NCBI RefSeq assembly: GCF_900105385.1
Contig: NZ_LT629772.1
Coordinates: 3,658,001 to 3,722,000, forward strand
Length of the DNA: 64,000 nucleotides
Source: Microlunatus soli
GTDB taxonomy: Bacteria > Actinomycetota > Actinomycetes > Propionibacteriales > Propionibacteriaceae
Direction: 5' to 3'
Positions within the stretch are counted from its first letter, which is position 1; each line of letters starts with the position of its first letter. The notes below the pieces were generated by a model. It was not told where the DNA came from and did not search any database. It was given only the letters and a program-made list of their open reading frames with translations. Positions 1 through 64,000 of this stretch are shown one piece after another. The translations under genes and the position numbers were made by a program.

Positions 1-261
1 GGTGATCGTTCTCCCGCCGGCGGAATCGTCGGCGCCGACCGAACCGAGGATCGTTCCGGAGGTGGAACTGAACAGTTTGGGGTTCTTGAGTACGAACTCG
101 CAATCGGCATGCCGGGTGACCGACCAGAACGGGGTGCCGTTGGCCGCCCGGCTCCGGCTCACCGGTTCGTGGCGTCGCAGCTCGGCCCAAAGGTCGTGCG
201 GCGGACCCTGACCGAAGACCTGCGGTGAGTACAGGTCGAGCTCGACCGCGGTCCCGGTCAT
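1..261 (-). CDS. Cytochrome P450, N-terminal part (cut by window edge)
   Basis: The first 87 codons of a P450 that runs off the left edge. I read MTGTAVELDLYSPQVFGQG, then a DLWAELRRHEPV helix, a FWSVTRHADCEFVL strand-helix and a NPKLFSSTSG turn, which is the usual order at the start of bacterial P450s. The I-helix and heme-cysteine loop are outside, so activity cannot be judged. Its ATG overlaps the TGA of the A-PCP gene (ATGA), so the two are translationally coupled. P450s paired with A-PCP didomains (NikQ, NovI, TioI types) hydroxylate the beta carbon of a carrier-bound amino acid. I infer that role here, most likely on tryptophan given the dioxygenase nearby. Confidence 0.85.
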   Translation of the reverse strand, partial: MTGTAVELDLYSPQVFGQGPPHDLWAELRRHEPVSRSRAANGTPFWSVTRHADCEFVLKNPKLFSSTSGTILGSVGADDSAGGRTIT

Positions 262-2066
262 GCCGCGCTCACCTGCAGCGGTGGGACCGCAACGCCCGAG
301 TCGGACGATTCGGTGCGGCGGGACTCGACCAGCTCAGCCAGTTCGGAGACGGTCTGATGACTGAAGAATTCGTGCGCGGCGACGTCGACGCCCTGTTTGC
401 GAAGCTTGCCGAGGAGATCGACGCTGCGCAAGGAATCGCCACCGAGCAGGTAGTAGTTGTCGGCGGTGCCGACCTGATCCAGTCCGAGAGTGTCTGCCCA
501 GGCTTCGCACAGCAGCTCCTCCAGCGGGCTGGCCGGCGCAACGTACTCGTCGAGTTCGGCCATTGCGGCCCGACTCGCCCACGGGTACGGCAATGCCGAT
601 CGATCCGGTTTGCCGTTCGGATCCAGCGGCATCGCATCGAGCACGGTGAACACCGACGGCAGCATGTATTCGGGCAGCCGCTCCAGAAGGTGGCCGCGGA
701 GCACTGAGGCGTTGACCGTGCCGTCGGCAGCGGCGGTGACGAAGGCACCCAGCCGCTTGACGTTGCCCAGGTCGAACACCTGGACCGCGACCTGGCCGAC
801 ATCGGCGTGATCGGCGAGGACCGACTCGATCTCGGCGAGCTCGATCCGGTGACCGCGAATCTTCAGCTGCCGATCAATTCGTCCGCGGAAGCCGAATATG
901 CCGTCCTGGAACGTGCCGCGGTCGCCGCTGCGGTAGCGCCGGGAACCGGGTGCGCCGCTCGGGTCGGGGACGAACCGTTCAGCGGTCAGCCGCGGGTGAT
1001 TGTGGTAACCGCGGGCGACACCGGCGCCGCCGATCAGGATCTCGGCAACCTTCTCGTCGTCTCCGGGCGTGCCGGTGGAGGTCTCGGCAAGCTCCATCGC
1101 GGCGTTGTCCAGCGGCGACCCGATCGGGACGCTGCCGGCGGGGTCGACGCGTTCGGTCGGGCACAGCGAGGCGAAGGTCGTGGTCTCCGTCGGTCCGTAG
1201 GCCGCATACAGCTGTCGTCGTGGCACGCCGGCAGCACGGCCGAACAATTTGGGCGACAGCACGTCACCACCGGTGATCACCGTGCCGACAGCCGACAGGG
1301 CATCCAGATCCTGGTCGACGACCAGATGGAACAGACCGGTGGTGAGGAACAGCCAGTCCGGTCGAACCCTGCGCAGCCGCGATCCGAGCTCGGCGACCGA
1401 CAACCGGGCCGGGAGCACAGCGACCGTACCCCCGGCGGTGAGTGCAGCCCAGATCTCGAAGGTCGCCGCATCGAATGCGGTCGGCGCAAGGTGCGCCACG
1501 GTCTCCCCGGGGCCGACAGCGATCCTGTGGTCGGACAGCAGCGCATCGATATTGCGATGCGAAACGACAACACCCTTGGGGCGCCCGGTCGATCCCGACG
1601 TGTACATCAGGTAGGCAGCATTGTCCGGGTCGGCTTCGCAGTCGGCACGCAGCCGGTCGGGTACCGATGCTGCGGCACCGTCGGCCTCCAGCGACCTGAG
1701 GCTGATCGCATCCGCCGGCTCGTCCGGTCCGGGACCGATCCGGACTCGGCAGCCGGCGTCGGTCCGGAGCAGGTCCTTGCGTGCATCGGGGTAGCTCGGG
1801 TCGACCGGCACATAGCAGCCGCCCGCCTTCAACACGGCCAGGAATGCGGTGATCGCGGCGGCGCCGCGGGGCAGCTCGACAGCGACCCGGTCCTCCGGCC
1901 CGATCCCGGTGGCACGCAAGCGGGCAGCGAGTGCCTCGGCTCTCCCGTCGAGCTCGGCGTAGCTGATCTCGGTCAGATCGTCATCGACGACGGCTGCCCG
2001 GGCCGGGAAGCGGGCTGCCCAATCGGCGAACTGCTGGTGGATCGGGGTTGTTGGCTCCGTGGTCAT
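258..2066 (-). CDS. NRPS adenylation-carrier (A-PCP) didomain protein
   Basis: A 602-residue free-standing NRPS loading protein. It has an adenylation domain, with TSGSTGRPKG as P-loop, AYGPTETT and QLKIRGHRIE with the late catalytic lysine region. A peptidyl-carrier domain ends with LGGDSLRS, where Ser545 is the phosphopantetheine site. There is no condensation or thioesterase domain. The acidic residue that binds the substrate amino group is present in FDAATFEIW, so the substrate is an alpha-amino acid rather than an aryl acid. A hand alignment to GrsA gives pocket residues D-A-F-G-I-G-A-T-F, which is hydrophobic but not one I can assign. The start is the ATG after GGGAGG rather than upstream in-frame codons. 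It overlaps the P450 start by ATGA. Likely role: tether an amino acid, probably tryptophan, for beta-hydroxylation. No MbtH partner is seen in the window. Confidence 0.9.
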   Translation of the reverse strand: MTTEPTTPIHQQFADWAARFPARAAVVDDDLTEISYAELDGRAEALAARLRATGIGPEDRVAVELPRGAAAITAFLAVLKAGGCYVPVDPSYPDARKDLLRTDAGCRVRIGPGPDEPADAISLRSLEADGAAASVPDRLRADCEADPDNAAYLMYTSGSTGRPKGVVVSHRNIDALLSDHRIAVGPGETVAHLAPTAFDAATFEIWAALTAGGTVAVLPARLSVAELGSRLRRVRPDWLFLTTGLFHLVVDQDLDALSAVGTVITGGDVLSPKLFGRAAGVPRRQLYAAYGPTETTTFASLCPTERVDPAGSVPIGSPLDNAAMELAETSTGTPGDDEKVAEILIGGAGVARGYHNHPRLTAERFVPDPSGAPGSRRYRSGDRGTFQDGIFGFRGRIDRQLKIRGHRIELAEIESVLADHADVGQVAVQVFDLGNVKRLGAFVTAAADGTVNASVLRGHLLERLPEYMLPSVFTVLDAMPLDPNGKPDRSALPYPWASRAAMAELDEYVAPASPLEELLCEAWADTLGLDQVGTADNYYLLGGDSLRSVDLLGKLRKQGVDVAAHEFFSHQTVSELAELVESRRTESSDSGVAVPPLQVSAA

Positions 2067-2304
2067 TGTTGTGCCTCCCGTGCTGCCGTGCTCATCGGTG
2101 ACCGGGCACAACCGTGATGATCGGGTGTTGCGCTGGCCGATCGCGCCGGTCGGTGTGGAGTCAATGTCAGCCAGTGCGACGTCCGGCGGCAAGGCCGGCC
2201 GAAGGATTCCGGAAGGGCGGCGCGGATCGCCGCGGTCCGATGCCTGACGCCCTGGAAGCTTCGGGAAAGAGTTCTCCCACGGTGGCCGGCGGCGAGGTCT
2301 GCTG
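2067..2304. promoter_or_regulatory. Divergent intergenic region
   Basis: This 238-bp gap lies between the start of the minus-strand A-PCP/P450 unit and the plus-strand SDR/aminotransferase/dioxygenase unit. Both transcripts must start here. The Shine-Dalgarno for the minus gene (GGGAGG) lies at about 2073-2078. The one for the SDR (GGCGAGG) is at 2291-2297. I do not see a convincing palindromic operator. Confidence 0.5.
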
Positions 2305-3069
2305 GTGATCATGCAGTCCGCATACTCCAGTGAGTCCGCGCGACGCTATCTCGTCACTGGTGCGGGAAGCGGGATCGGCCGGGCCATCGCCGCCGGGTTG
2401 GCCGAGTCGGGGGCAACGGTGATCGCCGTCGGTCGCCGCCGCGCTCCGTTGGCCGATCTCGCTGCTCAGCATCCCACGGTGGTGCCGATGCCGGCCGATG
2501 TCACCGACCCGGCGACTCCGAGCCGGCTCGCTGCTGCCGTACGGTCCGATCCGGGACGGCTGGACGGGCTGGTGAACTGTGCGGGGCTTGCCCGCTTCGC
2601 AGCGCTGCCGGACGCAGGGCTGGACCAGTTGGATGCGATGTACGCGGTGAATCTGCGCGCCCCGGTAGCACTGACGCAGGCGTTGCTGACTCCGCTGCGG
2701 CGCGCCACCGGATGTGTCCTGAATGTCAGCTCGATCGGTGGCGTCCTGGCGATGCCGGGACGTGCACTCTACGGCGCCACGAAGGCGGCGTTGAATTCGC
2801 TGACCCGATCGTTGGCCCATGAGTTGGCACCGCAGATCCGGGTGAATGCCCTGGTGCCCGGTGCTGTGGACACCCCGATGTACGACGATCTCGGGCTGGA
2901 CGATCCACAGACCGAAGAGCTCCGGGCCGGCCTGCTGTCCAGCACGCCGATGGGCAGGTTCGGCACGCCGGAGGAGGTCGCCCGGTGGGCAGACCTGATC
3001 CTGGACCCCGATCGCTCGGGATGGATGACCGGAGCCCTGCTCACTGTCGATGGCGGACGCAGCAGTTGA
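2305..3069 (+). CDS. Classical short-chain dehydrogenase/reductase
   Basis: A 254-residue NAD(P)-dependent SDR. The Rossmann motif TGAGSGIG is near residue 18, followed by NCAG, the catalytic Ser in NVSSIGG and YGATK as the Tyr/Lys pair, and a C-terminal substrate loop ending in LTVDGG. Length and motifs are normal for the family. GTG at 2305 is preferred over ATG at 2311 because GGCGAGG sits 7 nt before it. It is the first gene of a three-gene plus-strand unit with the aminotransferase and dioxygenase. In a quinaldate-type pathway a ketone reduction at the future C4 is needed before the ring is aromatised without an oxygen there. That would suit this enzyme, but it is inference. Confidence 0.88.
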   Translation: MIMQSAYSSESARRYLVTGAGSGIGRAIAAGLAESGATVIAVGRRRAPLADLAAQHPTVVPMPADVTDPATPSRLAAAVRSDPGRLDGLVNCAGLARFAALPDAGLDQLDAMYAVNLRAPVALTQALLTPLRRATGCVLNVSSIGGVLAMPGRALYGATKAALNSLTRSLAHELAPQIRVNALVPGAVDTPMYDDLGLDDPQTEELRAGLLSSTPMGRFGTPEEVARWADLILDPDRSGWMTGALLTVDGGRSS

Positions 3070-3104
3070 CCCCGTAAAGCTGATCCGATGAAAGGTGATC
3101 TGTG

Positions 3105-4349
3105 ATGTTGACCGAGACCTCGGAGCGTCGGCCACCGGCCGCGGCAGTGCCGGCTTCCAGCCTGCATGCGGCGTTCCGCAGCGCCGAGCAGTGGGAGAGC
3201 CGACACGGGCGTCGGGCGATCAAGCTGCAGGTCGGCGAACCGGCCTATCCGATGCCTACCGCGGTCCGGGAGGCGATGGCAGCGGCTGTCCGGGCCGGCG
3301 ACTGCGCCTACACCAGTGCCGAAGGCAGCGTGACGCTGCGGGACGCCCTTGCTGCCCGACTGAACGGGCACGGCCTGGACACCGACCCCGAGCGCGTCTT
3401 CGTCACGCCAGGGTCCTGCCAGGGGCTGTGGGCAGTGCTCACCTCCATCGTGACTCCGGGTGCCGCTGTGCTGATCCCGGAGTTGCATTGGCCGATCTAC
3501 CGACAGCAGGCGATCCTGACCGGCTTCACGCCGATCGGCTACCCGCTGCGGGCCGACTACACCCCCGATCCCGACGGGATCGCCGCGGCAGCGGCATCGA
3601 TCGCCGCGCCGGGCGGCGGGACGGACGGCGACCGGCCGACTCGGGTGGCGGCGATCATCGTGAACTCTCCGGCCAATCCGACCGGTGCGATCACCCCGGT
3701 CGACGATCTGGCCCGGATCCTGGAACTGGCCGATCGTCACGACTGGGCCGTGATCAGCGACGAGGCTTACCAGGACTTCGTCTACCGTGGCCGACACAGC
3801 AGCACCGCGGCGTTGGAGGCAGATCGGCAACCGGCGGCTCGGCGGGTGTTCTCCACCTTCAGCTTCTCCAAGAGTCATGCCATGACCGGGTGCAGGGTCG
3901 GTTACGTCACCGCCCCCGACAGCACCCGCGCCGATGTCCTGCGAAGGGTCCAGGAATCCTGCATCATCGCGCCGCCGACGCCGGCCCAGCGGGGGGCGAT
4001 GGCAGGACTGGCCACCGACCGTGAGGTCGAGGCCAATGCCACTCACGTCCACGACAACCTCGCCGCGGTCGCCGGCCGACTCAGCGCGGCGGGCATGGTG
4101 AACAACGTCCCGGCCGGCGGCTGGTACGCGCTGCTCGACGTCACCGAGAGCGGATTGGATGCCGGCCGGTTCGCCGAACGCCTGCTGGAGGACGCGGGCG
4201 TCGCGGTTGCCCCGGCGGCAGCATTCGCCCTCCCCGGCGACGACCGGTCGAGCAAACTGATCCGGATCTCGCTGGCGGGCGATCGGGCCGAGCTGACCGC
4301 GGGAGTCGATGCGATCATCGCCCAGCATCGCGCCGGAGGTGTCCGGTGA
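3105..4349 (+). CDS. PLP-dependent class I/II aminotransferase
   Basis: A 414-residue fold-type I aminotransferase. NSPANPTGA and DEAYQDFVYRG hold the PLP-binding Asn and Asp, and FSFSKSHAMTGCRVGY holds the Schiff-base lysine (about K256). The family transfers amino groups from amino acids and includes kynurenine aminotransferases. The ATG at 3105 is chosen over GTG 3102 because AAAGGTG lies 7 nt upstream of it. Its TGA overlaps the GTG of the dioxygenase. With a tryptophan dioxygenase next door and no kynureninase in view, the probable substrate is (beta-hydroxy)kynurenine, whose alpha-keto product closes on its own to a quinoline-2-carboxylate. In thiocoraline the corresponding enzyme is TioG (from memory). 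Confidence 0.87.
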   Translation: MLTETSERRPPAAAVPASSLHAAFRSAEQWESRHGRRAIKLQVGEPAYPMPTAVREAMAAAVRAGDCAYTSAEGSVTLRDALAARLNGHGLDTDPERVFVTPGSCQGLWAVLTSIVTPGAAVLIPELHWPIYRQQAILTGFTPIGYPLRADYTPDPDGIAAAAASIAAPGGGTDGDRPTRVAAIIVNSPANPTGAITPVDDLARILELADRHDWAVISDEAYQDFVYRGRHSSTAALEADRQPAARRVFSTFSFSKSHAMTGCRVGYVTAPDSTRADVLRRVQESCIIAPPTPAQRGAMAGLATDREVEANATHVHDNLAAVAGRLSAAGMVNNVPAGGWYALLDVTESGLDAGRFAERLLEDAGVAVAPAAAFALPGDDRSSKLIRISLAGDRAELTAGVDAIIAQHRAGGVR

Positions 4350-5068
4350 CCGCGCTGACCTACGCCAGCTACCTGCGGCTGGCCGAATTGCTCGAGTTGC
4401 AGCAGCTGCGGGCTGCAGCGGCGTCGCCGGCGGTGCGCGGCGCAGAACACCTCTTCATCGTCGCTCATCAGGCCTCCGAGCTGTGGGTTCGACAGCTGTT
4501 GACGGACCTGGAGCATGCGGCCTCGGCACTGGAGGGCGACGACCCCGACACGACGGCGGAGTTCCTGCGCCGGATGGTTGCGGTGGGAGGACTTCTGCGT
4601 GCGCACCTCGATGTCCTCGGCACCATGCCGGGGCATCGGTTCGCCGACTTCCGTGGCGAGCTCGGCACCGCCTCCGGTGCTCAGTCCCGGCAGTTTCGTC
4701 AGCTCGACAGTGCGCTCGGGCTGCGGCGGGATCACTGCCGGCTGATGATCGCCTTGCAGTCCACCTGTGACCGGCATCGGGTGACGTTGACCGGGCTGCT
4801 GTCCGGCGGTGCCGACGGTGCGCCGCCGGCACTGTGCGAGGTCGCCCGACTGATGGTCGACGTGGCGCGCAGCATCTGGCAGTGGAAGGTCGGCCACCTG
4901 CAGTTGGTCGCCGGCATGCTGGGCACCGACTGCACCGGAACCGGTGGATCCTCCGGCACCGGTTACCTCGGCAACCGGTTGGATCTTCCCTTCCCGGAGC
5001 TGTTCGAGGCACTGTCCGCTGTGCAACGGCCGGGTTCGACCCTGGAGACGTCCTCGCAGCCGGCCTGA
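4346..5068 (+). CDS. Tryptophan 2,3-dioxygenase family heme enzyme
   Basis: A 240-residue member of the tryptophan 2,3-dioxygenase family. FIVAHQASELW contains the active-site His (H41), RFADFRGEL and SGAQSRQFRQL match the substrate-carboxylate region, H184 in KVGHLQLV is the expected heme ligand, and TGTGGSSG (197-204) is the family's substrate loop. It is somewhat shorter than housekeeping enzymes (about 280). The GTG start overlaps the aminotransferase stop (GTGA) and has GGAGG 6 nt upstream. The family opens the indole ring to N-formylkynurenine. Homologues in thiocoraline (TioF) and echinomycin clusters act on (beta-hydroxy)tryptophan. The surrounding NRPS/P450 genes point to such a biosynthetic role rather than tryptophan catabolism. 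Confidence 0.9.
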   Translation: MTALTYASYLRLAELLELQQLRAAAASPAVRGAEHLFIVAHQASELWVRQLLTDLEHAASALEGDDPDTTAEFLRRMVAVGGLLRAHLDVLGTMPGHRFADFRGELGTASGAQSRQFRQLDSALGLRRDHCRLMIALQSTCDRHRVTLTGLLSGGADGAPPALCEVARLMVDVARSIWQWKVGHLQLVAGMLGTDCTGTGGSSGTGYLGNRLDLPFPELFEALSAVQRPGSTLETSSQPA

Positions 5069-5079
5069 AGGCGAAGCGA

Positions 5080-5121
5080 AGCCCTGCCGGGTCGCTGGTC
5101 GACAGCGACACCGGCAGGGCT
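5080..5121. terminator. Bidirectional hairpin between convergent genes
   Basis: Two stacked stems: AGCCCTGCCGG pairs with CCGGCAGGGCT (11 bp), and inside it GTCGCTG pairs with CAGCGAC. It sits between the end of the dioxygenase (plus) and the end of the P450 (minus), so it can terminate both transcripts. A short T run follows on the plus strand. Confidence 0.75.
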
Positions 5122-5129
5122 TTGGTCGG

Positions 5130-6386
5130 TCAGCCTGCCAATCGGACGGGCAGCGTCCGCAGCTGCCGGAAGAACGGAGTGGGCATCCATTGCAATTGAT
5201 CGGTGTCGAGGGCGATGTCGGGGAACCGCTCGAACATCATCGGGACCGCGATCCTGGCCTCCATCTTCGCCAACGGTGCGCCGATGCAGCGATGCAGCCC
5301 GGCACCGAATCCGAGATGGCTCCGGCCTTCGCGCGCGACGTCGAAGCGGTCCGGGTGATCGAAACGTCCCGGATCCCGATTGGCCGACTGCAGGAGTGCG
5401 GCCACCACGGACTGGGCAGGGATCAGTTGACCGGCATATTCGACGTCCTCGGTGGTGATCGCCAGCGAGATCCCGGCCGGGCCCTCGAAACGCAGGACCT
5501 CGTCGATCGCGTCACCCCAGCGTTCCGGCTCGGACTGCACCGCGGCCAGCTGCTCGGGATGGGTGATCATCAGCATCATCGATGTCGACAGCAGTCCGAC
5601 GGTCGTCTCGTGCCCGGCAACCAGCAGATTGAACGTGAGTCCGACGAGTTCGTCGGCGGAGAGCTGTTGATCATTGTCGGTCGCTTCGATCATGGCCGAG
5701 AGCAGGTCGTCACCCGGATCGATGCGCTTCCGGCGGACGAGACCCTGGAAGTATTCCACCAGGCGATGCTGGGACTCCCGCAGCCGATCGGCGGCCGCTT
5801 GGCCGCCGCCCGACATCATCAGCCCGTCCATCCAGCGCCGGAACTCCGGTCGCTCCCGGTTGGGGATGCCGAGCAGTCGGCAGATCACGGTCAGCGGCAA
5901 CGCGAATCCGAGCGCCGGAACGAGATCGACCTGGGGTCGACCGGTCATGGCGTCCATCAGCCGCTGCACCAGTTCTGCGACCGACTCCTCCAGATCTCGG
6001 ACGCGTCGGCTGGTGAATGCCGACTGCACGAGCTTGCGCATCCGGGTGTGGTCCGGTGGGTCGAGGGTGAGCAGGTTCTGGTTGGTGGCGATATCGGTGC
6101 TGCCGGTGTAGGCCAGAACCTCGTCCGGTGCGTTCCGCAGGTCCCTGCTCATCCTGCGATCGGTGAGTGCGGCCGACACATCGTCGAACCGGACCAGTAG
6201 CCACATGTCGAATCCATGCGGGGACCGGACCTTGGTCACCGGCGTGTTTGCGCGCAGTTGTGCGTAGGTCGGGTACGGATCACGGATGAAGTCCAGCGAG
6301 AACAACGAGGCGGATTCCGGCGGCTGTTGCCCGGTGGTCATCGGCTCGTTCTTCGCGTCGGTCGTCAATGTCATGCTGGGGCTCAT
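5130..6386 (-). CDS. Cytochrome P450
   Basis: A complete 418-residue soluble bacterial P450. The I-helix has AGHETT, the K-helix ExxR is in DEVLRFEGP, and the heme loop is HLGFGAGLHRCIG with the axial cysteine. ALLQSANRDPGRF is the typical meander region. The start is the ATG that overlaps the hydrolase TGA (ATGA). In-frame ATGs at 6374 and 6341 are alternatives. It belongs to a minus-strand pair with the secreted hydrolase and ends convergently with the dioxygenase. As a second P450 in this locus it is probably a tailoring oxidase, since the P450 coupled to the A-PCP gene is the better candidate for beta-hydroxylation. Confidence 0.9.
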   Translation of the reverse strand: MSPSMTLTTDAKNEPMTTGQQPPESASLFSLDFIRDPYPTYAQLRANTPVTKVRSPHGFDMWLLVRFDDVSAALTDRRMSRDLRNAPDEVLAYTGSTDIATNQNLLTLDPPDHTRMRKLVQSAFTSRRVRDLEESVAELVQRLMDAMTGRPQVDLVPALGFALPLTVICRLLGIPNRERPEFRRWMDGLMMSGGGQAAADRLRESQHRLVEYFQGLVRRKRIDPGDDLLSAMIEATDNDQQLSADELVGLTFNLLVAGHETTVGLLSTSMMLMITHPEQLAAVQSEPERWGDAIDEVLRFEGPAGISLAITTEDVEYAGQLIPAQSVVAALLQSANRDPGRFDHPDRFDVAREGRSHLGFGAGLHRCIGAPLAKMEARIAVPMMFERFPDIALDTDQLQWMPTPFFRQLRTLPVRLAG

Positions 6387-7915
6387 TTCGTCGGAAGGGG
6401 AACGCTGCAGCTGGCACGCCGGGGGACGGCGCGACCGAGGAAGAAGTCGGCGACCTCGCTGTCCACACACGGCGTCTTTCCGAGCTGCATATGACCCGAG
6501 CCCGCTACCTGAATGCTCGCCGCGTGCGCACGGTTGCGGACCCGTACAGCTCCGGAGGCCGGCGCCAGCGGGTCGTCGGTTCCGATCACGACCAGTGTCC
6601 GGCCGGTGCCGGTATGGGTCCACGGTCCGTCATTGCGGTCGACCGGTTCGGCCGGCCACTGCCGGCACTTCAGCTGGCCGTAGCCGAACATCGAGCCGAA
6701 GTGCGGTGACACCCTGGAGGCGGCACGTAGCTGCCGGTCGTAGGCACGCAGATCCTCCGGAAGCCTCTTGTCCAGGCAGGCGTGCGACAGGAACTCGGCC
6801 AGAACGGTGTTCTCACCGTGTTGCAACGGAGCGAGCGGCAACGGTTGGGATTCCATCGCAGCAAGGGTTTTCGCCAGGTCGGGCCACGCGCTGGGGAAGA
6901 TCAACTGGCCGAGCACGTACTGCAGCAGATTGCCGCCGGTGACGATGTCGTCGCGCTCGGGATGAGCCTTCCGGTTGTCCTCCATCCGCATCACCAGACG
7001 CTCGAACGCCTGTCGCGGGTCGTCGCCGCCGAAACTGCAGGACTGCGGATTGTCGGCACACCAGCTCAGGAACGTCTGGAGTGTGTGCTCGGACGCGACC
7101 ATCTGGTCCCGATCGAATCGCAACGGGTGGTTCATGTACTCGGAGATGTCCAACGGCGAGTCCAGGACCATCGCGCCGACCCGGTCGGGGAACCGGTCGG
7201 CGTACTCCTGGCCCAACAAGGTCCCGTTCGAAACCCCGATGTAGCGCAACCGTTGCTCGCCGAGCGCGGTCCGGACGATATCCAGGTCACGCGCGTCAGC
7301 GGTTGTGCTGAGGTACGGCAGGATCGAGCCGCTGCGCTCCTGACAGCGCTGGGTGATCTTGGTCGCCTCGGCAAGCCTGGTCGGCCGATCGGCCGTGGAC
7401 TGGAACGCCGGGATCGGTGCTTCGATGGCACGATCCTGTTCGTGCGTCGTGCAGCGAACCGCCGGAACGCTCTGTCCGGTGCCGCGGGTGTCGACCCCGA
7501 CGATGTCGAACTGTTTGTTCAACCGGCCGAACAGCTGCTGCCCGTACTGCGACACGAAGGCGGTCCCGCCGCCGGCCTGGGTCCCCGCATTCACCACAAT
7601 GGTGCCGCGGCTCGCCCCAGTTGCCGGATGTCTCACCAGCGCCAGGCCGATCGTGCGACCCTCCGGATGATCATGGTCCAACGGCACCGGCAGCCTCGCA
7701 CATTGCGGTGTGGACCCGGCATCGGTGGCGGTGCCGGCCGTCGCAGGGCAACTCTGCCAGGAGATCGGCGCCGCCGGTCTCGGTTCTGCCGATGCCTGGT
7801 CGGCATGAGGTGTGGCGGACAGGGCAGGGATGATCAGAGCGGCGATGGCGGCAGCGACCGGGATTCCCGGGAACACCGACGGCGACAACGAATGCTTCGA
7901 CCGGATGGAGCGCAT
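6383..7915 (-). CDS. Secreted alpha/beta-hydrolase of the tripeptidyl-aminopeptidase (TAP) type
   Basis: A 510-residue exported hydrolase. A basic N-terminus and a hydrophobic stretch (about residues 18-33) form a signal peptide. VDTRGTGQS is the oxyanion region, the nucleophile elbow is GVSNGTLLG (most relatives have GxSYG), the acid is in GTDDPLAP and the His is in GSGHMQLG. Two C-terminal cysteines fit the TAP-like C-terminal domain. GGAGGAAAC precedes the ATG. Family members cleave N-terminal tripeptides or act on small esters and amides. Being stop-start coupled to a P450 inside an NRPS locus, it may mature, activate or inactivate the product outside the cell, but a general peptidase role is equally possible. 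Confidence 0.85.
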   Translation of the reverse strand: MRSIRSKHSLSPSVFPGIPVAAAIAALIIPALSATPHADQASAEPRPAAPISWQSCPATAGTATDAGSTPQCARLPVPLDHDHPEGRTIGLALVRHPATGASRGTIVVNAGTQAGGGTAFVSQYGQQLFGRLNKQFDIVGVDTRGTGQSVPAVRCTTHEQDRAIEAPIPAFQSTADRPTRLAEATKITQRCQERSGSILPYLSTTADARDLDIVRTALGEQRLRYIGVSNGTLLGQEYADRFPDRVGAMVLDSPLDISEYMNHPLRFDRDQMVASEHTLQTFLSWCADNPQSCSFGGDDPRQAFERLVMRMEDNRKAHPERDDIVTGGNLLQYVLGQLIFPSAWPDLAKTLAAMESQPLPLAPLQHGENTVLAEFLSHACLDKRLPEDLRAYDRQLRAASRVSPHFGSMFGYGQLKCRQWPAEPVDRNDGPWTHTGTGRTLVVIGTDDPLAPASGAVRVRNRAHAASIQVAGSGHMQLGKTPCVDSEVADFFLGRAVPRRASCSVPLPTK

Positions 7916-8042
7916 GTTTCCTCCGTTGCTGGGCGGTCTCGACGCCCGCCACGCTAGGAAACCTGCGCCGGTGGCTCGACAGTTCTGTGTCGATCCTGTC
8001 TGCTGCTCCCGAGTGCGGTCGCGTGAGTTCAGCGCGGGAGGT

Positions 8043-9224
8043 TCAATCGGTGGTGATCGACAGCGAGGAACAGCCCTTGAACTGCTCGATGCCCGCCAGG
8101 TCCTTCTCGATCGCTGTCAACGTCGACTTGCTGAAGCGGCCGAAGGCGGCGACCTTCGCGGTCAACTTCTTGCCCTTCTTCTCCAGCCGGCAGGTGCCGG
8201 TCACCCGGCCGCGTTCCAACACAACGCCCGGGTTCCCCGTCGCTCGCCACAGCTGTTTGTGCACAGCAGGGTCGGCGATGGTGGCTCGGTCGCGTTGATA
8301 GAGGTAGGGGTCGTACGGCGGTATCACCCGGACCGCAGGGGGTTCCGGGGCATCGACGTAGTCCTTGGCGGCTCCGGCCACCACCCAGGCATCGTGATCC
8401 TCGAACCGGACCTGCTCGAGGTCGCCCTGGTCCCAGATCCGCTGGGCGACGCTGGGCGCAACCCCCGCCCATTCGGCCAACCGCTCCGGAGTGGATGGCC
8501 CGTAACAGCGCAGATATCTGTTCAGCAGCTCGATCCTGGCCTGTTTGGGCGACAACTTCTTCGGCTTCGGTTGCGGCTTCGGCGCCGCTGCCAACCATTG
8601 ATCCGTACGAACGAAGGACGCCTCGTTGCCGCGCCGCGGTGCGAAACAGAAGAGGCCGGTCACCGCGACCGGACGGGCGAGCACCGCGGTGAACGAACTG
8701 AACTGATCGGGCTCGAACAGCGCAGCGAGTTGCTTGGGGAAGTGCGGAGCCAACGCGCTGCCCAGCTCACGTTTGGACAGTTCCTTGCCGTCCAATTCGG
8801 TCTCGATCGCCTCCCGCATGGTGGCGACCATGTCGCCGGCGCGGAGATCATGCTTGTCGAATTCAGCGATCAGCCCGCCGACGGCGAACCGGTTGGCCTC
8901 CTCGTCATCGGGCACCAGCGGTTCGGTGAACACCGCGAGATCTCGGGTCGGGAACACGCACGGCGCCTGCCGCAGACTCCACAGCTGCAGCAGCGACCGG
9001 TCGGCGTCCAAGGCCGTGCTGAACGCGTCCGGCGTCAGTTCCGGCACCCGACAGCGGAGGGCCAGTGCCGCTGTCCCCGGTGGGGTGTTCTGCACGGCTA
9101 CGGCTCCGGCCGCAGTGTCCAGATCCGGCGCCGGCGATGTCAGATGGTGCTCCGCCATCCGGTAGCCGATCGCCTCCTCCGCTGTGATCTTGGTGTTGCT
9201 CCTCATGTTCGTCCGGGCGGTCAC
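8043..9224 (-). CDS. HTH_42 winged-helix protein (AlkZ/YcaQ-like DNA glycosylase family)
   Basis: A 393-residue protein of the HTH_42 family, recognised by LWSLRQAPCVFPTRDL and by the tandem winged-helix middle. Proven members are DNA glycosylases that unhook crosslinks or excise bulky adducts: E. coli YcaQ and AlkZ, the latter a self-resistance enzyme in the azinomycin cluster. The catalytic segment is normally Q-phi-Q or Q-phi-D. Here the matching stretch reads AVQNTPPG, so the first Gln is kept and the third position is Thr, and activity is uncertain. A GTG start with GGAGG just upstream is used. It lies upstream of and in the same direction as the hydrolase-P450 pair (127-bp gap). Its location inside an NRPS locus suggests self-protection from a DNA-reactive product, but such proteins are also common outside clusters. 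Confidence 0.8.
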   Translation of the reverse strand: MTARTNMRSNTKITAEEAIGYRMAEHHLTSPAPDLDTAAGAVAVQNTPPGTAALALRCRVPELTPDAFSTALDADRSLLQLWSLRQAPCVFPTRDLAVFTEPLVPDDEEANRFAVGGLIAEFDKHDLRAGDMVATMREAIETELDGKELSKRELGSALAPHFPKQLAALFEPDQFSSFTAVLARPVAVTGLFCFAPRRGNEASFVRTDQWLAAAPKPQPKPKKLSPKQARIELLNRYLRCYGPSTPERLAEWAGVAPSVAQRIWDQGDLEQVRFEDHDAWVVAGAAKDYVDAPEPPAVRVIPPYDPYLYQRDRATIADPAVHKQLWRATGNPGVVLERGRVTGTCRLEKKGKKLTAKVAAFGRFSKSTLTAIEKDLAGIEQFKGCSSLSITTD

Positions 9225-9407
9225 GGGACCTCCAAGGTCGGCGGCAGCAGCGTCAGCTGCCCTGTCGGGCAGGTCGCTGTCGACCTTAACCAGACAACGG
9301 TTCGGCGCACAGAGCCGAGAAAGAACTCTTGCCGGTCCTGGCGGCTGACGGGCACCGTCGACTCATCGGGCATCCGTGCCGCGCCGAGTTCGCCGGGAGC
9401 GACTTCC

Positions 9408-12400
9408 ATGACCAGTCTTGACATGTTCGCCACCGAGACCATTGCGCCCTGTGTGCCGTTACCGGCCGGCTTCCTACAGCAGGCGGAGGACGACCCGCAG
9501 CGAGTCGCGCTGTCCTGGTCCGGTGAGCCGTGGACCTTCGGCCGACTGGCCGATCGCAGTCGACGCTATGCGACGCTGTTGGACGAACGGATCCCGGCCG
9601 GAGGATGGGTGGCGATCTGTGCCGAGCGCAGTCCGGAGGTCGTCGGTCTGGTGATGGGTGCGTTGCTCGCCGGTCGGGCGGTGGTCCCGCTGGAGCCGGC
9701 GCACCCGGTACCGCGGCTGCGCAGCACATTGGACGATGCCGAACCCGCGCTGCTGATCCATGATCACACCGCGCCGGCCGGTCTGATCACCTCCTGGACG
9801 GGCGACCAGGCGTCGTTGGACGAGGTCGCCGCCGAGGTCGTCCTGGTCGACGAGCCCGACCCGATCTCGCCGGACCCGGCCGACGTCGCCTATGTGATCT
9901 ACACCTCCGGCTCGACCGGGCAGCCGAAGGGCGTGATGGTCCAGCATCAGCAGCTGGCCGATCTGGTGATCGCGCGAACCACCGCCGACCCGATGATCAC
10001 CACCGGTGACACGGTGCTCTCGATAGCCAGCCTCGCGTTCGACATGATGGTCACCGACATTTTCGTGACTCTGGCTGCCGGTGCCCGGGTGGTGCTGCCG
10101 CCGGAGGGAGACCGGCAACGCGATCCGGACGCTCTGTTGGCTGCCATCGAGGATCACCAGGTGACCACGGTGTATGCAACACCATCCCTGCTGCAGATGT
10201 TGGTGCTGGCTGGGCTCGGTTCCGAGGGGCGTCGCAAGATCAGGGTGCTCACCGGCGGCGAAGCCTTCAGCGAATCCCTCGCCGATGAACTGATCGGGCG
10301 CACCTCGGAGCTGTACAACGGTTACGGACCGACCGAGACCACGGTCTATGCGTCGTTCCACAAGATCACCGACACCGGGCATCGCCCCCTCGGCCGGCCG
10401 ATCCCCGGAGCGCGGTTCTATCCGCTGGACGACCGACTCTCGATCAAGCCGATGCATGTCCGGGCGGAGCTCGGTATCGGTGGCAGCCTGGTCTCGGCCG
10501 GCTACCACCGGCGTGCGGCCCTGACCGCCGATCGTTTCCGTCCGGATCCGTACGCGACCGTTCCGGGCTCGCGCTGCTATCTGAGTGCCGACATGATCAA
10601 GGTCGACGGCGGCGGGCACGTGATCTTCGTTGGCCGGAAGGACTCCCAGGTCAAGATCCGCGGCCATCGGGTCGAGCCCGGAGAGGTGGAAGCCGTGCTG
10701 GCTGCGCTGGACGGTGTCGAGCAGGCAGCGGTGATCACCACCGACGACGGACCCGGTGGCACCGAGCTGCTCGGGTGCTACGTCGGCGGAGCGGACGTGA
10801 CCGAGGTCCGGGAGGGCTTGCGGGCGCGGCTTCCTGAGCCGATGGTGCCGGCTCGGCTGCAATCGGTGGCCGCCATCCCGCTGACCGTGAACGGCAAACT
10901 CGATCGCTCGGCATTGGTACTGCGTGACGACCGGTCCGGTACGGTCGAATCGGCAGAGCCGGAGTCGGAACTCGAACGCAGCATCGCGGCGCTGTGGTGT
11001 GAAGTCCTTGAGCAGCCGAGGGTCGGGCTGACCGACAGCTTCTTCGATCTCGGTGGGCATTCACTGCTGGCGATGGAGATCGTTGCCAGGATCCGGGTTG
11101 CCTGGGGCACCAACCTCTCGGTGTGGGAACTGTTCGCCGAACCGACGGTGCAGGCTTGGGCCGCGGCCCTGGAGCAGGCGCTCGGATCGGATGACGAGGG
11201 CGACCAGGTGCGGACCGCTCCGGTCTCATTCGTCCAAGCGGCGCTGTGCGTTGCCGAACAGGTGGTACCGGGGAGCACCAGCCCCGGCTACGTGACCTCG
11301 GCCGATCTGACCGGGAAGCCAGACACCGGACGCCTGTTGGCCGCGCTGGAGAGCGTGGTGTTACGACATGACTCGCTGCGCACCAGGATCGACCTGCGCG
11401 GAGCGGACTCCCTCCAGGTCGTCGAGCAATATGCCGATCTCGACTTCGACGAACAGGTCGTCCGGGATCGCGACGAAGTGCACCGCGTCGTCGAGCAGTG
11501 GGCGGCCGAGCCGTTCGATCTGAGCACCGGACCACTGTTCCGGGTGCTGCTGACCGAGAACGCGGATCCCACCGATGCCCGCCACTGGTCGCTCCACCTG
11601 AATCTTCACGATGTGATCGGCGACCGGCAGTCCGCCGTCATCATGCTGCAAGAGCTTGCGGACCGTTATGCAGGCATCGACGCCGCCGACGGGCAGGACG
11701 GTCCGAGCTCGCTGCTGGACCTCTCCAAGCTGCAACGGAGCCAGTCGGCTTCCCCAGAGGCCGAAGCCCTGCTCACCGCGTGGGAATCGCGGCTCGCCCG
11801 TCGCGCAGTCGAAGCCGACGATCGATTCGAGACCGCGGTCTGCCCGGCAACACTCGATCCACAGACCGTCGATCGGCTCCGACGCCGCGCCGAACAGGCC
11901 GACACCGACCTGCAGACGGTCCTCCTCGCCGCGCTGCTGCAGGTGACCGGGACGCGGCTCGGTGCGTTGGTCCTCGACGGGCGGACGGCGGCGACCGCCG
12001 ACATCGTCGGGCGGTTGGCGTCGACACTGCTGATCCCGACGTCGACCGCCGACCGTTCCGGTCCACCGAGCGTGACCGAGGTCCTCCGGGCCAAGGAATG
12101 GGCAGAGCAGAATCCTGTCCCGGCCGAATTGCTGACAGTCAGACTTCCGGGGCGGGTGACAGTCCCCGACGCGGTGGTTTCGGTGGCCGACTCCGCAGCC
12201 GCGATACCTACCGATGGGGGGCTGGTGATCCGCCCGCCGGAGGTCGGCGGTGCCACGGCCGGGCCGCGGACCGGTATCGGAGTAGTGCTCGAACTGCACC
12301 ACACCGCTGACGGCGGATTGACCGGGCTGATCCAGTACCGGCCGTCGATCTTCGGGGATCGGATCGAACGCGTGCTGGATGATCTCGGAGCGGTGCTCGT

Positions 12401-12467
12401 GGCCGATGACGATTCGTCGGGTGATGGTCGGGTCGGCCGGGCTGACGCCGTCGGCGGTCCGACCTGA
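9408..12467 (+). CDS. Nonribosomal peptide synthetase, A-T-C module
   Basis: A 1019-residue NRPS. The A domain (about 15-510) has YTSGSTGQPKG, YNGYGPTETT and SQVKIRGHRVEPGE. The carrier domain has Ser552 in LGGHSLLAM. A C-terminal condensation-like domain covers about 610-1000. The substrate Asp is present (LAFDMMVTDIF), so an amino acid is activated. A hand-read pocket D-M-T-S-L-G-G-V-Y gives no clear assignment. The condensation motif HHxxxDG is degenerate: the sequence reads LHDVIGD, keeping the catalytic second His (about H734) but with D and G swapped. There is no thioesterase. The order A-T-C, with the C domain last, implies that this protein either hands its aminoacyl group to a downstream partner or joins it to an acceptor. 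It is convergent with the formamidase-like gene, 4 bp away. Confidence 0.88.
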   Translation: MTSLDMFATETIAPCVPLPAGFLQQAEDDPQRVALSWSGEPWTFGRLADRSRRYATLLDERIPAGGWVAICAERSPEVVGLVMGALLAGRAVVPLEPAHPVPRLRSTLDDAEPALLIHDHTAPAGLITSWTGDQASLDEVAAEVVLVDEPDPISPDPADVAYVIYTSGSTGQPKGVMVQHQQLADLVIARTTADPMITTGDTVLSIASLAFDMMVTDIFVTLAAGARVVLPPEGDRQRDPDALLAAIEDHQVTTVYATPSLLQMLVLAGLGSEGRRKIRVLTGGEAFSESLADELIGRTSELYNGYGPTETTVYASFHKITDTGHRPLGRPIPGARFYPLDDRLSIKPMHVRAELGIGGSLVSAGYHRRAALTADRFRPDPYATVPGSRCYLSADMIKVDGGGHVIFVGRKDSQVKIRGHRVEPGEVEAVLAALDGVEQAAVITTDDGPGGTELLGCYVGGADVTEVREGLRARLPEPMVPARLQSVAAIPLTVNGKLDRSALVLRDDRSGTVESAEPESELERSIAALWCEVLEQPRVGLTDSFFDLGGHSLLAMEIVARIRVAWGTNLSVWELFAEPTVQAWAAALEQALGSDDEGDQVRTAPVSFVQAALCVAEQVVPGSTSPGYVTSADLTGKPDTGRLLAALESVVLRHDSLRTRIDLRGADSLQVVEQYADLDFDEQVVRDRDEVHRVVEQWAAEPFDLSTGPLFRVLLTENADPTDARHWSLHLNLHDVIGDRQSAVIMLQELADRYAGIDAADGQDGPSSLLDLSKLQRSQSASPEAEALLTAWESRLARRAVEADDRFETAVCPATLDPQTVDRLRRRAEQADTDLQTVLLAALLQVTGTRLGALVLDGRTAATADIVGRLASTLLIPTSTADRSGPPSVTEVLRAKEWAEQNPVPAELLTVRLPGRVTVPDAVVSVADSAAAIPTDGGLVIRPPEVGGATAGPRTGIGVVLELHHTADGGLTGLIQYRPSIFGDRIERVLDDLGAVLVADDDSSGDGRVGRADAVGGPT

Positions 12468-12471
12468 GCAG

Positions 12472-13296
12472 TCAGCCGATCAGTTCCAGGGCGGCCGACT
12501 TCGCTGCGGACCAGGCGGCACTGGTCGGATCAAGGTAGCTGAAGTGATCAACTCCGGGCAGGGTGACCAGCCGGCAGCGGTCGCCTGCCGCGACAGCGGC
12601 CTCGACGAATCGCACCGATTGGTCGATGGGGACCCGATCGTCGGCGGTCCCGTGCAGGCACACGCCGGGCACTCCGATCGGCACCCGGCTGAGCGGGGAG
12701 GCGATCGGATAGACCTCCGGACGGTCCGCTGGTTCACCGCCGAGCAAGGCCTGGACCGCACCGTCGTCCAGCCGTTGCTCGGCACCCGTGATCAGGTCCA
12801 GCACCCCGGCGAGACTGACGTAGCCCGAGAGGCGCACCCGTGGACCTGCTCCCGGTGCCCCGGTCGGGAGTCCAGGACGGGCCGCAGCCCAGGCAGCCAG
12901 GTGTGCACCGGCCGAATGGCCGACCGCGACCACCCGATCAAGAGCGAGAACCACCCCATCAAGATCAGCTGCCGGACGATCACGGTGCCCACCGGGCCGG
13001 AATCGGCCGAGCAGATCGATCGCGGCTGCCACGTCGTTGAAGGTCGCGGGCCAGCCGCCGTCTCCGTGCTGTGGGTCGTCGCCGGTCCGCCGGTATTCGA
13101 CGTTGACCAGTGCGAGTTCGCGATCGGCCAGGTCGGCGATCAACGGTTCGACCTGGTCGGCGGCATGCAGATCGCGCCAGTACCCGCCGTGCAGAAAGAT
13201 GATCACCGGCAACGGTCGATCAGTTGGCCGGTCGGGAACGGTGAGGTCGACCCAATGGCTGGGATGATCTCCGTACCGCAACCTCGTCCTGGACAA
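12472..13296 (-). CDS. Kynurenine-formamidase-like alpha/beta-hydrolase
   Basis: A 274-residue cytosolic alpha/beta-hydrolase with HGGYWRDL, the signature of the arylformamidase (N-formylkynurenine formamidase) branch. The Ser nucleophile is in GHSAGAHLAAW, the acid in HGTADDRVP and the His in GVDHFSYL. There is no signal peptide. Enzymes of this type remove the formyl group from N-formylkynurenine. With a tryptophan dioxygenase-family enzyme 7 kb away in the same locus, it would deformylate the (beta-hydroxy)formylkynurenine product and give the aminotransferase its substrate. Other esterase functions cannot be excluded from sequence alone. Confidence 0.82.
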   Translation of the reverse strand: MSRTRLRYGDHPSHWVDLTVPDRPTDRPLPVIIFLHGGYWRDLHAADQVEPLIADLADRELALVNVEYRRTGDDPQHGDGGWPATFNDVAAAIDLLGRFRPGGHRDRPAADLDGVVLALDRVVAVGHSAGAHLAAWAAARPGLPTGAPGAGPRVRLSGYVSLAGVLDLITGAEQRLDDGAVQALLGGEPADRPEVYPIASPLSRVPIGVPGVCLHGTADDRVPIDQSVRFVEAAVAAGDRCRLVTLPGVDHFSYLDPTSAAWSAAKSAALELIG

Positions 13297-13336
13297 CCGG
13301 ATCTCCTGTTCAGCAGCCCGACGGACCGTCCACAGC

Positions 13337-13502
13337 CTAGTGTCCCGAGTCGTTAATCCGGCACCTTGTTCGAACGCCTGAAGCGGCGATCTGCTGCGAA
13401 GTCGAAAGGCTTACATGCCCCGGCATGCGCACCTCCTCCGCCTTGCAGCTCACCGCTTCAGACGCCCGACCAAGGCACCGTATTAACGACTCACGACACT
13501 AG
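13337..13502. mobile_element. MITE-like element with ~57-bp terminal inverted repeats
   Basis: The two ends are imperfect inverted copies of each other over about 57 bp (13337-13393 and 13446-13502, roughly 80% identical), beginning CTAGTGTC and sharing GAGTCGTTAAT and CTGAAGCGG. The ~50-bp centre holds a small palindrome (CATGCCCCGGCATG) and no gene. The whole unit could fold into one long hairpin. It lies between the metabolite locus and purF, and could act as a terminator or be a non-autonomous transposon remnant. Confidence 0.7.
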
Positions 13503-13560
13503 GGGAAGCATCGATCTGTGCGGCGGTGGCAGACCGGCGTGCTGCGGTTAGACTCCAAGA

Positions 13561-15141
13561 GTGGTACGAGGAGACGGGCTTCTTTCACACGAGATCGACC
13601 CCGACGACCGCGGTCCGCAGGACGCCTGCGGCGTCTTCGGGGTGTGGGCTCCCGGTGAGGAGGTCGCCAAGCTGACCTACTTCGGGATCTACACCCTGCA
13701 GCATCGCGGTCAGGAGTCGGCCGGTATCGCGGTCAGCAACGGTCGACGGATCACCGTCTTCAAGGACATGGGGCTGGTCAGCCAGGTCTTCGACGAATCC
13801 ACCTTGACGTCGCTGCGCGGCCATCTGGCGATCGGCCACACCCGCTATCCGACCACCGGTGCCAGTGTCTGGCAGAACTCCCAGCCGACCTTCCGGTCCA
13901 CCGCGACCGGCGGGATCGCCCTCGGCCACAACGGCAACCTGACCAACCTCGACGAGCTGGAGGCCTGGCTCGCCGACCGGGATCTGCCGTCGGCCTCGCT
14001 GGTCCCCGGCGCGTTGAGCCGCGAGGTCACCAACGACACCTCGGTGATCACCGCGCTGATCGCCACCTTCACCGACCTGAACACCGAGGAGGCCGCGGCG
14101 CAGGTGCTGCCGCGGCTGCGCGGCGCGTTCAGCCTGGTCTTCATGGACGAGGAGACGCTGTACGCCGCCCGGGATCCGCAGGGCATCCGGCCGCTCTGCC
14201 TCGGCCGGCTCGAACACGGCTGGGTGGTGGCCAGCGAGAGCGCCGCCCTGGACACCATCGGTGCCTCGTTCGTCCGCGAGGTCGAGCCCGGCGAGATGAT
14301 CGCGGTCGACTCCGCCGGTCTGCGCAGCCGCCGCTTCGCCGAACCGGAGCCCAAGGGCTGCCTGTTCGAGTTCGTCTACCTGGCCCGGCCGGATTCGACG
14401 ATCTCGGACCGGCGGCTGCATTCGGTCCGGGTCGAGGTCGGCCGCACCCTGGCTCGGGAGCATCCCGCCGACGCCGACCTGGTGATCCCGGTGCCCGAGT
14501 CGGGCACGCCGGCGGCGATCGGCTACGCCGAGGAGTCCGGGATCCCGTACGGGCAGGGACTGGTCAAGAATTCCTACGTCGGCCGGACCTTCATCAAGCC
14601 CAGTCAGACCCTGCGACAGCTCGGCATCCGACTCAAGCTGAACCCGCTGCGCGACGTGATCGCCGGCAAGCGGCTGGTGGTCGTCGACGACTCGATCGTC
14701 CGCGGCAACACCCAACGGGCGCTGGTCCGGATGCTCCGGGAGGCGGGTGCCGCCGAGGTACACATCCGGATCTCCTCGCCGCCGGTGCAGTGGCCGTGCT
14801 TCTACGGCATCGACTTCCCGACCCGGGCCGAGCTGATCGCGACCGGACTGAACACCGAGGAGATCTGCCGTTCGATCGGTGGCGACTCGCTGGGTTATGT
14901 CTCGCTGGATGGGCTGATCGCTGCCAGCGAGCTGCCGAAGGACAGCTTCTGTCGGGCCTGCTTCGACGGGGTCTACCCGGTGGAGATCCCGCTCCGCGAG
15001 CGGCTCGGCCGACAATTGCCGGATCTCCATCCGCAGACCGTCGACGCAGCCGCCGAGACCGCCGACGTGCTGCCGGAGCTGGACACCGATGCATCGGTCG
15101 TTGCCGGTGTCGGCGCCGCCGACGCCCTCCGCAGGCCCTGA
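13561..15141 (+). CDS. purF: Amidophosphoribosyltransferase
   Basis: Catalyses the first committed step of purine synthesis, making phosphoribosylamine from PRPP and glutamine. The 526 residues start with a 22-residue propeptide ending QDA before the catalytic Cys (CGVFGVWAPGE), and LQHRGQESAGI follows in the N-terminal nucleophile domain. The phosphoribosyltransferase domain has VVVDDSIVRGNT for PRPP. Conserved cysteines (FCRACFDGVYP) suggest the Fe-S type known from Bacillus. The GTG start gives the MVRGDG...QDACG leader typical of actinobacterial PurF. It is followed closely by a small membrane protein gene and purM in one operon. Confidence 0.97.
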   Translation: MVRGDGLLSHEIDPDDRGPQDACGVFGVWAPGEEVAKLTYFGIYTLQHRGQESAGIAVSNGRRITVFKDMGLVSQVFDESTLTSLRGHLAIGHTRYPTTGASVWQNSQPTFRSTATGGIALGHNGNLTNLDELEAWLADRDLPSASLVPGALSREVTNDTSVITALIATFTDLNTEEAAAQVLPRLRGAFSLVFMDEETLYAARDPQGIRPLCLGRLEHGWVVASESAALDTIGASFVREVEPGEMIAVDSAGLRSRRFAEPEPKGCLFEFVYLARPDSTISDRRLHSVRVEVGRTLAREHPADADLVIPVPESGTPAAIGYAEESGIPYGQGLVKNSYVGRTFIKPSQTLRQLGIRLKLNPLRDVIAGKRLVVVDDSIVRGNTQRALVRMLREAGAAEVHIRISSPPVQWPCFYGIDFPTRAELIATGLNTEEICRSIGGDSLGYVSLDGLIAASELPKDSFCRACFDGVYPVEIPLRERLGRQLPDLHPQTVDAAAETADVLPELDTDASVVAGVGAADALRRP

Positions 15142-15145
15142 GCCG

Positions 15146-15433
15146 ATGGCTGCTCGACCGGGGACCGTCGGCATCGTCATCGGCGCCGTGCTCACCGTCG
15201 TCGGCGGCGTACCGTGCCTGCTGTGTGCCGGGCTGGCGGTGTCGGCGCGTTTCGGCCCCGCCTCGAGCGACCCGCATGGCTACACGATGATCTTCGGGAC
15301 CCTGTTCGCGGTGATCTGCGCGGTCCCGATGCTGGCCGGGTTGGCGATCCTGCTGCCCTCGATCCACCGGCGACGCTCGTCGTACCCCGGACAACACGAT
15401 GTCGGACAACACAACGATAGGGTTCAACCGTGA
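15146..15433 (+). CDS. Small two-helix membrane protein, unknown function
   Basis: A 95-residue protein with two hydrophobic segments, VGIVIGAVLTVVGGVPCLLC (about 8-27) and a second one around residues 50-72 (FGTLFAVICAVPML), and a basic, polar C-terminal tail. It begins 4 nt after the purF stop, and its TGA overlaps the GTG of purM, so it is co-translated with purine genes. I recognise no family. Confidence 0.7.
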   Translation: MAARPGTVGIVIGAVLTVVGGVPCLLCAGLAVSARFGPASSDPHGYTMIFGTLFAVICAVPMLAGLAILLPSIHRRRSSYPGQHDVGQHNDRVQP

Positions 15434-16503
15434 CACACGTTGGTAGCTCGGCCTATGCAGCGGCAGGAGTCGACATCGAGGCGGGTGATCGGGCCGTCCA
15501 GCTGATGAAGAGCTCGGTCAAGCGGACCGAGCGGAGCGAGGTGATCGGCGGCATCGGTGGCTTCGCCGGACTGTTCGACGCCAGCAAGATCGCCCGCTAC
15601 CAGCACCCCGTCCTGGCCACCTCGACCGACGGCGTCGGCACCAAGGTGGCGATCGCGCAGGCGATGGACATCCACGACACCATCGGTTTCGACCTGATGG
15701 GCATGCTGGTCGATGACCTGGTGGTCACCGGTGCCGAGCCGCTCTGGGTGACCGACTACATCGCCTGCGGCAAGGTCGTCCCGGAGCGGATCGCCGGCAT
15801 CGTCAAGGGCATCGCCGACGCCTGCGTGGTGGCCGGCTGCTCGTTGCTCGGCGGCGAGGTCGCCGAACATCCCGGGCTGCTCGGGCCCGACGAGTACGAC
15901 GTGGCCGGCGCGACGACGGGTGTGGTGGAACACGACGCGATGCTGGGCCCGGACCTGGTGCGTCCCGGCGACGTCGCGGTCGCGATGGCCTCCTCGGGCC
16001 TGCATTCCAACGGCTACTCGCTGGTTCGCAAGGTGCTGCTGGCCGACGCCGGCTGGTCGCTGGACCGTGACGTTCCCGAACTCGGCCGCCGGTTGGGCGA
16101 GGAGTTGCTGGAGCCGACCAAGGTGTACGCCCTGGACGCGCTGGCGCTGATCGAGGCCCATGACGTCCATGCGATGAGCCACATCACCGGCGGCGGCCTG
16201 GCCAACAACCTGGCCCGGGTGCTGCCAGCGGGTGTCACGGTCACCATCGAGCGATCCAGCTGGCAGCCGCCGGCGATCTTCGGACTGGTCCAGCAGGTCG
16301 GCGGGATCGCCGAGAACGACATCGAAGCCACTCTCAACCAGGGGGTCGGGATGATCGCCCTGCTGCCCGCCGAGCAGGCCGACGCCGCCGTTGCGCTGCT
16401 CAACGGACGCGGCGTCAGCAGCTGGATCTGCGGTCACGTCGAGGCGGCCGCCGAGCCGGCGGGTGAGCAGGGAACGGTGGAGTTGGTCGGCGCGCACGGC
16501 TGA
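15430..16503 (+). CDS. purM: Phosphoribosylformylglycinamidine cyclo-ligase
   Basis: AIR synthetase, the ATP-dependent ring closure of FGAM to aminoimidazole ribotide, step 5 of purine synthesis. The 357 residues carry the AIRS/PurM signatures: YAAAGVDIEAGDRAV at the N-terminus, the nucleotide loop SEVIGGIGGFAGLF, STDGVGTKVAIAQ, and the C-terminal HITGGGLANNLARVLP. The GTG start overlaps the stop of the small membrane protein. With purF two genes upstream it forms a purine operon in the common actinobacterial order. Confidence 0.97.
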   Translation: MTHVGSSAYAAAGVDIEAGDRAVQLMKSSVKRTERSEVIGGIGGFAGLFDASKIARYQHPVLATSTDGVGTKVAIAQAMDIHDTIGFDLMGMLVDDLVVTGAEPLWVTDYIACGKVVPERIAGIVKGIADACVVAGCSLLGGEVAEHPGLLGPDEYDVAGATTGVVEHDAMLGPDLVRPGDVAVAMASSGLHSNGYSLVRKVLLADAGWSLDRDVPELGRRLGEELLEPTKVYALDALALIEAHDVHAMSHITGGGLANNLARVLPAGVTVTIERSSWQPPAIFGLVQQVGGIAENDIEATLNQGVGMIALLPAEQADAAVALLNGRGVSSWICGHVEAAAEPAGEQGTVELVGAHG

Positions 16504-16686
16504 ACGGTTTCACTCCGGCGGTTGCCGCGTCGCCGACGTCACGACGCCGCAACCCGGATTGATGCGCGCCGAACCGTAGGGTCGGGTTTGCGCACAGGAT
16601 CGCATTGGGTAGCCTTAACCCCACGACATTGACCAACAAAATGCCGCGGCTTGGCCGCAGGCGGATGACGCGAGGGGGTCGACCCT

Positions 16687-16911
16687 ATGGGGCGCGGCCG
16701 TGCAAAGGCGAAGCAGACCAAGGTTGCCCGGGAGCTGAAGTATCGGTCGGTGGACACCGACTTCTCCTCCTTGGAGCGTGAACTGCGCGGGAATGATGCC
16801 GGTGACCCGCCGGAGCCCATCCCCGAGGCGTATGCCGATCTCGCCGAGGAGTACGAGAATTCGTCCTCCGGGCGCGATGACGACTACGGAAACCTCCGTA
16901 AGTCCGGTTAG
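16687..16911 (+). CDS. DUF3073 family protein
   Basis: A 74-residue charged protein that starts MGRGRAKAKQTKVARELKY and continues into an acidic, disordered-looking half (AYADLAEEYENSSSG). This is the actinobacterial DUF3073 family, usually found just after purM, as here. Function is unknown. The basic N-terminus suggests nucleic-acid or ribosome contact, which is inference. Confidence 0.9.
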   Translation: MGRGRAKAKQTKVARELKYRSVDTDFSSLERELRGNDAGDPPEPIPEAYADLAEEYENSSSGRDDDYGNLRKSG

Positions 16912-16950
16912 GCCCGTTCGGCCGTAAAGTCCGGTCGGGTGCAAGCCCGG

Positions 16951-16972
16951 GTGGGGTCGGTTCGACCCTCAC
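16951..16972 (+). terminator. Possible terminator after the DUF3073 gene
   Basis: GTGGGGTCG pairs with CGACCCTCAC around a short GTT loop, 39 bp after the DUF3073 stop. There is no T run, and the next gene starts 34 bp later in the same direction, so it may only attenuate. Confidence 0.35.
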
Positions 16973-17005
16973 CGTCCGGTTGTCCCGGTCTGGCAATCTT
17001 GTCCC

Positions 17006-18127
17006 ATGACGACGGGGACCGAGACCAGCTGGCATCCCGACATCCTGCCCGGCTACCAGTCCCGCGAGCTGCCGTTGGCCGACGCGGAACTGGTTCCTGG
17101 TGAGCAGCAGGGCGGGGTCGGAGCCACGCTGGTCCGACGGTCCGGTCGGCGCCGGGCCAAGGCGGTGCTCTACCTGCACGGCTGGAACGACTACTTCTTC
17201 CAGACCCATCTCGGCGACTTCTTCGCCGACCTCGGCTACGACTTCTACGCCGTTGACCTACGGCGGTACGGCCGGAGCCTGCGGGAGGGCCAGCTGCAGG
17301 GCTACATCACCGCACTGGACCATTACTCGCAGGAACTGGACGCCGCGGTCAAGATCATCAACGACGAGGCGCCCGGTGGTGGTCGTCGGCAGCTGGTGAT
17401 CAGCGGCCATTCCACCGGTGGGCTGATCGCTGCCCTGTACGCAGCCGACCGCCCGGGCGCCGTCGACGGCGTCGTCCTCAACTCGCCCTGGCTCGATCTG
17501 CAGGGGTCTGCGATGGTGCGCACGATCGGCACCCCGGTGATCGACGCCCTGGCCAAGCGTGGCCTGTCGACGACGGCGATCCCGATGCCCGGCAGCGACC
17601 TCTACGCCCGCAGCCTGCGGTCCGAACTGGACGGCGAGTGGGATTACGACCCGGCCTGGAAGAGCATCACCGGTGCACCGATCCTGATCGGCTGGATTCG
17701 AGCGATCAGGCAGGGGCATGCGCGGGTGGCCGCCGGGCTGGGGATCACCGTGCCGATCCTGGTGATGTGCTCGGCCAGGACGCTGTTCCGCAGGCGCTGG
17801 CACCGCGACCTGACCGGTGCCGACACGGTGCTGGACGTCGAGCAGATCGCCCACCGGGCACCCAACCTCGGCCGGCATGTCAGCATCGTCCGGTTCGACG
17901 GTGGGCTGCACGACCTGGTGCTCAGTGCCAAGCCGGTCCGTGAGGCGGTGTTCGCCGAGATGGAGGCCTGGCTCGGCTATCTGCCGACGATCCCGCCGGG
18001 CCCGCAGGCACCCGCGACGGAGGCCTCCGACGGCGATGATCCGGCCGTTGCTGCCGCCCTGGACGCCGCGACGTCGGACGCCGAGACCTCGGACGCCTCG
18101 ATCCGGGGCGCGCCCGCGGCAGGGTGA
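17006..18127 (+). CDS. Alpha/beta-hydrolase, lysophospholipase/S33-like
   Basis: A 373-residue cytoplasmic hydrolase of the Hydrolase_4 type. The oxyanion region is LYLHGWNDYFFQ, the nucleophile elbow GHSTGG, and the C-terminal His is in FDGGLHDLVLS. A lid-like region follows the nucleophile (DALAKRGLSTTAIPMPGSDL). The last ~40 residues are a low-complexity Ala/Asp/Ser tail. Relatives act on monoacylglycerols or lysophospholipids. The exact substrate cannot be told. It lies 47 bp before the NADH dehydrogenase gene in the same direction. Confidence 0.83.
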   Translation: MTTGTETSWHPDILPGYQSRELPLADAELVPGEQQGGVGATLVRRSGRRRAKAVLYLHGWNDYFFQTHLGDFFADLGYDFYAVDLRRYGRSLREGQLQGYITALDHYSQELDAAVKIINDEAPGGGRRQLVISGHSTGGLIAALYAADRPGAVDGVVLNSPWLDLQGSAMVRTIGTPVIDALAKRGLSTTAIPMPGSDLYARSLRSELDGEWDYDPAWKSITGAPILIGWIRAIRQGHARVAAGLGITVPILVMCSARTLFRRRWHRDLTGADTVLDVEQIAHRAPNLGRHVSIVRFDGGLHDLVLSAKPVREAVFAEMEAWLGYLPTIPPGPQAPATEASDGDDPAVAAALDAATSDAETSDASIRGAPAAG

Positions 18128-18173
18128 CCAAACCAACATCCGGGGCGACCGTGTCGCGGTGTTGAATGGAGGT

Positions 18174-19451
18174 ATGACAAGCAACGACCGACACCGTCCG
18201 CGGGTGGTCGTGCTGGGCGCCGGCTTCGCCGGTGCGGCCGCACTGCGCGAGCTCGCCCATGCCGACGTCTCGGTGACCGTGGTCGATCAGCATCCGTACA
18301 ACACCTTCCGGCCGCTGCTCTACCAGGTGGCGACCGGCGGCCTGAATCCCGGTGACGTGACCTATCCGTTGCGGCACCTCAGCGCCCGTGATCATGCCCG
18401 CTACCGACGGGCCAAGGTGATCGGCATCGACCGTGATCGCCGGCAGGTGATCGTCGATGAGGGGCAGCCGATCGACTACGACTATCTGATCATCGGCATC
18501 GGCAGTACGACCAACCACTTCGGCATTCCCGGCGCGGCCGAACACACCATGTCGATGTACACCCGGGTGGATGCGCTGCGGGTCCGCGACGCCATCTTCG
18601 GCGGACTGGAGAAGATCGCCGGCGATTCCGACACCGGCACCGGGAGCTTCACCGTGATCGTCGTCGGCGGTGGCGCGACCGGGGTCGAGATGGCCGGTGC
18701 GATCGCCGAGCTGAAGCACGCGATGCTGACCCCGACCTTCCCGGAGTTGAACCCGGCGGAGGTGAACGTGATCTTGGTCGAGATGACCGGCGCGTTGCTG
18801 CCTCCCTTCGACCGCCACCTGCAGCAGTACGCGTTGCGCCAGTTGATCAAGCGTGGCGTCGACGTCCGGTTGAACACCGCGATCGCCTCGGTCGCCAAGG
18901 ACCACGTCGAGCTGAAGGACGGCAGCGCCGTACCCGCCGATCTGGTGGTCTGGGCCGCCGGCATCTCGGGCTATCCGGACTCCCAGGAGTGGGGGCTGCC
19001 GATCGGCAAGGGCGGCCGGATCGTGATCGGCGACGACCTACGGGTCCAAGATCAGGATCGGATCTTCGCCGTCGGTGACACCGCGATCAATCCCGATCAC
19101 CCGCAGGCCCAGCTGGCGTCGCCGGCGATCCAGATGGGGCAGCACGCCGCCCGACAGATCGTCCGGCTGACCCGCAGTGAGTCGACCGAGCCGTTCCGCT
19201 ATCACGACCGCGGGATCATGGCCACGATCGGCAATCAATCGGCGGTCGTGCAGCTGTCGACCGGTCAACGGATCACCGGTCCGCTCGCCTGGTTCGCCTG
19301 GGTCGCGCTGCACCTGTGGTACCTGCTCGGCGGTCGGAACCGGGTGCAGACCTTGATCAATCTGGCCTATCGCTATCTGATCTGGCCGCGGCAGACCGGA
19401 GTGATCATCGGAGACGTGATCGAGCCACCATCGCAACGCCCGGACGACTGA
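18174..19451 (+). CDS. ndh: Type II NADH dehydrogenase (NDH-2)
   Basis: A single-subunit, FAD-containing NADH:menaquinone oxidoreductase of the respiratory chain, without proton pumping. The 425 residues have an FAD-binding GAGFAGAAALREL, an NADH-binding VVGGGATGVEMAG and a second FAD contact, IFAVGDTA. The substrate-side segment YQVATGGLNPGD is conserved in NDH-2. The C-terminus has the amphipathic membrane-binding helices (WFAWVALHLWYLLGG). The ATG at 18174 has GGAGG unusually close, so in-frame GTG 18159 or TTG 18162 are possible alternatives. It would feed the menaquinone pool made by the men genes at the right end. Confidence 0.93.
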   Translation: MTSNDRHRPRVVVLGAGFAGAAALRELAHADVSVTVVDQHPYNTFRPLLYQVATGGLNPGDVTYPLRHLSARDHARYRRAKVIGIDRDRRQVIVDEGQPIDYDYLIIGIGSTTNHFGIPGAAEHTMSMYTRVDALRVRDAIFGGLEKIAGDSDTGTGSFTVIVVGGGATGVEMAGAIAELKHAMLTPTFPELNPAEVNVILVEMTGALLPPFDRHLQQYALRQLIKRGVDVRLNTAIASVAKDHVELKDGSAVPADLVVWAAGISGYPDSQEWGLPIGKGGRIVIGDDLRVQDQDRIFAVGDTAINPDHPQAQLASPAIQMGQHAARQIVRLTRSESTEPFRYHDRGIMATIGNQSAVVQLSTGQRITGPLAWFAWVALHLWYLLGGRNRVQTLINLAYRYLIWPRQTGVIIGDVIEPPSQRPDD

Positions 19452-19477
19452 CTCGGACGGCTGACCTGACGCTGGGG

Positions 19478-19551
19478 TGGCCAGGGGCGGGATCGAACCG
19501 CCGACCTTTCGCTTTTCAGGCGAACGCTGCTACCAGCTGAGCTACCTGGCC
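19478..19551 (-). tRNA. tRNA-Phe (GAA)
   Basis: On the minus strand, the acceptor stem GGCCAGG/CCTGGCC is perfectly paired, the anticodon stem TTCGC/GCGAA encloses CTGAAAA (anticodon GAA), and the T arm is GGCGG-TTCGATC-CCGCC. The discriminator is A. CCA is not encoded. The D arm has one extra base compared with the usual form. Confidence 0.95.
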
Positions 19552-19614
19552 CCGGTGGTCCGGGCCGAAGCCCTGCAACCACGAACGGCGAGGCCGGAAC
19601 CTCGCCGCTTACCG

Positions 19615-19688
19615 CGACCCAGACGGGACTTGAACCCGCGACCTTCGCCGTGACAGGGCGACGCGCTAACCAACTGCGCCACTGGGCC
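19615..19688 (-). tRNA. tRNA-Asp (GTC)
   Basis: On the minus strand, the acceptor stem is GGCCCAG with CTGGGTC, the anticodon arm TCGCC-CTGTCAC-GGCGA gives anticodon GTC, and the T loop is TTCAAGT. The discriminator is G, as expected for Asp. CCA is not encoded. It sits between tRNA-Phe and tRNA-Glu in one cluster. Confidence 0.95.
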
Positions 19689-19807
19689 TTGCTCGCCCGG
19701 TAACCCGGGCCTCGAACGCCGTTCCCGGCGCCCGCGAAACTATAGCGCAGGTCTGCCCTGCACGAAAAACCAGAACCTGTGCCGTACGCGACCTGACCTC
19801 CATCGCG

Positions 19808-19880
19808 TATCCCCAACGGGATTCGAACCCGCGTTGCCGCCTTGAAAGGGCGGTGTCCTAGGCCTCTAGACGATGGGGAC
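19808..19880 (-). tRNA. tRNA-Glu (TTC)
   Basis: On the minus strand, the acceptor stem GTCCCCA pairs with TGGGGAT, the anticodon arm CCGCC-CTTTCAA-GGCGG gives TTC, and the T arm is GCGGG-TTCGAAT-CCCGT. It is the first tRNA of the Glu-Asp-Phe cluster in the direction of transcription. Confidence 0.95.
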
Positions 19881-19959
19881 CCGACCGCAAAACTATAGGG
19901 TGCGCAGGGCCGCAGCCCCAAACCCGTATCGATGGCCCCAGTGCCTCAGACACCGAACA

Positions 19960-20004
19960 CGATCGGCGGCAGCCGCCCGGGGGTAGGGAGACTGCCGCCG
20001 ATCG
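19960..20004 (-). terminator. Terminator hairpin of the NlpC/P60 gene
   Basis: CGATCGGCGGCAG pairs with CTGCCGCCGATCG (13 bp, perfect) around a ~19-nt GC-rich loop. It starts 24 bp past the stop of the minus-strand NlpC/P60 gene, where a factor-independent terminator is expected. There is no clear U tract, which is usual in high-GC actinobacteria. Confidence 0.7.
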
Positions 20005-20028
20005 TCGGCCGATGGAGAAAGTCGTTGA

Positions 20029-21681
20029 TCAGCCCGGCCGGGTGGCGCCCGCCACCGGCATGTAGGAGATCTGGGTGTACTCGACGGTCTTGCCCGGCCG
20101 TGGCGCGTTGATCACCTTGCCGTTGCCGGCGTAGATGCCGACGTGGGACGGGCTCGGTCCGTAGAAGAACACCAGGTCGCCGATCTTGAGGTTGTCCATC
20201 GACACCCGCGGACTGGCCAGGAACTGCTGCTGCGAGGTCCGCGGCAGGTTCACCCCGGCCGCCTCCCAGGCCCGCAGGGTCAGACCCGAGCAGTCGAACG
20301 TGCTCGGTCCGGTCGCGCCGAACACGTACGGCTTGCCCAGCTGGGCCTTGGCGAAGTTCAGCACGACCTGGCCCTTGTTGGAGCTGGAGGGCGTACCCGG
20401 GTTGTTGTTGCTTCCGGACGACCCGGAGCCGGACGACCCGGAGCTCGGCTTGGACTTCGACAGGTACTGCGAGGTCACCCAGCGGACCGCGTTGTCGTAG
20501 ACGATCTGGGCGCGGCCGTTCTTGTAGACGCCGGTGATCCGCAGCTTGTAGCCGGTGCCGACGGTGTCCACCGTCTTGTAGTCGGCCGACGAGTTGCTCC
20601 GGATCAACAACTCCGTGGTGGCGTAACGGGAGCCGACCACCCTGGGCAGCGATGAGCCGGTGTCGCTGTCGTCCCGGGTCGAAGGCTTGGTGCTGGCCAG
20701 ATACTGGGCGGTCACCCAACGTGCACTGCCGTCCCAGATGATCTGGGCCTTGCCGTTGGACGTCTTGCCGGTGATCCGCAGCTTGGTGCCGGTCGGCACC
20801 TCGGTGATCGTCCGGAAATCGCTGCCGGAGCTGCTCCGGATCAGCAACTCGGTGGTCGCATACCGCGAACCGATCGCCTTCGGCGTCGACGAACTCGGCT
20901 TGCTCGGCTTGGCCGGCTTGCTCGGCTTCGGGGCCGGTTTGCTGCTGGGGGAGGACGGGCCACTGACCGTCCGGTTCGACAGGTACTTCGCGGTCACCCA
21001 GCGCACGGCGTCGTTGTAGATGATCTGGGCGTAGCCGTCCCGAGTCGCACCGGTGGTGTGCAGCTCGGTGCCCTTCTTCACCGTGGTGATGATGTTGAAG
21101 TCGCTGTCGGTGGTGGTCCGGATCAGCAGGTCCGCGGTTGCATACCGCGACCCGGTGTCCCGCGGCAGGTCGTTCATCGAGCTGACCAGATACTGCGACG
21201 TGACCCAGGCGCGGCTGCCGCCGTACAGGATCTCGGTGAAGCCCTTGGACTGCTTCCCGGTCAGCGAAACCTTCTGGCCGTCGGACACGTAGCCGACGAC
21301 CTTGCTGCCCAAGCTCGGACTGGAACGCACATTGAGCGGTGCGGTAGCAAGCTTGACGCCCTTGGTGTAGATGTTCGCCGGGCTGGCGGCCTTGTTGCCC
21401 TTCTTCAGGTCCAGGTACTGCGCCGACACGTAGGCCGGTGACCCGTTGAGTCGGACCTTGACCCAGCCGTTGCTGGGCTTGCCCACGGCGGTGATCCGTT
21501 GGCCGGCGGAAAGTCCGCCGACGATGTCGTACTTCGTGCCTGGGCCGGACCGGATGTTGACGCCGGCCGTGGCCGTCGCGGAATCAGCCGACGCGAGTTG
21601 GACTCCGCCGATCGTGATCGCCGCGCCGGCCGCGGCCAACGCCGTGGTCATGGCACCGGCTCTACGCAAGGTGCTGCTCAC
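20029..21681 (-). CDS. Secreted NlpC/P60 endopeptidase with five SH3 repeats
   Basis: A 550-residue exported peptidoglycan hydrolase. A signal peptide (about 1-32, ending LASADS) is followed by five bacterial SH3 domains with repeated LLIRS...WVTxQYL units (about 40-90, 107-165, 175-235, 275-335 and 350-405). A Pro/Lys and a Ser/Gly linker come next, then an NlpC/P60 domain with Cys in FDCSGLTLRAWE and His in SPSHVGIYAGN. The family cuts the D-Glu-diaminopimelate bond in stem peptides, and the SH3 repeats anchor it to the wall. The GTG start follows GAGGAGG. The SH3 part is closely related to the Rpf-type gene just upstream, and both share the same leader, so they look like paralogues under one control. 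Confidence 0.93.
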   Translation of the reverse strand: MSSTLRRAGAMTTALAAAGAAITIGGVQLASADSATATAGVNIRSGPGTKYDIVGGLSAGQRITAVGKPSNGWVKVRLNGSPAYVSAQYLDLKKGNKAASPANIYTKGVKLATAPLNVRSSPSLGSKVVGYVSDGQKVSLTGKQSKGFTEILYGGSRAWVTSQYLVSSMNDLPRDTGSRYATADLLIRTTTDSDFNIITTVKKGTELHTTGATRDGYAQIIYNDAVRWVTAKYLSNRTVSGPSSPSSKPAPKPSKPAKPSKPSSSTPKAIGSRYATTELLIRSSSGSDFRTITEVPTGTKLRITGKTSNGKAQIIWDGSARWVTAQYLASTKPSTRDDSDTGSSLPRVVGSRYATTELLIRSNSSADYKTVDTVGTGYKLRITGVYKNGRAQIVYDNAVRWVTSQYLSKSKPSSGSSGSGSSGSNNNPGTPSSSNKGQVVLNFAKAQLGKPYVFGATGPSTFDCSGLTLRAWEAAGVNLPRTSQQQFLASPRVSMDNLKIGDLVFFYGPSPSHVGIYAGNGKVINAPRPGKTVEYTQISYMPVAGATRPG

Positions 21682-21693
21682 TGTTCCTCCTCT

Positions 21694-21863
21694 ACGGCCT
21701 TCCCGGACCGTGGATGGATCTCAACGCCACCGGGACCTTGTGGTTCCCCAACCACGCCAGTCACAGCAGTCACAAACTGCGCAGGACTTTAATCACGCCA
21801 CATGGGTCCCGGCAACCCGTTGAGTACTCATGAATCACATTTGGCAATCCGACACGCCGCCCG
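21694..21863 (-). ncRNA. Conserved leader, copy A (candidate cis-regulatory RNA)
   Basis: The leader of the NlpC/P60 gene shares three blocks, in the same order and at almost the same spacing, with the leader of the Rpf-type gene: 21844-21863, 21735-21776 (a ~42-nt block containing hairpin GTGGTTGGGGAACCAC) and 21694-21705 (CGGGAAGGCCGT in transcript sense). The 5' CGGC and 3' GCCG can pair and close the element. Length, position upstream of rpf and NlpC/P60 genes, and the GGGGAACCACAAGG core recall the c-di-AMP (ydaO) class, but I do not see its GGGGTGAAT element. Separate promoter and RNA parts cannot be resolved. Confidence 0.5.
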
Positions 21864-22091
21864 AGTTGATAAAACTTCATGGTTGTGATTCAGGGCTGTC
21901 GTGAGCCTCGTCGATCAAGCCCTGCGGCCCCGTATCAGGCGGAAAATCGGGTGCGGGACCGTAAAGGCCGCCGGTGAGGTCCGCCGCTGATCACGCTCGC
22001 ATCACGAAGCGATCACGGGGACATCACCGACGGCCAAGGTCGGCTCGATCACCGGTTGAGAGTTCAGGCTTCAACCGATGATCAGCGGCTA
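21864..22091. other. Intergenic region upstream of leader A
   Basis: This is the upstream part of the 410-bp gap between the two SH3-repeat genes. It holds no gene. CCGACGGCCAAGGTCGG near 22029 is a weak hairpin that might end the Rpf-type transcript. The promoter of the NlpC/P60 gene must lie around here. Confidence 0.4.
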
Positions 22092-23507
22092 TCAGCGCAG
22101 CCCGAGTTTGCTGCTGCAGGCGGGCCAGGCACCCCAGCCCTGGACGGCGAGGACGCGCTCGGCGACCTTGATCTGTTCGGAGCGACTGGCGTCCTGTGGC
22201 ATGCCGGTGCCGCCGAAGCCGCGCCAGGTCTGGGCGGTGAACTGCAGGCCGCCGTAGAACCCGTTGCCGGTGTTGATGCTCCAGTTGCCACTGGATTCAC
22301 ACATCGCCAGCTCGTCCCAGGTGCTGTCGGCCACGTTGCGGCTATCACCCTTGTAGGTCGGATCGAGACCGGCCGACGACTTGTCCTCGGTGTTCTTCGC
22401 GGGGCTTGTCGAGGGCTTGCTGTCCGGCTTGGACGCTGCCCGTGGCTTGCTGCTGGACAAATACTGTGCGGTCACCCAGCGGACCGAACCGTCGTAGACG
22501 ATCTGGGCGCGGCCGTTGCTGGTCCGTCCGGTGATCTTGACGGTGTCCCCGCGATCGACGGTGGCGACCGTACGGTAGTCGCTGCCCGCCGTCGAGCGGA
22601 CCAGCAGTTCGGTGGTGGCGTAGCGGGTGCCGACCACCGACGGGGTGCTCGGCCGCGTGGCCGTGCTGCTCTTGCTGGACGACGTCTTGTTGCCCGACGA
22701 CGTCTTGTTGCTGGACGACTTCTTGTTGCTCGATGTCGACTTTTTGCTGCTGTCGGCGCTGCTCTGCTCGGGTGCCGAGCTGCTCGGCCCGGACACTGCG
22801 CTGTTGGACAGGTACTTCGCCGTCACCCAACGGATCGCGTCGCCGTAGACGATCTGGGCATAGCCGTTCCGGGTGGTGCCGGTGACCTTGAGCTTGGTGC
22901 CCTTGGGTGCGGTGGTGATGATCATGAAGGCCGAGTCGGTGCTGGTCCTGATCAACAGGTCCGCCGTAGCCACCTTGGTGCCCGAGGAACTCGGTAGGTC
23001 CCGCCAGGAGCTGATCAAATACTGCGAACTGACCCAGGCGCGGCTGCCGCCGTACAGGACCTCGGCGAAGCCCTTGGACTGCTTGCCGGTCAAGGAGACC
23101 TTCTGGCCGTCGGATATATAGCCGACGACCTTGGCCCCGAGGGTTGGCGTGGCGCGGACGTTGAGTGCGGCGGTCGCGATCTTGACGCCCTTGGTCGAGA
23201 TCGTCACTTCATTGCTGCCGACGCTCTTGCCGTCGGTGCCGAGGTACTGGGCGGAGACGTAGCCGGTGTCGCCGTTGAAGCGAACCTTCATCCAGCCGTC
23301 GTCGGCCTTTCCGACGGTGGTGATCCGCTGGCCACGTACCAGTCCGCCGACGATGTCGTAGGACGTACCCGGCCCGGAACGGATGTTGACTCCGGTGGTC
23401 GCTGTGGCGGAGTTGGCTGTGGCGAGCTGGGCGCCGCCGATGGTGATCGCGGCTCCGGCTGTCGCAGCAATCGCGGCTGCTCCGACCTTGCGTATCGCGG
23501 TGGTCAC
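22092..23507 (-). CDS. Secreted Rpf-type lysozyme with four SH3 repeats
   Basis: A 471-residue exported wall lytic enzyme. A signal peptide (about 1-32, ending ATANS) is followed by four SH3 repeats with WVxxQYL ends (about 40-90, 105-165, 170-230 and 295-350). A Ser/Lys/Asn-rich linker comes between repeats 3 and 4, and a C-terminal resuscitation-promoting-factor domain begins [15 protein letters not shown], with the catalytic Glu in CESSG and a second Cys near the end (WPACSS). Rpf proteins cleave glycan strands and help dormant actinobacteria regrow. GTG at 23507 is chosen because AAGGAGGAAAG lies just upstream. It is an NlpC/P60 paralogue in its SH3 part, so glycan and peptide cutting enzymes are paired here. 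Confidence 0.92.
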
Positions 23508-23523
23508 GGTCTTTCCTCCTTGG

Positions 23524-23696
23524 ACGGCCTTCCCGAGCCGCAGATGGGGGATCTGATGCATCTGCTGCACCTTGTGGTTCCCCAACCACGCCAGTAACAG
23601 CAGTCACAAATTTCTCAGGAGAGTAACTGCGTTTCTGGCCGAAGATCAACCTCTGAGTAGGGATTTCGCAGCCCTCGCAACCCGACACGCCGTCCG
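23524..23696 (-). ncRNA. Conserved leader, copy B (candidate cis-regulatory RNA)
   Basis: This is the leader of the Rpf-type gene and the partner of copy A. Its matching blocks are 23677-23696, 23569-23610 and 23524-23535. The distance between the two larger blocks is 66 nt here and 67 nt in copy A, although the sequence between them differs. The closing pair is stronger here: GGACGGC (5') with GCCGTCC (3'), 7 bp. Conserved blocks at fixed spacing plus a compensating end stem argue for a folded RNA rather than only a promoter. Confidence 0.5.
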
Positions 23697-23785
23697 CGGG
23701 GTAAAAATTCCAAGCGTGTAGTTCGGCCTCCTGTCGGGCTCACTGTCCGGGTCTTGGCCCGGTGGGAGAGACTGAACGGGTGGTC

Positions 23786-24133
23786 ATGGAGATGCCCGAC
23801 GACGAGTTCGATCGCCTGGTCTCGGAGGCGATCGACCGAGTGCCCGAGCGGCTGGCCGGCCTACTCGACAATGTCGTGATCATGGTCGAGGACTGGCCGC
23901 CGCCGGACGAACCCGATCTGCTCGGCTACTACGACGGCGTCCCGTTGACCGAACGCGACGGCGGGTACGCCGGTGTGCTGCCGGACCGGATCGTGATCTT
24001 CCGACAGCCGACCCTGCGGATCTGCAGCACGACCGACGAGGTCGTGGAGGAGGTCGGGATCACCGTGGTGCACGAGATCGCCCACTTCTTCGGCATCGAC
24101 GACGCTCAGCTGCACGAGCTCGGCTACAGCTGA
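23786..24133 (+). CDS. Small zincin-like metallopeptidase family protein
   Basis: A 115-residue protein of the actinobacterial zincin-like family (DUF1025-type). It has a long N-terminal helix (MEMPDDEFDRLVSEAIDRVP), a central strand region with PDRIVIFRQP, and at the C-terminus HEIAHFFGIDD, an HExxHxxGxxD zinc site. The ATG at 23786 fits the family N-terminus. GTG 23762 would add eight residues. It has no signal peptide, so it acts inside the cell. Its substrate is unknown. It ends 10 bp inside the 3' end of the convergent gene. Confidence 0.85.
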   Translation: MEMPDDEFDRLVSEAIDRVPERLAGLLDNVVIMVEDWPPPDEPDLLGYYDGVPLTERDGGYAGVLPDRIVIFRQPTLRICSTTDEVVEEVGITVVHEIAHFFGIDDAQLHELGYS

Positions 24134-24819
24134 GTCGGCACCATCCAGCTGCGACGGCGATCACTGACCCAGCGTCGACAGCGACCAAGATCAGCGTCGG
24201 CGAGGTAGCCGGTCTGCAGATCGATCCGACTGACCAGGTTGGCGCCGGTGGCGGTCACGACCTGATCCATCGGCACCGGGTCCACCGACAGCAGGACGAC
24301 CAGATCGAGCTTGCGCTGGATGTGATTGACCGCCAGCGTCTGCAGCACCTCCGGTGCCATCGATGGTGCCGCGACCACCAGGGGGGTGCCGTCGGTGATC
24401 ATGTGTTCGATCACGGAGATCACCTCGCGGACGCTCATGATCGGCTCGGCGCTGACCAGGATCCGTGGATGATCGAGGACGGTTCGCCCCGATCGTTCGT
24501 CGGTGACGAATGCATCGGAGGCGTAGCCGACATCGATCGTGACGGTGTCGCGGGACTTCAGCTCGCGGTCGACCGTCTCGCGGTCGGAGTCGGGCAACGG
24601 TCCGCGCTCCTGGCCCGGGGGTGGACGTAGGGCCACCTGCGCGGGGAGGTAGTGGGGGTGCTGCGACCCGCCCTTGAACTGGGGGATCGTCCGGGGTGGC
24701 GGTGACAGCATCTGCTCCACCGTCCGGCGGTGCTTGCGACGGTCCGACAGGCCCCCGTAGGCGATCACGCCGATGCCGATGACGAGGAGCGCGATCAACC
24801 CGATCACCCAACCGTCCAT
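24124..24819 (-). CDS. Membrane-anchored GroEL apical-domain-like protein
   Basis: A 231-residue protein. One N-terminal membrane helix (about 3-24, WVIGLIALLVIGIGVIAYGG) is followed by a basic, proline-rich linker. Residues ~95-225 follow the apical domain of GroEL along its length: GYASDAFVTDERSG matches GYLSPYFINKPETG, HPRILVSAEPIMSVREV matches the SPFILLADKKISNIREM stretch, DGTPLVVAA matches AGKPLLIIA, LAVNHIQR matches LVVNTMRG, and ATGANLVS matches LTGGTVIS. The equatorial ATPase and intermediate domains are absent. Apical domains bind unfolded polypeptides in chaperonins, and isolated ones (minichaperones) can bind them without ATP. A membrane-tethered polypeptide-binding role is inferred. 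It is divergent from a DnaJ-related DUF1992 gene. Confidence 0.75.
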   Translation of the reverse strand: MDGWVIGLIALLVIGIGVIAYGGLSDRRKHRRTVEQMLSPPPRTIPQFKGGSQHPHYLPAQVALRPPPGQERGPLPDSDRETVDRELKSRDTVTIDVGYASDAFVTDERSGRTVLDHPRILVSAEPIMSVREVISVIEHMITDGTPLVVAAPSMAPEVLQTLAVNHIQRKLDLVVLLSVDPVPMDQVVTATGANLVSRIDLQTGYLADADLGRCRRWVSDRRRSWMVPTQL

Positions 24820-24856
24820 GCCACAAGCCTTCCATACGGCCGAAGCCTGAGGTAGG

Positions 24857-24874
24857 TTGTGAAAGCATTCACAA
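24857..24874. promoter_or_regulatory. Perfect 18-bp palindrome in a divergent promoter
   Basis: TTGTGAA-AGCA-TTCACAA has perfect 7-bp arms, inside the 73-bp gap between the GroEL-apical-like gene (minus) and the DUF1992 gene (plus). Its size and place fit a dimeric repressor that controls both. It is neither CIRCE (HrcA) nor HAIR (HspR). Confidence 0.65.
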
Positions 24875-24892
24875 GACCTCCAGGGAGGCAGC

Positions 24893-25333
24893 ATGAATGA
24901 CAACGACGCAGCCGGCCGTGCCGATGTCGGTCGGTCCGCGGAGTCCGAGCCCCGATGGCGGCGCAACGAGTCGACCCAGGACCGGATGATCCGGGAGGCG
25001 CAGGAACGCGGCGAGTTCGACAACCTTCCCGGCGCCGGCAAGCCGCTGCGCAATCTGGGCGGCGACTGGGTCACCCAATGGGTCCAGCGAGAGGACCTGT
25101 CCGGTGTCCTGCCGCCGGAGCTCGCGTTGCGCAAGGAGGCCGACAACATCATCGACACCGTCGCCGAACTCCGGACCGAGGCCGAGGTGCGCGCCGTGGT
25201 CGAGGAACTGAACCGCCGGATCCGGGAGATGCGACTTCGCCCGTCCAGTGGGCACAACCGGGGACCCGATTCGTTCCTGCGGACCGTCAGTGCCGACCGG
25301 ATCGTCGGCGAATGGCGATCCCGGCGCGGCTGA
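24893..25333 (+). CDS. DUF1992 (DnaJ homologue subfamily C28-like) protein
   Basis: A 146-residue soluble protein with the DUF1992 core: DRMIREAQERGEFDNLPGAG followed by GKPL. This is the conserved domain of DNAJC28-like proteins, which lack a J domain in bacteria. The rest is helical and charged (ALRKEADNIIDTVAEL). GGGAGG lies 6 nt before the ATG. Function is not established. The shared palindromic promoter with a chaperonin-like gene is suggestive. Confidence 0.87.
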   Translation: MNDNDAAGRADVGRSAESEPRWRRNESTQDRMIREAQERGEFDNLPGAGKPLRNLGGDWVTQWVQREDLSGVLPPELALRKEADNIIDTVAELRTEAEVRAVVEELNRRIREMRLRPSSGHNRGPDSFLRTVSADRIVGEWRSRRG

Positions 25334-25359
25334 TCCGTCCGCGACCCCAACCCACACAC

Positions 25360-25420
25360 GCCGACCTGTCAGTTTCTCCCCGACATGCCCGGCGTGTCGG
25401 GGAGAAACTGACGGGTCGGC
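25360..25420. repeat. 26-bp inverted repeat (large hairpin)
   Basis: Arms at 25360-25385 and 25395-25420 are complementary over 26 bp with one wobble, around a 9-nt loop. The arm core is GTCAGTTTCTCCCCGACA. It begins 27 bp after the DUF1992 stop, so it may serve as its terminator, but it is much longer than needed and could be a dispersed palindromic repeat of this genome. Confidence 0.65.
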
Positions 25421-25612
25421 CCTTTGGGGGAGTCGGGAGGCCGCCGACGACCCTTCCGGACCTGGTGTGAGGAGGTTCTGAGGTCGACGCTGCGTGGCGC
25501 CGGCTGATCTCCGACGGAGGTCTGCGGTCGGGGCGAACATGCGCGCCGGAGGGCGGGCCGGTACGCTTGTCCGGCGCGTCCCGACCGGGCACGGCCCGGG
25601 GTCGGTCGACGC

Positions 25613-25685
25613 GGGCCTCTAGCTCAATTGGCAGAGCAGCGGACTTTTAATCCGCGGGTTGTGGGTTCGAGTCCCACGGGGCCCA
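25613..25685 (+). tRNA. tRNA-Lys (TTT)
   Basis: The acceptor stem is GGGCCTC with GGGGCCC (with wobble), followed by D arm GCTC...GAGC, anticodon arm GCGGA-CTTTTAA-TCCGC (anticodon TTT), and T arm GTGGG-TTCGAGT-CCCAC. The discriminator is A. CCA is not encoded. Confidence 0.95.
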
Positions 25686-25922
25686 CCGATGCAAGCCCGC
25701 GGGGCGTTCGGGCAGCTCCGGTGAGAGCCCGATCGGCGGGGCTCGGACGTTGTTGGGCATATGTCATGAGCCCGCTTGATGAGTGTTGAGCTTCACAGAA
25801 ATCTCACAAACAGTCGCTGTTTGAATTGCGTCGAATTTGCCGTCTTCGGCTTGATCCCGTTCCTGTGTCGATTCTAATGTCAGTGCTGGTAATCGACCGA
25901 GGAATATTGAAAGGGGTCTTCA
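25686..25922. other. Intergenic region before the secreted Ala/Asp-rich gene
   Basis: This 237-bp stretch is less GC-rich than its surroundings towards its end and holds no gene. The promoter and an apparently long leader of the downstream secreted protein must be here. A purine-rich GAAAGGGG 7 nt before the ATG is its ribosome-binding site. Confidence 0.4.
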
Positions 25923-26396
25923 ATGAATGGAATGTCACGGACGCTCAAGGCGGCCGTCGCGGCCGGCGCTTTCGGTGTCGCGACCTTCGGTGGCGTGGCG
26001 AGCGCCAGCGCCGACGGGCTCGGTGACCTGGTCGGTGAAGGACTCTCGGCGAATGTTGCCGCGACCGTCGCCGCCGATGTCGCTGCCGACGCCCAGGCCG
26101 ACATCCAGGCGCAACTGAGCACTCAGGTCGGGGACGCGGTCGCCGCAGACGTTGCCGCGGATGCTGCAGCCGACATCGAATCCAGCGTGCAGGCCGACCT
26201 TGCTGCGGGTGTCGCCATCGATGACGCCGTCGAGGCCGACCTCGAGGCGGGTGTCGAGTCCGACATCGCCGCCGAGCTCGGTGTGGACGTCACTATCGAT
26301 CTCGACATCGTGGGCGACCTGCTGTCCGAGCTTCACTCGCTGCCGACCGGTGATCTGCCGACCGGAGACCTGCCGGACGTCGGCGGGCTCGCCTGA
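25923..26396 (+). CDS. Secreted Ala/Asp-rich protein, unknown function
   Basis: A 157-residue protein with a clear signal peptide (KAAVAAGAFGVATFGGVASA, cleaved about residue 30). The mature part is mostly Ala, Asp and Val in a loose repeat of the form A-A-D-V-A-A-D, continuing as aliphatic-Asp periods (DAVEADLEAG, DLDIVGDLL), and ends with two copies of LPTGD. The heptad-like spacing suggests an amphipathic acidic helix or coiled coil. No family is recognised. It has its own terminator, so it is monocistronic, with strong translation signals. Confidence 0.75.
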   Translation: MNGMSRTLKAAVAAGAFGVATFGGVASASADGLGDLVGEGLSANVAATVAADVAADAQADIQAQLSTQVGDAVAADVAADAAADIESSVQADLAAGVAIDDAVEADLEAGVESDIAAELGVDVTIDLDIVGDLLSELHSLPTGDLPTGDLPDVGGLA

Positions 26397-26412
26397 TCAA
26401 CATCTGAATACA

Positions 26413-26459
26413 CCGAAGCCGACCGTCGAAGCCCCTCGGGGATCGCGGTCGGCTTTCGG
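26413..26459 (+). terminator. Terminator of the Ala/Asp-rich gene
   Basis: CCGAAGCCGACCG pairs with CGGTCGGCTTTCGG across a ~20-nt GC-rich insert that has its own small CCCCTCGGGG hairpin. It begins 17 bp after the stop codon. Confidence 0.75.
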
Positions 26460-26625
26460 TATCCGACACCAGATGCCTTTAATCAGCGGCGGCGCATTGA
26501 TGAATTGAAATGCATTTGCCGAATTCAGGAGCTTTATCCACGCGCCGAATTCTCGTCGGTGAGCCGGCTCGGAGGTCGACCTGTCGACCCTCGCGGCAGT
26601 GTGATGCAGACCACGCTCCTGGGTC

Positions 26626-26771
26626 GGAAGCCGGACAACTTGACGTTTGGCGGCGTCCAGGTGCGTGCGGCGCAAGGACGGCGAGGGAAGGGCTACCGGG
26701 CGTAACGCGACCGAGCCGGACGCCGCGATGTGCGCGTCTGGGCGCCGCCAACGTCAAGGAATCCGGATTCC
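26626..26771. repeat. Imperfect inverted repeat, possible small mobile remnant
   Basis: The left arm (about 26626-26672) and the right arm (about 26731-26771) match as inverted copies in blocks: GGAA-CCGGA, CTTGACGT, TGGCGGCG and CCAG, with small gaps. The ~58-bp centre is GC-rich and has no gene. It fills most of the gap before the oxidoreductase gene and ends 15 bp before that start codon, so it may affect expression. Confidence 0.4.
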
Positions 26772-26785
26772 CGCCCACTAGGTTG

Positions 26786-28486
26786 ATGTCCATGTCGCAA
26801 CCGACGTCAGGGGCGCGGCCGGATCGTCGTCCGGCCATCGTGTTGGTGTCGGCGGAATACTCCGACCGGATGATGGCGGAGTTCTGCCGCTACGAGAGGG
26901 ACTACGAACTGCACGCTGCCCGGTCACATGCCGAGGCGTCGGCCGTGATCGGCGAGCTGGTGGCCGCCGGGGTACCGATCGCACTGTTCGCGGCCGATTC
27001 CCGGCTGCCGGATGCTCCGATCCTGGCGGCCTTCGCCGACTGGCGGGCGGCGGTGCCGACCTCGCGGCGGGTGATCATCGCGCCGGTGGAGCGGTTCACC
27101 GGCGATGCGCCGGGCCTGCGGATCGGGATGGCGACGGGCAAGTACGACGCGTACCTGCTGCTGCCCCGCGGTCCGCGGGACGAGGAGTTCCACCACGCGA
27201 TCACCGACCTACTGTCGGACTGGGGGTCAACCGTTCCCGACCCCGAAGCGCTGACCGCCAAGATCATCGCACCGCCGAACTCGCTTCCTGCGTTGGAGAT
27301 CCGTGACTTCTTCGACCGGATGGGAATGCCGAATCGCCGGTACGACCCGGACAGCGAAGTGGGGCACCACGTCCGCGAGCAGTTCCCAGCCGACGTCGAC
27401 TACCCGCTCGTCTGGTCGATGGTCCGAGATCCGATCGCTCCGCGATCGGTCAGCGACGTCGCACGATCGATCTACGGCACACCGGACGCGGTCAGCGTGC
27501 CCGGCGTCGTCGACCTGGCCGTGATCGGAGCTGGTCCGGCAGGCCTGGCGGCAGCCGTGTACGGGGCATCGGAGGGACTGTCGACCGTCGTCCTGGAATC
27601 CGGCGCGATCGGTGGCCAGGCCGGAACCAGCTCGATGATCAGGAACTACCTCGGATTCCCGCGCGGTATCTCCGGGATGCGGCTCGCGCAACGCGCCCGG
27701 AATCAGGCGCTGCGCTTCGGCGCTCAGTTCTTCACCGGTTGGCCGGTGCTCGGACTGGAGGCGGGGGCGCCGCACGAGTTGATCACCGATGGTGGTCGGG
27801 TGCGAGCTCGGTCGGCGGTGATCGCCGCCGGTGTGCGTTACCGGAAGTTGGGCGTGGAGCCGATCGAGGCGCTGGTCGGATCGGGCGTCAACTACGGCGC
27901 CGCACTGACCGCGGCCCGCGAGCTGGAGGGCCGTGACGTGGTGGTCGTCGGAGGTGGCAACTCCGCCGGACAGGCAGCCGTCCACCTGGCCCGATTCTGC
28001 CGGTCGGTCCGGCTGGTGGTCCGACGGTCCGGACTGGAGGAGACGATGTCGTCCTATCTGATCGGCGAGATCTCTTTCACCTCCCGGATCACCGTGCAGA
28101 CCGACGCCCGGATCGTCGACGGTGGTGGGGACCCGAGTCTGGAGTGGGTCTGCCTGGAGGACCAGCGCACCGGCGAGCGACAGACCCTGCCTGTCGCCGG
28201 GCTGTTCCTGCTGCTGGGAGCGGAACCACAGACCGACTGGCTACCGAGTAGCCTCGCCCGCGATGATCATGGATTCGTGCTCACCGGACGAGATGTTCCG
28301 CAGTCGGCCTGGGACGGCGGACTGCCACCCCCGGATCTGGCGAGTACGGTGCCGGGCATCTTCGCGGTCGGGGACATCCGGGCCGGCTCGATGAAGCGCG
28401 TCGCCTCGGCCAGCGGTGAGGGAGCTTCGGTGGTTCCGCTGGTGCACCGCTGGCTCGCCGACGCTCCGGCGGTGAGTACGCCGTGA
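26786..28486 (+). CDS. FAD/NAD(P) oxidoreductase with N-terminal receiver-like domain
   Basis: A 566-residue two-part protein. Residues 1-~150 resemble a response-regulator fold (RPAIVLVSAEYSDRMMAEF, LFAADSRLPDAP). Residues ~240-566 are a thioredoxin-reductase-like flavoenzyme: FAD loop VIGAGPAGLAAAVYG, GGQAGTSSMIRNYLGFP, NAD(P) loop VVVVGGGNSAGQAA and the second FAD motif FAVGDIRAG. The CxxC disulfide of true thioredoxin reductases is absent, so its electron acceptor is something else, as in ferredoxin-NADP reductase relatives. Fused response regulator/TrxR proteins of this layout are known in actinobacteria. ATG 26786 is chosen since upstream codons run into the inverted repeat. Its stop overlaps the DinB gene start (GTGA). 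Confidence 0.85.
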   Translation: MSMSQPTSGARPDRRPAIVLVSAEYSDRMMAEFCRYERDYELHAARSHAEASAVIGELVAAGVPIALFAADSRLPDAPILAAFADWRAAVPTSRRVIIAPVERFTGDAPGLRIGMATGKYDAYLLLPRGPRDEEFHHAITDLLSDWGSTVPDPEALTAKIIAPPNSLPALEIRDFFDRMGMPNRRYDPDSEVGHHVREQFPADVDYPLVWSMVRDPIAPRSVSDVARSIYGTPDAVSVPGVVDLAVIGAGPAGLAAAVYGASEGLSTVVLESGAIGGQAGTSSMIRNYLGFPRGISGMRLAQRARNQALRFGAQFFTGWPVLGLEAGAPHELITDGGRVRARSAVIAAGVRYRKLGVEPIEALVGSGVNYGAALTAARELEGRDVVVVGGGNSAGQAAVHLARFCRSVRLVVRRSGLEETMSSYLIGEISFTSRITVQTDARIVDGGGDPSLEWVCLEDQRTGERQTLPVAGLFLLLGAEPQTDWLPSSLARDDHGFVLTGRDVPQSAWDGGLPPPDLASTVPGIFAVGDIRAGSMKRVASASGEGASVVPLVHRWLADAPAVSTP

Positions 28487-29001
28487 CCTCCTCCGAGCAG
28501 GTCCAGGCCCCGCCAGCGCTGCCTGCGCCCGGCGGTACCGCCGACGAACGCACCGCCCTGGAGGGATTCCTGGAGCAGTACCGGGCGATCGTCCTTCGCA
28601 AGGTCGTCGGTCTGACCGATCAGCAGGCCCGCCGACAGCTGGTCGCATCGCAGACCACCGTCGCCGGGCTGATCCGGCATCTGCGCTGGGTCGAGGATGC
28701 CTGGTTCGTCGAGGTCCTGGACGGCGGTCGACGTCCGTCCTGGCGGGACGAGGACCCGGAGTGGCAGTTCCGATCCGGCGACGAATCGTTGGCCGAGTTG
28801 ATCAACGAATACCAGCAGGCCTGCGAACGGTCCAGGACGATCGCCGCCGACCATGCCCTCGACGACACGGGACAGCACTGGCGCTTCGGCGCCGTGTCAT
28901 TGCGCTGGATCTATGTCCACATGATCGAGGAACTCGCGCGGCACGCTGGTCACCTGGACATCCTGCGTGAGCAGTTGGACGGCCGGAGCGGATTCGACTG
29001 A
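28483..29001 (+). CDS. DinB/DUF664 family protein
   Basis: A 172-residue four-helix-bundle protein of the DinB superfamily, which includes mycothiol- and bacillithiol-dependent enzymes. The metal-binding His pattern is visible: HLRWVEDAWF in helix 2 and HMIEELARHAGHLDILREQ in the last helix. The GTG start overlaps the stop of the flavoprotein gene, so the two are translated together. The pairing with an NAD(P)-dependent flavoenzyme suggests a thiol redox or detoxification function, which is inference. Confidence 0.85.
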   Translation: MTSSEQVQAPPALPAPGGTADERTALEGFLEQYRAIVLRKVVGLTDQQARRQLVASQTTVAGLIRHLRWVEDAWFVEVLDGGRRPSWRDEDPEWQFRSGDESLAELINEYQQACERSRTIAADHALDDTGQHWRFGAVSLRWIYVHMIEELARHAGHLDILREQLDGRSGFD

Positions 29002-29076
29002 TCGATCATCGATCGATGTCGGTCGATCGGTGCAAATCGGTAGCGGCCCGAAGCGCTCGTCCCTAACCTGGCGACA

Positions 29077-29847
29077 GTGAACGAGGACATGCAGGTGGTC
29101 GAGCAGAACCGGCTCTACTGGGAGGCGATTGCGCCCGGCCGGCTCGGCGAATCGATCGAATTCCTCCGTTCCGGTGGTTCCGCGCTCACCGACGACGAGC
29201 TTGCACTGATCGGCGACCCGACCGGACTGCGGGTGCTGCAGTTGGCCTGCTCGGTCGGCGACGAGTCGCTGACGCTTGCCCGCAACGGTGCACAGGTGAC
29301 CGCGGTGGACCTCGCCGAGGGTCACCTGCGGACCGGACGGCAGAAGGCCGCCGCGCTCGGCGTCAAGATCAACTTCCTCCGGCAGGACATGATGGCGTTG
29401 GCGCCTGAGCTGGCCGGCTTCGATCGGGTGTTGATCTCCGGCGGTGGTCTGTGCTGGGTGCCCGACCTCGACCGGTGGGCCGTCGACGTCGCCGGCCGGC
29501 TGACGCCGGGTGGTCGCATCGTGATCAGTGAGCATCATCCGCTCTGGGAGGTGTTGACCGTCAACGGCGAGAACTCGCTGCTGGTCAGTGCCGACTACTT
29601 CGGGCAGGGCCGGGACGGGTACACCGACCCGATGAAGGCACCGCAGGTGACCTGGGGCTCGACCGCGGAGTTGCCGGAGCACCGCAGCTTCGTCTGGGGG
29701 ATCGGCGCCGTCGTGACGGCCTTGGTTGCGGCCGGGCTGATGATCGAATCGTTGCGCGAGTGGGCTGCCCCGGACATGTATCCCGGCCTCGGAACGGTCG
29801 CCGACAGGATCCCGTCGGCCTACCTGCTCTCCGCGGCCCGGCCATGA
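29077..29847 (+). CDS. Class I SAM-dependent methyltransferase
   Basis: A 256-residue soluble methyltransferase. Motif I is LRVLQLACSVGDESL, motif II is VTAVDLAEGHL, a motif III-like GFDRVLISGGGL follows, and post-motif strands have LTPGGRIVISEHHPL. Substrate unknown. The GTG at 29077 is used. ATG 29089 is a possible alternative. Its stop overlaps the ATG of an ABC exporter gene (ATGA), so the methyltransferase and the exporter are coupled, a common arrangement when a small molecule is modified and then pumped out. Confidence 0.82.
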   Translation: MNEDMQVVEQNRLYWEAIAPGRLGESIEFLRSGGSALTDDELALIGDPTGLRVLQLACSVGDESLTLARNGAQVTAVDLAEGHLRTGRQKAAALGVKINFLRQDMMALAPELAGFDRVLISGGGLCWVPDLDRWAVDVAGRLTPGGRIVISEHHPLWEVLTVNGENSLLVSADYFGQGRDGYTDPMKAPQVTWGSTAELPEHRSFVWGIGAVVTALVAAGLMIESLREWAAPDMYPGLGTVADRIPSAYLLSAARP

Positions 29848-31613
29848 ATGACGTACCCGACGACGGTGATCATCATCGAGGTGGTGCGGCCTGGGCTGCT
29901 CTGCGCAGCTCTGCCTTCGCCATCGGCCAGGCCTGGCGCTGGACGCCCGGGTGGTTGATCAAACTGATCATCGTCCAGTTGCTGGCGGCCATCACGCCGG
30001 CCGGTCAGGTCGTGGTCGTCGCCTGGCTGGTCCGCGTCGCCGCAGACGGATTCGCGGCCTACCTGCTCCCGCTGCTGTTGTTGTGTGCGTTGATCGGCCT
30101 GTCCCAGGTGCTCGGTGATCTCTCCCGGATGACCGATCAACGGATCCGCAACCGACTGCGTCGCCGCTATCAAGATCAACTGATGCGGGCGATCGCGCGG
30201 ATGTCGCCGCAGCAGCTGGCCGACGAGCAGCTGAGCTCGCTGATCCAAGCCTGCCGAGGAGCGTTGTTCGACATCGGTCGCCTGGTCGTCCAGGTGATCA
30301 CCGCGGTCGCGGCCGTGATCACCGCCGTGTCCCTGTGTGCCTCGGTCTGGGTGATCAGCCCGATCGCCGGCATCCTGGTCGTCGCCGCCCTGCTCCCCAG
30401 CCTGATGATCTTCGGCTGGCAGGCAGCGATGCAGGACCGGGCGTTCGTGCCGGTAGCCCGGTGGCAGCGCCGCACCGACTACCGGGTCGAGCAGCTGATC
30501 GGTCAACGCAGCGCCACCGAGCTGGCCACCTTGGGGTCCGGTCATCAGGTGGCGGAGTTGGCCGATGAGGGGCAACAGCAGGCCGACCGGTTGATCGACC
30601 GGATCCTGGTGCTACTGACTCGCGGTGACCTGGTCGGGGCTGCGACCACGGCCGGCCTACTGGCTGCCGCCCTGGCCGGGATCCTCGCCGGCGGCGCCGG
30701 AGGTGCGGGTGTGTCGGCCGGCATTCTCGGTGTCCTGGCAGGCCTGACCGCGACCCGGGGCGCCGGCTTCGCCTACGGCGATCTGATGGCGATCGCTCCC
30801 AAGGTCGGCGCCTTTCGTCGACTGGTCGGCGCGGTGCCCGGTGCTGCGGATCGGTCGGATCAGCAGGTCGTGGGAGATGTGGCCACCATGGAGGCCGACG
30901 ATCTGACGGTGACCTATCCCGGCGCCGTACATCCCGCGCTGGACGGGTTCAGCATCCGCGTCGAGCGGGGCAGGATCATCGCGCTGGTCGGCGCCAACGG
31001 CGCGGGCAAGACGACGGCGGTCAACGCGTTGCTCGGCACCGTCGACTGTGATCGCGGCACGGTGTGCATCGACGGCACCGACCTTGCCGGCACCACCTCG
31101 GCCGGACGGTTGGCGCACTTCGGCCTGCTCACCCAGGAGTTCGGCCGCTACGAGTTCACCGTGGACCAGAGCGTACGGCTCGGTCGTCCGGACGGTGTGG
31201 CATCGGAGGAGGAGGTCTGGGCGGCTCTGGATTCGGCGCACCTCGCCGACCGGATCCGAGAGTTGCCCGATGGCCTGCACACCCAGCTCGGCCCGCAGTT
31301 CGGAGGCGTCGGGCTGTCCGGCGGTCAGTGGCAGCGACTCGCGCTGGCGCGGATCTACCTCCGGGGTGCCGGGATCTGGGTGCTGGACGAACCGACATCG
31401 GCGATCGACGCGGAGGCCGAACAGCAGATCTTCGCCGAGTTGCAGCGGACCAAGGCCGACCGGATCACCATCGTCGTCTCGCACCGCGCTTGGACCTTGA
31501 AAGGGATGGACCGCATCTATGTCCTGGACGGCGGCAGGGTCGTCGAACAGGGCGGTTACGAGGAACTGCTCGCAGCTCGCGGACGGTTCGCCGAGATCTT
31601 CTCCGAGCAGTAG
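29844..31613 (+). CDS. ABC exporter, fused membrane and ATPase domains
   Basis: A 589-residue half-transporter. Six predicted membrane helices lie in residues ~30-330 (for example LIKLIIVQLLAAITPAGQVV and a Gly/Ala-rich AGILAGGAGGAGVSAGILG). A C-terminal ATPase has Walker A GANGAGKTT, signature LSGGQWQR, Walker B VLDEPTSAID and H-loop SHR. This is the exporter type that works as a homo- or heterodimer to move lipids, peptides or drugs out of the cell. No partner half is adjacent, so it may be a homodimer. It is coupled to the upstream methyltransferase. Confidence 0.87.
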   Translation: MNDVPDDGDHHRGGAAWAALRSSAFAIGQAWRWTPGWLIKLIIVQLLAAITPAGQVVVVAWLVRVAADGFAAYLLPLLLLCALIGLSQVLGDLSRMTDQRIRNRLRRRYQDQLMRAIARMSPQQLADEQLSSLIQACRGALFDIGRLVVQVITAVAAVITAVSLCASVWVISPIAGILVVAALLPSLMIFGWQAAMQDRAFVPVARWQRRTDYRVEQLIGQRSATELATLGSGHQVAELADEGQQQADRLIDRILVLLTRGDLVGAATTAGLLAAALAGILAGGAGGAGVSAGILGVLAGLTATRGAGFAYGDLMAIAPKVGAFRRLVGAVPGAADRSDQQVVGDVATMEADDLTVTYPGAVHPALDGFSIRVERGRIIALVGANGAGKTTAVNALLGTVDCDRGTVCIDGTDLAGTTSAGRLAHFGLLTQEFGRYEFTVDQSVRLGRPDGVASEEEVWAALDSAHLADRIRELPDGLHTQLGPQFGGVGLSGGQWQRLALARIYLRGAGIWVLDEPTSAIDAEAEQQIFAELQRTKADRITIVVSHRAWTLKGMDRIYVLDGGRVVEQGGYEELLAARGRFAEIFSEQ

Positions 31614-31666
31614 CGCAGCAGCCGACGCCGGCCGCCCGACACCTGACCGGTTCCGGCGATATGTCG

Positions 31667-31741
31667 ACATGTACGCTGCGCAGCGGTTCCCGCATGAATC
31701 GTCGCGACGACAACCCGTATGAAGCGTCGACACGACGACCC
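31667..31741. promoter_or_regulatory. Three 25-bp phased palindromic units upstream of sugar operon 1
   Basis: Three consecutive 25-bp units (31667, 31692 and 31717), each starting CATG or TATG and ending CCC, each carry a 10-bp palindrome at the same place: GCTGCGCAGC (31675), CGTCGCGACG (31700) and the near-palindrome CGTCGACACG (31725). Units 2 and 3 are about 80% identical, and unit 1 is more diverged. The fixed spacing puts the centres on nearly the same DNA face. It looks like a multi-site operator for the downstream operon, which has no regulator gene of its own here. Confidence 0.5.
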
Positions 31742-31778
31742 GTGTCCGGCGGGAAATGATCGCAGCGAGGTGGAATCT

Positions 31779-33176
31779 GTGCCAGGGTCCGGGAGTCGCC
31801 GGCAACCGCAGCAAGACCGAACCCGGATGGACCGCCGACGATTACTCGGCTACTCCGCTGCCGGGCTGGCCGGGGCCGGTCTGGCCACCACAGGGCTGAG
31901 TGCCTGTGCGCCGCCGGCCGCGCCGAGGGTGAACACCGAACCCGCCATCCCGCCGGCCTCCGGCAAGATCAAACTCACCTACTGGGCGTGGCTGAAGGAC
32001 CTGCAGAAGGTCTGTGACATCTGGAACGCCGAGCACCCCGAGGTCGAGGTCGAGGCCGTCTGGATCCCGGGCGGCAACGACGGCGGCTATCAGAAGATGT
32101 TTGCGGCGCTGGCCTCCGGCGGTGGTCCGGACATCGGGCAGATCGAGATGCGGACCGTCCCGCAATACCTGCTGGTGAACGGATTGGTCGACCTGAGCCG
32201 CTACGGGATCGAGCAGTACGCCGATCGCTACAACGAGGCGATCTGGAATCAGTGCACCTTCGACGGCAGCACCTACGCCGTGCCACAGGACTCCGGTCCG
32301 ACGGCCTTCTACTACCAGACCGAGTCGTTGCGGCAGGTCGGCGCGGAACCACCGAAGACCTGGGACGCCTGGGCCGAGCTGGCCGTCGAGATCCGCAAGA
32401 CCGGCAAGTCCAACTACCTGGAATGCTTCGACGTCAGCGATCCGTCCGGCTTCGTCAGCTACGTCACCCAGGCGGGAGCCTCCTGGTTCACCCCGGGCGA
32501 CGACGGCTGGCGGGTCGACATGACCGACGAAGCCACCATGGAGGTCGCCCGATTCTTCGACCGGGCGATCGACAAGGATCTGGTGAACACCGGCTTCGGA
32601 GCGTTCTCGCCGGGCTGGACGGCGGCCGCAGCGGCCGGCCAGATCGCGGCGGTCACCAACGCCAGTTGGGGTGACGCGCTGATCCAGACCGTCGGCGGCG
32701 GCGAAGGCAAATGGAAGGTCGCACCGATGCAACGGTGGTCCTTCGGCGGCTACGGATCCTCCCAGCTCGGCGGCTCGACCGCGGCCGTGCTGGCCACCAG
32801 CAAGCATCCGAAGGAAGCGATGGAGTTCGCCGTCTGGATGACCACCAGCAAGGAGGGCATCGACGCGATGGTCGAGCACTGCGGCATCGGCTGGTCACCC
32901 AACGACGCCTACATCGGCGCCAGCCGGGAGAAGCCCAGCCCTTGGTTCAGCGGCCAGAGCTACAACACCGAGATCTTCAAACCTGCTGCCCAACAACAGA
33001 ATCGCCGCTGGACCTGGTGTCCGATCACCCAACAACTGTTCAACATCCTCGGCGACGGGTTCCGGCAGAAGCTGACCGACGGCAAGACGTTGGTGGACAG
33101 CGTCGTCCAGGCCCAGGACCGGGTGCTGGAAACGATGCGGCAGATGGGTCTCAGCGTCACGGCGGCCGCCCGATGA
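31779..33176 (+). CDS. Sugar ABC transporter substrate-binding lipoprotein
   Basis: A 465-residue extracellular solute-binding protein (family 1). The N-terminus has a twin-arginine-like MDRRRLLG, a hydrophobic stretch and the lipobox LSAC, so it is a Tat-exported lipoprotein. Then comes the binding fold with LTYWAWLKDLQKV, PDIGQIEMR and YAVPQDSGPTAFYY. The start is GTG 31779 with GCGAGG upstream. ATG 31827 would still keep the RR motif but lacks a ribosome-binding site. Its stop overlaps the first permease gene. The substrate is probably an oligosaccharide or glycoside but is not deducible. Confidence 0.9.
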   Translation: MPGSGSRRQPQQDRTRMDRRRLLGYSAAGLAGAGLATTGLSACAPPAAPRVNTEPAIPPASGKIKLTYWAWLKDLQKVCDIWNAEHPEVEVEAVWIPGGNDGGYQKMFAALASGGGPDIGQIEMRTVPQYLLVNGLVDLSRYGIEQYADRYNEAIWNQCTFDGSTYAVPQDSGPTAFYYQTESLRQVGAEPPKTWDAWAELAVEIRKTGKSNYLECFDVSDPSGFVSYVTQAGASWFTPGDDGWRVDMTDEATMEVARFFDRAIDKDLVNTGFGAFSPGWTAAAAAGQIAAVTNASWGDALIQTVGGGEGKWKVAPMQRWSFGGYGSSQLGGSTAAVLATSKHPKEAMEFAVWMTTSKEGIDAMVEHCGIGWSPNDAYIGASREKPSPWFSGQSYNTEIFKPAAQQQNRRWTWCPITQQLFNILGDGFRQKLTDGKTLVDSVVQAQDRVLETMRQMGLSVTAAAR

Positions 33177-34120
33177 GCGCCGCGAGCAGCACCCGAGATC
33201 ACCAGCGGCAGTCCAGCGGCGATCGGCCGAAGGGCAGCCGAGCCCAGCAGCGGGCGCCCTGGATCCTGATGACGCCGTTCCTGCTGCTGTTCCTTCTCAC
33301 CTTCGTCGCGCCGATCATCTACGCGGTGGGTGAGAGCTTCACCCGTACCGAGCGCAGTGGCCTCTTCGGTGAGGCCGGGATCCATAGTTCGTTCGCCGGT
33401 TTCGCCAACTACGCGGCCGCGCTCGGCAACAGCAACTTCATCGGTTCGATCGGCCGGGTGTTGTTGTTCGGAGTCGTCCAGGTGCCGGTGATGATGATCG
33501 CCTGCACGGTGCTGGCACTGCTGCTGGAGTCGGCGGCGGCGAAGTGGCCGCAGTTCTTCCGTGCGGCCTACTTCCTGCCGTACGGGGTGCCGGGCGTGAT
33601 CGCCACCATCCTGTGGTCCTTCCTGTACGTCCCCGGCATCAGCCCGATCATCGGGCTGCTGGCCAAGGTCGGGATCGAGGTGGACTTCCTCGGCCCGACG
33701 ACGGTGCTCTGGTCGATCGCCAACATCGTCACCTGGACCTACACCGGCTACAACATGTTGATCATCGTCGCCCAGCTGAAGTCGATCCCGGGTGAGATCT
33801 ACGAAGCGGCGCGGGTGGACGGCGCCGGTTCCTGGCGGATCGCCTGGACCATCCAACTGCCGTTGATCCGGCCTGCCCTGGTGTTGGGAACCGTGTTCTC
33901 GATCATCGGCACCCTGCAGCTCTTCGTCGAACCGCAGGTCCTGCAGACGGTCTCACCGTCGATCGACTCCGAGTACACGCCGAACCTGTCGGCGTACACC
34001 AATGCCTTTGCCTACAACGACTACGGGATCGCGTCGGCGCAAGCCGTGATCATCGCCCTGGCGGCCTTCGTGCTGTCCGCGATCTTCCTGGCCGTGACGA
34101 ACCGGAGGAGTGATCGATGA
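33173..34120 (+). CDS. Sugar ABC transporter permease (MalF type)
   Basis: A 315-residue inner-membrane permease with six helices, starting WILMTPFLLLFLLTFVAP, and the ATPase-docking EAA loop EIYEAARVDGAGSWRIAWTI. ATGA overlaps link it to the binding protein upstream and to the second permease downstream. No ATPase gene is present, so a shared MsiK-type ATPase encoded elsewhere probably drives it, as is usual for actinobacterial sugar transporters. Confidence 0.9.
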   Translation: MSAASSTRDHQRQSSGDRPKGSRAQQRAPWILMTPFLLLFLLTFVAPIIYAVGESFTRTERSGLFGEAGIHSSFAGFANYAAALGNSNFIGSIGRVLLFGVVQVPVMMIACTVLALLLESAAAKWPQFFRAAYFLPYGVPGVIATILWSFLYVPGISPIIGLLAKVGIEVDFLGPTTVLWSIANIVTWTYTGYNMLIIVAQLKSIPGEIYEAARVDGAGSWRIAWTIQLPLIRPALVLGTVFSIIGTLQLFVEPQVLQTVSPSIDSEYTPNLSAYTNAFAYNDYGIASAQAVIIALAAFVLSAIFLAVTNRRSDR

Positions 34121-34995
34121 GCGCGCAGACCGCCGGAGGCGCGGCAGCCGGGACCGCACGCACCGGACCCAAGATCATCGTGACCGCCGTTCTGGTCGTG
34201 GTGGCGGCCTACTTCCTGGTGCCGATCTACTGGGTGATCGTCGCGGCGTCGAAGAGCAGCGAGGAACTCTTCACGACCAACGGTTTCTGGTTCGGCCAGC
34301 ACTTCCGGTTGTTCTCCAACCTCGCCGACGTGTTCAGCTATGACGGACACATCTTCATCCGCTGGTTCGCCAACAGTGTGCTGTACGCCGGTGTCGGTGC
34401 GGTGCTCGCCACCTACTTCGCCGCGGCCGCCGGCTATGCGATGGCCAAATACGACTTCCGGGGGCGCAACGCGGTCTACGCCGCGGTGCTCGGCGGTGTC
34501 CTGGTCCCCGGCACGGCCACCGCCCTGCCGCTGTTCCTGCTGTTCAGCCAGATCGGCCTGGCCAACACCTATCTGGCGGTGCTGCTGCCGTCCCTGGTGT
34601 CACCGTTCGGCTTGTTCCTGTGCCGGATCTACGCCGCCTCGACCGTCGACACCGCGTTGATGGAATCTGCCCGGATCGATGGCGCGGGGGAGCTGCGCAT
34701 CTTCCACGTGATCGCCTTGCGATCGCTGACGCCGGCGTTGGTGACGGTCTTCCTGTTCCAGCTGGTCAGCATCTGGAACAACTACTTCCTGCCGTTGATC
34801 ATGCTCAGCGACGCGAAACTGTTCCCGATCACCCTGGGATTGAACAATTGGCGCAGCCAGGTCGATCGGCTGCCGGAGTTCTACCAGTTGACCACCGGCG
34901 GTGTCCTGGTGTCGGTGATCCCGCTGGCGATCGCGATGATCGTGCTGCAGCGATTCTGGCGCGGCGGGCTCACCGAGGGCGCAGTCAAGGGATAA
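34117..34995 (+). CDS. Sugar ABC transporter permease (MalG type)
   Basis: A 292-residue second permease subunit with helices such as IIVTAVLVVVAAYFLVPIYW and the EAA loop MESARIDGAGELRIFHVI, ending in the usual GAVKG. It overlaps the previous gene by ATGA and is followed by a strong hairpin, so it closes this three-gene operon (binding protein, permease, permease). No glycosidase is next to it, which leaves the sugar unknown. Confidence 0.9.
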   Translation: MSAQTAGGAAAGTARTGPKIIVTAVLVVVAAYFLVPIYWVIVAASKSSEELFTTNGFWFGQHFRLFSNLADVFSYDGHIFIRWFANSVLYAGVGAVLATYFAAAAGYAMAKYDFRGRNAVYAAVLGGVLVPGTATALPLFLLFSQIGLANTYLAVLLPSLVSPFGLFLCRIYAASTVDTALMESARIDGAGELRIFHVIALRSLTPALVTVFLFQLVSIWNNYFLPLIMLSDAKLFPITLGLNNWRSQVDRLPEFYQLTTGGVLVSVIPLAIAMIVLQRFWRGGLTEGAVKG

Positions 34996-35010
34996 CCAGA
35001 CGGAACGAAC

Positions 35011-35053
35011 CACCGGGGAGCGGAACGACATCGCGTCGTGCCTCTCCCCGGTG
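35011..35053 (+). terminator. Terminator of sugar operon 1
   Basis: CACCGGGGAG-CGGAACGAC pairs with GTCGTG-CCTCTCCCCGGTG around ATCGC, 16 bp after the operon's stop codon. It is a long, nearly continuous stem followed by TTGCTG rather than a U run. Confidence 0.75.
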
Positions 35054-35109
35054 TTGCTGAGGTAACAGTGAGTCCCCCGATTCACCGATCCGCCCGCCGT
35101 CGGCTGACG

Positions 35110-35156
35110 CTGCTGACAGGGCACTGATCACCCGACGAGATCAGTGCCGTCAGCAG
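35110..35156 (-). terminator. Terminator of the lsr2 gene
   Basis: CTGCTGACAGGGCACTGATC pairs with GATCAGTGCCGTCAGCAG (two bulged bases). It is about 100 bp downstream of the lsr2 stop on the minus strand. Together with the hairpin at 35011-35053 it separates two convergent units. Confidence 0.6.
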
Positions 35157-35254
35157 GAGTCGAACGATGCGGACACGATGAACTCTTCCGCACCCGGGCG
35201 GCTCAGTCGTCATCCTCCAGGAGCATTGTGAGCTACGGCTGCAGGATGACCCGG

Positions 35255-35617
35255 TCAGGCATGCGCGGCGTCGTAGGCCTGATGGACGGCGGTGGGAATC
35301 TTGCCCCGACTGGAGATCGGCATGTCGTTGGCCGCCGCCCACTCGCGGATGGCTCTGGACTGAGCCGGATCGATCCGGGTCGCCCGATGCGGCCGGTTCG
35401 GCTTTCCGCCATTGGCCTCTCGCTGCCGGCGCCCCGCCCGCGCCACCTTCCTGCCGCGGTCCCGCCACGGCTGCAGCAGTGCACGCAGTTCTGCCGCGTT
35501 GGCGCTGGTCAGATCGATTTCGTAATTCACCCCGTCGAGAGCGAACTGGACGGTCTCGTCCGCCGCGCTCTGTCCGTCACAATCGTCGATATACAGCGTC
35601 TGAACGCGCTGAATCAT
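35255..35617 (-). CDS. lsr2: Lsr2 family nucleoid-associated protein
   Basis: A 120-residue actinobacterial H-NS-like protein that bridges AT-rich DNA and silences acquired genes. The N-terminal dimerisation part reads TLYIDDCDGQSAADETVQFA. The C-terminal DNA-binding part reads AIREWAAANDMPISSRGKIP, where the usual RGR minor-groove hook is RGK. The linker is basic. The ATG is chosen because GGGGAGG precedes it, while an in-frame ATG 57 nt upstream has no such site. It may relate to the gene-poor island at 41-42 kb, but that is speculation. Confidence 0.92.
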   Translation of the reverse strand: MIQRVQTLYIDDCDGQSAADETVQFALDGVNYEIDLTSANAAELRALLQPWRDRGRKVARAGRRQREANGGKPNRPHRATRIDPAQSRAIREWAAANDMPISSRGKIPTAVHQAYDAAHA

Positions 35618-35726
35618 GGTGCCTCCCCCGAGATCGCGCCTTCGGCGCTGCTCAAGAAGGTTATCGTCGATCAACTCTGCCGGCTGATGATTCCCGACAA
35701 TGTGGCGCAGGAATTCACCTGCGGCG

Positions 35727-36986
35727 TCAGTCCCGCGCTGCCAGGAGGGCGATGATCAACGCCGCCACGGTCAACGCCAGCACCATCACCGCGGTCCCGG
35801 TCCAGCCGACGACGAACGCCAATCCGCCGAGCCATCCGAACAGGCTCGATCCGGCGTAGTAGAAGAGGTTGTACAACGAGGTCGCCTGTGCCTTGGCGAC
35901 GCTGGCTCGAGCCCCGACCCAACCGGCGGCTGTGGCATGGGCGCCGAAGAAGCCCGCGGTCATGATCAGCAACCCGATCAGGATCAACGGCAGCCGGTCG
36001 GGGATGGTCAGCCCGATGCCGATGATCATCGTGGCGATACAGCACAGCAGAACGGGGCGACGACCGAACCGCGCGGCCAGAGCGCCCGCCCGTCGGGACG
36101 AAACAGTGCCCGCCAGATAGGCGAGGAAGATCAGTGCGGTCAGGCTGACCGGAATGTCGAACGGTGCCCCTTCCAACCGATACCCGAGGAAGTTGTAGGT
36201 CGCGACGAATCCACCCATCAGCAGGAAGGCCTGGGCATACAGCACCAGCAGCCCGGGGTTGCGGAAGCAACGGGTCAGGGCAGCCGCGGCGTCGCGGATC
36301 GTGCCACGGTGCCGACGATCGGGGACGAAGCCCCGAGCGGCCGGGACCGACAGCAGGAACACCAACGCCGCGATCGCCGCGAGTACGGCGACGGCTCCGA
36401 CTCCGAGCCGCCAGCCGCCGAGATCGGCGAACGGTGCCGCGACCAGCCGGCCGAGGAGCCCTCCGATCGTGGTCCCGGAGACGTAGCTGCCGGCGGCGAT
36501 CGGTGCCTGGTCACGGTGAACCTCCTCGTGCAGGTAGGCCACGGCCAACGCGGGGACGCCGCCGAGGGCGACCCCGACCGCGACCCGGAGTACCACCAGC
36601 ACCGCAAAGCTGGGGGCGAGCGGGGTTGCCAGTCCGATCAGCGCCGCCGCGGAGAGGGCGATCTTCATCGCCCTCGCACGGCCGATCCGGTCGGCCACCC
36701 AGGCCCAGCCGAGCACGGAGACCGCCAGTCCGAGGGTCGCAGCCGAGACCGTCAGCGCTGCCTGGGCGGCATCGGCCCGCAGGGACCTGCCGATCAGCGG
36801 CAGGATCCCCTGGGGTGAGTAGAGCTGCGCGAAGGTCGCGACGCCGGCCGCTCCGAGTGCGATCAGGATCCGGCGATACCCGCTCGAACCGCGGGCATGC
36901 CCGGTCCAGGCAATGGGGCGGGCGGGGGCCGAGGTCCGCCGATTCCCGACGCCGGCTGCCGGACCGTCGTTCCTCGCGATCTTCAC
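35727..36986 (-). CDS. MFS transporter (AraJ/drug-efflux type)
   Basis: A 419-residue, twelve-helix major facilitator. Motif A-like WVADRIGRARAMKIAL is after helix 2, VLRVAVGVALGG in helix 4 and FGRRPVLLCCIATMIIGIG mark the second half. The line resembles AraJ/YnfM-type exporters. GTG at 36986 is used. Upstream in-frame ATGs at 37028 and 37040 are possible but sit in the regulator's promoter. It is transcribed away from a LysR gene 71 bp away, the usual arrangement of a LysR regulator and its target, so the ligand of the LysR protein is probably the transported compound. Confidence 0.88.
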   Translation of the reverse strand: MKIARNDGPAAGVGNRRTSAPARPIAWTGHARGSSGYRRILIALGAAGVATFAQLYSPQGILPLIGRSLRADAAQAALTVSAATLGLAVSVLGWAWVADRIGRARAMKIALSAAALIGLATPLAPSFAVLVVLRVAVGVALGGVPALAVAYLHEEVHRDQAPIAAGSYVSGTTIGGLLGRLVAAPFADLGGWRLGVGAVAVLAAIAALVFLLSVPAARGFVPDRRHRGTIRDAAAALTRCFRNPGLLVLYAQAFLLMGGFVATYNFLGYRLEGAPFDIPVSLTALIFLAYLAGTVSSRRAGALAARFGRRPVLLCCIATMIIGIGLTIPDRLPLILIGLLIMTAGFFGAHATAAGWVGARASVAKAQATSLYNLFYYAGSSLFGWLGGLAFVVGWTGTAVMVLALTVAALIIALLAARD

Positions 36987-37057
36987 CCGATAGACGCTAG
37001 GACGCCACAAGTCATGTGTCCAATGCATGAAAGTCTGCAATCACATACGATTCTGAT
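36987..37057. promoter_or_regulatory. Divergent LysR/MFS promoter
   Basis: This 71-bp gap contains an interrupted ATGTG...CACAT symmetry (37014-37048) and is clearly more AT-rich than the genes around it. LysR proteins usually bind such a gap and control both sides. Exact sites cannot be fixed by eye. Confidence 0.4.
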
Positions 37058-37966
37058 ATGGATCAGGAAGCCGTGCGCAAGGTGCTGCCGTTGTTGCCGT
37101 TGCTGGCAGCGGTGGGCGAGACCGGCCAGGTGACGTTGGCGGCGGCAACGCTCGCCGTGCCGCAGCCGTCGGTCAGTCGCGGACTGGCTCGGCTCGGGAC
37201 CGTGCTCGGGGCGCCGCTGATCGAGCGGCGCGGCCGCGGAATCACGCTGACACCGGCCGGTGAGGCTCTGCTGCCACATGCACGGGCGGCGTTGGACGCG
37301 GTCGCTGCCGGGTTGGAAGCGGTCCGTGAGCAGGATGCTCAAGCCTTCGGCACCCTGAGCATCGCCTTTCAGAACACGCTCGGCGATCGGGTCGTCCCGG
37401 CGTTGATCAAGGCGTTCCTGGTCGAGCACCCGAGGACGAGATTCGAGTTGCGCCAGGGGTCGCACGGCCAATGCCTGGAAGCATTGGACGCCGGTGCCGC
37501 CGAGATCGCGCTGATCTCGCCGATCGAGGAGCGGTCCGATCTCACCGGGGTGCCGCTGCATTCCGAGCCGTTGGTGCTGCTGGTTCCGCCCGGCCACCGG
37601 CTGGCCAGGTCGGCCAGGATCGACCTGGCCGAGGCCTCAGGAGAGACCTTCATCGGCCTCAAGCCCGGCTTCGGTCTGCGATCGATGCTGGCCGATCTCG
37701 CGGCAGCGTCGGGATTCACTCCGACGATCGCCTTCGAGGGCGACGACCTGCACACCGTACGAGGACTGGTCGCCGCCGGTCTCGGCGTCGCCCTGGTGCC
37801 GAGAGACCGCGCCGGCACCGACGCGGTCGAGATCCCGATCGCCGGAGCTGCGGCCCGCCGTCGGATCGGCGCTGTCTGGCACACCGGCGAGCCGAGCAGC
37901 CTGGGAGCGGCGATGCAGCGGCTGCTCCGACGTCGCGGTCCGGCGCTGGCCGCCGCAGCGTTGTGA
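37058..37966 (+). CDS. LysR-type transcriptional regulator
   Basis: A 302-residue LysR regulator. The N-terminal winged helix-turn-helix has TLAAATLAVPQPSVSRGLARL and LIERRGRGITLTPAG. A two-lobed effector domain follows (FQNTLGDRVVPALIKAF, LVLLVPPGHRLA, GLVAAGLGVALVPRD). It is divergent from the MFS gene and very likely controls it. Its 3' end is 15 bp from the convergent M81 peptidase gene. Confidence 0.92.
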   Translation: MDQEAVRKVLPLLPLLAAVGETGQVTLAAATLAVPQPSVSRGLARLGTVLGAPLIERRGRGITLTPAGEALLPHARAALDAVAAGLEAVREQDAQAFGTLSIAFQNTLGDRVVPALIKAFLVEHPRTRFELRQGSHGQCLEALDAGAAEIALISPIEERSDLTGVPLHSEPLVLLVPPGHRLARSARIDLAEASGETFIGLKPGFGLRSMLADLAAASGFTPTIAFEGDDLHTVRGLVAAGLGVALVPRDRAGTDAVEIPIAGAAARRRIGAVWHTGEPSSLGAAMQRLLRRRGPALAAAAL

Positions 37967-37981
37967 TCCTCGCGACTGCCG

Positions 37982-39562
37982 TCAGCGTCGGGTGACCACC
38001 GGAGTCAGATCCGGATCGGTCTGCTGCCGCTGGAAGGGAAAGACTCCCGGCTGCAGGCGGTGATGCCCGAGCCGGAGCAGGTCCTGATCGACCCCGCCCG
38101 GTGTCAGTCCCAACTTCCAGTCCGCGGCCAGCTGGTAGAGCTCGGGCTCCAGGTAACCGATCTTGACGATCACGATGGCGGCGGTGGCGGGATCGAGGCC
38201 GAGCTGGGTGAAGTCGGCGAGCTTGTGGAACGGCTTGCGGCGCTGGGTGACGATCTCGTGGACCGATCCGCTGCACAACACGACCTGGGTGCCGGCCGTC
38301 GGGTCCCCCTCGGTGATCGAGAAGACCTCGCCCTGGAACGGCACCGGCCCACGCGGACCACCGTCGACCTTGCCGCCGAGTTGGACGTTGACCCGACCTC
38401 CGACGCCGGCCGCGACCGCCGCATCGACGACGTCCGGGTCGAAGATCGAGGCGTGGATCACCGTCGGGCCGCCGTCACCCAACTCCGGGCGCGCCAACAG
38501 TTCGCCCAAGGTCCAGGACACGTCTCCGGTGCCACCCGCCGTCGGGTTGTCGCCGGAATCGGAGATCAGGAAGGGCCGTGCGGCGCCCTCGGCCAAGGCG
38601 GCATCCAAGGCCTGATCCAGGGGTAGTGCGTCGGCGACGAACACGAAATCCTCCCGGGCCTGCCAGTAGAGGCCGGCGAGCCGCTCGGCCTCGGCGGCGA
38701 TCAGTTCTTGATCATCGCCGGTGACGACGACGGCACACTGACAGCGGGGCTCGTCGGCCCAGGCGTAGCCGACCCAGATGGCGGCGTCCAGCACGCCGTC
38801 CTTGGCCTCGGCGACCGGGACCTCGGCGTAGATGCTGCGGGCCGGTTCCAACCGGGTGCTGGTCTTCTCGCCGGGCAGCAACACCGGCACCTGCCGCCAG
38901 GCCTTGTACGGCCGTCGAGCCTCGGGATCGTTTCCGGATCCGGCTCGGAGCCGGGTCAGCAGGTTGAACACCGCACGTTCCTTGGTGTTCATCGCATCTT
39001 CGTGCGGCGCCATCCGATAACAGGTGATCAGGTCGGTCGCGTCCAGCAGCGCTCGGGACACGTTGCCGTGCAGATCCATCGAGGTGCTCATCAGGGTGTC
39101 CGGTCCGAGAGCCTCCCGCAGTGCGGTGGCAAGATCACCTTCGGCGTCGGTCATCCCCAGCACGCTCATCGCGCCGTGGATGTCGAAGTAGAAGCCGTCG
39201 AAGGGCCCCTCGGCCTTGATCGCCTCGGTGACCGAGTCGATCAGCTCCTGCTTGATCGACTCGTAGAACGCTGTCTGCACCGCACCACCGGGGAGCGAGC
39301 GGGCATGCACCAGAGGCACCCACGTCGCCGCACGGGCAAGATCATCACCGCGCCCTGCAGGATCGGTGCCGTTGAAGAACGGATAGTAGGACAGCAGCTC
39401 CTGGCCGCGTCGGACGGTGAACGCCTCCGGACCGCTGACATGGGGCGAGAACGTACTGGCCTCGATGGACATCCCGCCGACGCCGATCCGCGGCCGGTCG
39501 AGGCCGCCGGTCTCGACCGGGGACAGGGGAGGGCACCAGATCTCGGAAGCCAGAGGGGTCAT
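37982..39562 (-). CDS. M81 family (MlrC-like) metallopeptidase
   Basis: A 526-residue protein of the M81/MlrC family, known from microcystin-degrading bacteria where MlrC cuts linear peptide intermediates. The N-terminal DUF1485 half has GGMSIEASTFSPHVSG and DGFYFDIHGAMS, with metal ligands DIHG and DLHGN. The C-terminal MlrC half has SDSGDNPTAGGTGD and IHASIFDPDVVDAA. No signal peptide, so it is cytoplasmic. Most actinobacterial members have unknown substrates. It stands alone between a LysR gene and the M4 protease. Confidence 0.9.
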   Translation of the reverse strand: MTPLASEIWCPPLSPVETGGLDRPRIGVGGMSIEASTFSPHVSGPEAFTVRRGQELLSYYPFFNGTDPAGRGDDLARAATWVPLVHARSLPGGAVQTAFYESIKQELIDSVTEAIKAEGPFDGFYFDIHGAMSVLGMTDAEGDLATALREALGPDTLMSTSMDLHGNVSRALLDATDLITCYRMAPHEDAMNTKERAVFNLLTRLRAGSGNDPEARRPYKAWRQVPVLLPGEKTSTRLEPARSIYAEVPVAEAKDGVLDAAIWVGYAWADEPRCQCAVVVTGDDQELIAAEAERLAGLYWQAREDFVFVADALPLDQALDAALAEGAARPFLISDSGDNPTAGGTGDVSWTLGELLARPELGDGGPTVIHASIFDPDVVDAAVAAGVGGRVNVQLGGKVDGGPRGPVPFQGEVFSITEGDPTAGTQVVLCSGSVHEIVTQRRKPFHKLADFTQLGLDPATAAIVIVKIGYLEPELYQLAADWKLGLTPGGVDQDLLRLGHHRLQPGVFPFQRQQTDPDLTPVVTRR

Positions 39563-39660
39563 GGAGTGCGCCTTTCGCTGCGATGATCATGTCCGACGCA
39601 GGACAGTCTTTCAGCAGTGCCCGGCCGGCGACCGGCCGGGCGAGCTCGGCGCGATCACGA

Positions 39661-41004
39661 TCAATCGGCGGAGTCGGTCCGGCCGAAGGCGATCTTGATC
39701 GCCTGATCGATCTCGGGAGGAAGCTCGGTCTCACCGATCGTCAGCTGCCGATCGCCGTACTCCAGGTGGTAGCTGAACCGGTCGGGTCGGCCGCCGGTGG
39801 CACTGATCCCGCCGAGATCGACCCTGTCCAGCAGGTCGCGGATCTGCCGGCCGGCGGCGGTGTCCAGATCAACCTCGGTCTGTCGGGTGATCCCGGTGAC
39901 ACCGCCGCTGCGGCGCACCACGAAGCTGCCGCCGGTGCCCGTGCCCGAGGTCGTCGCGCCGGTGTCGGAGCCGGATGCCTGGAGCACGCCGACACCGGTC
40001 CAGGCCGCCCGGACGGCGTCGGCGACCGCCGGGTCGTCGGCGAACAGCCGGCCGGCCGCGGCAACGGTCGCCTCGGCGAAGCCGGCGAAGTCGGTGCCGG
40101 CGGTCACCTCGCCGCCGGTCAACGCCGCATACCAGATCGGGCCGGCCTGCTCCCAACTCCGACCGCCCAGCCCGACCGCGGCGAGGTAGAACGCACGATT
40201 GGGGATCCCGGAATTGATGTGCACGCCGCCGTTGTCGTCGGTGGTGTCGGCGTAGTCGGCCATCGAACCGACCTGCGGGTCCTTGCCCAGCCGGGGATCG
40301 TCGTAGGCCGTCCCGGGTTCCTTCATCGACCGCAGCGCGACGGCCTCGATGTCCGGCTTGAACAACCCCTCACCGATCAGCCAGTCGGCCTCGTCGGCGG
40401 TCTGATCGCCGCCCCGTTGTTTGCAGATGGCGGCGAACACGTCGGAGATGCTCTCGTTGAGCGCGCCGGATTGGCCCTGATAGTCGAGTGCCGCGGTGTG
40501 TTCGGTGACGCCGTGGGTGAACTCGTGGGCCATCACGTCCATCGGTTTGGTGAATCGCTCGAACACCTCGCCGTCGCCGTCGCCGAAGACGAGTTGGCGG
40601 CCGTCCCAGAAGGCGTTGTCGTAGTCGGTCCCGTAATGCACCGTGATGGTGATCGCCGTGCCGTTGCCGTCCACCGAGCGACGGTCGAACACGTCGGCGA
40701 ACAGGTCCCAGATCTGCGCCGAGGACTGCCATGCCTCGTCGACCGCGGCATCGCCGGTGGGTTGGTCACCGTCCTTGCGCGCCACCTCGCCGGGCAACTG
40801 CTCGCTGTTGCCGGCGGTGTAGACGGTCCGCTCGGCGTCGTCGTCGGCTGCGGTCAGCGGTTCGGGGCCGCCGGCCTGTTGTCGCGTCGTACGAAGTCGA
40901 TCGTCAAGCTCCAACGTTCGTCGACAGTGATCGGCTCCGGCTTCGACCGGCGCACTGTCGATCAGCCGCTGCAACAGATAGGAAGGAATGAAATGACACG
41001 ACAC
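39661..41004 (-). CDS. M4 (protealysin-type) metallopeptidase with C-terminal emfourin-like domain
   Basis: A 447-residue protease without a signal peptide. It starts with the short protealysin-type propeptide MSCHFIPSYLLQRL (GTG start with GGAGG upstream). The M4 catalytic domain has AHEFTHGVTEH (zinc His160 and His164, catalytic Glu161) and ALNESISDVFA with the third ligand Glu, plus the His in GGVHINSGIPN. After a Ser/Gly/Thr linker (about 340-356), residues 357-447 look like emfourin, the small M4 inhibitor encoded next to protealysin in Serratia: FVVRRSGGVTGI, then DRFSYHLEYGDRQL and ELPPEIDQAI. Here protease and inhibitor would be one chain. A 30-bp palindrome lies 226 bp upstream. Confidence 0.88.
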   Translation of the reverse strand: MSCHFIPSYLLQRLIDSAPVEAGADHCRRTLELDDRLRTTRQQAGGPEPLTAADDDAERTVYTAGNSEQLPGEVARKDGDQPTGDAAVDEAWQSSAQIWDLFADVFDRRSVDGNGTAITITVHYGTDYDNAFWDGRQLVFGDGDGEVFERFTKPMDVMAHEFTHGVTEHTAALDYQGQSGALNESISDVFAAICKQRGGDQTADEADWLIGEGLFKPDIEAVALRSMKEPGTAYDDPRLGKDPQVGSMADYADTTDDNGGVHINSGIPNRAFYLAAVGLGGRSWEQAGPIWYAALTGGEVTAGTDFAGFAEATVAAAGRLFADDPAVADAVRAAWTGVGVLQASGSDTGATTSGTGTGGSFVVRRSGGVTGITRQTEVDLDTAAGRQIRDLLDRVDLGGISATGGRPDRFSYHLEYGDRQLTIGETELPPEIDQAIKIAFGRTDSAD

Positions 41005-41229
41005 GATGACCTCCGGGACGGTTGGCCGATCGGCCGGTGATCGCCGGCCGAGTGATCACGATCACGTCTTCGACGCTAGCTCGCGGCACCGACGGTCTTC
41101 CTCCGACGGCGTCGCACGCGCGCGATCGGTCAGCGGCGAAATTGTCCGAGCAACAGGGCTTTCGGGTGACTCACGGACCCGGCGTGACTGGCGGTGGCAT
41201 CGGCCGGGAGTGCCCCAGGGCAAGACGTT

Positions 41230-41259
41230 GTCCACTACCGGAAATGTCCGGTAGTGGAC
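41230..41259. promoter_or_regulatory. 30-bp palindrome, copy 1
   Basis: GTCCACTACCGG-AAATGT-CCGGTAGTGGAC, a perfect inverted repeat with 12-bp arms, lies upstream of the M4 protease gene. It shares GTCC-N3-ACCGGA.ATGTCCGGT-N3-GGAC with the palindrome at 42013-42042. Both are exactly 30 bp, so they look like two sites for one regulator. Confidence 0.65.
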
Positions 41260-42012
41260 GGTTCGGAGGGGTTCCGGGCCGCACGCTGTCCACTAGCATC
41301 GTGAATGCACCGCAGCGCTCGGATCTCCGATTTCCTCCATGGGTGCGGAACTCGAGACCGCTCGTCAGGAGATCGATGTTGATCATTTGGCGCAGGAGCT
41401 CCGACGTGGGCGGCGCGCTTGGTCCTCGACCGGCAAATCGGTCGTACGGACAGTGGCGAACCCGACGCGCCACTGCCCGGCTGCGAACAGGTAGCTCAGC
41501 GTTTCCCCGGGAGCGACCTGACGACCGAACAGCCGATGGACTGCAGGTGATGACCCCCACCTGCAGCCCGGAGGGTGACCAGGGCTTTGGACATGGGCCC
41601 ATGGTCGACGCCGAGTGCGCCGCCACGCTTGGATGCTCCCCGGATACGTCCCCCGACGTCGCCCGGTTCTGGCGGCCACCACTCAACTGATCGAGATCCG
41701 ACGAACCTCGACGGCACCGAGCTCGGCGGGTCTGCTCCCCTGATGGGGTAGACCAGCTTCGGTGAAGTCTGCGGTAGGGCAGAACTCTTGATAAGATGCC
41801 CATGCGGGAAGCTGCTCCTTGCGAGCCGTTTCCCCCACGAGTCTGGCGAACGGGTCTTGAGTGGTCGGCGCTGCTCTGCTGACCCGATCGCTAGCCGGTG
41901 AGTGACCGCCGCGAGGTGGGCACTCATCACATCCCCCCGGGTGGCGCCCGCGGTCCTGGTAAGGGCCGCGGGCGCTGCCGGTATCGGAACAGTAGCACGC
42001 TTGCCGCCGTTT
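41260..42012. other. Gene-poor stretch
   Basis: No convincing gene lies between the M4 protease and the repeat protein. A 51-codon open frame at 41339-41494 (MGAELETARQEIDVDH...) is codon-plausible but unsupported. Other frames have unusual composition. A strong hairpin at 41944-41975 (GCGCCCGCGG pairing with CCGCGGGCGC, plus three more pairs) may be a terminator or part of an RNA. GC content is somewhat lower than in neighbouring genes, and this may be decayed or transferred DNA. Confidence 0.45.
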
Positions 42013-42042
42013 GTCCTATACCGGACATGTCCGGTTTTGGAC
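42013..42042. promoter_or_regulatory. 30-bp palindrome, copy 2
   Basis: GTCC-TAT-ACCGGACATGTCCGGT-TTT-GGAC: the 16-bp core and the outer GTCC/GGAC are perfectly symmetric. It lies 117 bp before the repeat-protein start. A partial copy (GGACATTTTCCGGT) overlaps its end at 42039-42052, so more than one dimer may bind. Confidence 0.65.
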
Positions 42043-42159
42043 ATTTTCCGGTTGGCTGGCTCTGAGTGCGTCTCCGTAGTCTGATGGTGGTAGGCGTCGG
42101 TTCGAGTTACCTACGGGATGATCCGAGGTGCCGGCGCCTCGGTGAAAGGAACATGTCCA

Positions 42160-42872
42160 ATGTCCAAGGTCCCTGTCCGTCACGCCGGTGTGTTGGCCGC
42201 CCTCGCAGCAGCCACTGCCCTCACACTCGGCACCGTCGGTGCCACATCGGCAACCGCGGCCCCCAGCGGGGATTCATTCAGTGGCATCAACGGTTCGGGC
42301 TCGATCAACGGTTCGGGTTCGATCAACGGGTCGAAGGCGATCAACGGTTCGGGTTCGATCAACGGATCGAAGGCGATCAACGGTTCGGGTTCGATCAACG
42401 GGTCGAAGGCGATCAACGGTTCGGGTTCGATCAACGGTTCGGGTTCGATCAACGGTCCAAGGCGATCAACGGTTCGGGTTCGATCAACGGATCGAAGGCG
42501 ATCAACGGTTCGGGTTCGATCAACGGATCGAAGGCGATCAACGGTTCGGGTTCGATCAACGGGTCCAAGGCGATCAATGGTTCGGGTTCGATCAACGGGT
42601 CCAAGGCGATCAATGGTTCGGGTTCGATCAACGGGTCCAAGGCGATCAACGGTTCGGGTTCGATCAACGGGTCCAAGGCGATCAACGGTTCGGGTTCGAT
42701 CGTCGGTTTGGGCACGATCAACGGCTCCGGAACGGTCGATGATCTTGAAGGGATCAACGGGTCCGGTTCGATCAACGGATCGAAGGCGATCAACGGGTCC
42801 GGGGCGATCAACGGTTCGAAGGTTGTCAGCAACTCGGGATCGATCGGCGACATCCACTCATTGCTCGGCTGA
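42160..42872 (+). CDS. Secreted INGSxx hexapeptide-repeat protein, frame interrupted
   Basis: A signal peptide (MSKVPVRHAGVLAALAAAT..., cleaved near ATAAPS) leads into 30 hexapeptide units, mostly alternating INGSGS and INGSKA, then a short unique end (VVSNSGSIGDIHSLLG). The frame is broken: after nine units, at 42451-42456, AACGGTCC replaces the AACGGGTCC of other units, and the array is 539 bp, one short of 30 x 18. Because 18-bp repeats leave all frames open, only the N- and C-terminal ends show which frame is right: the signal peptide and the natural end are in different frames. Regular Ile every six residues suggests a beta-solenoid surface protein. This is either a real one-base deletion or a sequencing error. 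AAAGGA precedes the ATG by 10 nt. Confidence 0.75.
42286..42824 (+). repeat. 18-bp tandem coding repeat, 30 units
   Basis: Tandem units of the form ATCAACGGTTCGGGTTCG and ATCAACGGGTCCAAGGCG, most 90-100% alike. Two units near the 3' end are degenerate (IVGLGT, VDDLEG). High identity between units implies recent expansion by slippage or unequal recombination. The single missing base lies in the tenth unit. Confidence 0.9.
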
Positions 42873-42900
42873 GCGGCGACAGGTAGGACGCGGGCCGGGG

Positions 42901-43899
42901 TCAGTCCGCGTCCAAACCGGCCAGACTCGTGCTGTCGTTGCGCAGCGCTTCGCTGCGGGCGAGTGCCGCCCCGAGTTGCAGACGCGTCTGTACGTCGAGA
43001 TCTTCCATCAGGTTGGCGATCCAGCGTCGGACGGAGCGCTCGGTCACCCCCAGCTGATTGGCGATGGCGACGTCGGTCGCGCCACCCATCAGCAACGAGA
43101 TCAGCAGGTCCCGCCGCGGGTCACTGGACAGCCCACCGCTGGTCGTGTCGATCGGCAGCGAACGATGCCAGATCGCTTCGAACAGTGACTGCAGCGCCTC
43201 GACCATGATCGGGTGTTGGACCAGGATTGCTCGCCGCTCCTGGTCCGGGGCGTACGAGGCCGGTGCCTGGGTCAGCGCCACCGATGCGTCGGCGATCATC
43301 AGCTTCATCGGGACGTCGCCGGTGCGGGCCCGTTCGCCGGCGTCGTGGAAGGTCGACATCTCGGTCAACCGGTTCCGGTCGAACCCGGGATGGTAGACCG
43401 ACCGGATGCCGACCCCACGGAGCAGGGCCTGATATTCCGGCGAATGCTCTTCCAGCCACTCCTTCGTCGGCGGCCGGGTGATCTCGTACGGCGGTTTGTC
43501 GAAGCCGCAGATCTCGAAGCGGGCGTTGTGGGCAAAATCGCGCAGCGCGGTCCGCAGTGCCTCGCCGCCCACCAAAGCACGGAGATTTCCCGATCCGACG
43601 TCCGACATCGCCAGCAGTCGGGTCTGGGTGGCGTCGGCGGAAGCGACCAGGGCGTCCAGTTCAGCGGTCCGCTTGGCCCGCAGCGCACGAAGCGCTTCCG
43701 GCAACGGGACGACCTGCCACCAACCGGTCACATCTCGCACACACAACCCGGCGGACTGCAGGGTGGCTATCCGCCCCTCGACAACCTCTGGCGAGGCGTC
43801 CGCCTCCTCGGCGACCTTCTCGATCGGGGCACTGCCGAGCGCGAGGAGACGTGCATACACCTTCTCCGACTCTTCGTCGATCCCGAAGATCTCCAGCAT
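42901..43899 (-). CDS. LuxR-type regulator with TrmB-like N-terminal domain
   Basis: A 332-residue regulator. Residues 1-~70 are a TrmB-like winged helix (LEIFGIDEESEKVYARLLAL, then EEADASPEVVEGRIATL). The middle is a phospholipase-D-like or sensor region. The C-terminus is a LuxR DNA-binding domain (LLISLLMGGATDVAIANQLG, then RSVRRWIANLME). The ATG at 43899 follows GGAAGGG. This TrmB-LuxR layout is common in actinobacteria next to secreted or peptide products. It is convergent with the INGS-repeat gene (28 bp apart) and is the best local candidate to bind the two 30-bp palindromes. Confidence 0.87.
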   Translation of the reverse strand: MLEIFGIDEESEKVYARLLALGSAPIEKVAEEADASPEVVEGRIATLQSAGLCVRDVTGWWQVVPLPEALRALRAKRTAELDALVASADATQTRLLAMSDVGSGNLRALVGGEALRTALRDFAHNARFEICGFDKPPYEITRPPTKEWLEEHSPEYQALLRGVGIRSVYHPGFDRNRLTEMSTFHDAGERARTGDVPMKLMIADASVALTQAPASYAPDQERRAILVQHPIMVEALQSLFEAIWHRSLPIDTTSGGLSSDPRRDLLISLLMGGATDVAIANQLGVTERSVRRWIANLMEDLDVQTRLQLGAALARSEALRNDSTSLAGLDAD

Positions 43900-44190
43900 C
43901 CTGACCCTTCCGGTGACGGCGCTGGGGCCGACCCGTGACCTGCGTACGGACCTGTACGACCGGTTTCGCCCCGACGGCCGATACCAGCAGGCTAGTGCAC
44001 GGCCTGGCTCCCGGTCGCTTCCGCGTCGAACGGTGCTGCGGAATGAGACCTCTGTGCGCTGCGCGGCCGGCGATGAAAGGATGTCTGCGGCGAAGGTCTG
44101 CGGAAGCACCGGTTCAGGCCACCGGTGGACCCCGACCTGAGGATCGCCACCGAAGATCGCGAAGCAGAAATCAGCACGAAGGAGTCCTAG
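43900..44190. promoter_or_regulatory. Divergent region of regulator and gnd
   Basis: This 291-bp gap holds the promoters of the LuxR-type gene (minus) and of gnd (plus, ribosome-binding site GAAGGAG at 44179-44185). CGTACGGACCTGTACG near 43945 is a short imperfect palindrome. I see no copy of the 30-bp palindrome. Confidence 0.4.
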
Positions 44191-45627
44191 ATGTCAGAAC
44201 TCGCCGAGATCGGAGTCACCGGACTGGCGGTGATGGGTCGCAATCTGGCCCGAAACTTCGCCCGCAACGGCTATCGGGTTGCGCTGCACAACCGGACCTA
44301 TGCCCGGACCGAGTCGCTGGTCGCCGATCACGGGGACGAGGGCACCTTCCTGCCCAGTGAATCGCTCAAGGATTTCGTCGCATCGCTGGAGCGCCCGAGG
44401 CGGATCGTGATCATGGTCCAGGCCGGGCCCGGCACCGACGCCGTGATCAACGACCTGATCCCGCTGCTGGAGCCCGACGACATCGTCATCGACGCCGGAA
44501 ACGCGCACTTCCCCGACACCATCCGCCGGGAGAAGCAACTTGCCGAGCACAACCTGCACTTCGTCGGCACCGGCGTCTCCGGTGGCGAGGAAGGTGCGCT
44601 CAACGGGCCGTCCATCATGCCCGGCGGGTCGCCGAAGTCGTATGAGTCGCTCGGTCCGATGCTGGAGAAGATCGCGGCCCAGGTCGACGGCGTCCCGTGC
44701 TGCACCTACATCGGCTCCGATGGCGCCGGGCACTTCGTCAAGATGGTGCACAACGGCATCGAGTACGCCGACATGCAGCTGATCGCCGAGGCCTACGACC
44801 TGCTCCGGCTCGGACTCGGGGCGACCGCCCCGGAGATCGCCGAGATCTTCAAGCAGTGGAACACCGGCGACCTCGAGTCGTTCCTGATCGAGATCACCGC
44901 CGAGGTGCTGGCCCACACCGACGCCGAGACCGGCAAGCCGTTCGTGGACGTCATCCTCGACCGCGCCGAGCAGAAGGGCACCGGTCGCTGGACCGTGCAG
45001 AACGGCCTTGATCTCGGTGTCCCGATCACCGGCATCGCCGAGGCCACCTTCGCCCGGGCGTTGTCCGGATCGGTTCCGCAGCGGGAGGCGGCCAACGGCA
45101 AGCTCGCAGCCAAGGCCGCAGACTGGAACGTCAAGGACCGGGACGCCTTCATCGAGGACGTCCGGCAGGCGCTGTACGCCTCCAAGGTGGTCGCCTACTC
45201 GCAGGGCTTCGACCAGATCGCCGCGGCCAGTGCCGAGTACGGCTGGGACATCGACCGCGGTGCGATGGCCCGGATCTGGCGGGGCGGCTGCATCATCCGG
45301 GCCCGGTTCCTGAACCGGATCACCGAGGCCTACGAGCGGGAGCCCGGCCTGCCACTGCTGTTGGCCGACGACTACTTCGCCGACGCGGTCGGCTCCGGCC
45401 TTGAGGCCTGGCGGCGGATCGTCGCCGGGGCCGCGCAGAACGGTGTCCCGACCCCGGCCTTCTCGTCGTCGCTGGCCTACTACGACGGCATCCGGGCCGA
45501 TCGGCTGCCGGCTGCGCTGATCCAGGCTCAGCGGGACTTCTTCGGTGCCCACACCTACCGTCGGGTCGACAAGGAGGGCACCTTCCACACCGAGTGGAGC
45601 CTGGACCGTTCCGAAACCAAGCAGTGA
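44191..45627 (+). CDS. gnd: 6-phosphogluconate dehydrogenase, decarboxylating
   Basis: Oxidises 6-phosphogluconate to ribulose-5-phosphate and CO2 with NADP+ (pentose phosphate pathway). The 478 residues have the Rossmann motif GLAVMGRNLARN with HNRT (Arg and Thr favour NADP), DAGNAHFPDT, the catalytic GTGVSGGEEGAL, HFVKMVHNGIEYADMQ with catalytic Lys and Asn, and a long helical C-terminal domain ending FHTEWS. The length is that of the long, E. coli-like form. Its stop overlaps the gluconokinase GTG, so the two enzymes of gluconate use are coupled. Confidence 0.96.
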   Translation: MSELAEIGVTGLAVMGRNLARNFARNGYRVALHNRTYARTESLVADHGDEGTFLPSESLKDFVASLERPRRIVIMVQAGPGTDAVINDLIPLLEPDDIVIDAGNAHFPDTIRREKQLAEHNLHFVGTGVSGGEEGALNGPSIMPGGSPKSYESLGPMLEKIAAQVDGVPCCTYIGSDGAGHFVKMVHNGIEYADMQLIAEAYDLLRLGLGATAPEIAEIFKQWNTGDLESFLIEITAEVLAHTDAETGKPFVDVILDRAEQKGTGRWTVQNGLDLGVPITGIAEATFARALSGSVPQREAANGKLAAKAADWNVKDRDAFIEDVRQALYASKVVAYSQGFDQIAAASAEYGWDIDRGAMARIWRGGCIIRARFLNRITEAYEREPGLPLLLADDYFADAVGSGLEAWRRIVAGAAQNGVPTPAFSSSLAYYDGIRADRLPAALIQAQRDFFGAHTYRRVDKEGTFHTEWSLDRSETKQ

Positions 45628-46148
45628 CCGAATCGGGAACAGCCAGCGCCCCGAAGACCGCGCTGGTGGTGATGGGAGTCGCCGGCTCGGGCAAGACCAC
45701 GGTCGCCGAGCTGCTCGCCGAACAGCTCGGCTGGCAGGAGGCCGAAGCCGACGACTTCCATCCCGAGGCCAACGTCGCCAAGATGCACGACGGGATCCCG
45801 CTGACCGACGAGGACCGGGCCCCGTGGTTGGAGATCCTGCGGGAATGGATCGACACGCAGCCGGGCAGTGTCGTGCTGACCTGTTCGGCGCTGAAGCGGA
45901 GCTATCGCGACGTGTTGCGATCGGCGAAGGCCGACGTGAAGTTCCTGCACCTGGACGGCGATCCGGAGCTGATCAGGGAACGGATGAGCGGCCGTCGCGG
46001 TCACTTCATGCCGTTGTCGCTGCTGGACTCGCAGCTGGCAACCCTGGAACCGCTGCAGCCCGGTGAGCCGGGTGTGGTCCTGGATGTCGACCAGGCGCCG
46101 GAGGAGATCGTCGCGGCCGCCGTCCGCGAGCTGGGGCTGGGGGTGTGA
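45624..46148 (+). CDS. gntK: Gluconokinase
   Basis: Phosphorylates gluconate to 6-phosphogluconate, the substrate of the coupled upstream enzyme. The 174 residues have the P-loop GVAGSGKTT, DDFHPEANVAKMHDGIPLTD (gluconate binding) and ALKRSYRDVLR, all typical of the GntK/thermoresistant family. The GTG start overlaps the gnd stop. No gluconate permease is next to it. Confidence 0.95.
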   Translation: MTESGTASAPKTALVVMGVAGSGKTTVAELLAEQLGWQEAEADDFHPEANVAKMHDGIPLTDEDRAPWLEILREWIDTQPGSVVLTCSALKRSYRDVLRSAKADVKFLHLDGDPELIRERMSGRRGHFMPLSLLDSQLATLEPLQPGEPGVVLDVDQAPEEIVAAAVRELGLGV

Positions 46149-46151
46149 ACG

Positions 46152-47048
46152 ATGCCGGTCCAAGATCAACAGGTCCGTGATCAACAAGGGAAGCGGATCC
46201 TGATCACCGGTGCCAGCTCCGGGCTGGGACTGGCCTCGGCCGAGCAGCTGGCAGCCCGTGGCGCGCAGGTGGTGCTCGCCGTCCGGAATCGAGAACGCGG
46301 CCAGGCCGCGGCTGCTCGGATCCGGGCGGCGGTCCCCGACGCCGAGCTCGAGATCGCCGACCTCGATCTGTCGCTGCAGTCCTCGGTGCGCGCCTTCGTC
46401 GATGATCAACGCGGCCGCGACCGGCTGGACGTGTTGATCAACAACGCCGGCATTTCGATGGTCCGGGAACGAACGCTGACCGACGACGGTTTCGAACTGC
46501 AGCACGCCACCAATGTGCTCGGACACTTCAGCCTGGTCGCCGGACTGCTGCCGGCCCTGGAACGCAGCAACGGTCGGGTGGTGTGGTTGAGCAGCGTGAT
46601 GGCCTGGGTGCCGCGCCGCGTCGACCCGAGCTTCGGCCTACGCGGCCCGTACAACCCCACCCTGGCCTACTCCCAGACCAAGCTCAGCTGCGGTGTGCTC
46701 GGACTCGAACTGGACCGCCGGCTCCGCGCGGCCGGCTCATCGGTAGCCTCCGTACTGGCTCATCCGGGCTGGTCCAACACCGGTCTGTTCGCCGGTCAAC
46801 GCGGTGCCATCCCGAAGGCGCTGCACCGGCTGGGGGCACCGCTCGGATCGACCGCCCAGGACGGAGCCCGCAGCCAGGTCTTCGCCGCGACCGCCGCCCT
46901 GCAGGGCGGCGAGTACATCGGTCCGCGCTGGGTCGGTCGGGGCGAGCCGTGGCAGGTCCGGCCGCGGCGACTGGCCAGCGATCCGACCTCGGGTGACATC
47001 CTCTGGCCGGCCGCCGAGCGGGCCACCGGAACAACGCTGCAGCCGTAG
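46152..47048 (+). CDS. SDR family oxidoreductase (retinol dehydrogenase-like)
   Basis: A 298-residue SDR with TGASSGLG, NNAGIS, the Ser in WLSSVMAW and YSQTK (Tyr/Lys). The C-terminus is extended (GGEYIGPRWVGRGEPWQVRP), typical of the protochlorophyllide/retinol-dehydrogenase-like branch, which often uses NADP(H). It starts 3 bp after gntK and is probably in the same operon. Substrate unknown. Confidence 0.88.
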   Translation: MPVQDQQVRDQQGKRILITGASSGLGLASAEQLAARGAQVVLAVRNRERGQAAAARIRAAVPDAELEIADLDLSLQSSVRAFVDDQRGRDRLDVLINNAGISMVRERTLTDDGFELQHATNVLGHFSLVAGLLPALERSNGRVVWLSSVMAWVPRRVDPSFGLRGPYNPTLAYSQTKLSCGVLGLELDRRLRAAGSSVASVLAHPGWSNTGLFAGQRGAIPKALHRLGAPLGSTAQDGARSQVFAATAALQGGEYIGPRWVGRGEPWQVRPRRLASDPTSGDILWPAAERATGTTLQP

Positions 47049-47063
47049 CGATCGGCCGCGTCC

Positions 47064-48179
47064 TCAGCTCCGGGTCAGCAGCGCTTGTTGGAGACCTTCT
47101 CCGACGTGCCAGCGGACGGCGGCCAGCGACGCGTCCGCGGCCAACCGCGACGGCAGGAACGCCGTCTGTCGCGGCCGATCTGCGAGCCGGTTGCGGATCG
47201 CCGCCACCAGCGCGGCGTGCTCGCCCCACGGTCCGGTCACCATGATCAGGTGCGGGTCCGATACCGCGATCAAGGTCTCCGCGACGTCGCAGACGGCGTC
47301 GGCCACCACCGGTAGGACGGCGCTGTTCGGCTCATCCAGGCGGCGCAGCAGCAGGCTGACATCGATCGCCGAGCTGTGCGGTCGATGCAGTCCGAGTTGA
47401 TCGAAGACCTCGGTGAAATGAACAGCCCTGCTGTCCTGGCCGCGGGTGATCAGGTGCGAGATCTCGCCGGCCAGACCGGTGTCGCCGCGCCGGACCTCGC
47501 GGTCGCTGACGATCGCGCACCCGAGGCCGGCGCCCAGATACAGCAGGGCGAAGTCGGCCGGGCTGCCGTCCTCGGCGAGCTTTGCCCGGGCAGCCCAGTT
47601 GACGTCGTTGTCGACCGTGACCGGACCGCTGACGAACTCGGACAGCACCGCCGCCGGATCGAGTGTTCCGACCAGGAAGGGTGAGTCCGGCAACTCGACC
47701 AGACGTCCGCTGTGCCGGTCCACCGGATCGGCGGCGCTGACCGTTGCCAGCCGGGCCGGACCGGCTCCGTTGCTCACACCGGTGGCCGCGCGCGTCAACG
47801 CCTCACCGACCCGATCCTGATCGGGGGAGTCCGGGATCGGTTCGATCGTGCGCCGGACCACGTCGCCGAGCAGATCGATCCGTTCGGCCTCGACCGCCTC
47901 GGCCGTGACGCTGATCGCCAACCCCCAGCCGAGGCCCTCGGCCAAGGCGAAATACGACCCCGATCTGCCTCGGCCGGTGCTGCGGTCGCCGGTGTCGTGG
48001 ACCAGTCCTTCCGCTGCCAGCCGCCGTACGCTCTCGGCAACGGTCGGCTTGGAGATCCCGGTCTGCGCCGCGAGTTCGGCGCGGGTCAGTTGACGCTCGC
48101 GCAACAGAGCACGCAGAACGTGCTCGTCGGTCAGTGACCGCAACAGACCCAGACTCGGCTTCGGCCGCGACGATTGCAC
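47064..48179 (-). CDS. ROK family transcriptional regulator
   Basis: A 371-residue ROK repressor. The N-terminal winged helix has ELAAQTGISKPTVAESVRRLA. The ROK sugar-kinase-like domain has TVDNDVNWAARAKL and LLYLGAGLGCAIV, but the kinase-type ATP motif is weak and the zinc-site CxCGxxGC is absent, as in sugar-sensing regulators without kinase activity. The GTG start lies at a divergent promoter with a DUF1479 gene and two related palindromes. It most likely represses that gene and itself. Confidence 0.9.
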   Translation of the reverse strand: MQSSRPKPSLGLLRSLTDEHVLRALLRERQLTRAELAAQTGISKPTVAESVRRLAAEGLVHDTGDRSTGRGRSGSYFALAEGLGWGLAISVTAEAVEAERIDLLGDVVRRTIEPIPDSPDQDRVGEALTRAATGVSNGAGPARLATVSAADPVDRHSGRLVELPDSPFLVGTLDPAAVLSEFVSGPVTVDNDVNWAARAKLAEDGSPADFALLYLGAGLGCAIVSDREVRRGDTGLAGEISHLITRGQDSRAVHFTEVFDQLGLHRPHSSAIDVSLLLRRLDEPNSAVLPVVADAVCDVAETLIAVSDPHLIMVTGPWGEHAALVAAIRNRLADRPRQTAFLPSRLAADASLAAVRWHVGEGLQQALLTRS

Positions 48180-48187
48180 CCGCTCAC

Positions 48188-48257
48188 TTTAGAAGGACTC
48201 TTGCCCAAACGGCGCCGAGGTCGCTACGGTATGCATAAGTAAGGAATCCTTCCTAAA
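48188..48257. promoter_or_regulatory. Two related operator-like sites in the ROK/DUF1479 promoter
   Basis: AAGGAATCCTTCCTAAA at 48241-48257 contains the palindrome AGGAA-TCC-TTCCT. A similar site in the opposite orientation lies at 48188-48202 (reads AAGAGTCCTTCTAAA on the minus strand). Shared core: AAG-TCCTTC-TAAA. One lies by each start codon, as expected for a ROK repressor acting on both sides. TACGGT at 48225 with TTGCCC 18 bp upstream is a possible promoter for the plus-strand gene. Confidence 0.6.
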
Positions 48258-48302
48258 GGTGGAGGCGACTCCGCCAGCTCCGATGTCGAAGGGGACGATC
48301 CG

Positions 48303-49622
48303 ATGACAGCCACCCGTAGCGAAGCAGGCGAACAGCACGGCACGGCCGGTGCGCTGCCGCCGTTGCCGCACTGGGAAGAGACGCCGGCGGACCTGAAGGC
48401 CGCGATCAGGGAGATCAAGCCGGCGCTGCGCGCGCGGATCGCAGCCTCGGGGCGGACGGTCGAGGAGGTGATCGAGGTCGTCGAGCAGCGGATCGCCGCG
48501 CGGGTCGAGGAGATCGAACGGGATCGACAGGGCGGGGAGACCGTCTGGCCGGTGATCGACTACGGCGACATCGCCGCCGGCACGGTGTCACCCGAGGACC
48601 TCGCGAAGCTGCAGCGCCGTGGCTGCCTGGTCGTCCGCGGTCATTTCCCGCGGGAACAGGCACGGGCCTGGGACGCAGACGTCGTCGACTATGTCGAGTC
48701 CAATCGCTTCTTCGAGAACTATCGAGGTCCGGGTGACGACTTCTTCGGCAGTGTCGGGTCCAAGCCGGAGATCTACCCGATCTACTGGTCCCGGGCTCAG
48801 ATGGAAGCCCGCCAGAGTGACCGGATGGCCACCGTTCAGGCGTTCCTGAACGCGCAGTGGAGCAACGAGTCCGACGGCACCGTCTGGTTCGATCCGGAGC
48901 GGGATTCGCTCTACCCCGATCGGATCCGGCGTCGTCCGCCGGGTGCCGAATCCGGCGGTCTGGGCACCCATCTCGATCCCGGCACCCTCGACCTGTGGAT
49001 GACCGAAAGCAACCAACTGGCGTTCCGTCACCTCTTCGACGGCACCGTCGAGGAGTACGACCCGTGGGATGCCGCGCATCGGACGGCGGGGCCGCAGTAT
49101 CCGGGCAGCACGATGTGTTCGGCGTTCCGCACCTTCCAGGGCTGGACCGCCTTGTCGGACATGGATCACGACCAGGGCGTGCTGCACACCGTGCCGATCC
49201 CGGAGGCGATGGCGTACCTGATGCTGCGGCCGCTGTTGGCCGACGTGCCGGAGGACGACATGTGCGGTGTCACCACCAATCAGGTCTTCCCGGTGAGCGA
49301 GCAGTGGCACCAGTTGCTGCTGCCTGCCGTCAGCGGCATCCCCGACGTGCGAGCCGGCGACTCGGTCTGGTGGCACTGCGACATGATCCACAGCGTCGCA
49401 CCGGTCACCGACCAGCAGGGCTGGGGCAACGTGATGTACATCCCGGCCGCTCCGTGGTGTCCGCGCAACGAGGCCTACGCGGCGCGGGTCCGGACCGCCT
49501 TCCTGGCCGGCGACAGTCCGAGCGACTTCCCGGAGGAGAACTACGAACGGGAATGGCCGAACCGGTTCTCCGTCGACGACCTCAACTCGGTCGGTCGTCG
49601 CGGGCTGGGGTTGGTCGACTGA
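48303..49622 (+). CDS. DUF1479 (YbiU-like) putative iron/2-oxoglutarate dioxygenase
   Basis: A 439-residue protein of the DUF1479 family, whose fold is a cupin of the Fe(II)/2-oxoglutarate oxygenase type. A candidate metal triad is HLDPGTLDLW (HxD) and the His in VWWHCDMIHSV. GCLVVRGHFPREQA is the typical N-terminal strand. Reaction unknown. It is divergent from the ROK repressor, suggesting that a sugar or related metabolite induces it. Confidence 0.87.
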   Translation: MTATRSEAGEQHGTAGALPPLPHWEETPADLKAAIREIKPALRARIAASGRTVEEVIEVVEQRIAARVEEIERDRQGGETVWPVIDYGDIAAGTVSPEDLAKLQRRGCLVVRGHFPREQARAWDADVVDYVESNRFFENYRGPGDDFFGSVGSKPEIYPIYWSRAQMEARQSDRMATVQAFLNAQWSNESDGTVWFDPERDSLYPDRIRRRPPGAESGGLGTHLDPGTLDLWMTESNQLAFRHLFDGTVEEYDPWDAAHRTAGPQYPGSTMCSAFRTFQGWTALSDMDHDQGVLHTVPIPEAMAYLMLRPLLADVPEDDMCGVTTNQVFPVSEQWHQLLLPAVSGIPDVRAGDSVWWHCDMIHSVAPVTDQQGWGNVMYIPAAPWCPRNEAYAARVRTAFLAGDSPSDFPEENYEREWPNRFSVDDLNSVGRRGLGLVD

Positions 49623-49632
49623 TCACTCATCA

Positions 49633-49662
49633 TTGACATGTGACCAAAAGGTCACATATTGT
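49633..49662 (+). promoter_or_regulatory. ArsR operator inside its own promoter; probable leaderless start
   Basis: ATGTGACC-AAAA-GGTCACAT (49638-49657) is a perfect palindrome with 8-bp arms. A consensus -35 (TTGACA, 49633-49638) touches its left edge, and TATTGT (49657-49662) 18 bp further is a good -10. A transcript would begin at about 49669-49670, on the ATG of the regulator itself. The site is therefore placed to block RNA polymerase directly. Confidence 0.75.
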
Positions 49663-49669
49663 TGAGGTC

Positions 49670-50038
49670 ATGCAGGACGACGAGCTGGTCTTCAAGGCGC
49701 TGGCGGACACCACCCGCCGGCTGCTCCTGGACACGCTCTTCGAGCGAGACGGCCGCTCGCTCGGAGAGTTGGAAGAGGTCGTCGCCCGGCACATCGAGAT
49801 GTCGCGGTTCGGTGTTGCCAAACACTTGAAGGTGTTGGAACAGGCCGACCTCGTCATCACGCGGAGATCGGGGCGGGAGAAATTGCACTTCCTCAATCCG
49901 GTGCCGATCCGGTTGATCCACGACCGCTGGATCGACAAGTACACCGCAGCGCGGGTGAACGCGCTGATCGACCTCAAACGAACTGTGGAGAATGATCATG
50001 ACCGAGACGACGACGAACACAGCGGCCGCCGGATCTGA
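49670..50038 (+). CDS. ArsR family transcriptional regulator
   Basis: A 122-residue winged-helix repressor: FKALADTTRRLLLDTLFERD, then the recognition region RFGVAKHLKVLEQADLVITR. No metal-binding ELCVC motif, so it is of the SRPBCC-associated type rather than a metal sensor. ATG 49670 is chosen over GTG 49640 because the latter lies inside the palindromic operator. It probably has a leaderless mRNA. The 3' end overlaps the next gene by 41 nt. Confidence 0.9.
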   Translation: MQDDELVFKALADTTRRLLLDTLFERDGRSLGELEEVVARHIEMSRFGVAKHLKVLEQADLVITRRSGREKLHFLNPVPIRLIHDRWIDKYTAARVNALIDLKRTVENDHDRDDDEHSGRRI

Positions 50039-50522
50039 CGCGACGACGCAGGTCTTCGGTATCTACATCGACGCACCCGCGACGAAGGTCTGGGATGCCC
50101 TGACCACGTCGGAGCTGACCAACTCCTACGGCTACGGCGGCGACGTCGAGATCGAACTCAAACCGGGTGGCAGCTACCGCAACCTGACCACCGATGCGAT
50201 GAAGCAGATGGGGATGGGTGACGTGGCCGCGACCGGCACGGTGGTGGAATGCGACCCGCCGAACAAGCTGGTCCTGGACTGGTCGCCGGTCTGGCACGCG
50301 GACGAGCCGGCCTCCCGCTTGACCTGGGAGATCGTCGAGGGCTCGTCGGGGCTGACCCGCGTCACGCTGACGCACGCGTGCCCCGAGTCACCGAAGACCG
50401 CCGCCGATGTGGCCGGCACCAGCGGCGACGTCGAGAACGGCGGCGGCGGTTGGCCGTGGGTGCTGGCCAGCTTGAAGACCGTGCTGGAGACCGGCAAGCC
50501 GATGACCACCGCGGGCAGCTGA
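49998..50522 (+). CDS. SRPBCC (AHSA1-like) domain protein
   Basis: A 174-residue START/Bet v1-like protein of the AHSA1 type. It has an early strand VFGIYIDAPATKVWDALTT, GDVEIELKPGGSYRNL and a C-terminal helix WPWVLASLKTVLE. Such proteins bind hydrophobic ligands and are usually co-transcribed with an ArsR regulator, as here. ATG 49998 is used since GGAG lies 7 nt upstream. An ATG at 49992 is too close to that site. Confidence 0.88.
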   Translation: MTETTTNTAAAGSDATTQVFGIYIDAPATKVWDALTTSELTNSYGYGGDVEIELKPGGSYRNLTTDAMKQMGMGDVAATGTVVECDPPNKLVLDWSPVWHADEPASRLTWEIVEGSSGLTRVTLTHACPESPKTAADVAGTSGDVENGGGGWPWVLASLKTVLETGKPMTTAGS

Positions 50523-50592
50523 GCACGGTACGAGATCGCCGGACCGCTGCTGGGTCGACTCCGGCAGCGGTCCGTCGGAGCGTCGGCGCCGG

Positions 50593-51285
50593 TCATCGCC
50601 GCCAGGTCGTCAGATCGTCGGTGGTGTCCACGTCGGCGGTGAGTTCGGCCGGCAGTGCCACCCGGCGATAGCGGCCGAGTCCGGTCAGCAGGCTGCGGGC
50701 CGGCAGGCCCGCGGCGTCGGTCCGGGCAGCCAGGTCTGCCAGCACGGAGGCCTTGGCGGCGAACTGCAGGGGTTGCTCGACGCCGTCGACGTCGACGCCG
50801 ACCACCGCTGACGCCGGCTCGGGATCTGTTGTGTCGAGCAGGTTGCCGACCAGGACGCGGGCGGCGGCGCCGCCCGCCGGCGCATCGCCCGGCAGCGTGA
50901 CCACGACCTCGGCCCGCGGCGCGGTCCCGGCGGACAGTGCGGCGCCGACCCCGGCGACGACGGCCGCCGCCGGACCGCTGCCCGCCGGCTCCTCGCGGAC
51001 CGTGATCACGGTCCGTCCAGCCAGCAGCGTTGCCGAGAGTTGTCGGGTCGGCCCGACCAGGATCACCGGCCAGTCCGTGGGCAACTCGGCGATCGCCCAT
51101 TCCAGCAGGGGGACACCGTCCAGCGCGGTGGCCAACTTGTCCGAACCGAATCGCCGGGACGCTCCACCGGCCAGGACGACGGCAGCAACCCGCCGAACAC
51201 CCGGCGTCAGCTCATGACTGCTCGGTGTTGGAGGTTCGGCCGGTGCCGGAGGTTCGACCGGTGTCGGGGGCTCGGCCGCGGTCAC
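50593..51285 (-). CDS. MobA-like nucleotidyltransferase
   Basis: A 230-residue protein with a Pro-rich N-terminal tail and then a MobA-type NTP transferase domain: AVVLAGGASRRFGSDKLA (nucleotide loop), VILVGPTRQ, EEPAGSGPAAAVVAG and VTLPGDAP (metal Asp). MobA adds GMP to molybdopterin. The family also makes other nucleotide-activated compounds. Low-complexity Ala/Gly/Val regions are frequent, but the key motifs are kept. The GTG start overlaps the stop of the PLDc_N gene. Confidence 0.82.
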   Translation of the reverse strand: MTAAEPPTPVEPPAPAEPPTPSSHELTPGVRRVAAVVLAGGASRRFGSDKLATALDGVPLLEWAIAELPTDWPVILVGPTRQLSATLLAGRTVITVREEPAGSGPAAAVVAGVGAALSAGTAPRAEVVVTLPGDAPAGGAAARVLVGNLLDTTDPEPASAVVGVDVDGVEQPLQFAAKASVLADLAARTDAAGLPARSLLTGLGRYRRVALPAELTADVDTTDDLTTWRR

Positions 51286-51536
51286 AGGCCGCGCAGGAAA
51301 TCGTTGTCGTCGTCAGGTGCCTTCGGTCGACCGATGCTGGAGTCACTGCGCGATGCCCGGTTCGGGCGGCCGAGGATGAGCCAGCCGAGCGGACCGAGCA
51401 GGGGCAGACAGATGATTGCGGTTGCCCACAGCCAACGAGGCATCCGGCGGACTGCGTACGTCGGGGCCTGGGCTACCTCAACCACACAGTAGATGGCGAG
51501 CAGCGCCATCATCATGATTGGTAGATACCGACCCAT
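51282..51536 (-). CDS. PLDc_N-type small membrane protein
   Basis: An 84-residue protein with two membrane helices: YLPIMMMALLAIYCVVEV and WLWATAIICLPLLGPLGWLI, followed by LGRPNR and an acidic tail. This is the N-terminal domain of cardiolipin synthases (PLDc_N), found alone in many actinobacteria. Function unknown, probably linked to envelope lipids. It is divergent from a CDP-alcohol phosphotransferase gene 21 bp away, a lipid-synthesis context. Confidence 0.85.
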   Translation of the reverse strand: MGRYLPIMMMALLAIYCVVEVAQAPTYAVRRMPRWLWATAIICLPLLGPLGWLILGRPNRASRSDSSIGRPKAPDDDNDFLRGL

Positions 51537-51557
51537 GGATACAGGGTAGTCCGCCCT

Positions 51558-52439
51558 ATGCTGTCCGGCATGTCCGAGCAGCCGACGCGAAGCAACCATC
51601 CGACGATGGCCGAGCTTCGTGCCGTTTCGCAGCCGGAGACGGTCCTCGGTCGACGGAACTCCGAGCACTGGGCCGGAGCGCTGTATCTGCGCAAGGGATC
51701 GATCTACATCACCCGTGTGCTGTTGCCGACCGGGATCAGCGCGAACGCCGTCACCTGGTGGATCGCCATCCTCGGGCTGCTCGCCGCCGCCGTGTTGATC
51801 CTGCCGGGCTGGTGGCCGTTCCTGGTCTGCGCGATCGTGATCCAGCTCAGCATCATGATCGACTGCACCGACGGGGAGATCGCCCGCTGGCGAGGTCAGT
51901 CGTCGGCGGCCGGGGTCTACATCGATCGGATCTGTCACTACCTGACCGAGACCGCGCTGCCGATCGGCTTCGGCATCCATCTCGACGGCGGCCTCGGCCA
52001 CCTCGGCGGCTGGACGATCATCGGGATGGCGACCGGGATCCTGGTCCTGCTGAAGAAGGCCTTCGGTGATCTCGTCCATGTCGCCCGTACCTATCAGGGC
52101 TGGCCGAAGCTGAGTGAGGACGCCGAACTCGCCGCTCCCCGTTCGTCGGGGCTGCGTTCGCTGCGCGGCCTGCTGCGCTTCTTCCCGTTCTTCCGTGCCT
52201 TCGGCGCCATCGAGTATTCGCTGATCCTGCTGGTGTTCGCGACAGTCGACGTGATCCTGCGGCTGGCCGGGATCGAGGCGCCGATCGGCGGCGCAGGCGC
52301 CGGAGCAGCCCTGGGCTCGGAGTTCATCCTCCGGATCTGGGCGATCGCCGCTCTTCCGCTCGCAGCACTGACCGCCGGTGGCTACCTGCTGTCGATCCTG
52401 GTCTCCAGCCGCCTCCGCCCACCCGCCGAGACCGCCTGA
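51558..52439 (+). CDS. CDP-alcohol phosphatidyltransferase family membrane protein
   Basis: A 293-residue integral membrane enzyme that joins a CDP-linked lipid or polyol to an alcohol. The family signature D-x2-DG-x2-AR-x8-G-x3-D-x3-D is seen as DCTDGEIARWRGQSS and then GVYIDRICH. The final Asp, normally the catalytic base, is His here. At least five membrane helices are present (for example WWPFLVCAIVIQLSIMI). Start at ATG 51558, or at 51570 if the short leader is real. It is divergent from the PLDc_N gene, 21 bp away, so promoters must overlap. Confidence 0.85.
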   Translation: MLSGMSEQPTRSNHPTMAELRAVSQPETVLGRRNSEHWAGALYLRKGSIYITRVLLPTGISANAVTWWIAILGLLAAAVLILPGWWPFLVCAIVIQLSIMIDCTDGEIARWRGQSSAAGVYIDRICHYLTETALPIGFGIHLDGGLGHLGGWTIIGMATGILVLLKKAFGDLVHVARTYQGWPKLSEDAELAAPRSSGLRSLRGLLRFFPFFRAFGAIEYSLILLVFATVDVILRLAGIEAPIGGAGAGAALGSEFILRIWAIAALPLAALTAGGYLLSILVSSRLRPPAETA

Positions 52440-52561
52440 CCGATCCCGCTGCCCTGAGCCGGGCCCATCGCAGGAACGTGCTCCGGAACCCTCGGCGCCG
52501 GCAACGCCGCGCCCCCGAACGCCGCGGCCCCGCACCCGCGCATCGAAGGACCGCGAACGTC

Positions 52562-52636
52562 GGACACTCGTCCACTTTTCGCGGGTGGTGCTGTGGCCGG
52601 GGCTGTGAAGTTTGGACACTCGGCCACTTTTCGGGG
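52562..52636 (+). repeat. 23-bp direct repeat, two copies
   Basis: Copies at 52562-52584 and 52614-52636 differ at two positions and are spaced 52 bp apart (start to start). No symmetry inside the unit. Could be paired regulator sites or a duplicated fragment of a dispersed repeat. Confidence 0.6.
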
Positions 52637-52762
52637 TGGGGAGGTCGCGAGGGTCGTGATCTCCGGACGGTCGGTCGGTCCTCGGTCGGAGAGGTGGATG
52701 GGTAGCTCCGCGGGGGCGCAGTACTGGCGTACGGCGGTCGGGGCGAGGTCGCTCGGACCAGG

Positions 52763-52851
52763 GGGAACGTTACCGACTCATTTCATCTGCCGTGTTCTCT
52801 TGCCATCACCGGCGCTGATGCTTTACGTTCGCTTAATCCATTAACCAAGCG
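52763..52851 (+). promoter_or_regulatory. Operator candidates for the LacI-controlled sugar operon
   Basis: GGGAACGTTACC (52763-52774) has the central AACGTT of LacI/GalR sites. TTAATCCATTAA within 52830-52851 is a perfect inner palindrome. Either could bind the LacI-type protein encoded at the end of the operon. GGGGGAGG at 52878-52885 is the ribosome-binding site of the first gene. Confidence 0.5.
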
Positions 52852-52887
52852 CAAATCAACACTGCGCGCGCACCACCAGGGGGAGGC

Positions 52888-53916
52888 ATGGCAGCCACCA
52901 CGTCGGTCCGAGCCGTCGACGATGCGGCGGACAGTGCCGCCGGGCGCGGAGCGTCGCGACGCAGATCGGCATCCGGCCGATCGCCGCAGCGGCGTACGAC
53001 GTTCCGGGCCCGATTGCGCTGCGACTGGCAGATGCTGCTGATGATGGTCCCGGGGTTGGCGTTCCTGCTGCTGTTCTTCTACATCCCGATCTTCGGCAAC
53101 GTGATCGCCTTTCAGGACTATCAGCCGTATCTGGGCATCTCGACCAGTGAGTGGGTCGGGCTGCAGAACTTCATCGACCTGTACGACAACCCCGACTTCT
53201 GGTCGGCGCTGAAGAACACCCTGGTGCTCGCGGTGTTCCAACTGGTGCTGTTCTTCCCGGTGCCGTTGTTCCTGGCGATCTTGGTCGACTCCTTGATCAG
53301 CACCAAGATCCGGCGGATCTTCCAGAGCATCGTCTACCTGCCGCACTTCCTGTCCTGGGTGCTGGTGATCGCGCTGTTCCAGCAGTCGCTGGGCGGTGCC
53401 GGTGCGCTGAACAACCTGCTCCGCGACTTCGGAGCCAGCCCGATCCCGTTCATGACCGATCCCTCCACCTTCCCGCTGATGGCGACCCTGCAGGTGGTCT
53501 GGAAGGAGTCGGGCTGGGCGATGATCATCTTCCTGGCCGCGCTGGCCAATGTCGACGTCGCCCTGTACGAGGCTGCGGCCGCCGACGGCGCCGGTCGCTG
53601 GCGACGGATGTGGCACATCACGCTGCCCTCCATCCGGACCACCATCGTGCTGCTGTTGATCTTGCGGATCGGCGACATCCTCAGCGTCGGCTTCGAACAG
53701 TTCATCCTGCAGCGCGACGCGGTCGGAGCCGACGCGGCGGAGGTGCTGGACACCTTCACCTACTACGCCGGCGTGATCGGCGGCGACTGGTCGGCCGGTG
53801 CCGCAGCCGGACTGGCCAAGGGTGTGGTCGGAGCGGTGTTGATCTTCGCGGCGAACAAGATCGCCCATCGGCTCGGTGAACAAGGAATCTTCATGTCCAG
53901 GAAGGCGGACCGATGA
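52888..53916 (+). CDS. Sugar ABC transporter permease, LplB type
   Basis: A 342-residue permease with a long, basic, disordered N-terminus and six helices beginning LLMMVPGLAFLLLFFYIPIF. FQDYQPYLGISTSEWVGL is typical of the LplB group, which serves polysaccharide-derived sugars. The EAA loop is ALYEAAAADGAGRWRRMWHI. The stop overlaps the next permease (ATGA). First gene of a four-gene operon. Confidence 0.92.
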   Translation: MAATTSVRAVDDAADSAAGRGASRRRSASGRSPQRRTTFRARLRCDWQMLLMMVPGLAFLLLFFYIPIFGNVIAFQDYQPYLGISTSEWVGLQNFIDLYDNPDFWSALKNTLVLAVFQLVLFFPVPLFLAILVDSLISTKIRRIFQSIVYLPHFLSWVLVIALFQQSLGGAGALNNLLRDFGASPIPFMTDPSTFPLMATLQVVWKESGWAMIIFLAALANVDVALYEAAAADGAGRWRRMWHITLPSIRTTIVLLLILRIGDILSVGFEQFILQRDAVGADAAEVLDTFTYYAGVIGGDWSAGAAAGLAKGVVGAVLIFAANKIAHRLGEQGIFMSRKADR

Positions 53917-54815
53917 GCGCCCGTACAGCTGTCGACACCGGCCGGCCTGCCTGGAAGGAGCCACCGGCTTTCGGCTATCAGGTGATCAAGGCGGTGGTGA
54001 TCGGGGCGATCAGCCTGGCAATCGTGATCCCGCTGCTGATCGTCGTCTCCACCTCGCTGGCCAGTGATGATCAGATCATCAAGGCGGGCGGCTACGTACT
54101 CTTCCCGACCCATCCGACCCTGAAGTCGTATCAGACCCTGTTCAGCGGCGGGGTGATGTTCCGTGCCGTCGGGGTGAGCATCTTCGTGACCGTGATCGGC
54201 ACCCTGATCGCACTGTTCGTCACGATCACGATGGCCTATGCCACCAGCCGGCCGGTGCTGTTCGGCCGACCGGCGCTGTTCCTGGTGCTGTTTACTCTGC
54301 TGTTCGCGCCGGGGCTGATCCCGATGTATCTGATGGTCCGTGAGCTCGGGCTGCTGAACTCGTTGTGGTCGTTGATCCTGCCGACGGCGCTGAGCGCTTT
54401 CAACTTCGTGGTGATGCGGTCCTTCTTCACCAGCATCCCGGAGGAGCTGATCGAGAGCGCCCGGATCGACGGCGCGAGCGACTTCGTGATCTTGCGTCGG
54501 GTCGTGCTGCCGTTGTCCAAGGCGGTGGTCGCCGTGGTCGGCCTGTTCTACGCCGTCGGCTTCTGGAACGCCTTCTTCAACGCGCTGCTCTACATCAACG
54601 ACACCGCCAAGTGGCCGATCCAGTTGATCTTGCGGAGCTACGTGCTGCAGGGCCAGTCGCTGACCGCCGATCAGCTCGGCGTCGATCGGCTACCACCGCC
54701 GCAGTCGATCCAGATGGCGGTCGTGGTGATCGCCCTGGTCCCGATCGCGCTGGTCTATCCCTTCCTGCAAAGGCATTTCACCAAGGGCGTCATCACCGGC
54801 GCCGTCAAGGGCTGA
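53913..54815 (+). CDS. Sugar ABC transporter permease, YtcP type
   Basis: A 300-residue permease, the usual partner of LplB-type subunits. The first helix is VVIGAISLAIVIPLLIVVST, and the EAA loop ELIESARIDGASDFVILRRV precedes the GFWNAFFNALLYINDT segment conserved in YtcP. It ends HFTKGVITGAVKG. ATGA overlap with the previous gene. Confidence 0.92.
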   Translation: MSARTAVDTGRPAWKEPPAFGYQVIKAVVIGAISLAIVIPLLIVVSTSLASDDQIIKAGGYVLFPTHPTLKSYQTLFSGGVMFRAVGVSIFVTVIGTLIALFVTITMAYATSRPVLFGRPALFLVLFTLLFAPGLIPMYLMVRELGLLNSLWSLILPTALSAFNFVVMRSFFTSIPEELIESARIDGASDFVILRRVVLPLSKAVVAVVGLFYAVGFWNAFFNALLYINDTAKWPIQLILRSYVLQGQSLTADQLGVDRLPPPQSIQMAVVVIALVPIALVYPFLQRHFTKGVITGAVKG

Positions 54816-54884
54816 GTCAACTTCCCAGCCCATCACTCGTTCCCTCCATCACCCGGTTCATTCCATCCGAAGGACGTACTCGTC

Positions 54885-56534
54885 ATGTCTGCAACGCAAA
54901 TCTCTCGGCGTCACCTGCTGGCTCTGTCCGGATCTCTCGGCGCCCTCGCCGTCGGCGGCACCCTGACCGGCTGCGGCTCGGGCGGCTCGCAGGACGGTGG
55001 TGCGGCCAAGTCCGCGGCCGTCAAACTTCCTACCTACAAGGAGTTCACCGGCATCAAGCCGGACCTGCCCGGCGACACGGACGGCCTGCAGCCGGGTTTC
55101 CTGGCGATGCCGTCCGACGCGGTCGCCTCCACCGAGAAAGCGCCGCTGTCCAGCGACGTCACCGCACTCAGCGAGACCTTCACCACGCCACCGCCGGGAA
55201 TGGGATCGAACCCGTTCTGGCAGCGGCTGAACGGCGAACTGGGCGGCAAGCTGCAGATCACCATCGGCACCGATCCGGGCTATCCGGAGAAGTTCGCGAC
55301 GATCCTGGCCAGTGATGATCTTCCGGACATGATGTGGCTGCCGCCGAACCAGGGCATTCCCAATGTCGGTCCGATGTTGGAGGCGAAGTTCGCCGACCTG
55401 ACCTCGCACCTGTCCGGTGATGCGGTGCTGGAGTATCCCAACCTGGCTGCCCTGAAGCCCGACTCCTGGCGGACCGCGGTGGTGAACGGCAAGATCTGGG
55501 GCGCACCGATCCCCAGTACACCGTTCGGGCAGGTGATGATCGGGCATCCGAAGCTGTGGGACAAGGTCGGTGGGTTCAGCTTCGACAGTGCCGACGACTT
55601 CCTGGCCAAGGCCAAGGAACTGACCGATCCCAAGAACAAGGTGTACGCGCTCGAACCCGCCTACATCAACATGATGCACATGTTCGGCGAGTGGTTCGGC
55701 GCACCGACCGGGTGGCGGGTCAACAAGGACCGGACGTTGACCAACATCTACGAGACCGACGAATACTTCGCCGCCCTCGAATTCGGTGCCAAGGTGTTCG
55801 CCGCCGGCTGCTTCTACCCCGACGCCAACCTGCCGGATGCCCGGCCGAAGGTGGCTCAGGGCAGTATCGCTGCCTACGTGTCGGTCGGCCCGACCGGCAT
55901 CAACGAACTGCGCCAGTTCGACAAGACACTGCAGGGTGTCGGGTTGGTGCCCTTCGGCTGGGACGGCAAGAGCGAGCCGAACTACGATATGGGCTATGGA
56001 ACCGTCGGGTTCACGCCGTTCAAGAAGGCGGACGAGGCCCGGATCAAAGAGTTGTTGTCCTTGATCAACTGGCTGTCCGCACCGTTCGGGACGAAGGAGT
56101 ATCTGCAGAAGAACTACGGCACGGAGGGCAAGGACTTCACCTTCGACTCCCACGGCAACGCCAATCTCACCAAGACCGGTACGACGAACGCCCCGGGCCT
56201 GGTGAGTGCGCTGCAGATCATGAGCTCCTCGGAGTCGGTGATCTATTCGACCCAGTACGCCGATGACACCAAGAAGATCTACGCGCTGGAGAAGGAGTTG
56301 CTGAAGCATGCCCATCGCAACCCGACGGCCGGCACCTACTCCGACACCAACTCCAAGAAGGGTGCCAAGCTCAGCCAGCAGATCACCGATGCCGTCACCG
56401 ATGTGGTGACCGGCCGCAAGAAGCCGGACACCTTCAAAGAGGCGGTCAAGCGGTGGCGCAACGGGGGCGGCGACAAGATCAGGGAGGAGTATCAGAAGGT
56501 GCTCGCTAAGGACGTCACTGCCGATGGCTCCTGA
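54885..56534 (+). CDS. Sugar ABC transporter substrate-binding lipoprotein, LplA type
   Basis: A 549-residue extracellular solute-binding protein, longer than ordinary sugar-binding proteins, as is usual for the LplA group that binds larger oligosaccharides. The N-terminus has SRRHLLAL (twin-arginine-like) and the lipobox LTGC, so it is a lipoprotein probably exported by Tat. DLPDMMWLPPNQGIPN and YAAY-like aromatic positions fit the binding cleft. No ATPase gene nearby. The 3' end overlaps the LacI gene by 11 nt, which couples the regulator to the operon. Confidence 0.92.
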   Translation: MSATQISRRHLLALSGSLGALAVGGTLTGCGSGGSQDGGAAKSAAVKLPTYKEFTGIKPDLPGDTDGLQPGFLAMPSDAVASTEKAPLSSDVTALSETFTTPPPGMGSNPFWQRLNGELGGKLQITIGTDPGYPEKFATILASDDLPDMMWLPPNQGIPNVGPMLEAKFADLTSHLSGDAVLEYPNLAALKPDSWRTAVVNGKIWGAPIPSTPFGQVMIGHPKLWDKVGGFSFDSADDFLAKAKELTDPKNKVYALEPAYINMMHMFGEWFGAPTGWRVNKDRTLTNIYETDEYFAALEFGAKVFAAGCFYPDANLPDARPKVAQGSIAAYVSVGPTGINELRQFDKTLQGVGLVPFGWDGKSEPNYDMGYGTVGFTPFKKADEARIKELLSLINWLSAPFGTKEYLQKNYGTEGKDFTFDSHGNANLTKTGTTNAPGLVSALQIMSSSESVIYSTQYADDTKKIYALEKELLKHAHRNPTAGTYSDTNSKKGAKLSQQITDAVTDVVTGRKKPDTFKEAVKRWRNGGGDKIREEYQKVLAKDVTADGS

Positions 56535-57600
56535 CCAGCCGAAGGATCCGGTCGTCGCGCCGTCCGATTCCGTGGCTCCCGGCGTCGCCTCACCACAGAC
56601 TCCGCCGGTCGTCGTCGGCCGTCCGACATTGCGGATGGTCGCCGACCTCGCCGGTGTCTCGACCGCGACGGTCTCCTACGTGCTGTCCGGCCGAGCGCGG
56701 GGTAGTGCCCGGGTGTCGGAGGCGACCGTCGGACGGGTGCGCGAGGCCGCGCAGCAACTGCAGTACCGACCCAACCAGGCCGCGCGGACGATGCGGACCG
56801 GCCGCACCAACGTCGTACTTCTGTCGCTGACGATGCTGTCCGACCCGTGGTCGCAGGCAATGGCCGACGCGGTCAGCGCGGCGGTCACGCCGGCCGGCCT
56901 GACCGCACTGATCCTGGCCGACGGCGACTGGCAGGCCACCCTCGATCGGCAGAAGGCCGACGCCGTGTTCGTCGACGGGATCGAGCCCGGCGACGTGACC
57001 GAGATCCGCCGGCTCGTCGAACGTGGTGACCGGATCGTCGTCTTCGACGACACCCTGGAACCGGACGGATTCGATGTCGTCCGGTCGCCGGCGATCGGAG
57101 GTTGTCGACTGGCGGTCCGGCACCTCTTGGAACACCATCAGCGGATCGGCTGCCTGGCGGTGGAATCGAACCGGCCGCGGAGTCCCCGGTTGCAGGTCTA
57201 CTACGACGAACTGGCCGCGGCAGGCGTAGCCGTCGGCGAGCACGACGTCGAGACCTTCGAACGCGACGCGGCCAGCGCGTACGAAGCGGCGACCAGGATG
57301 CTCGAGCGGGACGACCGGCCGACCGCCATCTACGCGGTCAGCGACTTCGCCGCGATCAGTGCGATCCGTGCCGCCCACCGGCTCGGGATCAGGGTGCCCG
57401 ACGACGTCGCCGTGATCGGCGTCGGGAACACCCTCGAAGGAGAACGCACCCGGCCGACGTTGTCCACCGTCGGTCCGACGGACTTCTACTCGCGGGTCGC
57501 CCGGATCATCGCCGATCGTGCGACGGGCACCGATACCGGGCCCGGGCGGCTGTACGAGTTCGACTGGTCGCTGTTCGTCCGCGAGTCGACCGCCGTCTGA
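56524..57600 (+). CDS. LacI family transcriptional regulator
   Basis: A 358-residue LacI-type repressor. After a Pro-rich leader of about 30 residues, the DNA-binding part reads TLRMVADLAGVSTATVSYVL, then the hinge YRPNQAARTMRTGRT. The periplasmic-binding-like effector domain has VFVDGIEPGDV and AVIGVGNTL. As the last gene of the sugar operon it probably senses the transported sugar and binds the sites upstream of the first permease. Confidence 0.93.
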   Translation: MAPDQPKDPVVAPSDSVAPGVASPQTPPVVVGRPTLRMVADLAGVSTATVSYVLSGRARGSARVSEATVGRVREAAQQLQYRPNQAARTMRTGRTNVVLLSLTMLSDPWSQAMADAVSAAVTPAGLTALILADGDWQATLDRQKADAVFVDGIEPGDVTEIRRLVERGDRIVVFDDTLEPDGFDVVRSPAIGGCRLAVRHLLEHHQRIGCLAVESNRPRSPRLQVYYDELAAAGVAVGEHDVETFERDAASAYEAATRMLERDDRPTAIYAVSDFAAISAIRAAHRLGIRVPDDVAVIGVGNTLEGERTRPTLSTVGPTDFYSRVARIIADRATGTDTGPGRLYEFDWSLFVRESTAV

Positions 57601-57622
57601 CCGCTCTGTCCGATGGCCGGAC

Positions 57623-58504
57623 TCAGATGATCGGGGGCTGACCGAGCCGGGCCAGCTTGGCGACGGTCCGCCAATGCATCGGGTCGCGATCACCCGGCGA
57701 GGTGCGCCACCCCTCCTGCCACCCCGACACCCAGGACTTCACCGACTCCCAGTCCCGCGCATTGCGGGCCAGCGAGATCGCGGTCCAGATCCCTACGTAC
57801 ACAGGGATCAGCGGCACCGGCAGATTGCGCCGCGCCACCCAGACCCGGTTTCTGGCGTTGAGCCGGAGGTAGTAGGCGTGCCGTCCCGGCGGCAGGGCCG
57901 GATGGTGCACCGTCAGCGAAGCCTCGTACCAGGCGTCCCAGCCGCGATCGCGCATCCGCCAGCAGACGTCGACGCCCTCATGACCGTGGAAGAAGTTGCC
58001 CGGGAAACCACCGACCGATTCCCAGGCCGTACGGCGGTAGAGCGTGACGCCCTCGGGGCAGGTGAAGGCCGGGCCCGATTCGTTCGGGTCACCGACGTGG
58101 GCACGGGGCACCCACCGCCGCAACGTGGTGCCGTTGGCGTCGGACAGCCGGGGTGCCAGCAGACCCAGCTTGGGCCAGCGTTCGAAGATCACCATCGCCT
58201 TGCCGAGGAAGTCGGCGTCGGGCAGCCAGGCATCGTCGTCGAGGAACATGAACACCTCGCTGCGGACCCGGGAGGCGGCGTAGTTACGGCCGCCCGGGGA
58301 CCCGAGATTCTCCTCCACGCCCTCGACCCGGACACCCTCCGGGAGCCCCTCCGGCTGCCAGCCCATGCCGACGCAGAAGACCTCGAAGGAGTCGTACTTC
58401 TGGGCCAGGGCGCTGCGCAGACAGCGATCGAGCTCTTCCGGGCGGTCGCCCATGGACAGCACGACGATGCTGACCCGGGGCGCTGTATTCATGCTGTTCA
58501 CCAT
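57623..58504 (-). CDS. Family 2 glycosyltransferase
   Basis: A 293-residue GT-A enzyme: VSIVVLSMGDRPEELDRCL at the N-terminus, EVFMFLDDDAWLP with the DxD metal motif (DDD), and GHEGVDVCWRMRDRGW with the ED-like catalytic base region. No membrane helix of the processive type. The C-terminal segment (IPVYVGIWTAISLARNAR) may rest on the membrane. Sugar donor and acceptor cannot be told. ATG 58504 is chosen, with ATG 58492 as an alternative. Confidence 0.87.
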   Translation of the reverse strand: MVNSMNTAPRVSIVVLSMGDRPEELDRCLRSALAQKYDSFEVFCVGMGWQPEGLPEGVRVEGVEENLGSPGGRNYAASRVRSEVFMFLDDDAWLPDADFLGKAMVIFERWPKLGLLAPRLSDANGTTLRRWVPRAHVGDPNESGPAFTCPEGVTLYRRTAWESVGGFPGNFFHGHEGVDVCWRMRDRGWDAWYEASLTVHHPALPPGRHAYYLRLNARNRVWVARRNLPVPLIPVYVGIWTAISLARNARDWESVKSWVSGWQEGWRTSPGDRDPMHWRTVAKLARLGQPPII

Positions 58505-58611
58505 AAGGGCACCAGGGCGTCGGGTACGGGTCACTTGGCGGTTAGCGACCAAAGACTCAGAGAATTGTCAGAGCAATCTTGATTCCTGGACTCCGGACCC
58601 GACGGCGACCT

Positions 58612-59532
58612 TCAGAGCACGGAGCCGAGGACGACACCGACGGCGAGTAGCGCGGCCGACAACAGGTCGGCGAAACCGGCGGCCTTCAGCGGCCCGATCA
58701 GGTCGCGTCCGGTCGCGCCGCGGAGCACCACCAGCACCTGTGGCACGAGATAGCCGATCCCGAGCAGGGCGAGCAGCGCCCACCAGGTGCTCAGCGCGGC
58801 GGCGATCAGATATCCGACGGCCGCGGCGGCGACCAGGGCAGCGAAGAACACCCGGGTCGGGCGATCGCCCATCCTGGTGGCCAGGGTCCGCTTGCCCGAG
58901 GCGGTGTCACCGCCGATGTCGCGCAGGTTGTTGGAGACCAGGACCGCGACCGCCAACAGCCCGATCGCGACTGCGACCGGGATGCTGGCCGCGTCGATCC
59001 GGCGGAGCTGAACCACCGTCGTCCCGAGCACCGCGACCAGTCCGAAGAAGACGAAGACGAACACCTCGCCGAGGCCCCGATAGCCGTACGGGCGTTTGCC
59101 GCCGGTGTAGTACCAGGCCGCCAGGATCGCCGCGGCGCCGACCGGCAGCAGCCACCACTGCCGCGACATCACCACCAGCACCAGACCGAGCACGCCGGCG
59201 AAACCGAAACAGCCGAACGCGGCTCGTTTGACCAGCACCGGCCGGGCCACCCCGGAGCCGACCAGCCGCATCGGACCGACCCGGTGGGTGTCGGTGCCGC
59301 GGATGCCGTCGGAGTAGTCGTTGGCGAAGTTGACCCCGATCTGCAGGGCGATGCTGACCAGCAGTGCGAGCACCGCCGGCAGTGCTGCGAAACCGCCGGC
59401 GGCGTACGCGGTGGCCGAGCCGGCGATCACCGGCGCCACCGAGATCGGCAGCGTACGGGGCCGGGCGCCGGACAGCCATTGGGCGAAGCTCGGCATCCCC
59501 GGTGCCCCGGGTGCGGTGGTGTCCGGACTCAT
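58612..59532 (-). CDS. menA: 1,4-dihydroxy-2-naphthoate polyprenyltransferase
   Basis: A 306-residue UbiA-superfamily membrane enzyme that attaches the polyprenyl tail to dihydroxynaphthoate in menaquinone synthesis. About eight to nine helices. The first Asp-rich motif is NFANDYSDGIRGTD and the second region is NNLRDIGGDTASGKRTLA. PRTLPISVAPVIAGSA is the typical MenA start. The ATG overlaps the stop of menE (ATGA). Confidence 0.95.
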   Translation of the reverse strand: MSPDTTAPGAPGMPSFAQWLSGARPRTLPISVAPVIAGSATAYAAGGFAALPAVLALLVSIALQIGVNFANDYSDGIRGTDTHRVGPMRLVGSGVARPVLVKRAAFGCFGFAGVLGLVLVVMSRQWWLLPVGAAAILAAWYYTGGKRPYGYRGLGEVFVFVFFGLVAVLGTTVVQLRRIDAASIPVAVAIGLLAVAVLVSNNLRDIGGDTASGKRTLATRMGDRPTRVFFAALVAAAAVGYLIAAALSTWWALLALLGIGYLVPQVLVVLRGATGRDLIGPLKAAGFADLLSAALLAVGVVLGSVL

Positions 59533-60746
59533 CGGACGGTCGCCTCCGATCGGGTGGCACTCCCGATCGCGTCGGCGAGCAACCGCTGCCGATCGATCTT
59601 GCCGCTGGAGGTGCGCGGCAGCCGCGCCATCATGATCAACTCCCTGGGCCGTTCGTGCCGGGCCACGCGCCCGGTGAGGAAATCCTGCAACGCCGCGAGG
59701 TCGGCCGGTGCACCGGGTTGTGGCCGACCGACCTGTTCGGCGCAGCAGACCAGCCGGCTGCCCCACTCCTCGTCGGGTACGCCGATCATCGCGAGCTCGC
59801 CGCCGACCAGCGCCGGCCAGTCCCGCGCGGCGCGTTCGACCGCCGCCAGGTCGATCTTCAGCCCGCCGCTGATGATCACGTCGTCGAAGCGGCCCAGCAC
59901 CTCCAGTCGATCACCGACGATGCGGCCGCGGTCGTTGGTCCGGACGGCCACTCCCGAACCGGTCGAAGGACTGGTCAGGGTCGTGCCCGTCAGCTCGGGC
60001 TGCAGCCGGTAGCCGGAGAACACGGTCGGGCCGCCGAGCAGCACCCGGCCGACACCATCGGCATCGGGATCGGCCAGGCTGATCGTGACCCCCTGCAGCG
60101 GCACGCCGTCGTAGACGCAGCCGCCGCAGGTCTCACTCATCCCGTAGGTCGTGACCACGTCGATGTCGGCCTCGGCGGCCCGTCGCAGCAGATCCGGGCG
60201 GGCCGCGGCGCCGCCCAGCAGGACGGCGTCGACCCGGCTCAGCGCCGCCGACAGATCCGGATCGTCCAACGCGCGGGCGAGTTGGGTCGGCACCAGCGAC
60301 AGGTAGCTGCGGCCGATGTCGTCGGCGGCCAGCACGCGAGCCAGGCCGGACAGGTCCGAGCCGACGTCGCTGACACCGACGTCGGCGGCCACGGCCCGGG
60401 TGACCACCATCAGACCCGCGACATAGTGCGTCGGCAACGCAAGCAGCCAGTGCCCGGCGCCACCGAGTCGTGCATGGGTGGCGGCAGCCGAGGCACTGAT
60501 CGCGCTCCGGGACAGCACCACGCCCTTGGGGGTCCCGGTCGAACCGGAGGTGGAAACGATCACCGCGGCGTCGGGCTCGGTGACCGGTCGGTCCGGACGC
60601 AGCATGGTCCGCACCCGGGACGCCTCGGCCGGGTCGGCAGGCAGTGGTGCGATCGGCTGTCCGCCAGCCATTGCCGCGGCAACGGCCTCGGTCACCACGG
60701 CCAGGTCGCTGCCGGGTGGCAGGAGTCGCAGGGCTTCGGGATGCAC
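59529..60746 (-). CDS. menE: o-Succinylbenzoate-CoA ligase
   Basis: A 405-residue AMP-forming acyl-CoA ligase, somewhat short for the family, as usual for actinobacterial MenE. The P-loop is STSGSTGTPKG, followed by TYGMSETCGGCVYDG, GRFDDVIISGGLKI and the catalytic Lys in RTSSGKIDR. It activates o-succinylbenzoate for MenB. Coupled to menA. The start is 63 bp from the divergent menC, so the two units share a promoter region. Confidence 0.94.
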   Translation of the reverse strand: MHPEALRLLPPGSDLAVVTEAVAAAMAGGQPIAPLPADPAEASRVRTMLRPDRPVTEPDAAVIVSTSGSTGTPKGVVLSRSAISASAAATHARLGGAGHWLLALPTHYVAGLMVVTRAVAADVGVSDVGSDLSGLARVLAADDIGRSYLSLVPTQLARALDDPDLSAALSRVDAVLLGGAAARPDLLRRAAEADIDVVTTYGMSETCGGCVYDGVPLQGVTISLADPDADGVGRVLLGGPTVFSGYRLQPELTGTTLTSPSTGSGVAVRTNDRGRIVGDRLEVLGRFDDVIISGGLKIDLAAVERAARDWPALVGGELAMIGVPDEEWGSRLVCCAEQVGRPQPGAPADLAALQDFLTGRVARHERPRELIMMARLPRTSSGKIDRQRLLADAIGSATRSEATVR

Positions 60747-60795
60747 CCCGACAGTCTGCCGCGCCGACCCTCGAACCCGGAATCGAGCCGGCCCC

Positions 60796-60801
60796 TACAC
60801 T
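60796..60801 (+). promoter_or_regulatory. -10 box of menC, probable leaderless mRNA
   Basis: TACACT lies 7 nt before the GTG start of menC. Transcription would then begin on or next to the start codon. No Shine-Dalgarno is visible, which agrees with a leaderless mRNA, common in actinobacteria. Confidence 0.5.
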
Positions 60802-60808
60802 GACCTGC

Positions 60809-61810
60809 GTGTCCGCAGTCGCCCGTATCGCCAGCTACGCGATCGGCATGCGGAATCGCTTCCGCGGGATCACCGAGCGACGCGGGATGGTCTGGCGGGG
60901 CCCTGCAGGCTGGGCCGAGTGGAGCCCGTTCGAGGACTACGCCGGCGACGAGCTGGTGCCCTGGCTGAGAGCCGCCCGGGAGATGGCGACCGAGCCGTGG
61001 CCGACCCCGGTCCGGGACAGGATCCCGGTGAACTGCACCATTCCGGTGGTGGAGCCGCAGGTCGCCTACCGGATGGCGGCCGAGTCCGGCTGCGGGACGG
61101 CCAAGATCAAGGTCGCCGAGCCGGGTCAGTCGCCCGGAGATGATCTTGCCCGGGTGGCGGCCGTCCGGGCCGCGCTCGGAGACGGCGGCAGGATCCGAGT
61201 GGACGCCAACGGCGGCTGGGATGTCGACGAGGCCTATGCGGCCCTGCGAGATCTGAACGCCTTCGACCTGGAGTACGCCGAGCAGCCCTGTGCGACCACC
61301 GAGGAACTGGCCGCGCTGCGCGGACGGCTCCGAGCCGGCGGGACACCGATCCCGATCGCGGCCGACGAATCGATCCGACGGGCCACGGATCCCTACCGGG
61401 TGGCCGAGCTCGAGGCCGCAGACCTCGCCGTCCTCAAGGTGCAGCCGCTCGGTGGTGTCCGGGCCTGTCTGGAGATCGCCGCCGGGATCGGGATGCCGGT
61501 GGTGGTGTCCAGTGCGGTCGAGACCAGCATCGGGATCCGGGCCGGCGTCGCCCTGGCCGCAGCGCTGCCGGAGTTGCCGTACGCCTGCGGGCTGAACACC
61601 ATCCGGCTGCTGAAAGATGATCTTGGCCGGCCATCGCTGGTGGCCGAGCAGGGCGTCCTGCCGGTCGACGACCTGGTGGTGGACGACGATGCGGTGCGTC
61701 GCTGTGCTGCCGCCGAGGATGATCATCGGCGCTGGTCGGCGCGACTGGGTGAAACGTTGGCGTCGGCCGGTCTCAGTGAAGATGATCTTGCTGTGCAGGG
61801 GGTTCGATGA
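60809..61810 (+). CDS. menC: o-Succinylbenzoate synthase
   Basis: A 333-residue enolase-superfamily enzyme that dehydrates SHCHC to o-succinylbenzoate. The KxK lysine pair is in GCGTAKIKVAEPG, the first metal Asp in RVDANGGWDVDEA, the Glu in EYAEQPC, the Asp in IPIAADESI and the other-side Lys in LAVLKVQPLGG. GTG start chosen by the -10 box just upstream. Its stop overlaps menD (ATGA). Confidence 0.94.
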   Translation: MSAVARIASYAIGMRNRFRGITERRGMVWRGPAGWAEWSPFEDYAGDELVPWLRAAREMATEPWPTPVRDRIPVNCTIPVVEPQVAYRMAAESGCGTAKIKVAEPGQSPGDDLARVAAVRAALGDGGRIRVDANGGWDVDEAYAALRDLNAFDLEYAEQPCATTEELAALRGRLRAGGTPIPIAADESIRRATDPYRVAELEAADLAVLKVQPLGGVRACLEIAAGIGMPVVVSSAVETSIGIRAGVALAAALPELPYACGLNTIRLLKDDLGRPSLVAEQGVLPVDDLVVDDDAVRRCAAAEDDHRRWSARLGETLASAGLSEDDLAVQGVR

Positions 61811-63465
61811 GTTCGACGGCGTGTGCCCAGGTCGTGGTGGAGGAGTTGATCTCCTTCGGCGTCCGGGAGGCCGTGCTGGCGCCGGGTTCGCGGGACGCGC
61901 CGCTGGCCTATGAACTGTTCGAGGCCGACAAGATCGGCCTGCTCCGGTTGCATGTCCGGATCGACGAACGCAGCGCCGCCTTCACCGCGCTCGGAATGGC
62001 GAAGGCGTCCGGGCTGCCGGTGCCGGTGATCACCACCTCCGGGACCGCGGCCGGCAATCTGCATCCGGCGGTGATGGAGGCCTGGCATTCCCGGATCCCG
62101 TTGATCGCGATCACGGCCGACCGACCGCTGTCCATGATCGACACCGGAGCCAATCAGACCACCCGGCAGCGCGGCCTGTTCGCCGGACACGTGCGGTCCG
62201 AGGTGCAGGTGACCAGCAGCGAATCCAGCCCGCGGGCGTGGCGCTTCGCCATCCAACGCGCGCTGGTGGCAGCATCCGGCCGGCGCAGCATGATCGGCGG
62301 GCCGGCCCACATCAACATCGCCTTCGACGAACCGCTCGTCCCGGAGCCGATCGATCGACCCGAGGAGGACTTCCGACAGATCGATCCGGTTGCGGTGTCG
62401 GTCGCGCCGACCGTGCTGCCGTCTGCGCCGCAGACGGTGATCATCGCCGGTGACCTGCCACCGGAGGAGGGACACCGGATCGCCCACCTGGCCGAACGGG
62501 CCGCGATCCCGTTGCTTGCCGAGCCGTCCAGCAACGCCCGGCGTGGACCGGCGGCGATCGGCAGCTACCGGCTGCTGCTGCAGTCGAGCCTCACCGACGA
62601 CATCGAACGGGTGGTCGTGGTCGGGCATCCGACGCTGTCCCGCCCGGTGTCGGCCCTGATGCGCCGGCCGGACCTGGAGCTGATCGTCGTCGACGGAAGT
62701 CCGGAGTGGGCCGACCCGGCGATGAACGCCGACCGGGTGTTGGGCGGCATCAGCTTCGACGACAGCGAGGACCGGGGCGGTGTGCAGGACGGCGACTGGC
62801 TGTCCCGGTGGCAACAGGCCGACCATGCACTGCGTCCGAAGATCGACGAACTGATCACCACGACAGCGGCCGACGGCGAGTCGATCACCGGCCCGACGCT
62901 GGCTGCGACCCTGTGGCGAGCTCTCGGCGAGGACGACCAGTTGTTCGTCGGATCGTCCAACCCGGTCCGTGATCTTGATCTCGCACCGATCGGACCGACG
63001 GTCCCGCAGACCTACGCCAACCGGGGGCTGGCCGGGATCGACGGAGCACTGTCGACCGCGGCCGGGATCGCGCTGGCCTCGGACCGGCCGACGCACGCGC
63101 TGGTCGGTGATCTGACCTTCCTGCATGACGCCGGTGGGTTGATCGTCCCGACCGCCGAACCCAGGCCAGGGCTACGGATCGTCGTCGCCAACGACGACGG
63201 GGGAAGCATCTTCGCCACGCTGGAACAGGGCCACCCGGCCCAGATGGGTGCGTTCGAACGGGTCTTCGGCGTCGGTCACGGGACCGACCTGTCGGGACTG
63301 GCCGCCGCGGTCGGTGCGGGCTACCTCAAGATCAACTCGGTCGACCAGCTGACGGCGGCCCTGCGGCAGCCGCCGAGCGGGATCGAGGTGCTCGACGTCA
63401 TCGTGGACCGGCGCCATCGTCGTACTCTCGATCAGCAGCTCAACGGGCTCGCAGCCACGCTCTGA
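61807..63465 (+). CDS. menD: SEPHCHC synthase (MenD)
   Basis: A 552-residue thiamine-diphosphate enzyme that joins isochorismate and 2-oxoglutarate. VLAPGSRDAPLAYELF has the conserved start, IDERSAAFTALGMAKASG includes the catalytic Glu of the ThDP site, TTSGTAAGNLHPAVMEA follows, and the ThDP/metal motif is LVGDLTFLHDAGG with VANDDGGSIF. It overlaps menC at the start, and its end overlaps the convergent nuclease gene by 26 nt. Confidence 0.95.
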   Translation: MSSTACAQVVVEELISFGVREAVLAPGSRDAPLAYELFEADKIGLLRLHVRIDERSAAFTALGMAKASGLPVPVITTSGTAAGNLHPAVMEAWHSRIPLIAITADRPLSMIDTGANQTTRQRGLFAGHVRSEVQVTSSESSPRAWRFAIQRALVAASGRRSMIGGPAHINIAFDEPLVPEPIDRPEEDFRQIDPVAVSVAPTVLPSAPQTVIIAGDLPPEEGHRIAHLAERAAIPLLAEPSSNARRGPAAIGSYRLLLQSSLTDDIERVVVVGHPTLSRPVSALMRRPDLELIVVDGSPEWADPAMNADRVLGGISFDDSEDRGGVQDGDWLSRWQQADHALRPKIDELITTTAADGESITGPTLAATLWRALGEDDQLFVGSSNPVRDLDLAPIGPTVPQTYANRGLAGIDGALSTAAGIALASDRPTHALVGDLTFLHDAGGLIVPTAEPRPGLRIVVANDDGGSIFATLEQGHPAQMGAFERVFGVGHGTDLSGLAAAVGAGYLKINSVDQLTAALRQPPSGIEVLDVIVDRRHRRTLDQQLNGLAATL

Positions 63466-64000
63466 CGACCGCGGTGGCGATCACGTCGTCCTCGTTGTAC
63501 TGCAGCACCCTGGTCCGAGCCAGTTCTCGTTGCTCGGCGGACTCGGCGTGCACCGCGTCGATGAACCAGCGCGTCGAATTCAACCCTCCGGCGTCGTCAT
63601 CGCGCCAGTTGAATCCGGCGGCGAGTGTTGCGACCGGCTTCAGGCCGATGCCGTCGACGCCGAAGAAGTTTTCCTTGATCACCGGGAACAGATCGCAGAA
63701 CGAGGTCGCCGCGAACTCCAGCGCCCAGCCGAAGATCGGCTCGTCCGGGTGGGCCTCGGCGAGCCGCCGCAGGGCCGCCACCTCGAAGCCGCTGTAGTGG
63801 TAGACCCGGACGCTCTCCTCGCCCTCGGCCTGCTCCCGCAGCCAGCTCAGCGCACGGACGGCGAGCTGTCGCTCGGTGTCGGCGTCCGGGTCGGAGAAGT
63901 CGACGAACGGCTGGTACGCACCGTCGGTCGATCCGCCCTGATGCGTCCGGAATCCCCACAGATAAATGGATCCCTCGGCGGTGGTCTCGATGTCGAAGTC
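63440..64000 (-). CDS. TM0106-type RecB-like nuclease, C-terminal part (cut by window edge)
   Basis: The last 186 codons of a longer protein. The visible part is an RNase H-like 3'-5' exonuclease domain: DFDIETTAEG with the DxE pair at the edge, YLWGF, VYHYSGFEVAAL, and VLQYNEDDVIATAVVRAWL with the terminal acidic pair, as in the YprB/TM0106 family. In that family an upstream RecB-like nuclease domain precedes it, which here would lie beyond the window. It probably acts in DNA or nucleotide processing. Overlaps the 3' end of menD by 26 nt. Confidence 0.82.
   Translation of the reverse strand, partial: DFDIETTAEGSIYLWGFRTHQGGSTDGAYQPFVDFSDPDADTERQLAVRALSWLREQAEGEESVRVYHYSGFEVAALRRLAEAHPDEPIFGWALEFAATSFCDLFPVIKENFFGVDGIGLKPVATLAAGFNWRDDDAGGLNSTRWFIDAVHAESAEQRELARTRVLQYNEDDVIATAVVRAWLRAR

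What the first reader, a model, noticed from the sequence alone, without database searches (positions are those of the whole stretch)
1..13296. Tryptophan-to-quinoline-carboxylate NRPS locus
One locus holds every step type of the 3-hydroxyquinaldate or quinoxaline chromophore route: A-PCP plus coupled P450 (beta-hydroxylation of carrier-bound Trp), a Trp dioxygenase-family enzyme, a formamidase with HGGYWR, an aminotransferase and a reductase. No kynureninase is seen, which argues against catabolism. This route is known from thiocoraline and echinomycin, whose products insert into DNA. Here it sits with only one further NRPS module (A-T-C), two P450s in all and a secreted hydrolase, so the product is likely a much smaller compound than those depsipeptides, possibly new.
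Basis: partly seen in the sequence, partly recalled or inferred. Interest (0 to 1): 0.82.

Follow-up and report, generated by a model that had tools for sequence, protein, structure and literature searches.

The report
Quinoline-capped NRPS cluster with DNA-repair genes
The stretch is the right-hand part of a large gene cluster that probably turns tryptophan into a quinoline cap on a small peptide, and it carries DNA-repair-type genes that may protect the producer from its own DNA-damaging product.

Summary
SDR-aminotransferase-TDO (window 2305-5068) keeps the order of san7-8-9 in three sandramycin-type clusters, one being Kribbella sandramycini. Its TDO falls in a biosynthetic clade (100/99); the genome has a separate catabolic-type TDO. 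The likely Trp cassette (A-T, P450, thioesterase) lies 13-17 kb left of the window, in san4-5-6 order inverted, with a pocket code 9/10 identical to San4. The A-PCP at 258-2066 has a Val/Ile-like code. The cluster also holds MbtH, three more P450s, probable 2,3-diaminobutyrate genes, a reductive-release protein, a DrrAB-like exporter and two AlkZ-like glycosylase homologues. A sister cluster in Embleya scabrispora shares 29 of 38 proteins searched, including one AlkZ-like protein, but lacks the Trp cassette. TE and N-methyltransferase domains (bisintercalators) and PKS (azinomycin) were not found. Best reading: a short, quinoline-capped, reductively released peptide that damages DNA, working like azinomycin with a thiocoraline-type chromophore. 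The product is inferred, not shown; my paper searches found no description.

The parts
1..261 (-). 3' end of a P450 gene (G000:C1:3657017-3658261), partner of the Val/Ile-like A-PCP, not the TioI orthologue
   Evidence: Pfam p450; tree places it with an Embleya P450, outside the San5 clade; PDB relatives include 4l0e and 3mgx
258..2066 (-). A-PCP didomain, pocket code DAFFIGATFK (Val/Ile-like)
   Evidence: Pfam; code identical in Embleya and SID3343 orthologues and closest otherwise to the sandramycin Val domain, 5 matches
2305..3069 (+). SDR, TioH/San7-like
   Evidence: 54-56% to san7 position in three clusters
3102..4349 (+). Aminotransferase, TioG/San8-like
   Evidence: about 45% to san8 position in three clusters
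4346..5068 (+). Tryptophan 2,3-dioxygenase, TioF/San9-like
   Evidence: 42-44% full length to san9 position; tree
5130..6374 (-). P450, conserved in Embleya (53%); start codon approximate
   Evidence: Pfam
6383..7915 (-). TAP-like alpha/beta hydrolase with a signal-peptide-like N-terminus, conserved in Embleya (42%)
   Evidence: Pfam; signal judged by eye
8043..9224 (-). AlkZ-like (HTH_42) DNA-glycosylase homologue, conserved in Embleya-type genomes (48-49%)
   Evidence: Pfam; AlkZ 5uuj the only PDB match, E 5e-12
9408..12467 (+). NRPS A-T-C, code DMTYLGGVYK (substrate unknown), C domain without HHxxxD
   Evidence: Pfam; Embleya 42%
12472..13296 (-). HGGYW alpha/beta hydrolase, possible formamidase (weak)

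Best explanation
The window holds the right end of a ~52-kb NRPS cluster (G000:C1 about 3619387-3671296; window = 3658001-3722000). Trp is loaded on a San4/TioK-type A-T (3643200-3645041) with the cluster's MbtH, beta-hydroxylated by a TioI-type P450 (3642001-3643233) and released by a type II thioesterase (3641060-3641836). It is then opened by the window TDO, transaminated and cyclised by the aminotransferase, and reduced by the SDR to a quinaldate, most likely 3-hydroxyquinaldate. An A-T didomain with Asn in place of the amino-acid-binding Asp (3630432-3632297) probably loads the aryl acid as starter. Three C domains that keep HHxxxD join few residues; candidates are Ser, a Val/Ile-like residue oxidised on its own carrier, and 2,3-diaminobutyrate made by the CysK-like, ArgH-like and ATP-grasp enzymes. 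A Re-type protein releases the chain, a DrrAB-like pair exports it, the product damages DNA, and the AlkZ-like proteins remove the producer's own lesions. Shown by sequence: gene content, synteny with sandramycin-type clusters, orthology with Embleya. Inferred: all substrates, chain order, product, DNA damage and the repair role.
For: Order and orientation of SDR-AT-TDO as san7-8-9, and TEII-P450-A-T as inverted san4-5-6, in three clusters. A5 code DAWTITGVGK against San4 DAWTMTGVGK, 9 of 10. P450 3642001 in the San5 clade at 100/99, best PDB match 4l0e E 8e-128 (P450sky by recall). TDO tree 100/99. Only MbtH of the genome over cut-off lies in the cluster. 29 of 38 cluster proteins have their counterpart on one Embleya contig. 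NAD_binding_4, ABC and PALP/Lyase_1/ATP-grasp hits. DabABC as PLP cysteine-synthase-like and partner enzymes from PMC4052310 passages. AlkZ-like proteins sit in clusters for DNA alkylators (PMC9040887).
Against: No TioJ/San3 orthologue (best 24-26%). TEII assignment is narrow: 115-136 bits against 102-111 for another TEII of the cluster, reversed in one locus; it rests on synteny. The TDO is a long branch. The Embleya sister cluster lacks the Trp cassette, so beta-hydroxylation is not needed for the family's product. The AlkZ-like motif (Q-N/D-T) differs from the published (Q/H)-Phi-Q. The genome has 8 AlkZ-like genes over cut-off, 6 outside the cluster. Formamidase weak.
Confidence: 0.6

Rival explanations
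1. One reading: the window's own A-PCP (258-2066) and coupled P450 load and beta-hydroxylate Trp.
For: It sits beside SDR-AT-TDO both here and in Embleya, where no other Trp cassette was found on the contig, and the P450 is of the PCP-hydroxylating type.
Against: Code DAFFIGATFK matches San4 poorly and the sandramycin Val domain better; its P450 lies outside the San5 clade; a closer San4-5-6 set exists in the same cluster. Embleya may instead use unhydroxylated Trp.
Confidence: 0.12
2. A new bisintercalator (quinaldopeptin-like: 3-hydroxyquinaldate plus diaminobutyrate), dimerised and cyclised by a TE domain.
For: Same chromophore genes; quinaldopeptin carries DABA (PMC4052310 passages).
Against: No NRPS-borne TE or N-methyltransferase domain in the Pfam scans; only stand-alone type II thioesterases; a Re-type protein instead. 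Epimerisation domains cannot be told from C domains by Pfam.
Confidence: 0.07
3. TDO acts on free Trp and the chain uses kynurenine or an unhydroxylated quinaldate; the A5 cassette makes a separate beta-hydroxy amino acid.
For: Embleya-type cluster has SDR-AT-TDO without the cassette and no close TioI elsewhere in either genome, best 37% (A5 itself was not searched there).
Against: The A5 cassette matches the set that accompanies this TDO in sandramycin clusters.
Confidence: 0.18
4. Ordinary tryptophan catabolism next to an unrelated NRPS fragment.
For: Enzyme types overlap with the kynurenine pathway.
Against: The genome has a second, canonical TDO that groups with catabolic ones. Of 198 family genomes searched (own included), 15 have any TDO match and the best outside the own genome is 40% over part of the length. 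The same TDO type sits beside NRPS genes in other orders.
Confidence: 0.02

Closest known systems
Sandramycin (san) and thiocoraline (tio) 3-hydroxyquinaldate pathway
   Same: SDR-AT-TDO order; San4-5-6-like A-T, P450, TEII in inverted order; MbtH; Ser module
   Different: No TioJ/San3 orthologue; dispersed NRPS parts; no TE domain; extra P450 cassettes, diaminobutyrate genes, Re-type protein, AlkZ-like proteins
Embleya scabrispora DSM 41855 uncharacterised cluster (NZ_KB889680.1)
   Same: 29 of 38 proteins, including AlkZ-like, TAP hydrolase, Re, A1, A2, A4, Ser module
   Different: Lacks A5/P450/TEII cassette, formamidase-like hydrolase, second AlkZ-like, PPTase, TIM-barrel, LuxR and kinase; has an extra methyltransferase between SDR and AT
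Azinomycin (azi)
   Same: Aryl-acid starter on an A-PCP didomain, Val-derived unit, RE step, DNA-glycosylase self-protection (PMC9570651 passages)
   Different: No PKS or azabicycle genes in our Pfam scans; quinoline instead of naphthoate; no direct sequence comparison with azi proteins was possible
AlkZ-like (AZL) self-resistance glycosylases
   Same: PF06224; inside a biosynthetic cluster; two copies, as in trioxacarcin and LL-D49194 clusters (PMC9040887)
   Different: Q-N/D-T-P where AZL has (Q/H)-Phi-Q, so not a clear AZL, YQL or AZL2 member by motif (my reading)

Membership tests
3-hydroxyquinaldate (Tio/San) chromophore pathway | TDO, aminotransferase and SDR of the TioF/G/H type together | tested here: met
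   42-56% and same order as san7-8-9; TDO clade 100/99
3-hydroxyquinaldate (Tio/San) chromophore pathway | Trp-loading A-T with MbtH and TioI-type P450 | tested here: met
   By similarity only, outside the window; not by assay
3-hydroxyquinaldate (Tio/San) chromophore pathway | TioQ-type thioesterase | tested here: inconclusive
   Right place, narrow lead over another TEII
3-hydroxyquinaldate (Tio/San) chromophore pathway | TioJ-type chromophore-activating ligase | tested here: not met
   San3 finds only 24-26% matches; an Asn-235 A-T may replace it
Bisintercalator (chromodepsipeptide) family | TE domain for dimerisation and cyclisation, N-methyltransferase domains | tested here: not met
   None in the Pfam scans of 37 cluster proteins
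Azinomycin family | Iterative PKS naphthoate and azabicycle genes | tested here: not met
   No PKS or amino-carrier genes seen in the same scans
Azinomycin family | Aryl-acid A-PCP starter and RE release | tested here: inconclusive
   Asn at 235 and NAD_binding_4 present; substrate untested
AlkZ/AZL self-resistance glycosylases | HTH_42 (PF06224) protein within a cluster | tested here: met
   Two in the cluster, one conserved in Embleya
AlkZ/AZL self-resistance glycosylases | (Q/H)-Phi-Q catalytic motif | tested here: not met
   Q-N/D-T-P in four of four aligned proteins; placement is my reading
AlkZ/AZL self-resistance glycosylases | Excision of the cluster's own DNA adduct | not testable with these tools
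   needs product and assay

The most novel reading that the evidence does not exclude
A new family of monomeric, quinoline-capped, reductively released peptide genotoxins (azinomycin-like logic with a thiocoraline-type chromophore), protected by an HTH_42 glycosylase subgroup with a Q-N/D-T motif. In this lineage a sandramycin-type Trp beta-hydroxylation cassette was added, upgrading an ancestral quinaldate cap to 3-hydroxyquinaldate.
Probability: 0.3. Interest if true: 0.78.

Novelty: new variant of a known kind. Interest (0 to 1): 0.6.

Why it matters
It would join two DNA-targeting logics known from separate families: the quinoline chromophore of the bisintercalators and repair-protected alkylators of the azinomycin type. 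It gives a producer genome, a sister cluster without the Trp cassette as a natural control, and candidate repair enzymes, so structure, lesion and resistance can each be tested.

Tried and rejected
Trp assignment of the window A-PCP: rejected on code and San4 comparison. Catabolic operon: rejected. Bisintercalator and azinomycin membership: rejected for missing defining parts. PDB matches as a guide to A-domain substrate: uninformative, generic A domains rank first. Scan of genome contigs with the single TDO protein: no relative confirmed; an alignment query worked. Structure model of the AlkZ-like protein: mean pLDDT 64.3, residues 1-61 below 50, so the motif region could not be placed; no fold search was run. 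Paper searches: azinomycin with quinaldic acid, 0 papers; quinaldic acid with DNA glycosylase and nonribosomal peptide, 0; Embleya scabrispora or DSM 41855, 21 papers of which 10 were listed and none of those listed is about this cluster by title or abstract start. Orthologues of the Asn-235 A-T at class level: 1 of 394 genomes, our own, with only the top 3 candidates per genome scored.
Full report
Observation. The gene types named are present. The locus is the right end of a larger cluster. The window is G000:C1:3658001-3722000 of a 6.73-Mb single-contig genome. I fetched 60 kb to its left. The cluster runs from a phosphopantetheinyl transferase (3619387) to the hydrolase ending at window 13296, about 52 kb; purF and purM follow (window 13561 and 15430, recognised by eye). 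Left-flank genes: C-like protein, C-A-T with a Ser-type code, a protein in which Pfam sees only a carrier domain, a C domain, threonine-aldolase-like enzyme, MbtH, A-T with Asn at position 235, three type II thioesterases, P450s at 3633463, 3642001 and 3657017, C-T-C, GHMP kinase, Re-type protein, methyltransferase, A-T at 3643200, regulators and histidine kinase, AlkZ-like protein at 3648339, DrrA/B-like pair, TIM-barrel, ArgH-like, ATP-grasp and CysK-like genes.

The quinoline route. A search of 391 genomes of the order gave 11 with a TDO match at E 1e-18 or better: our own, three with 44% over nearly the full length, and seven with 43-46% over about 127 residues. The regions of the three show ligase, A-T, P450, TEII, SDR, AT, TDO, the san3-san9 order described for sandramycin (PMC9962454, section 13 read). 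One of them, G235, has the contig length and place of Kribbella sandramycini ATCC 39419. Our SDR, AT and TDO match at 54-56%, about 45% and 42-43%. For san4 the best match is the A-T at 3643200 (45-47%; the window A-PCP 38-39%); for san5 the P450 at 3642001 (45-51%; the other three 26-34% over the main piece, with short end pieces of 39-43% and 60% in G198); for san6 the TEII at 3641060 (35-39%, 115-136 bits), only a little ahead of the TEII at 3652396 (32%, 102-111 bits). The three stand in inverted san4-5-6 order. Codes: A5 DAWTITGVGK, San4 DAWTMTGVGK; A1 DAFFIGATFK, sandramycin Val domain DAYWWGGTF-. The P450 tree puts 3642001 with San5-type enzymes at 100/99. Functions of TioK, TioI, TioQ, TioF, TioG and TioH are from PMC4052310 (passages) and PMC3578932 (abstract and one section).

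Catabolism test. The own genome has a second TDO at 3438358-3439143. In a 42-row tree the window TDO is among 18 biosynthetic rows (100/99) and the second TDO among 24 catabolic-type rows. The window row is a long branch, so its exact place in its clade is unsure. One kynureninase-like hit, below the family cut-off, lies elsewhere (3,1215402 region: G000:C1:1215402-1216577).

Sister cluster. Of the 80 loci kept (313 found), the 15 top-ranked are Actinomycetota and carry this TDO type. Two of these 15, Embleya scabrispora DSM 41855 and Streptomyces sp. SID3343, have the window's own order around it (SID3343 as far as its 12-kb contig goes). On the Embleya contig 29 of 38 proteins find their counterpart. 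Without counterpart: A5, P450 3642001, TEII 3641060, PPTase, AlkZ-like 3648339, TIM-barrel, formamidase-like hydrolase, LuxR regulator and kinase. One Embleya P450 scores slightly higher with our 3633463 P450 than with 3657017; the tree pairs it with 3657017 at 96/95. A further NRPS gene group lies at one end of that contig. In 17 loci (15 loci plus two 80-kb regions) an A5-like A-T (43% or more) is in 8, a 3642001-like P450 (45% or more) in 8, the A1/P450 3657017 type (47% or more) in 2, and no locus has both types; SDR and AT are both in 11, the formamidase-like hydrolase in 0, TAP and the window AlkZ-like protein in 1. Several loci are only 8-20 kb, so absences are weak. Neither Embleya-type genome has a close TioI-type P450 elsewhere, best 37%.

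Repair genes. The genome has 8 AlkZ-like genes over the cut-off, two of them in the cluster. The window copy is 48-49% to the Embleya-type copies and 27% to the second cluster copy. Of the 6 other own copies, 3 gave a blastp match at 24-31% and 3 none. The Kribbella sandramycini genome and Saccharomonospora piscinae gave no match to the second copy. The window copy's only PDB match is AlkZ, over its C-terminal part. Its motif differs from the published AZL motif (PMC9040887: abstract, section 4 part 1 and passages), so activity is uncertain.

Assembly. HHxxxD is kept in three C domains (3627448-about 3628835 and two in C-T-C), not in the Ser module, A2 or the terminal C-like protein. Five A domains have Pfam hits and seven carrier Ser motifs are seen. 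The order of residues cannot be read from this dispersed system. Reductive release is inferred from NAD_binding_4; the azinomycin comparison rests on passages of PMC9570651.

Verdict. A Trp-derived quinoline acid is probable (about 0.8, less for the 3-hydroxy form); the genotoxic short peptide is a reasoned but untested reading. I found nothing in print with the searches.

Noticed in passing
G000:C1:3624608-3627451 (left of window): 947-aa protein in which Pfam finds only a carrier domain; by eye a C-like part and a decayed A domain. A 30% counterpart exists in Embleya.
   Followed up: partly
G000:C1:3438358-3439143: Second, canonical TDO gene of the same genome; flanking 1.5 kb shows no obvious kynurenine-pathway gene.
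   Followed up: partly
L077:7608-8576 (Embleya scabrispora): Methyltransferase between SDR and aminotransferase in the sister cluster, absent here; may tailor the chromophore.
   Followed up: partly
L074:16579-20683 (Saccharomonospora piscinae): Another locus with SDR-AT-TDO, a 40% P450 and a Re-type protein (36%); perhaps a more distant reductively released relative.
   Followed up: no
window 20029-23585: Two neighbouring secreted-looking proteins with similar N-termini (SH3-like by eye), beyond the cluster.
   Followed up: no
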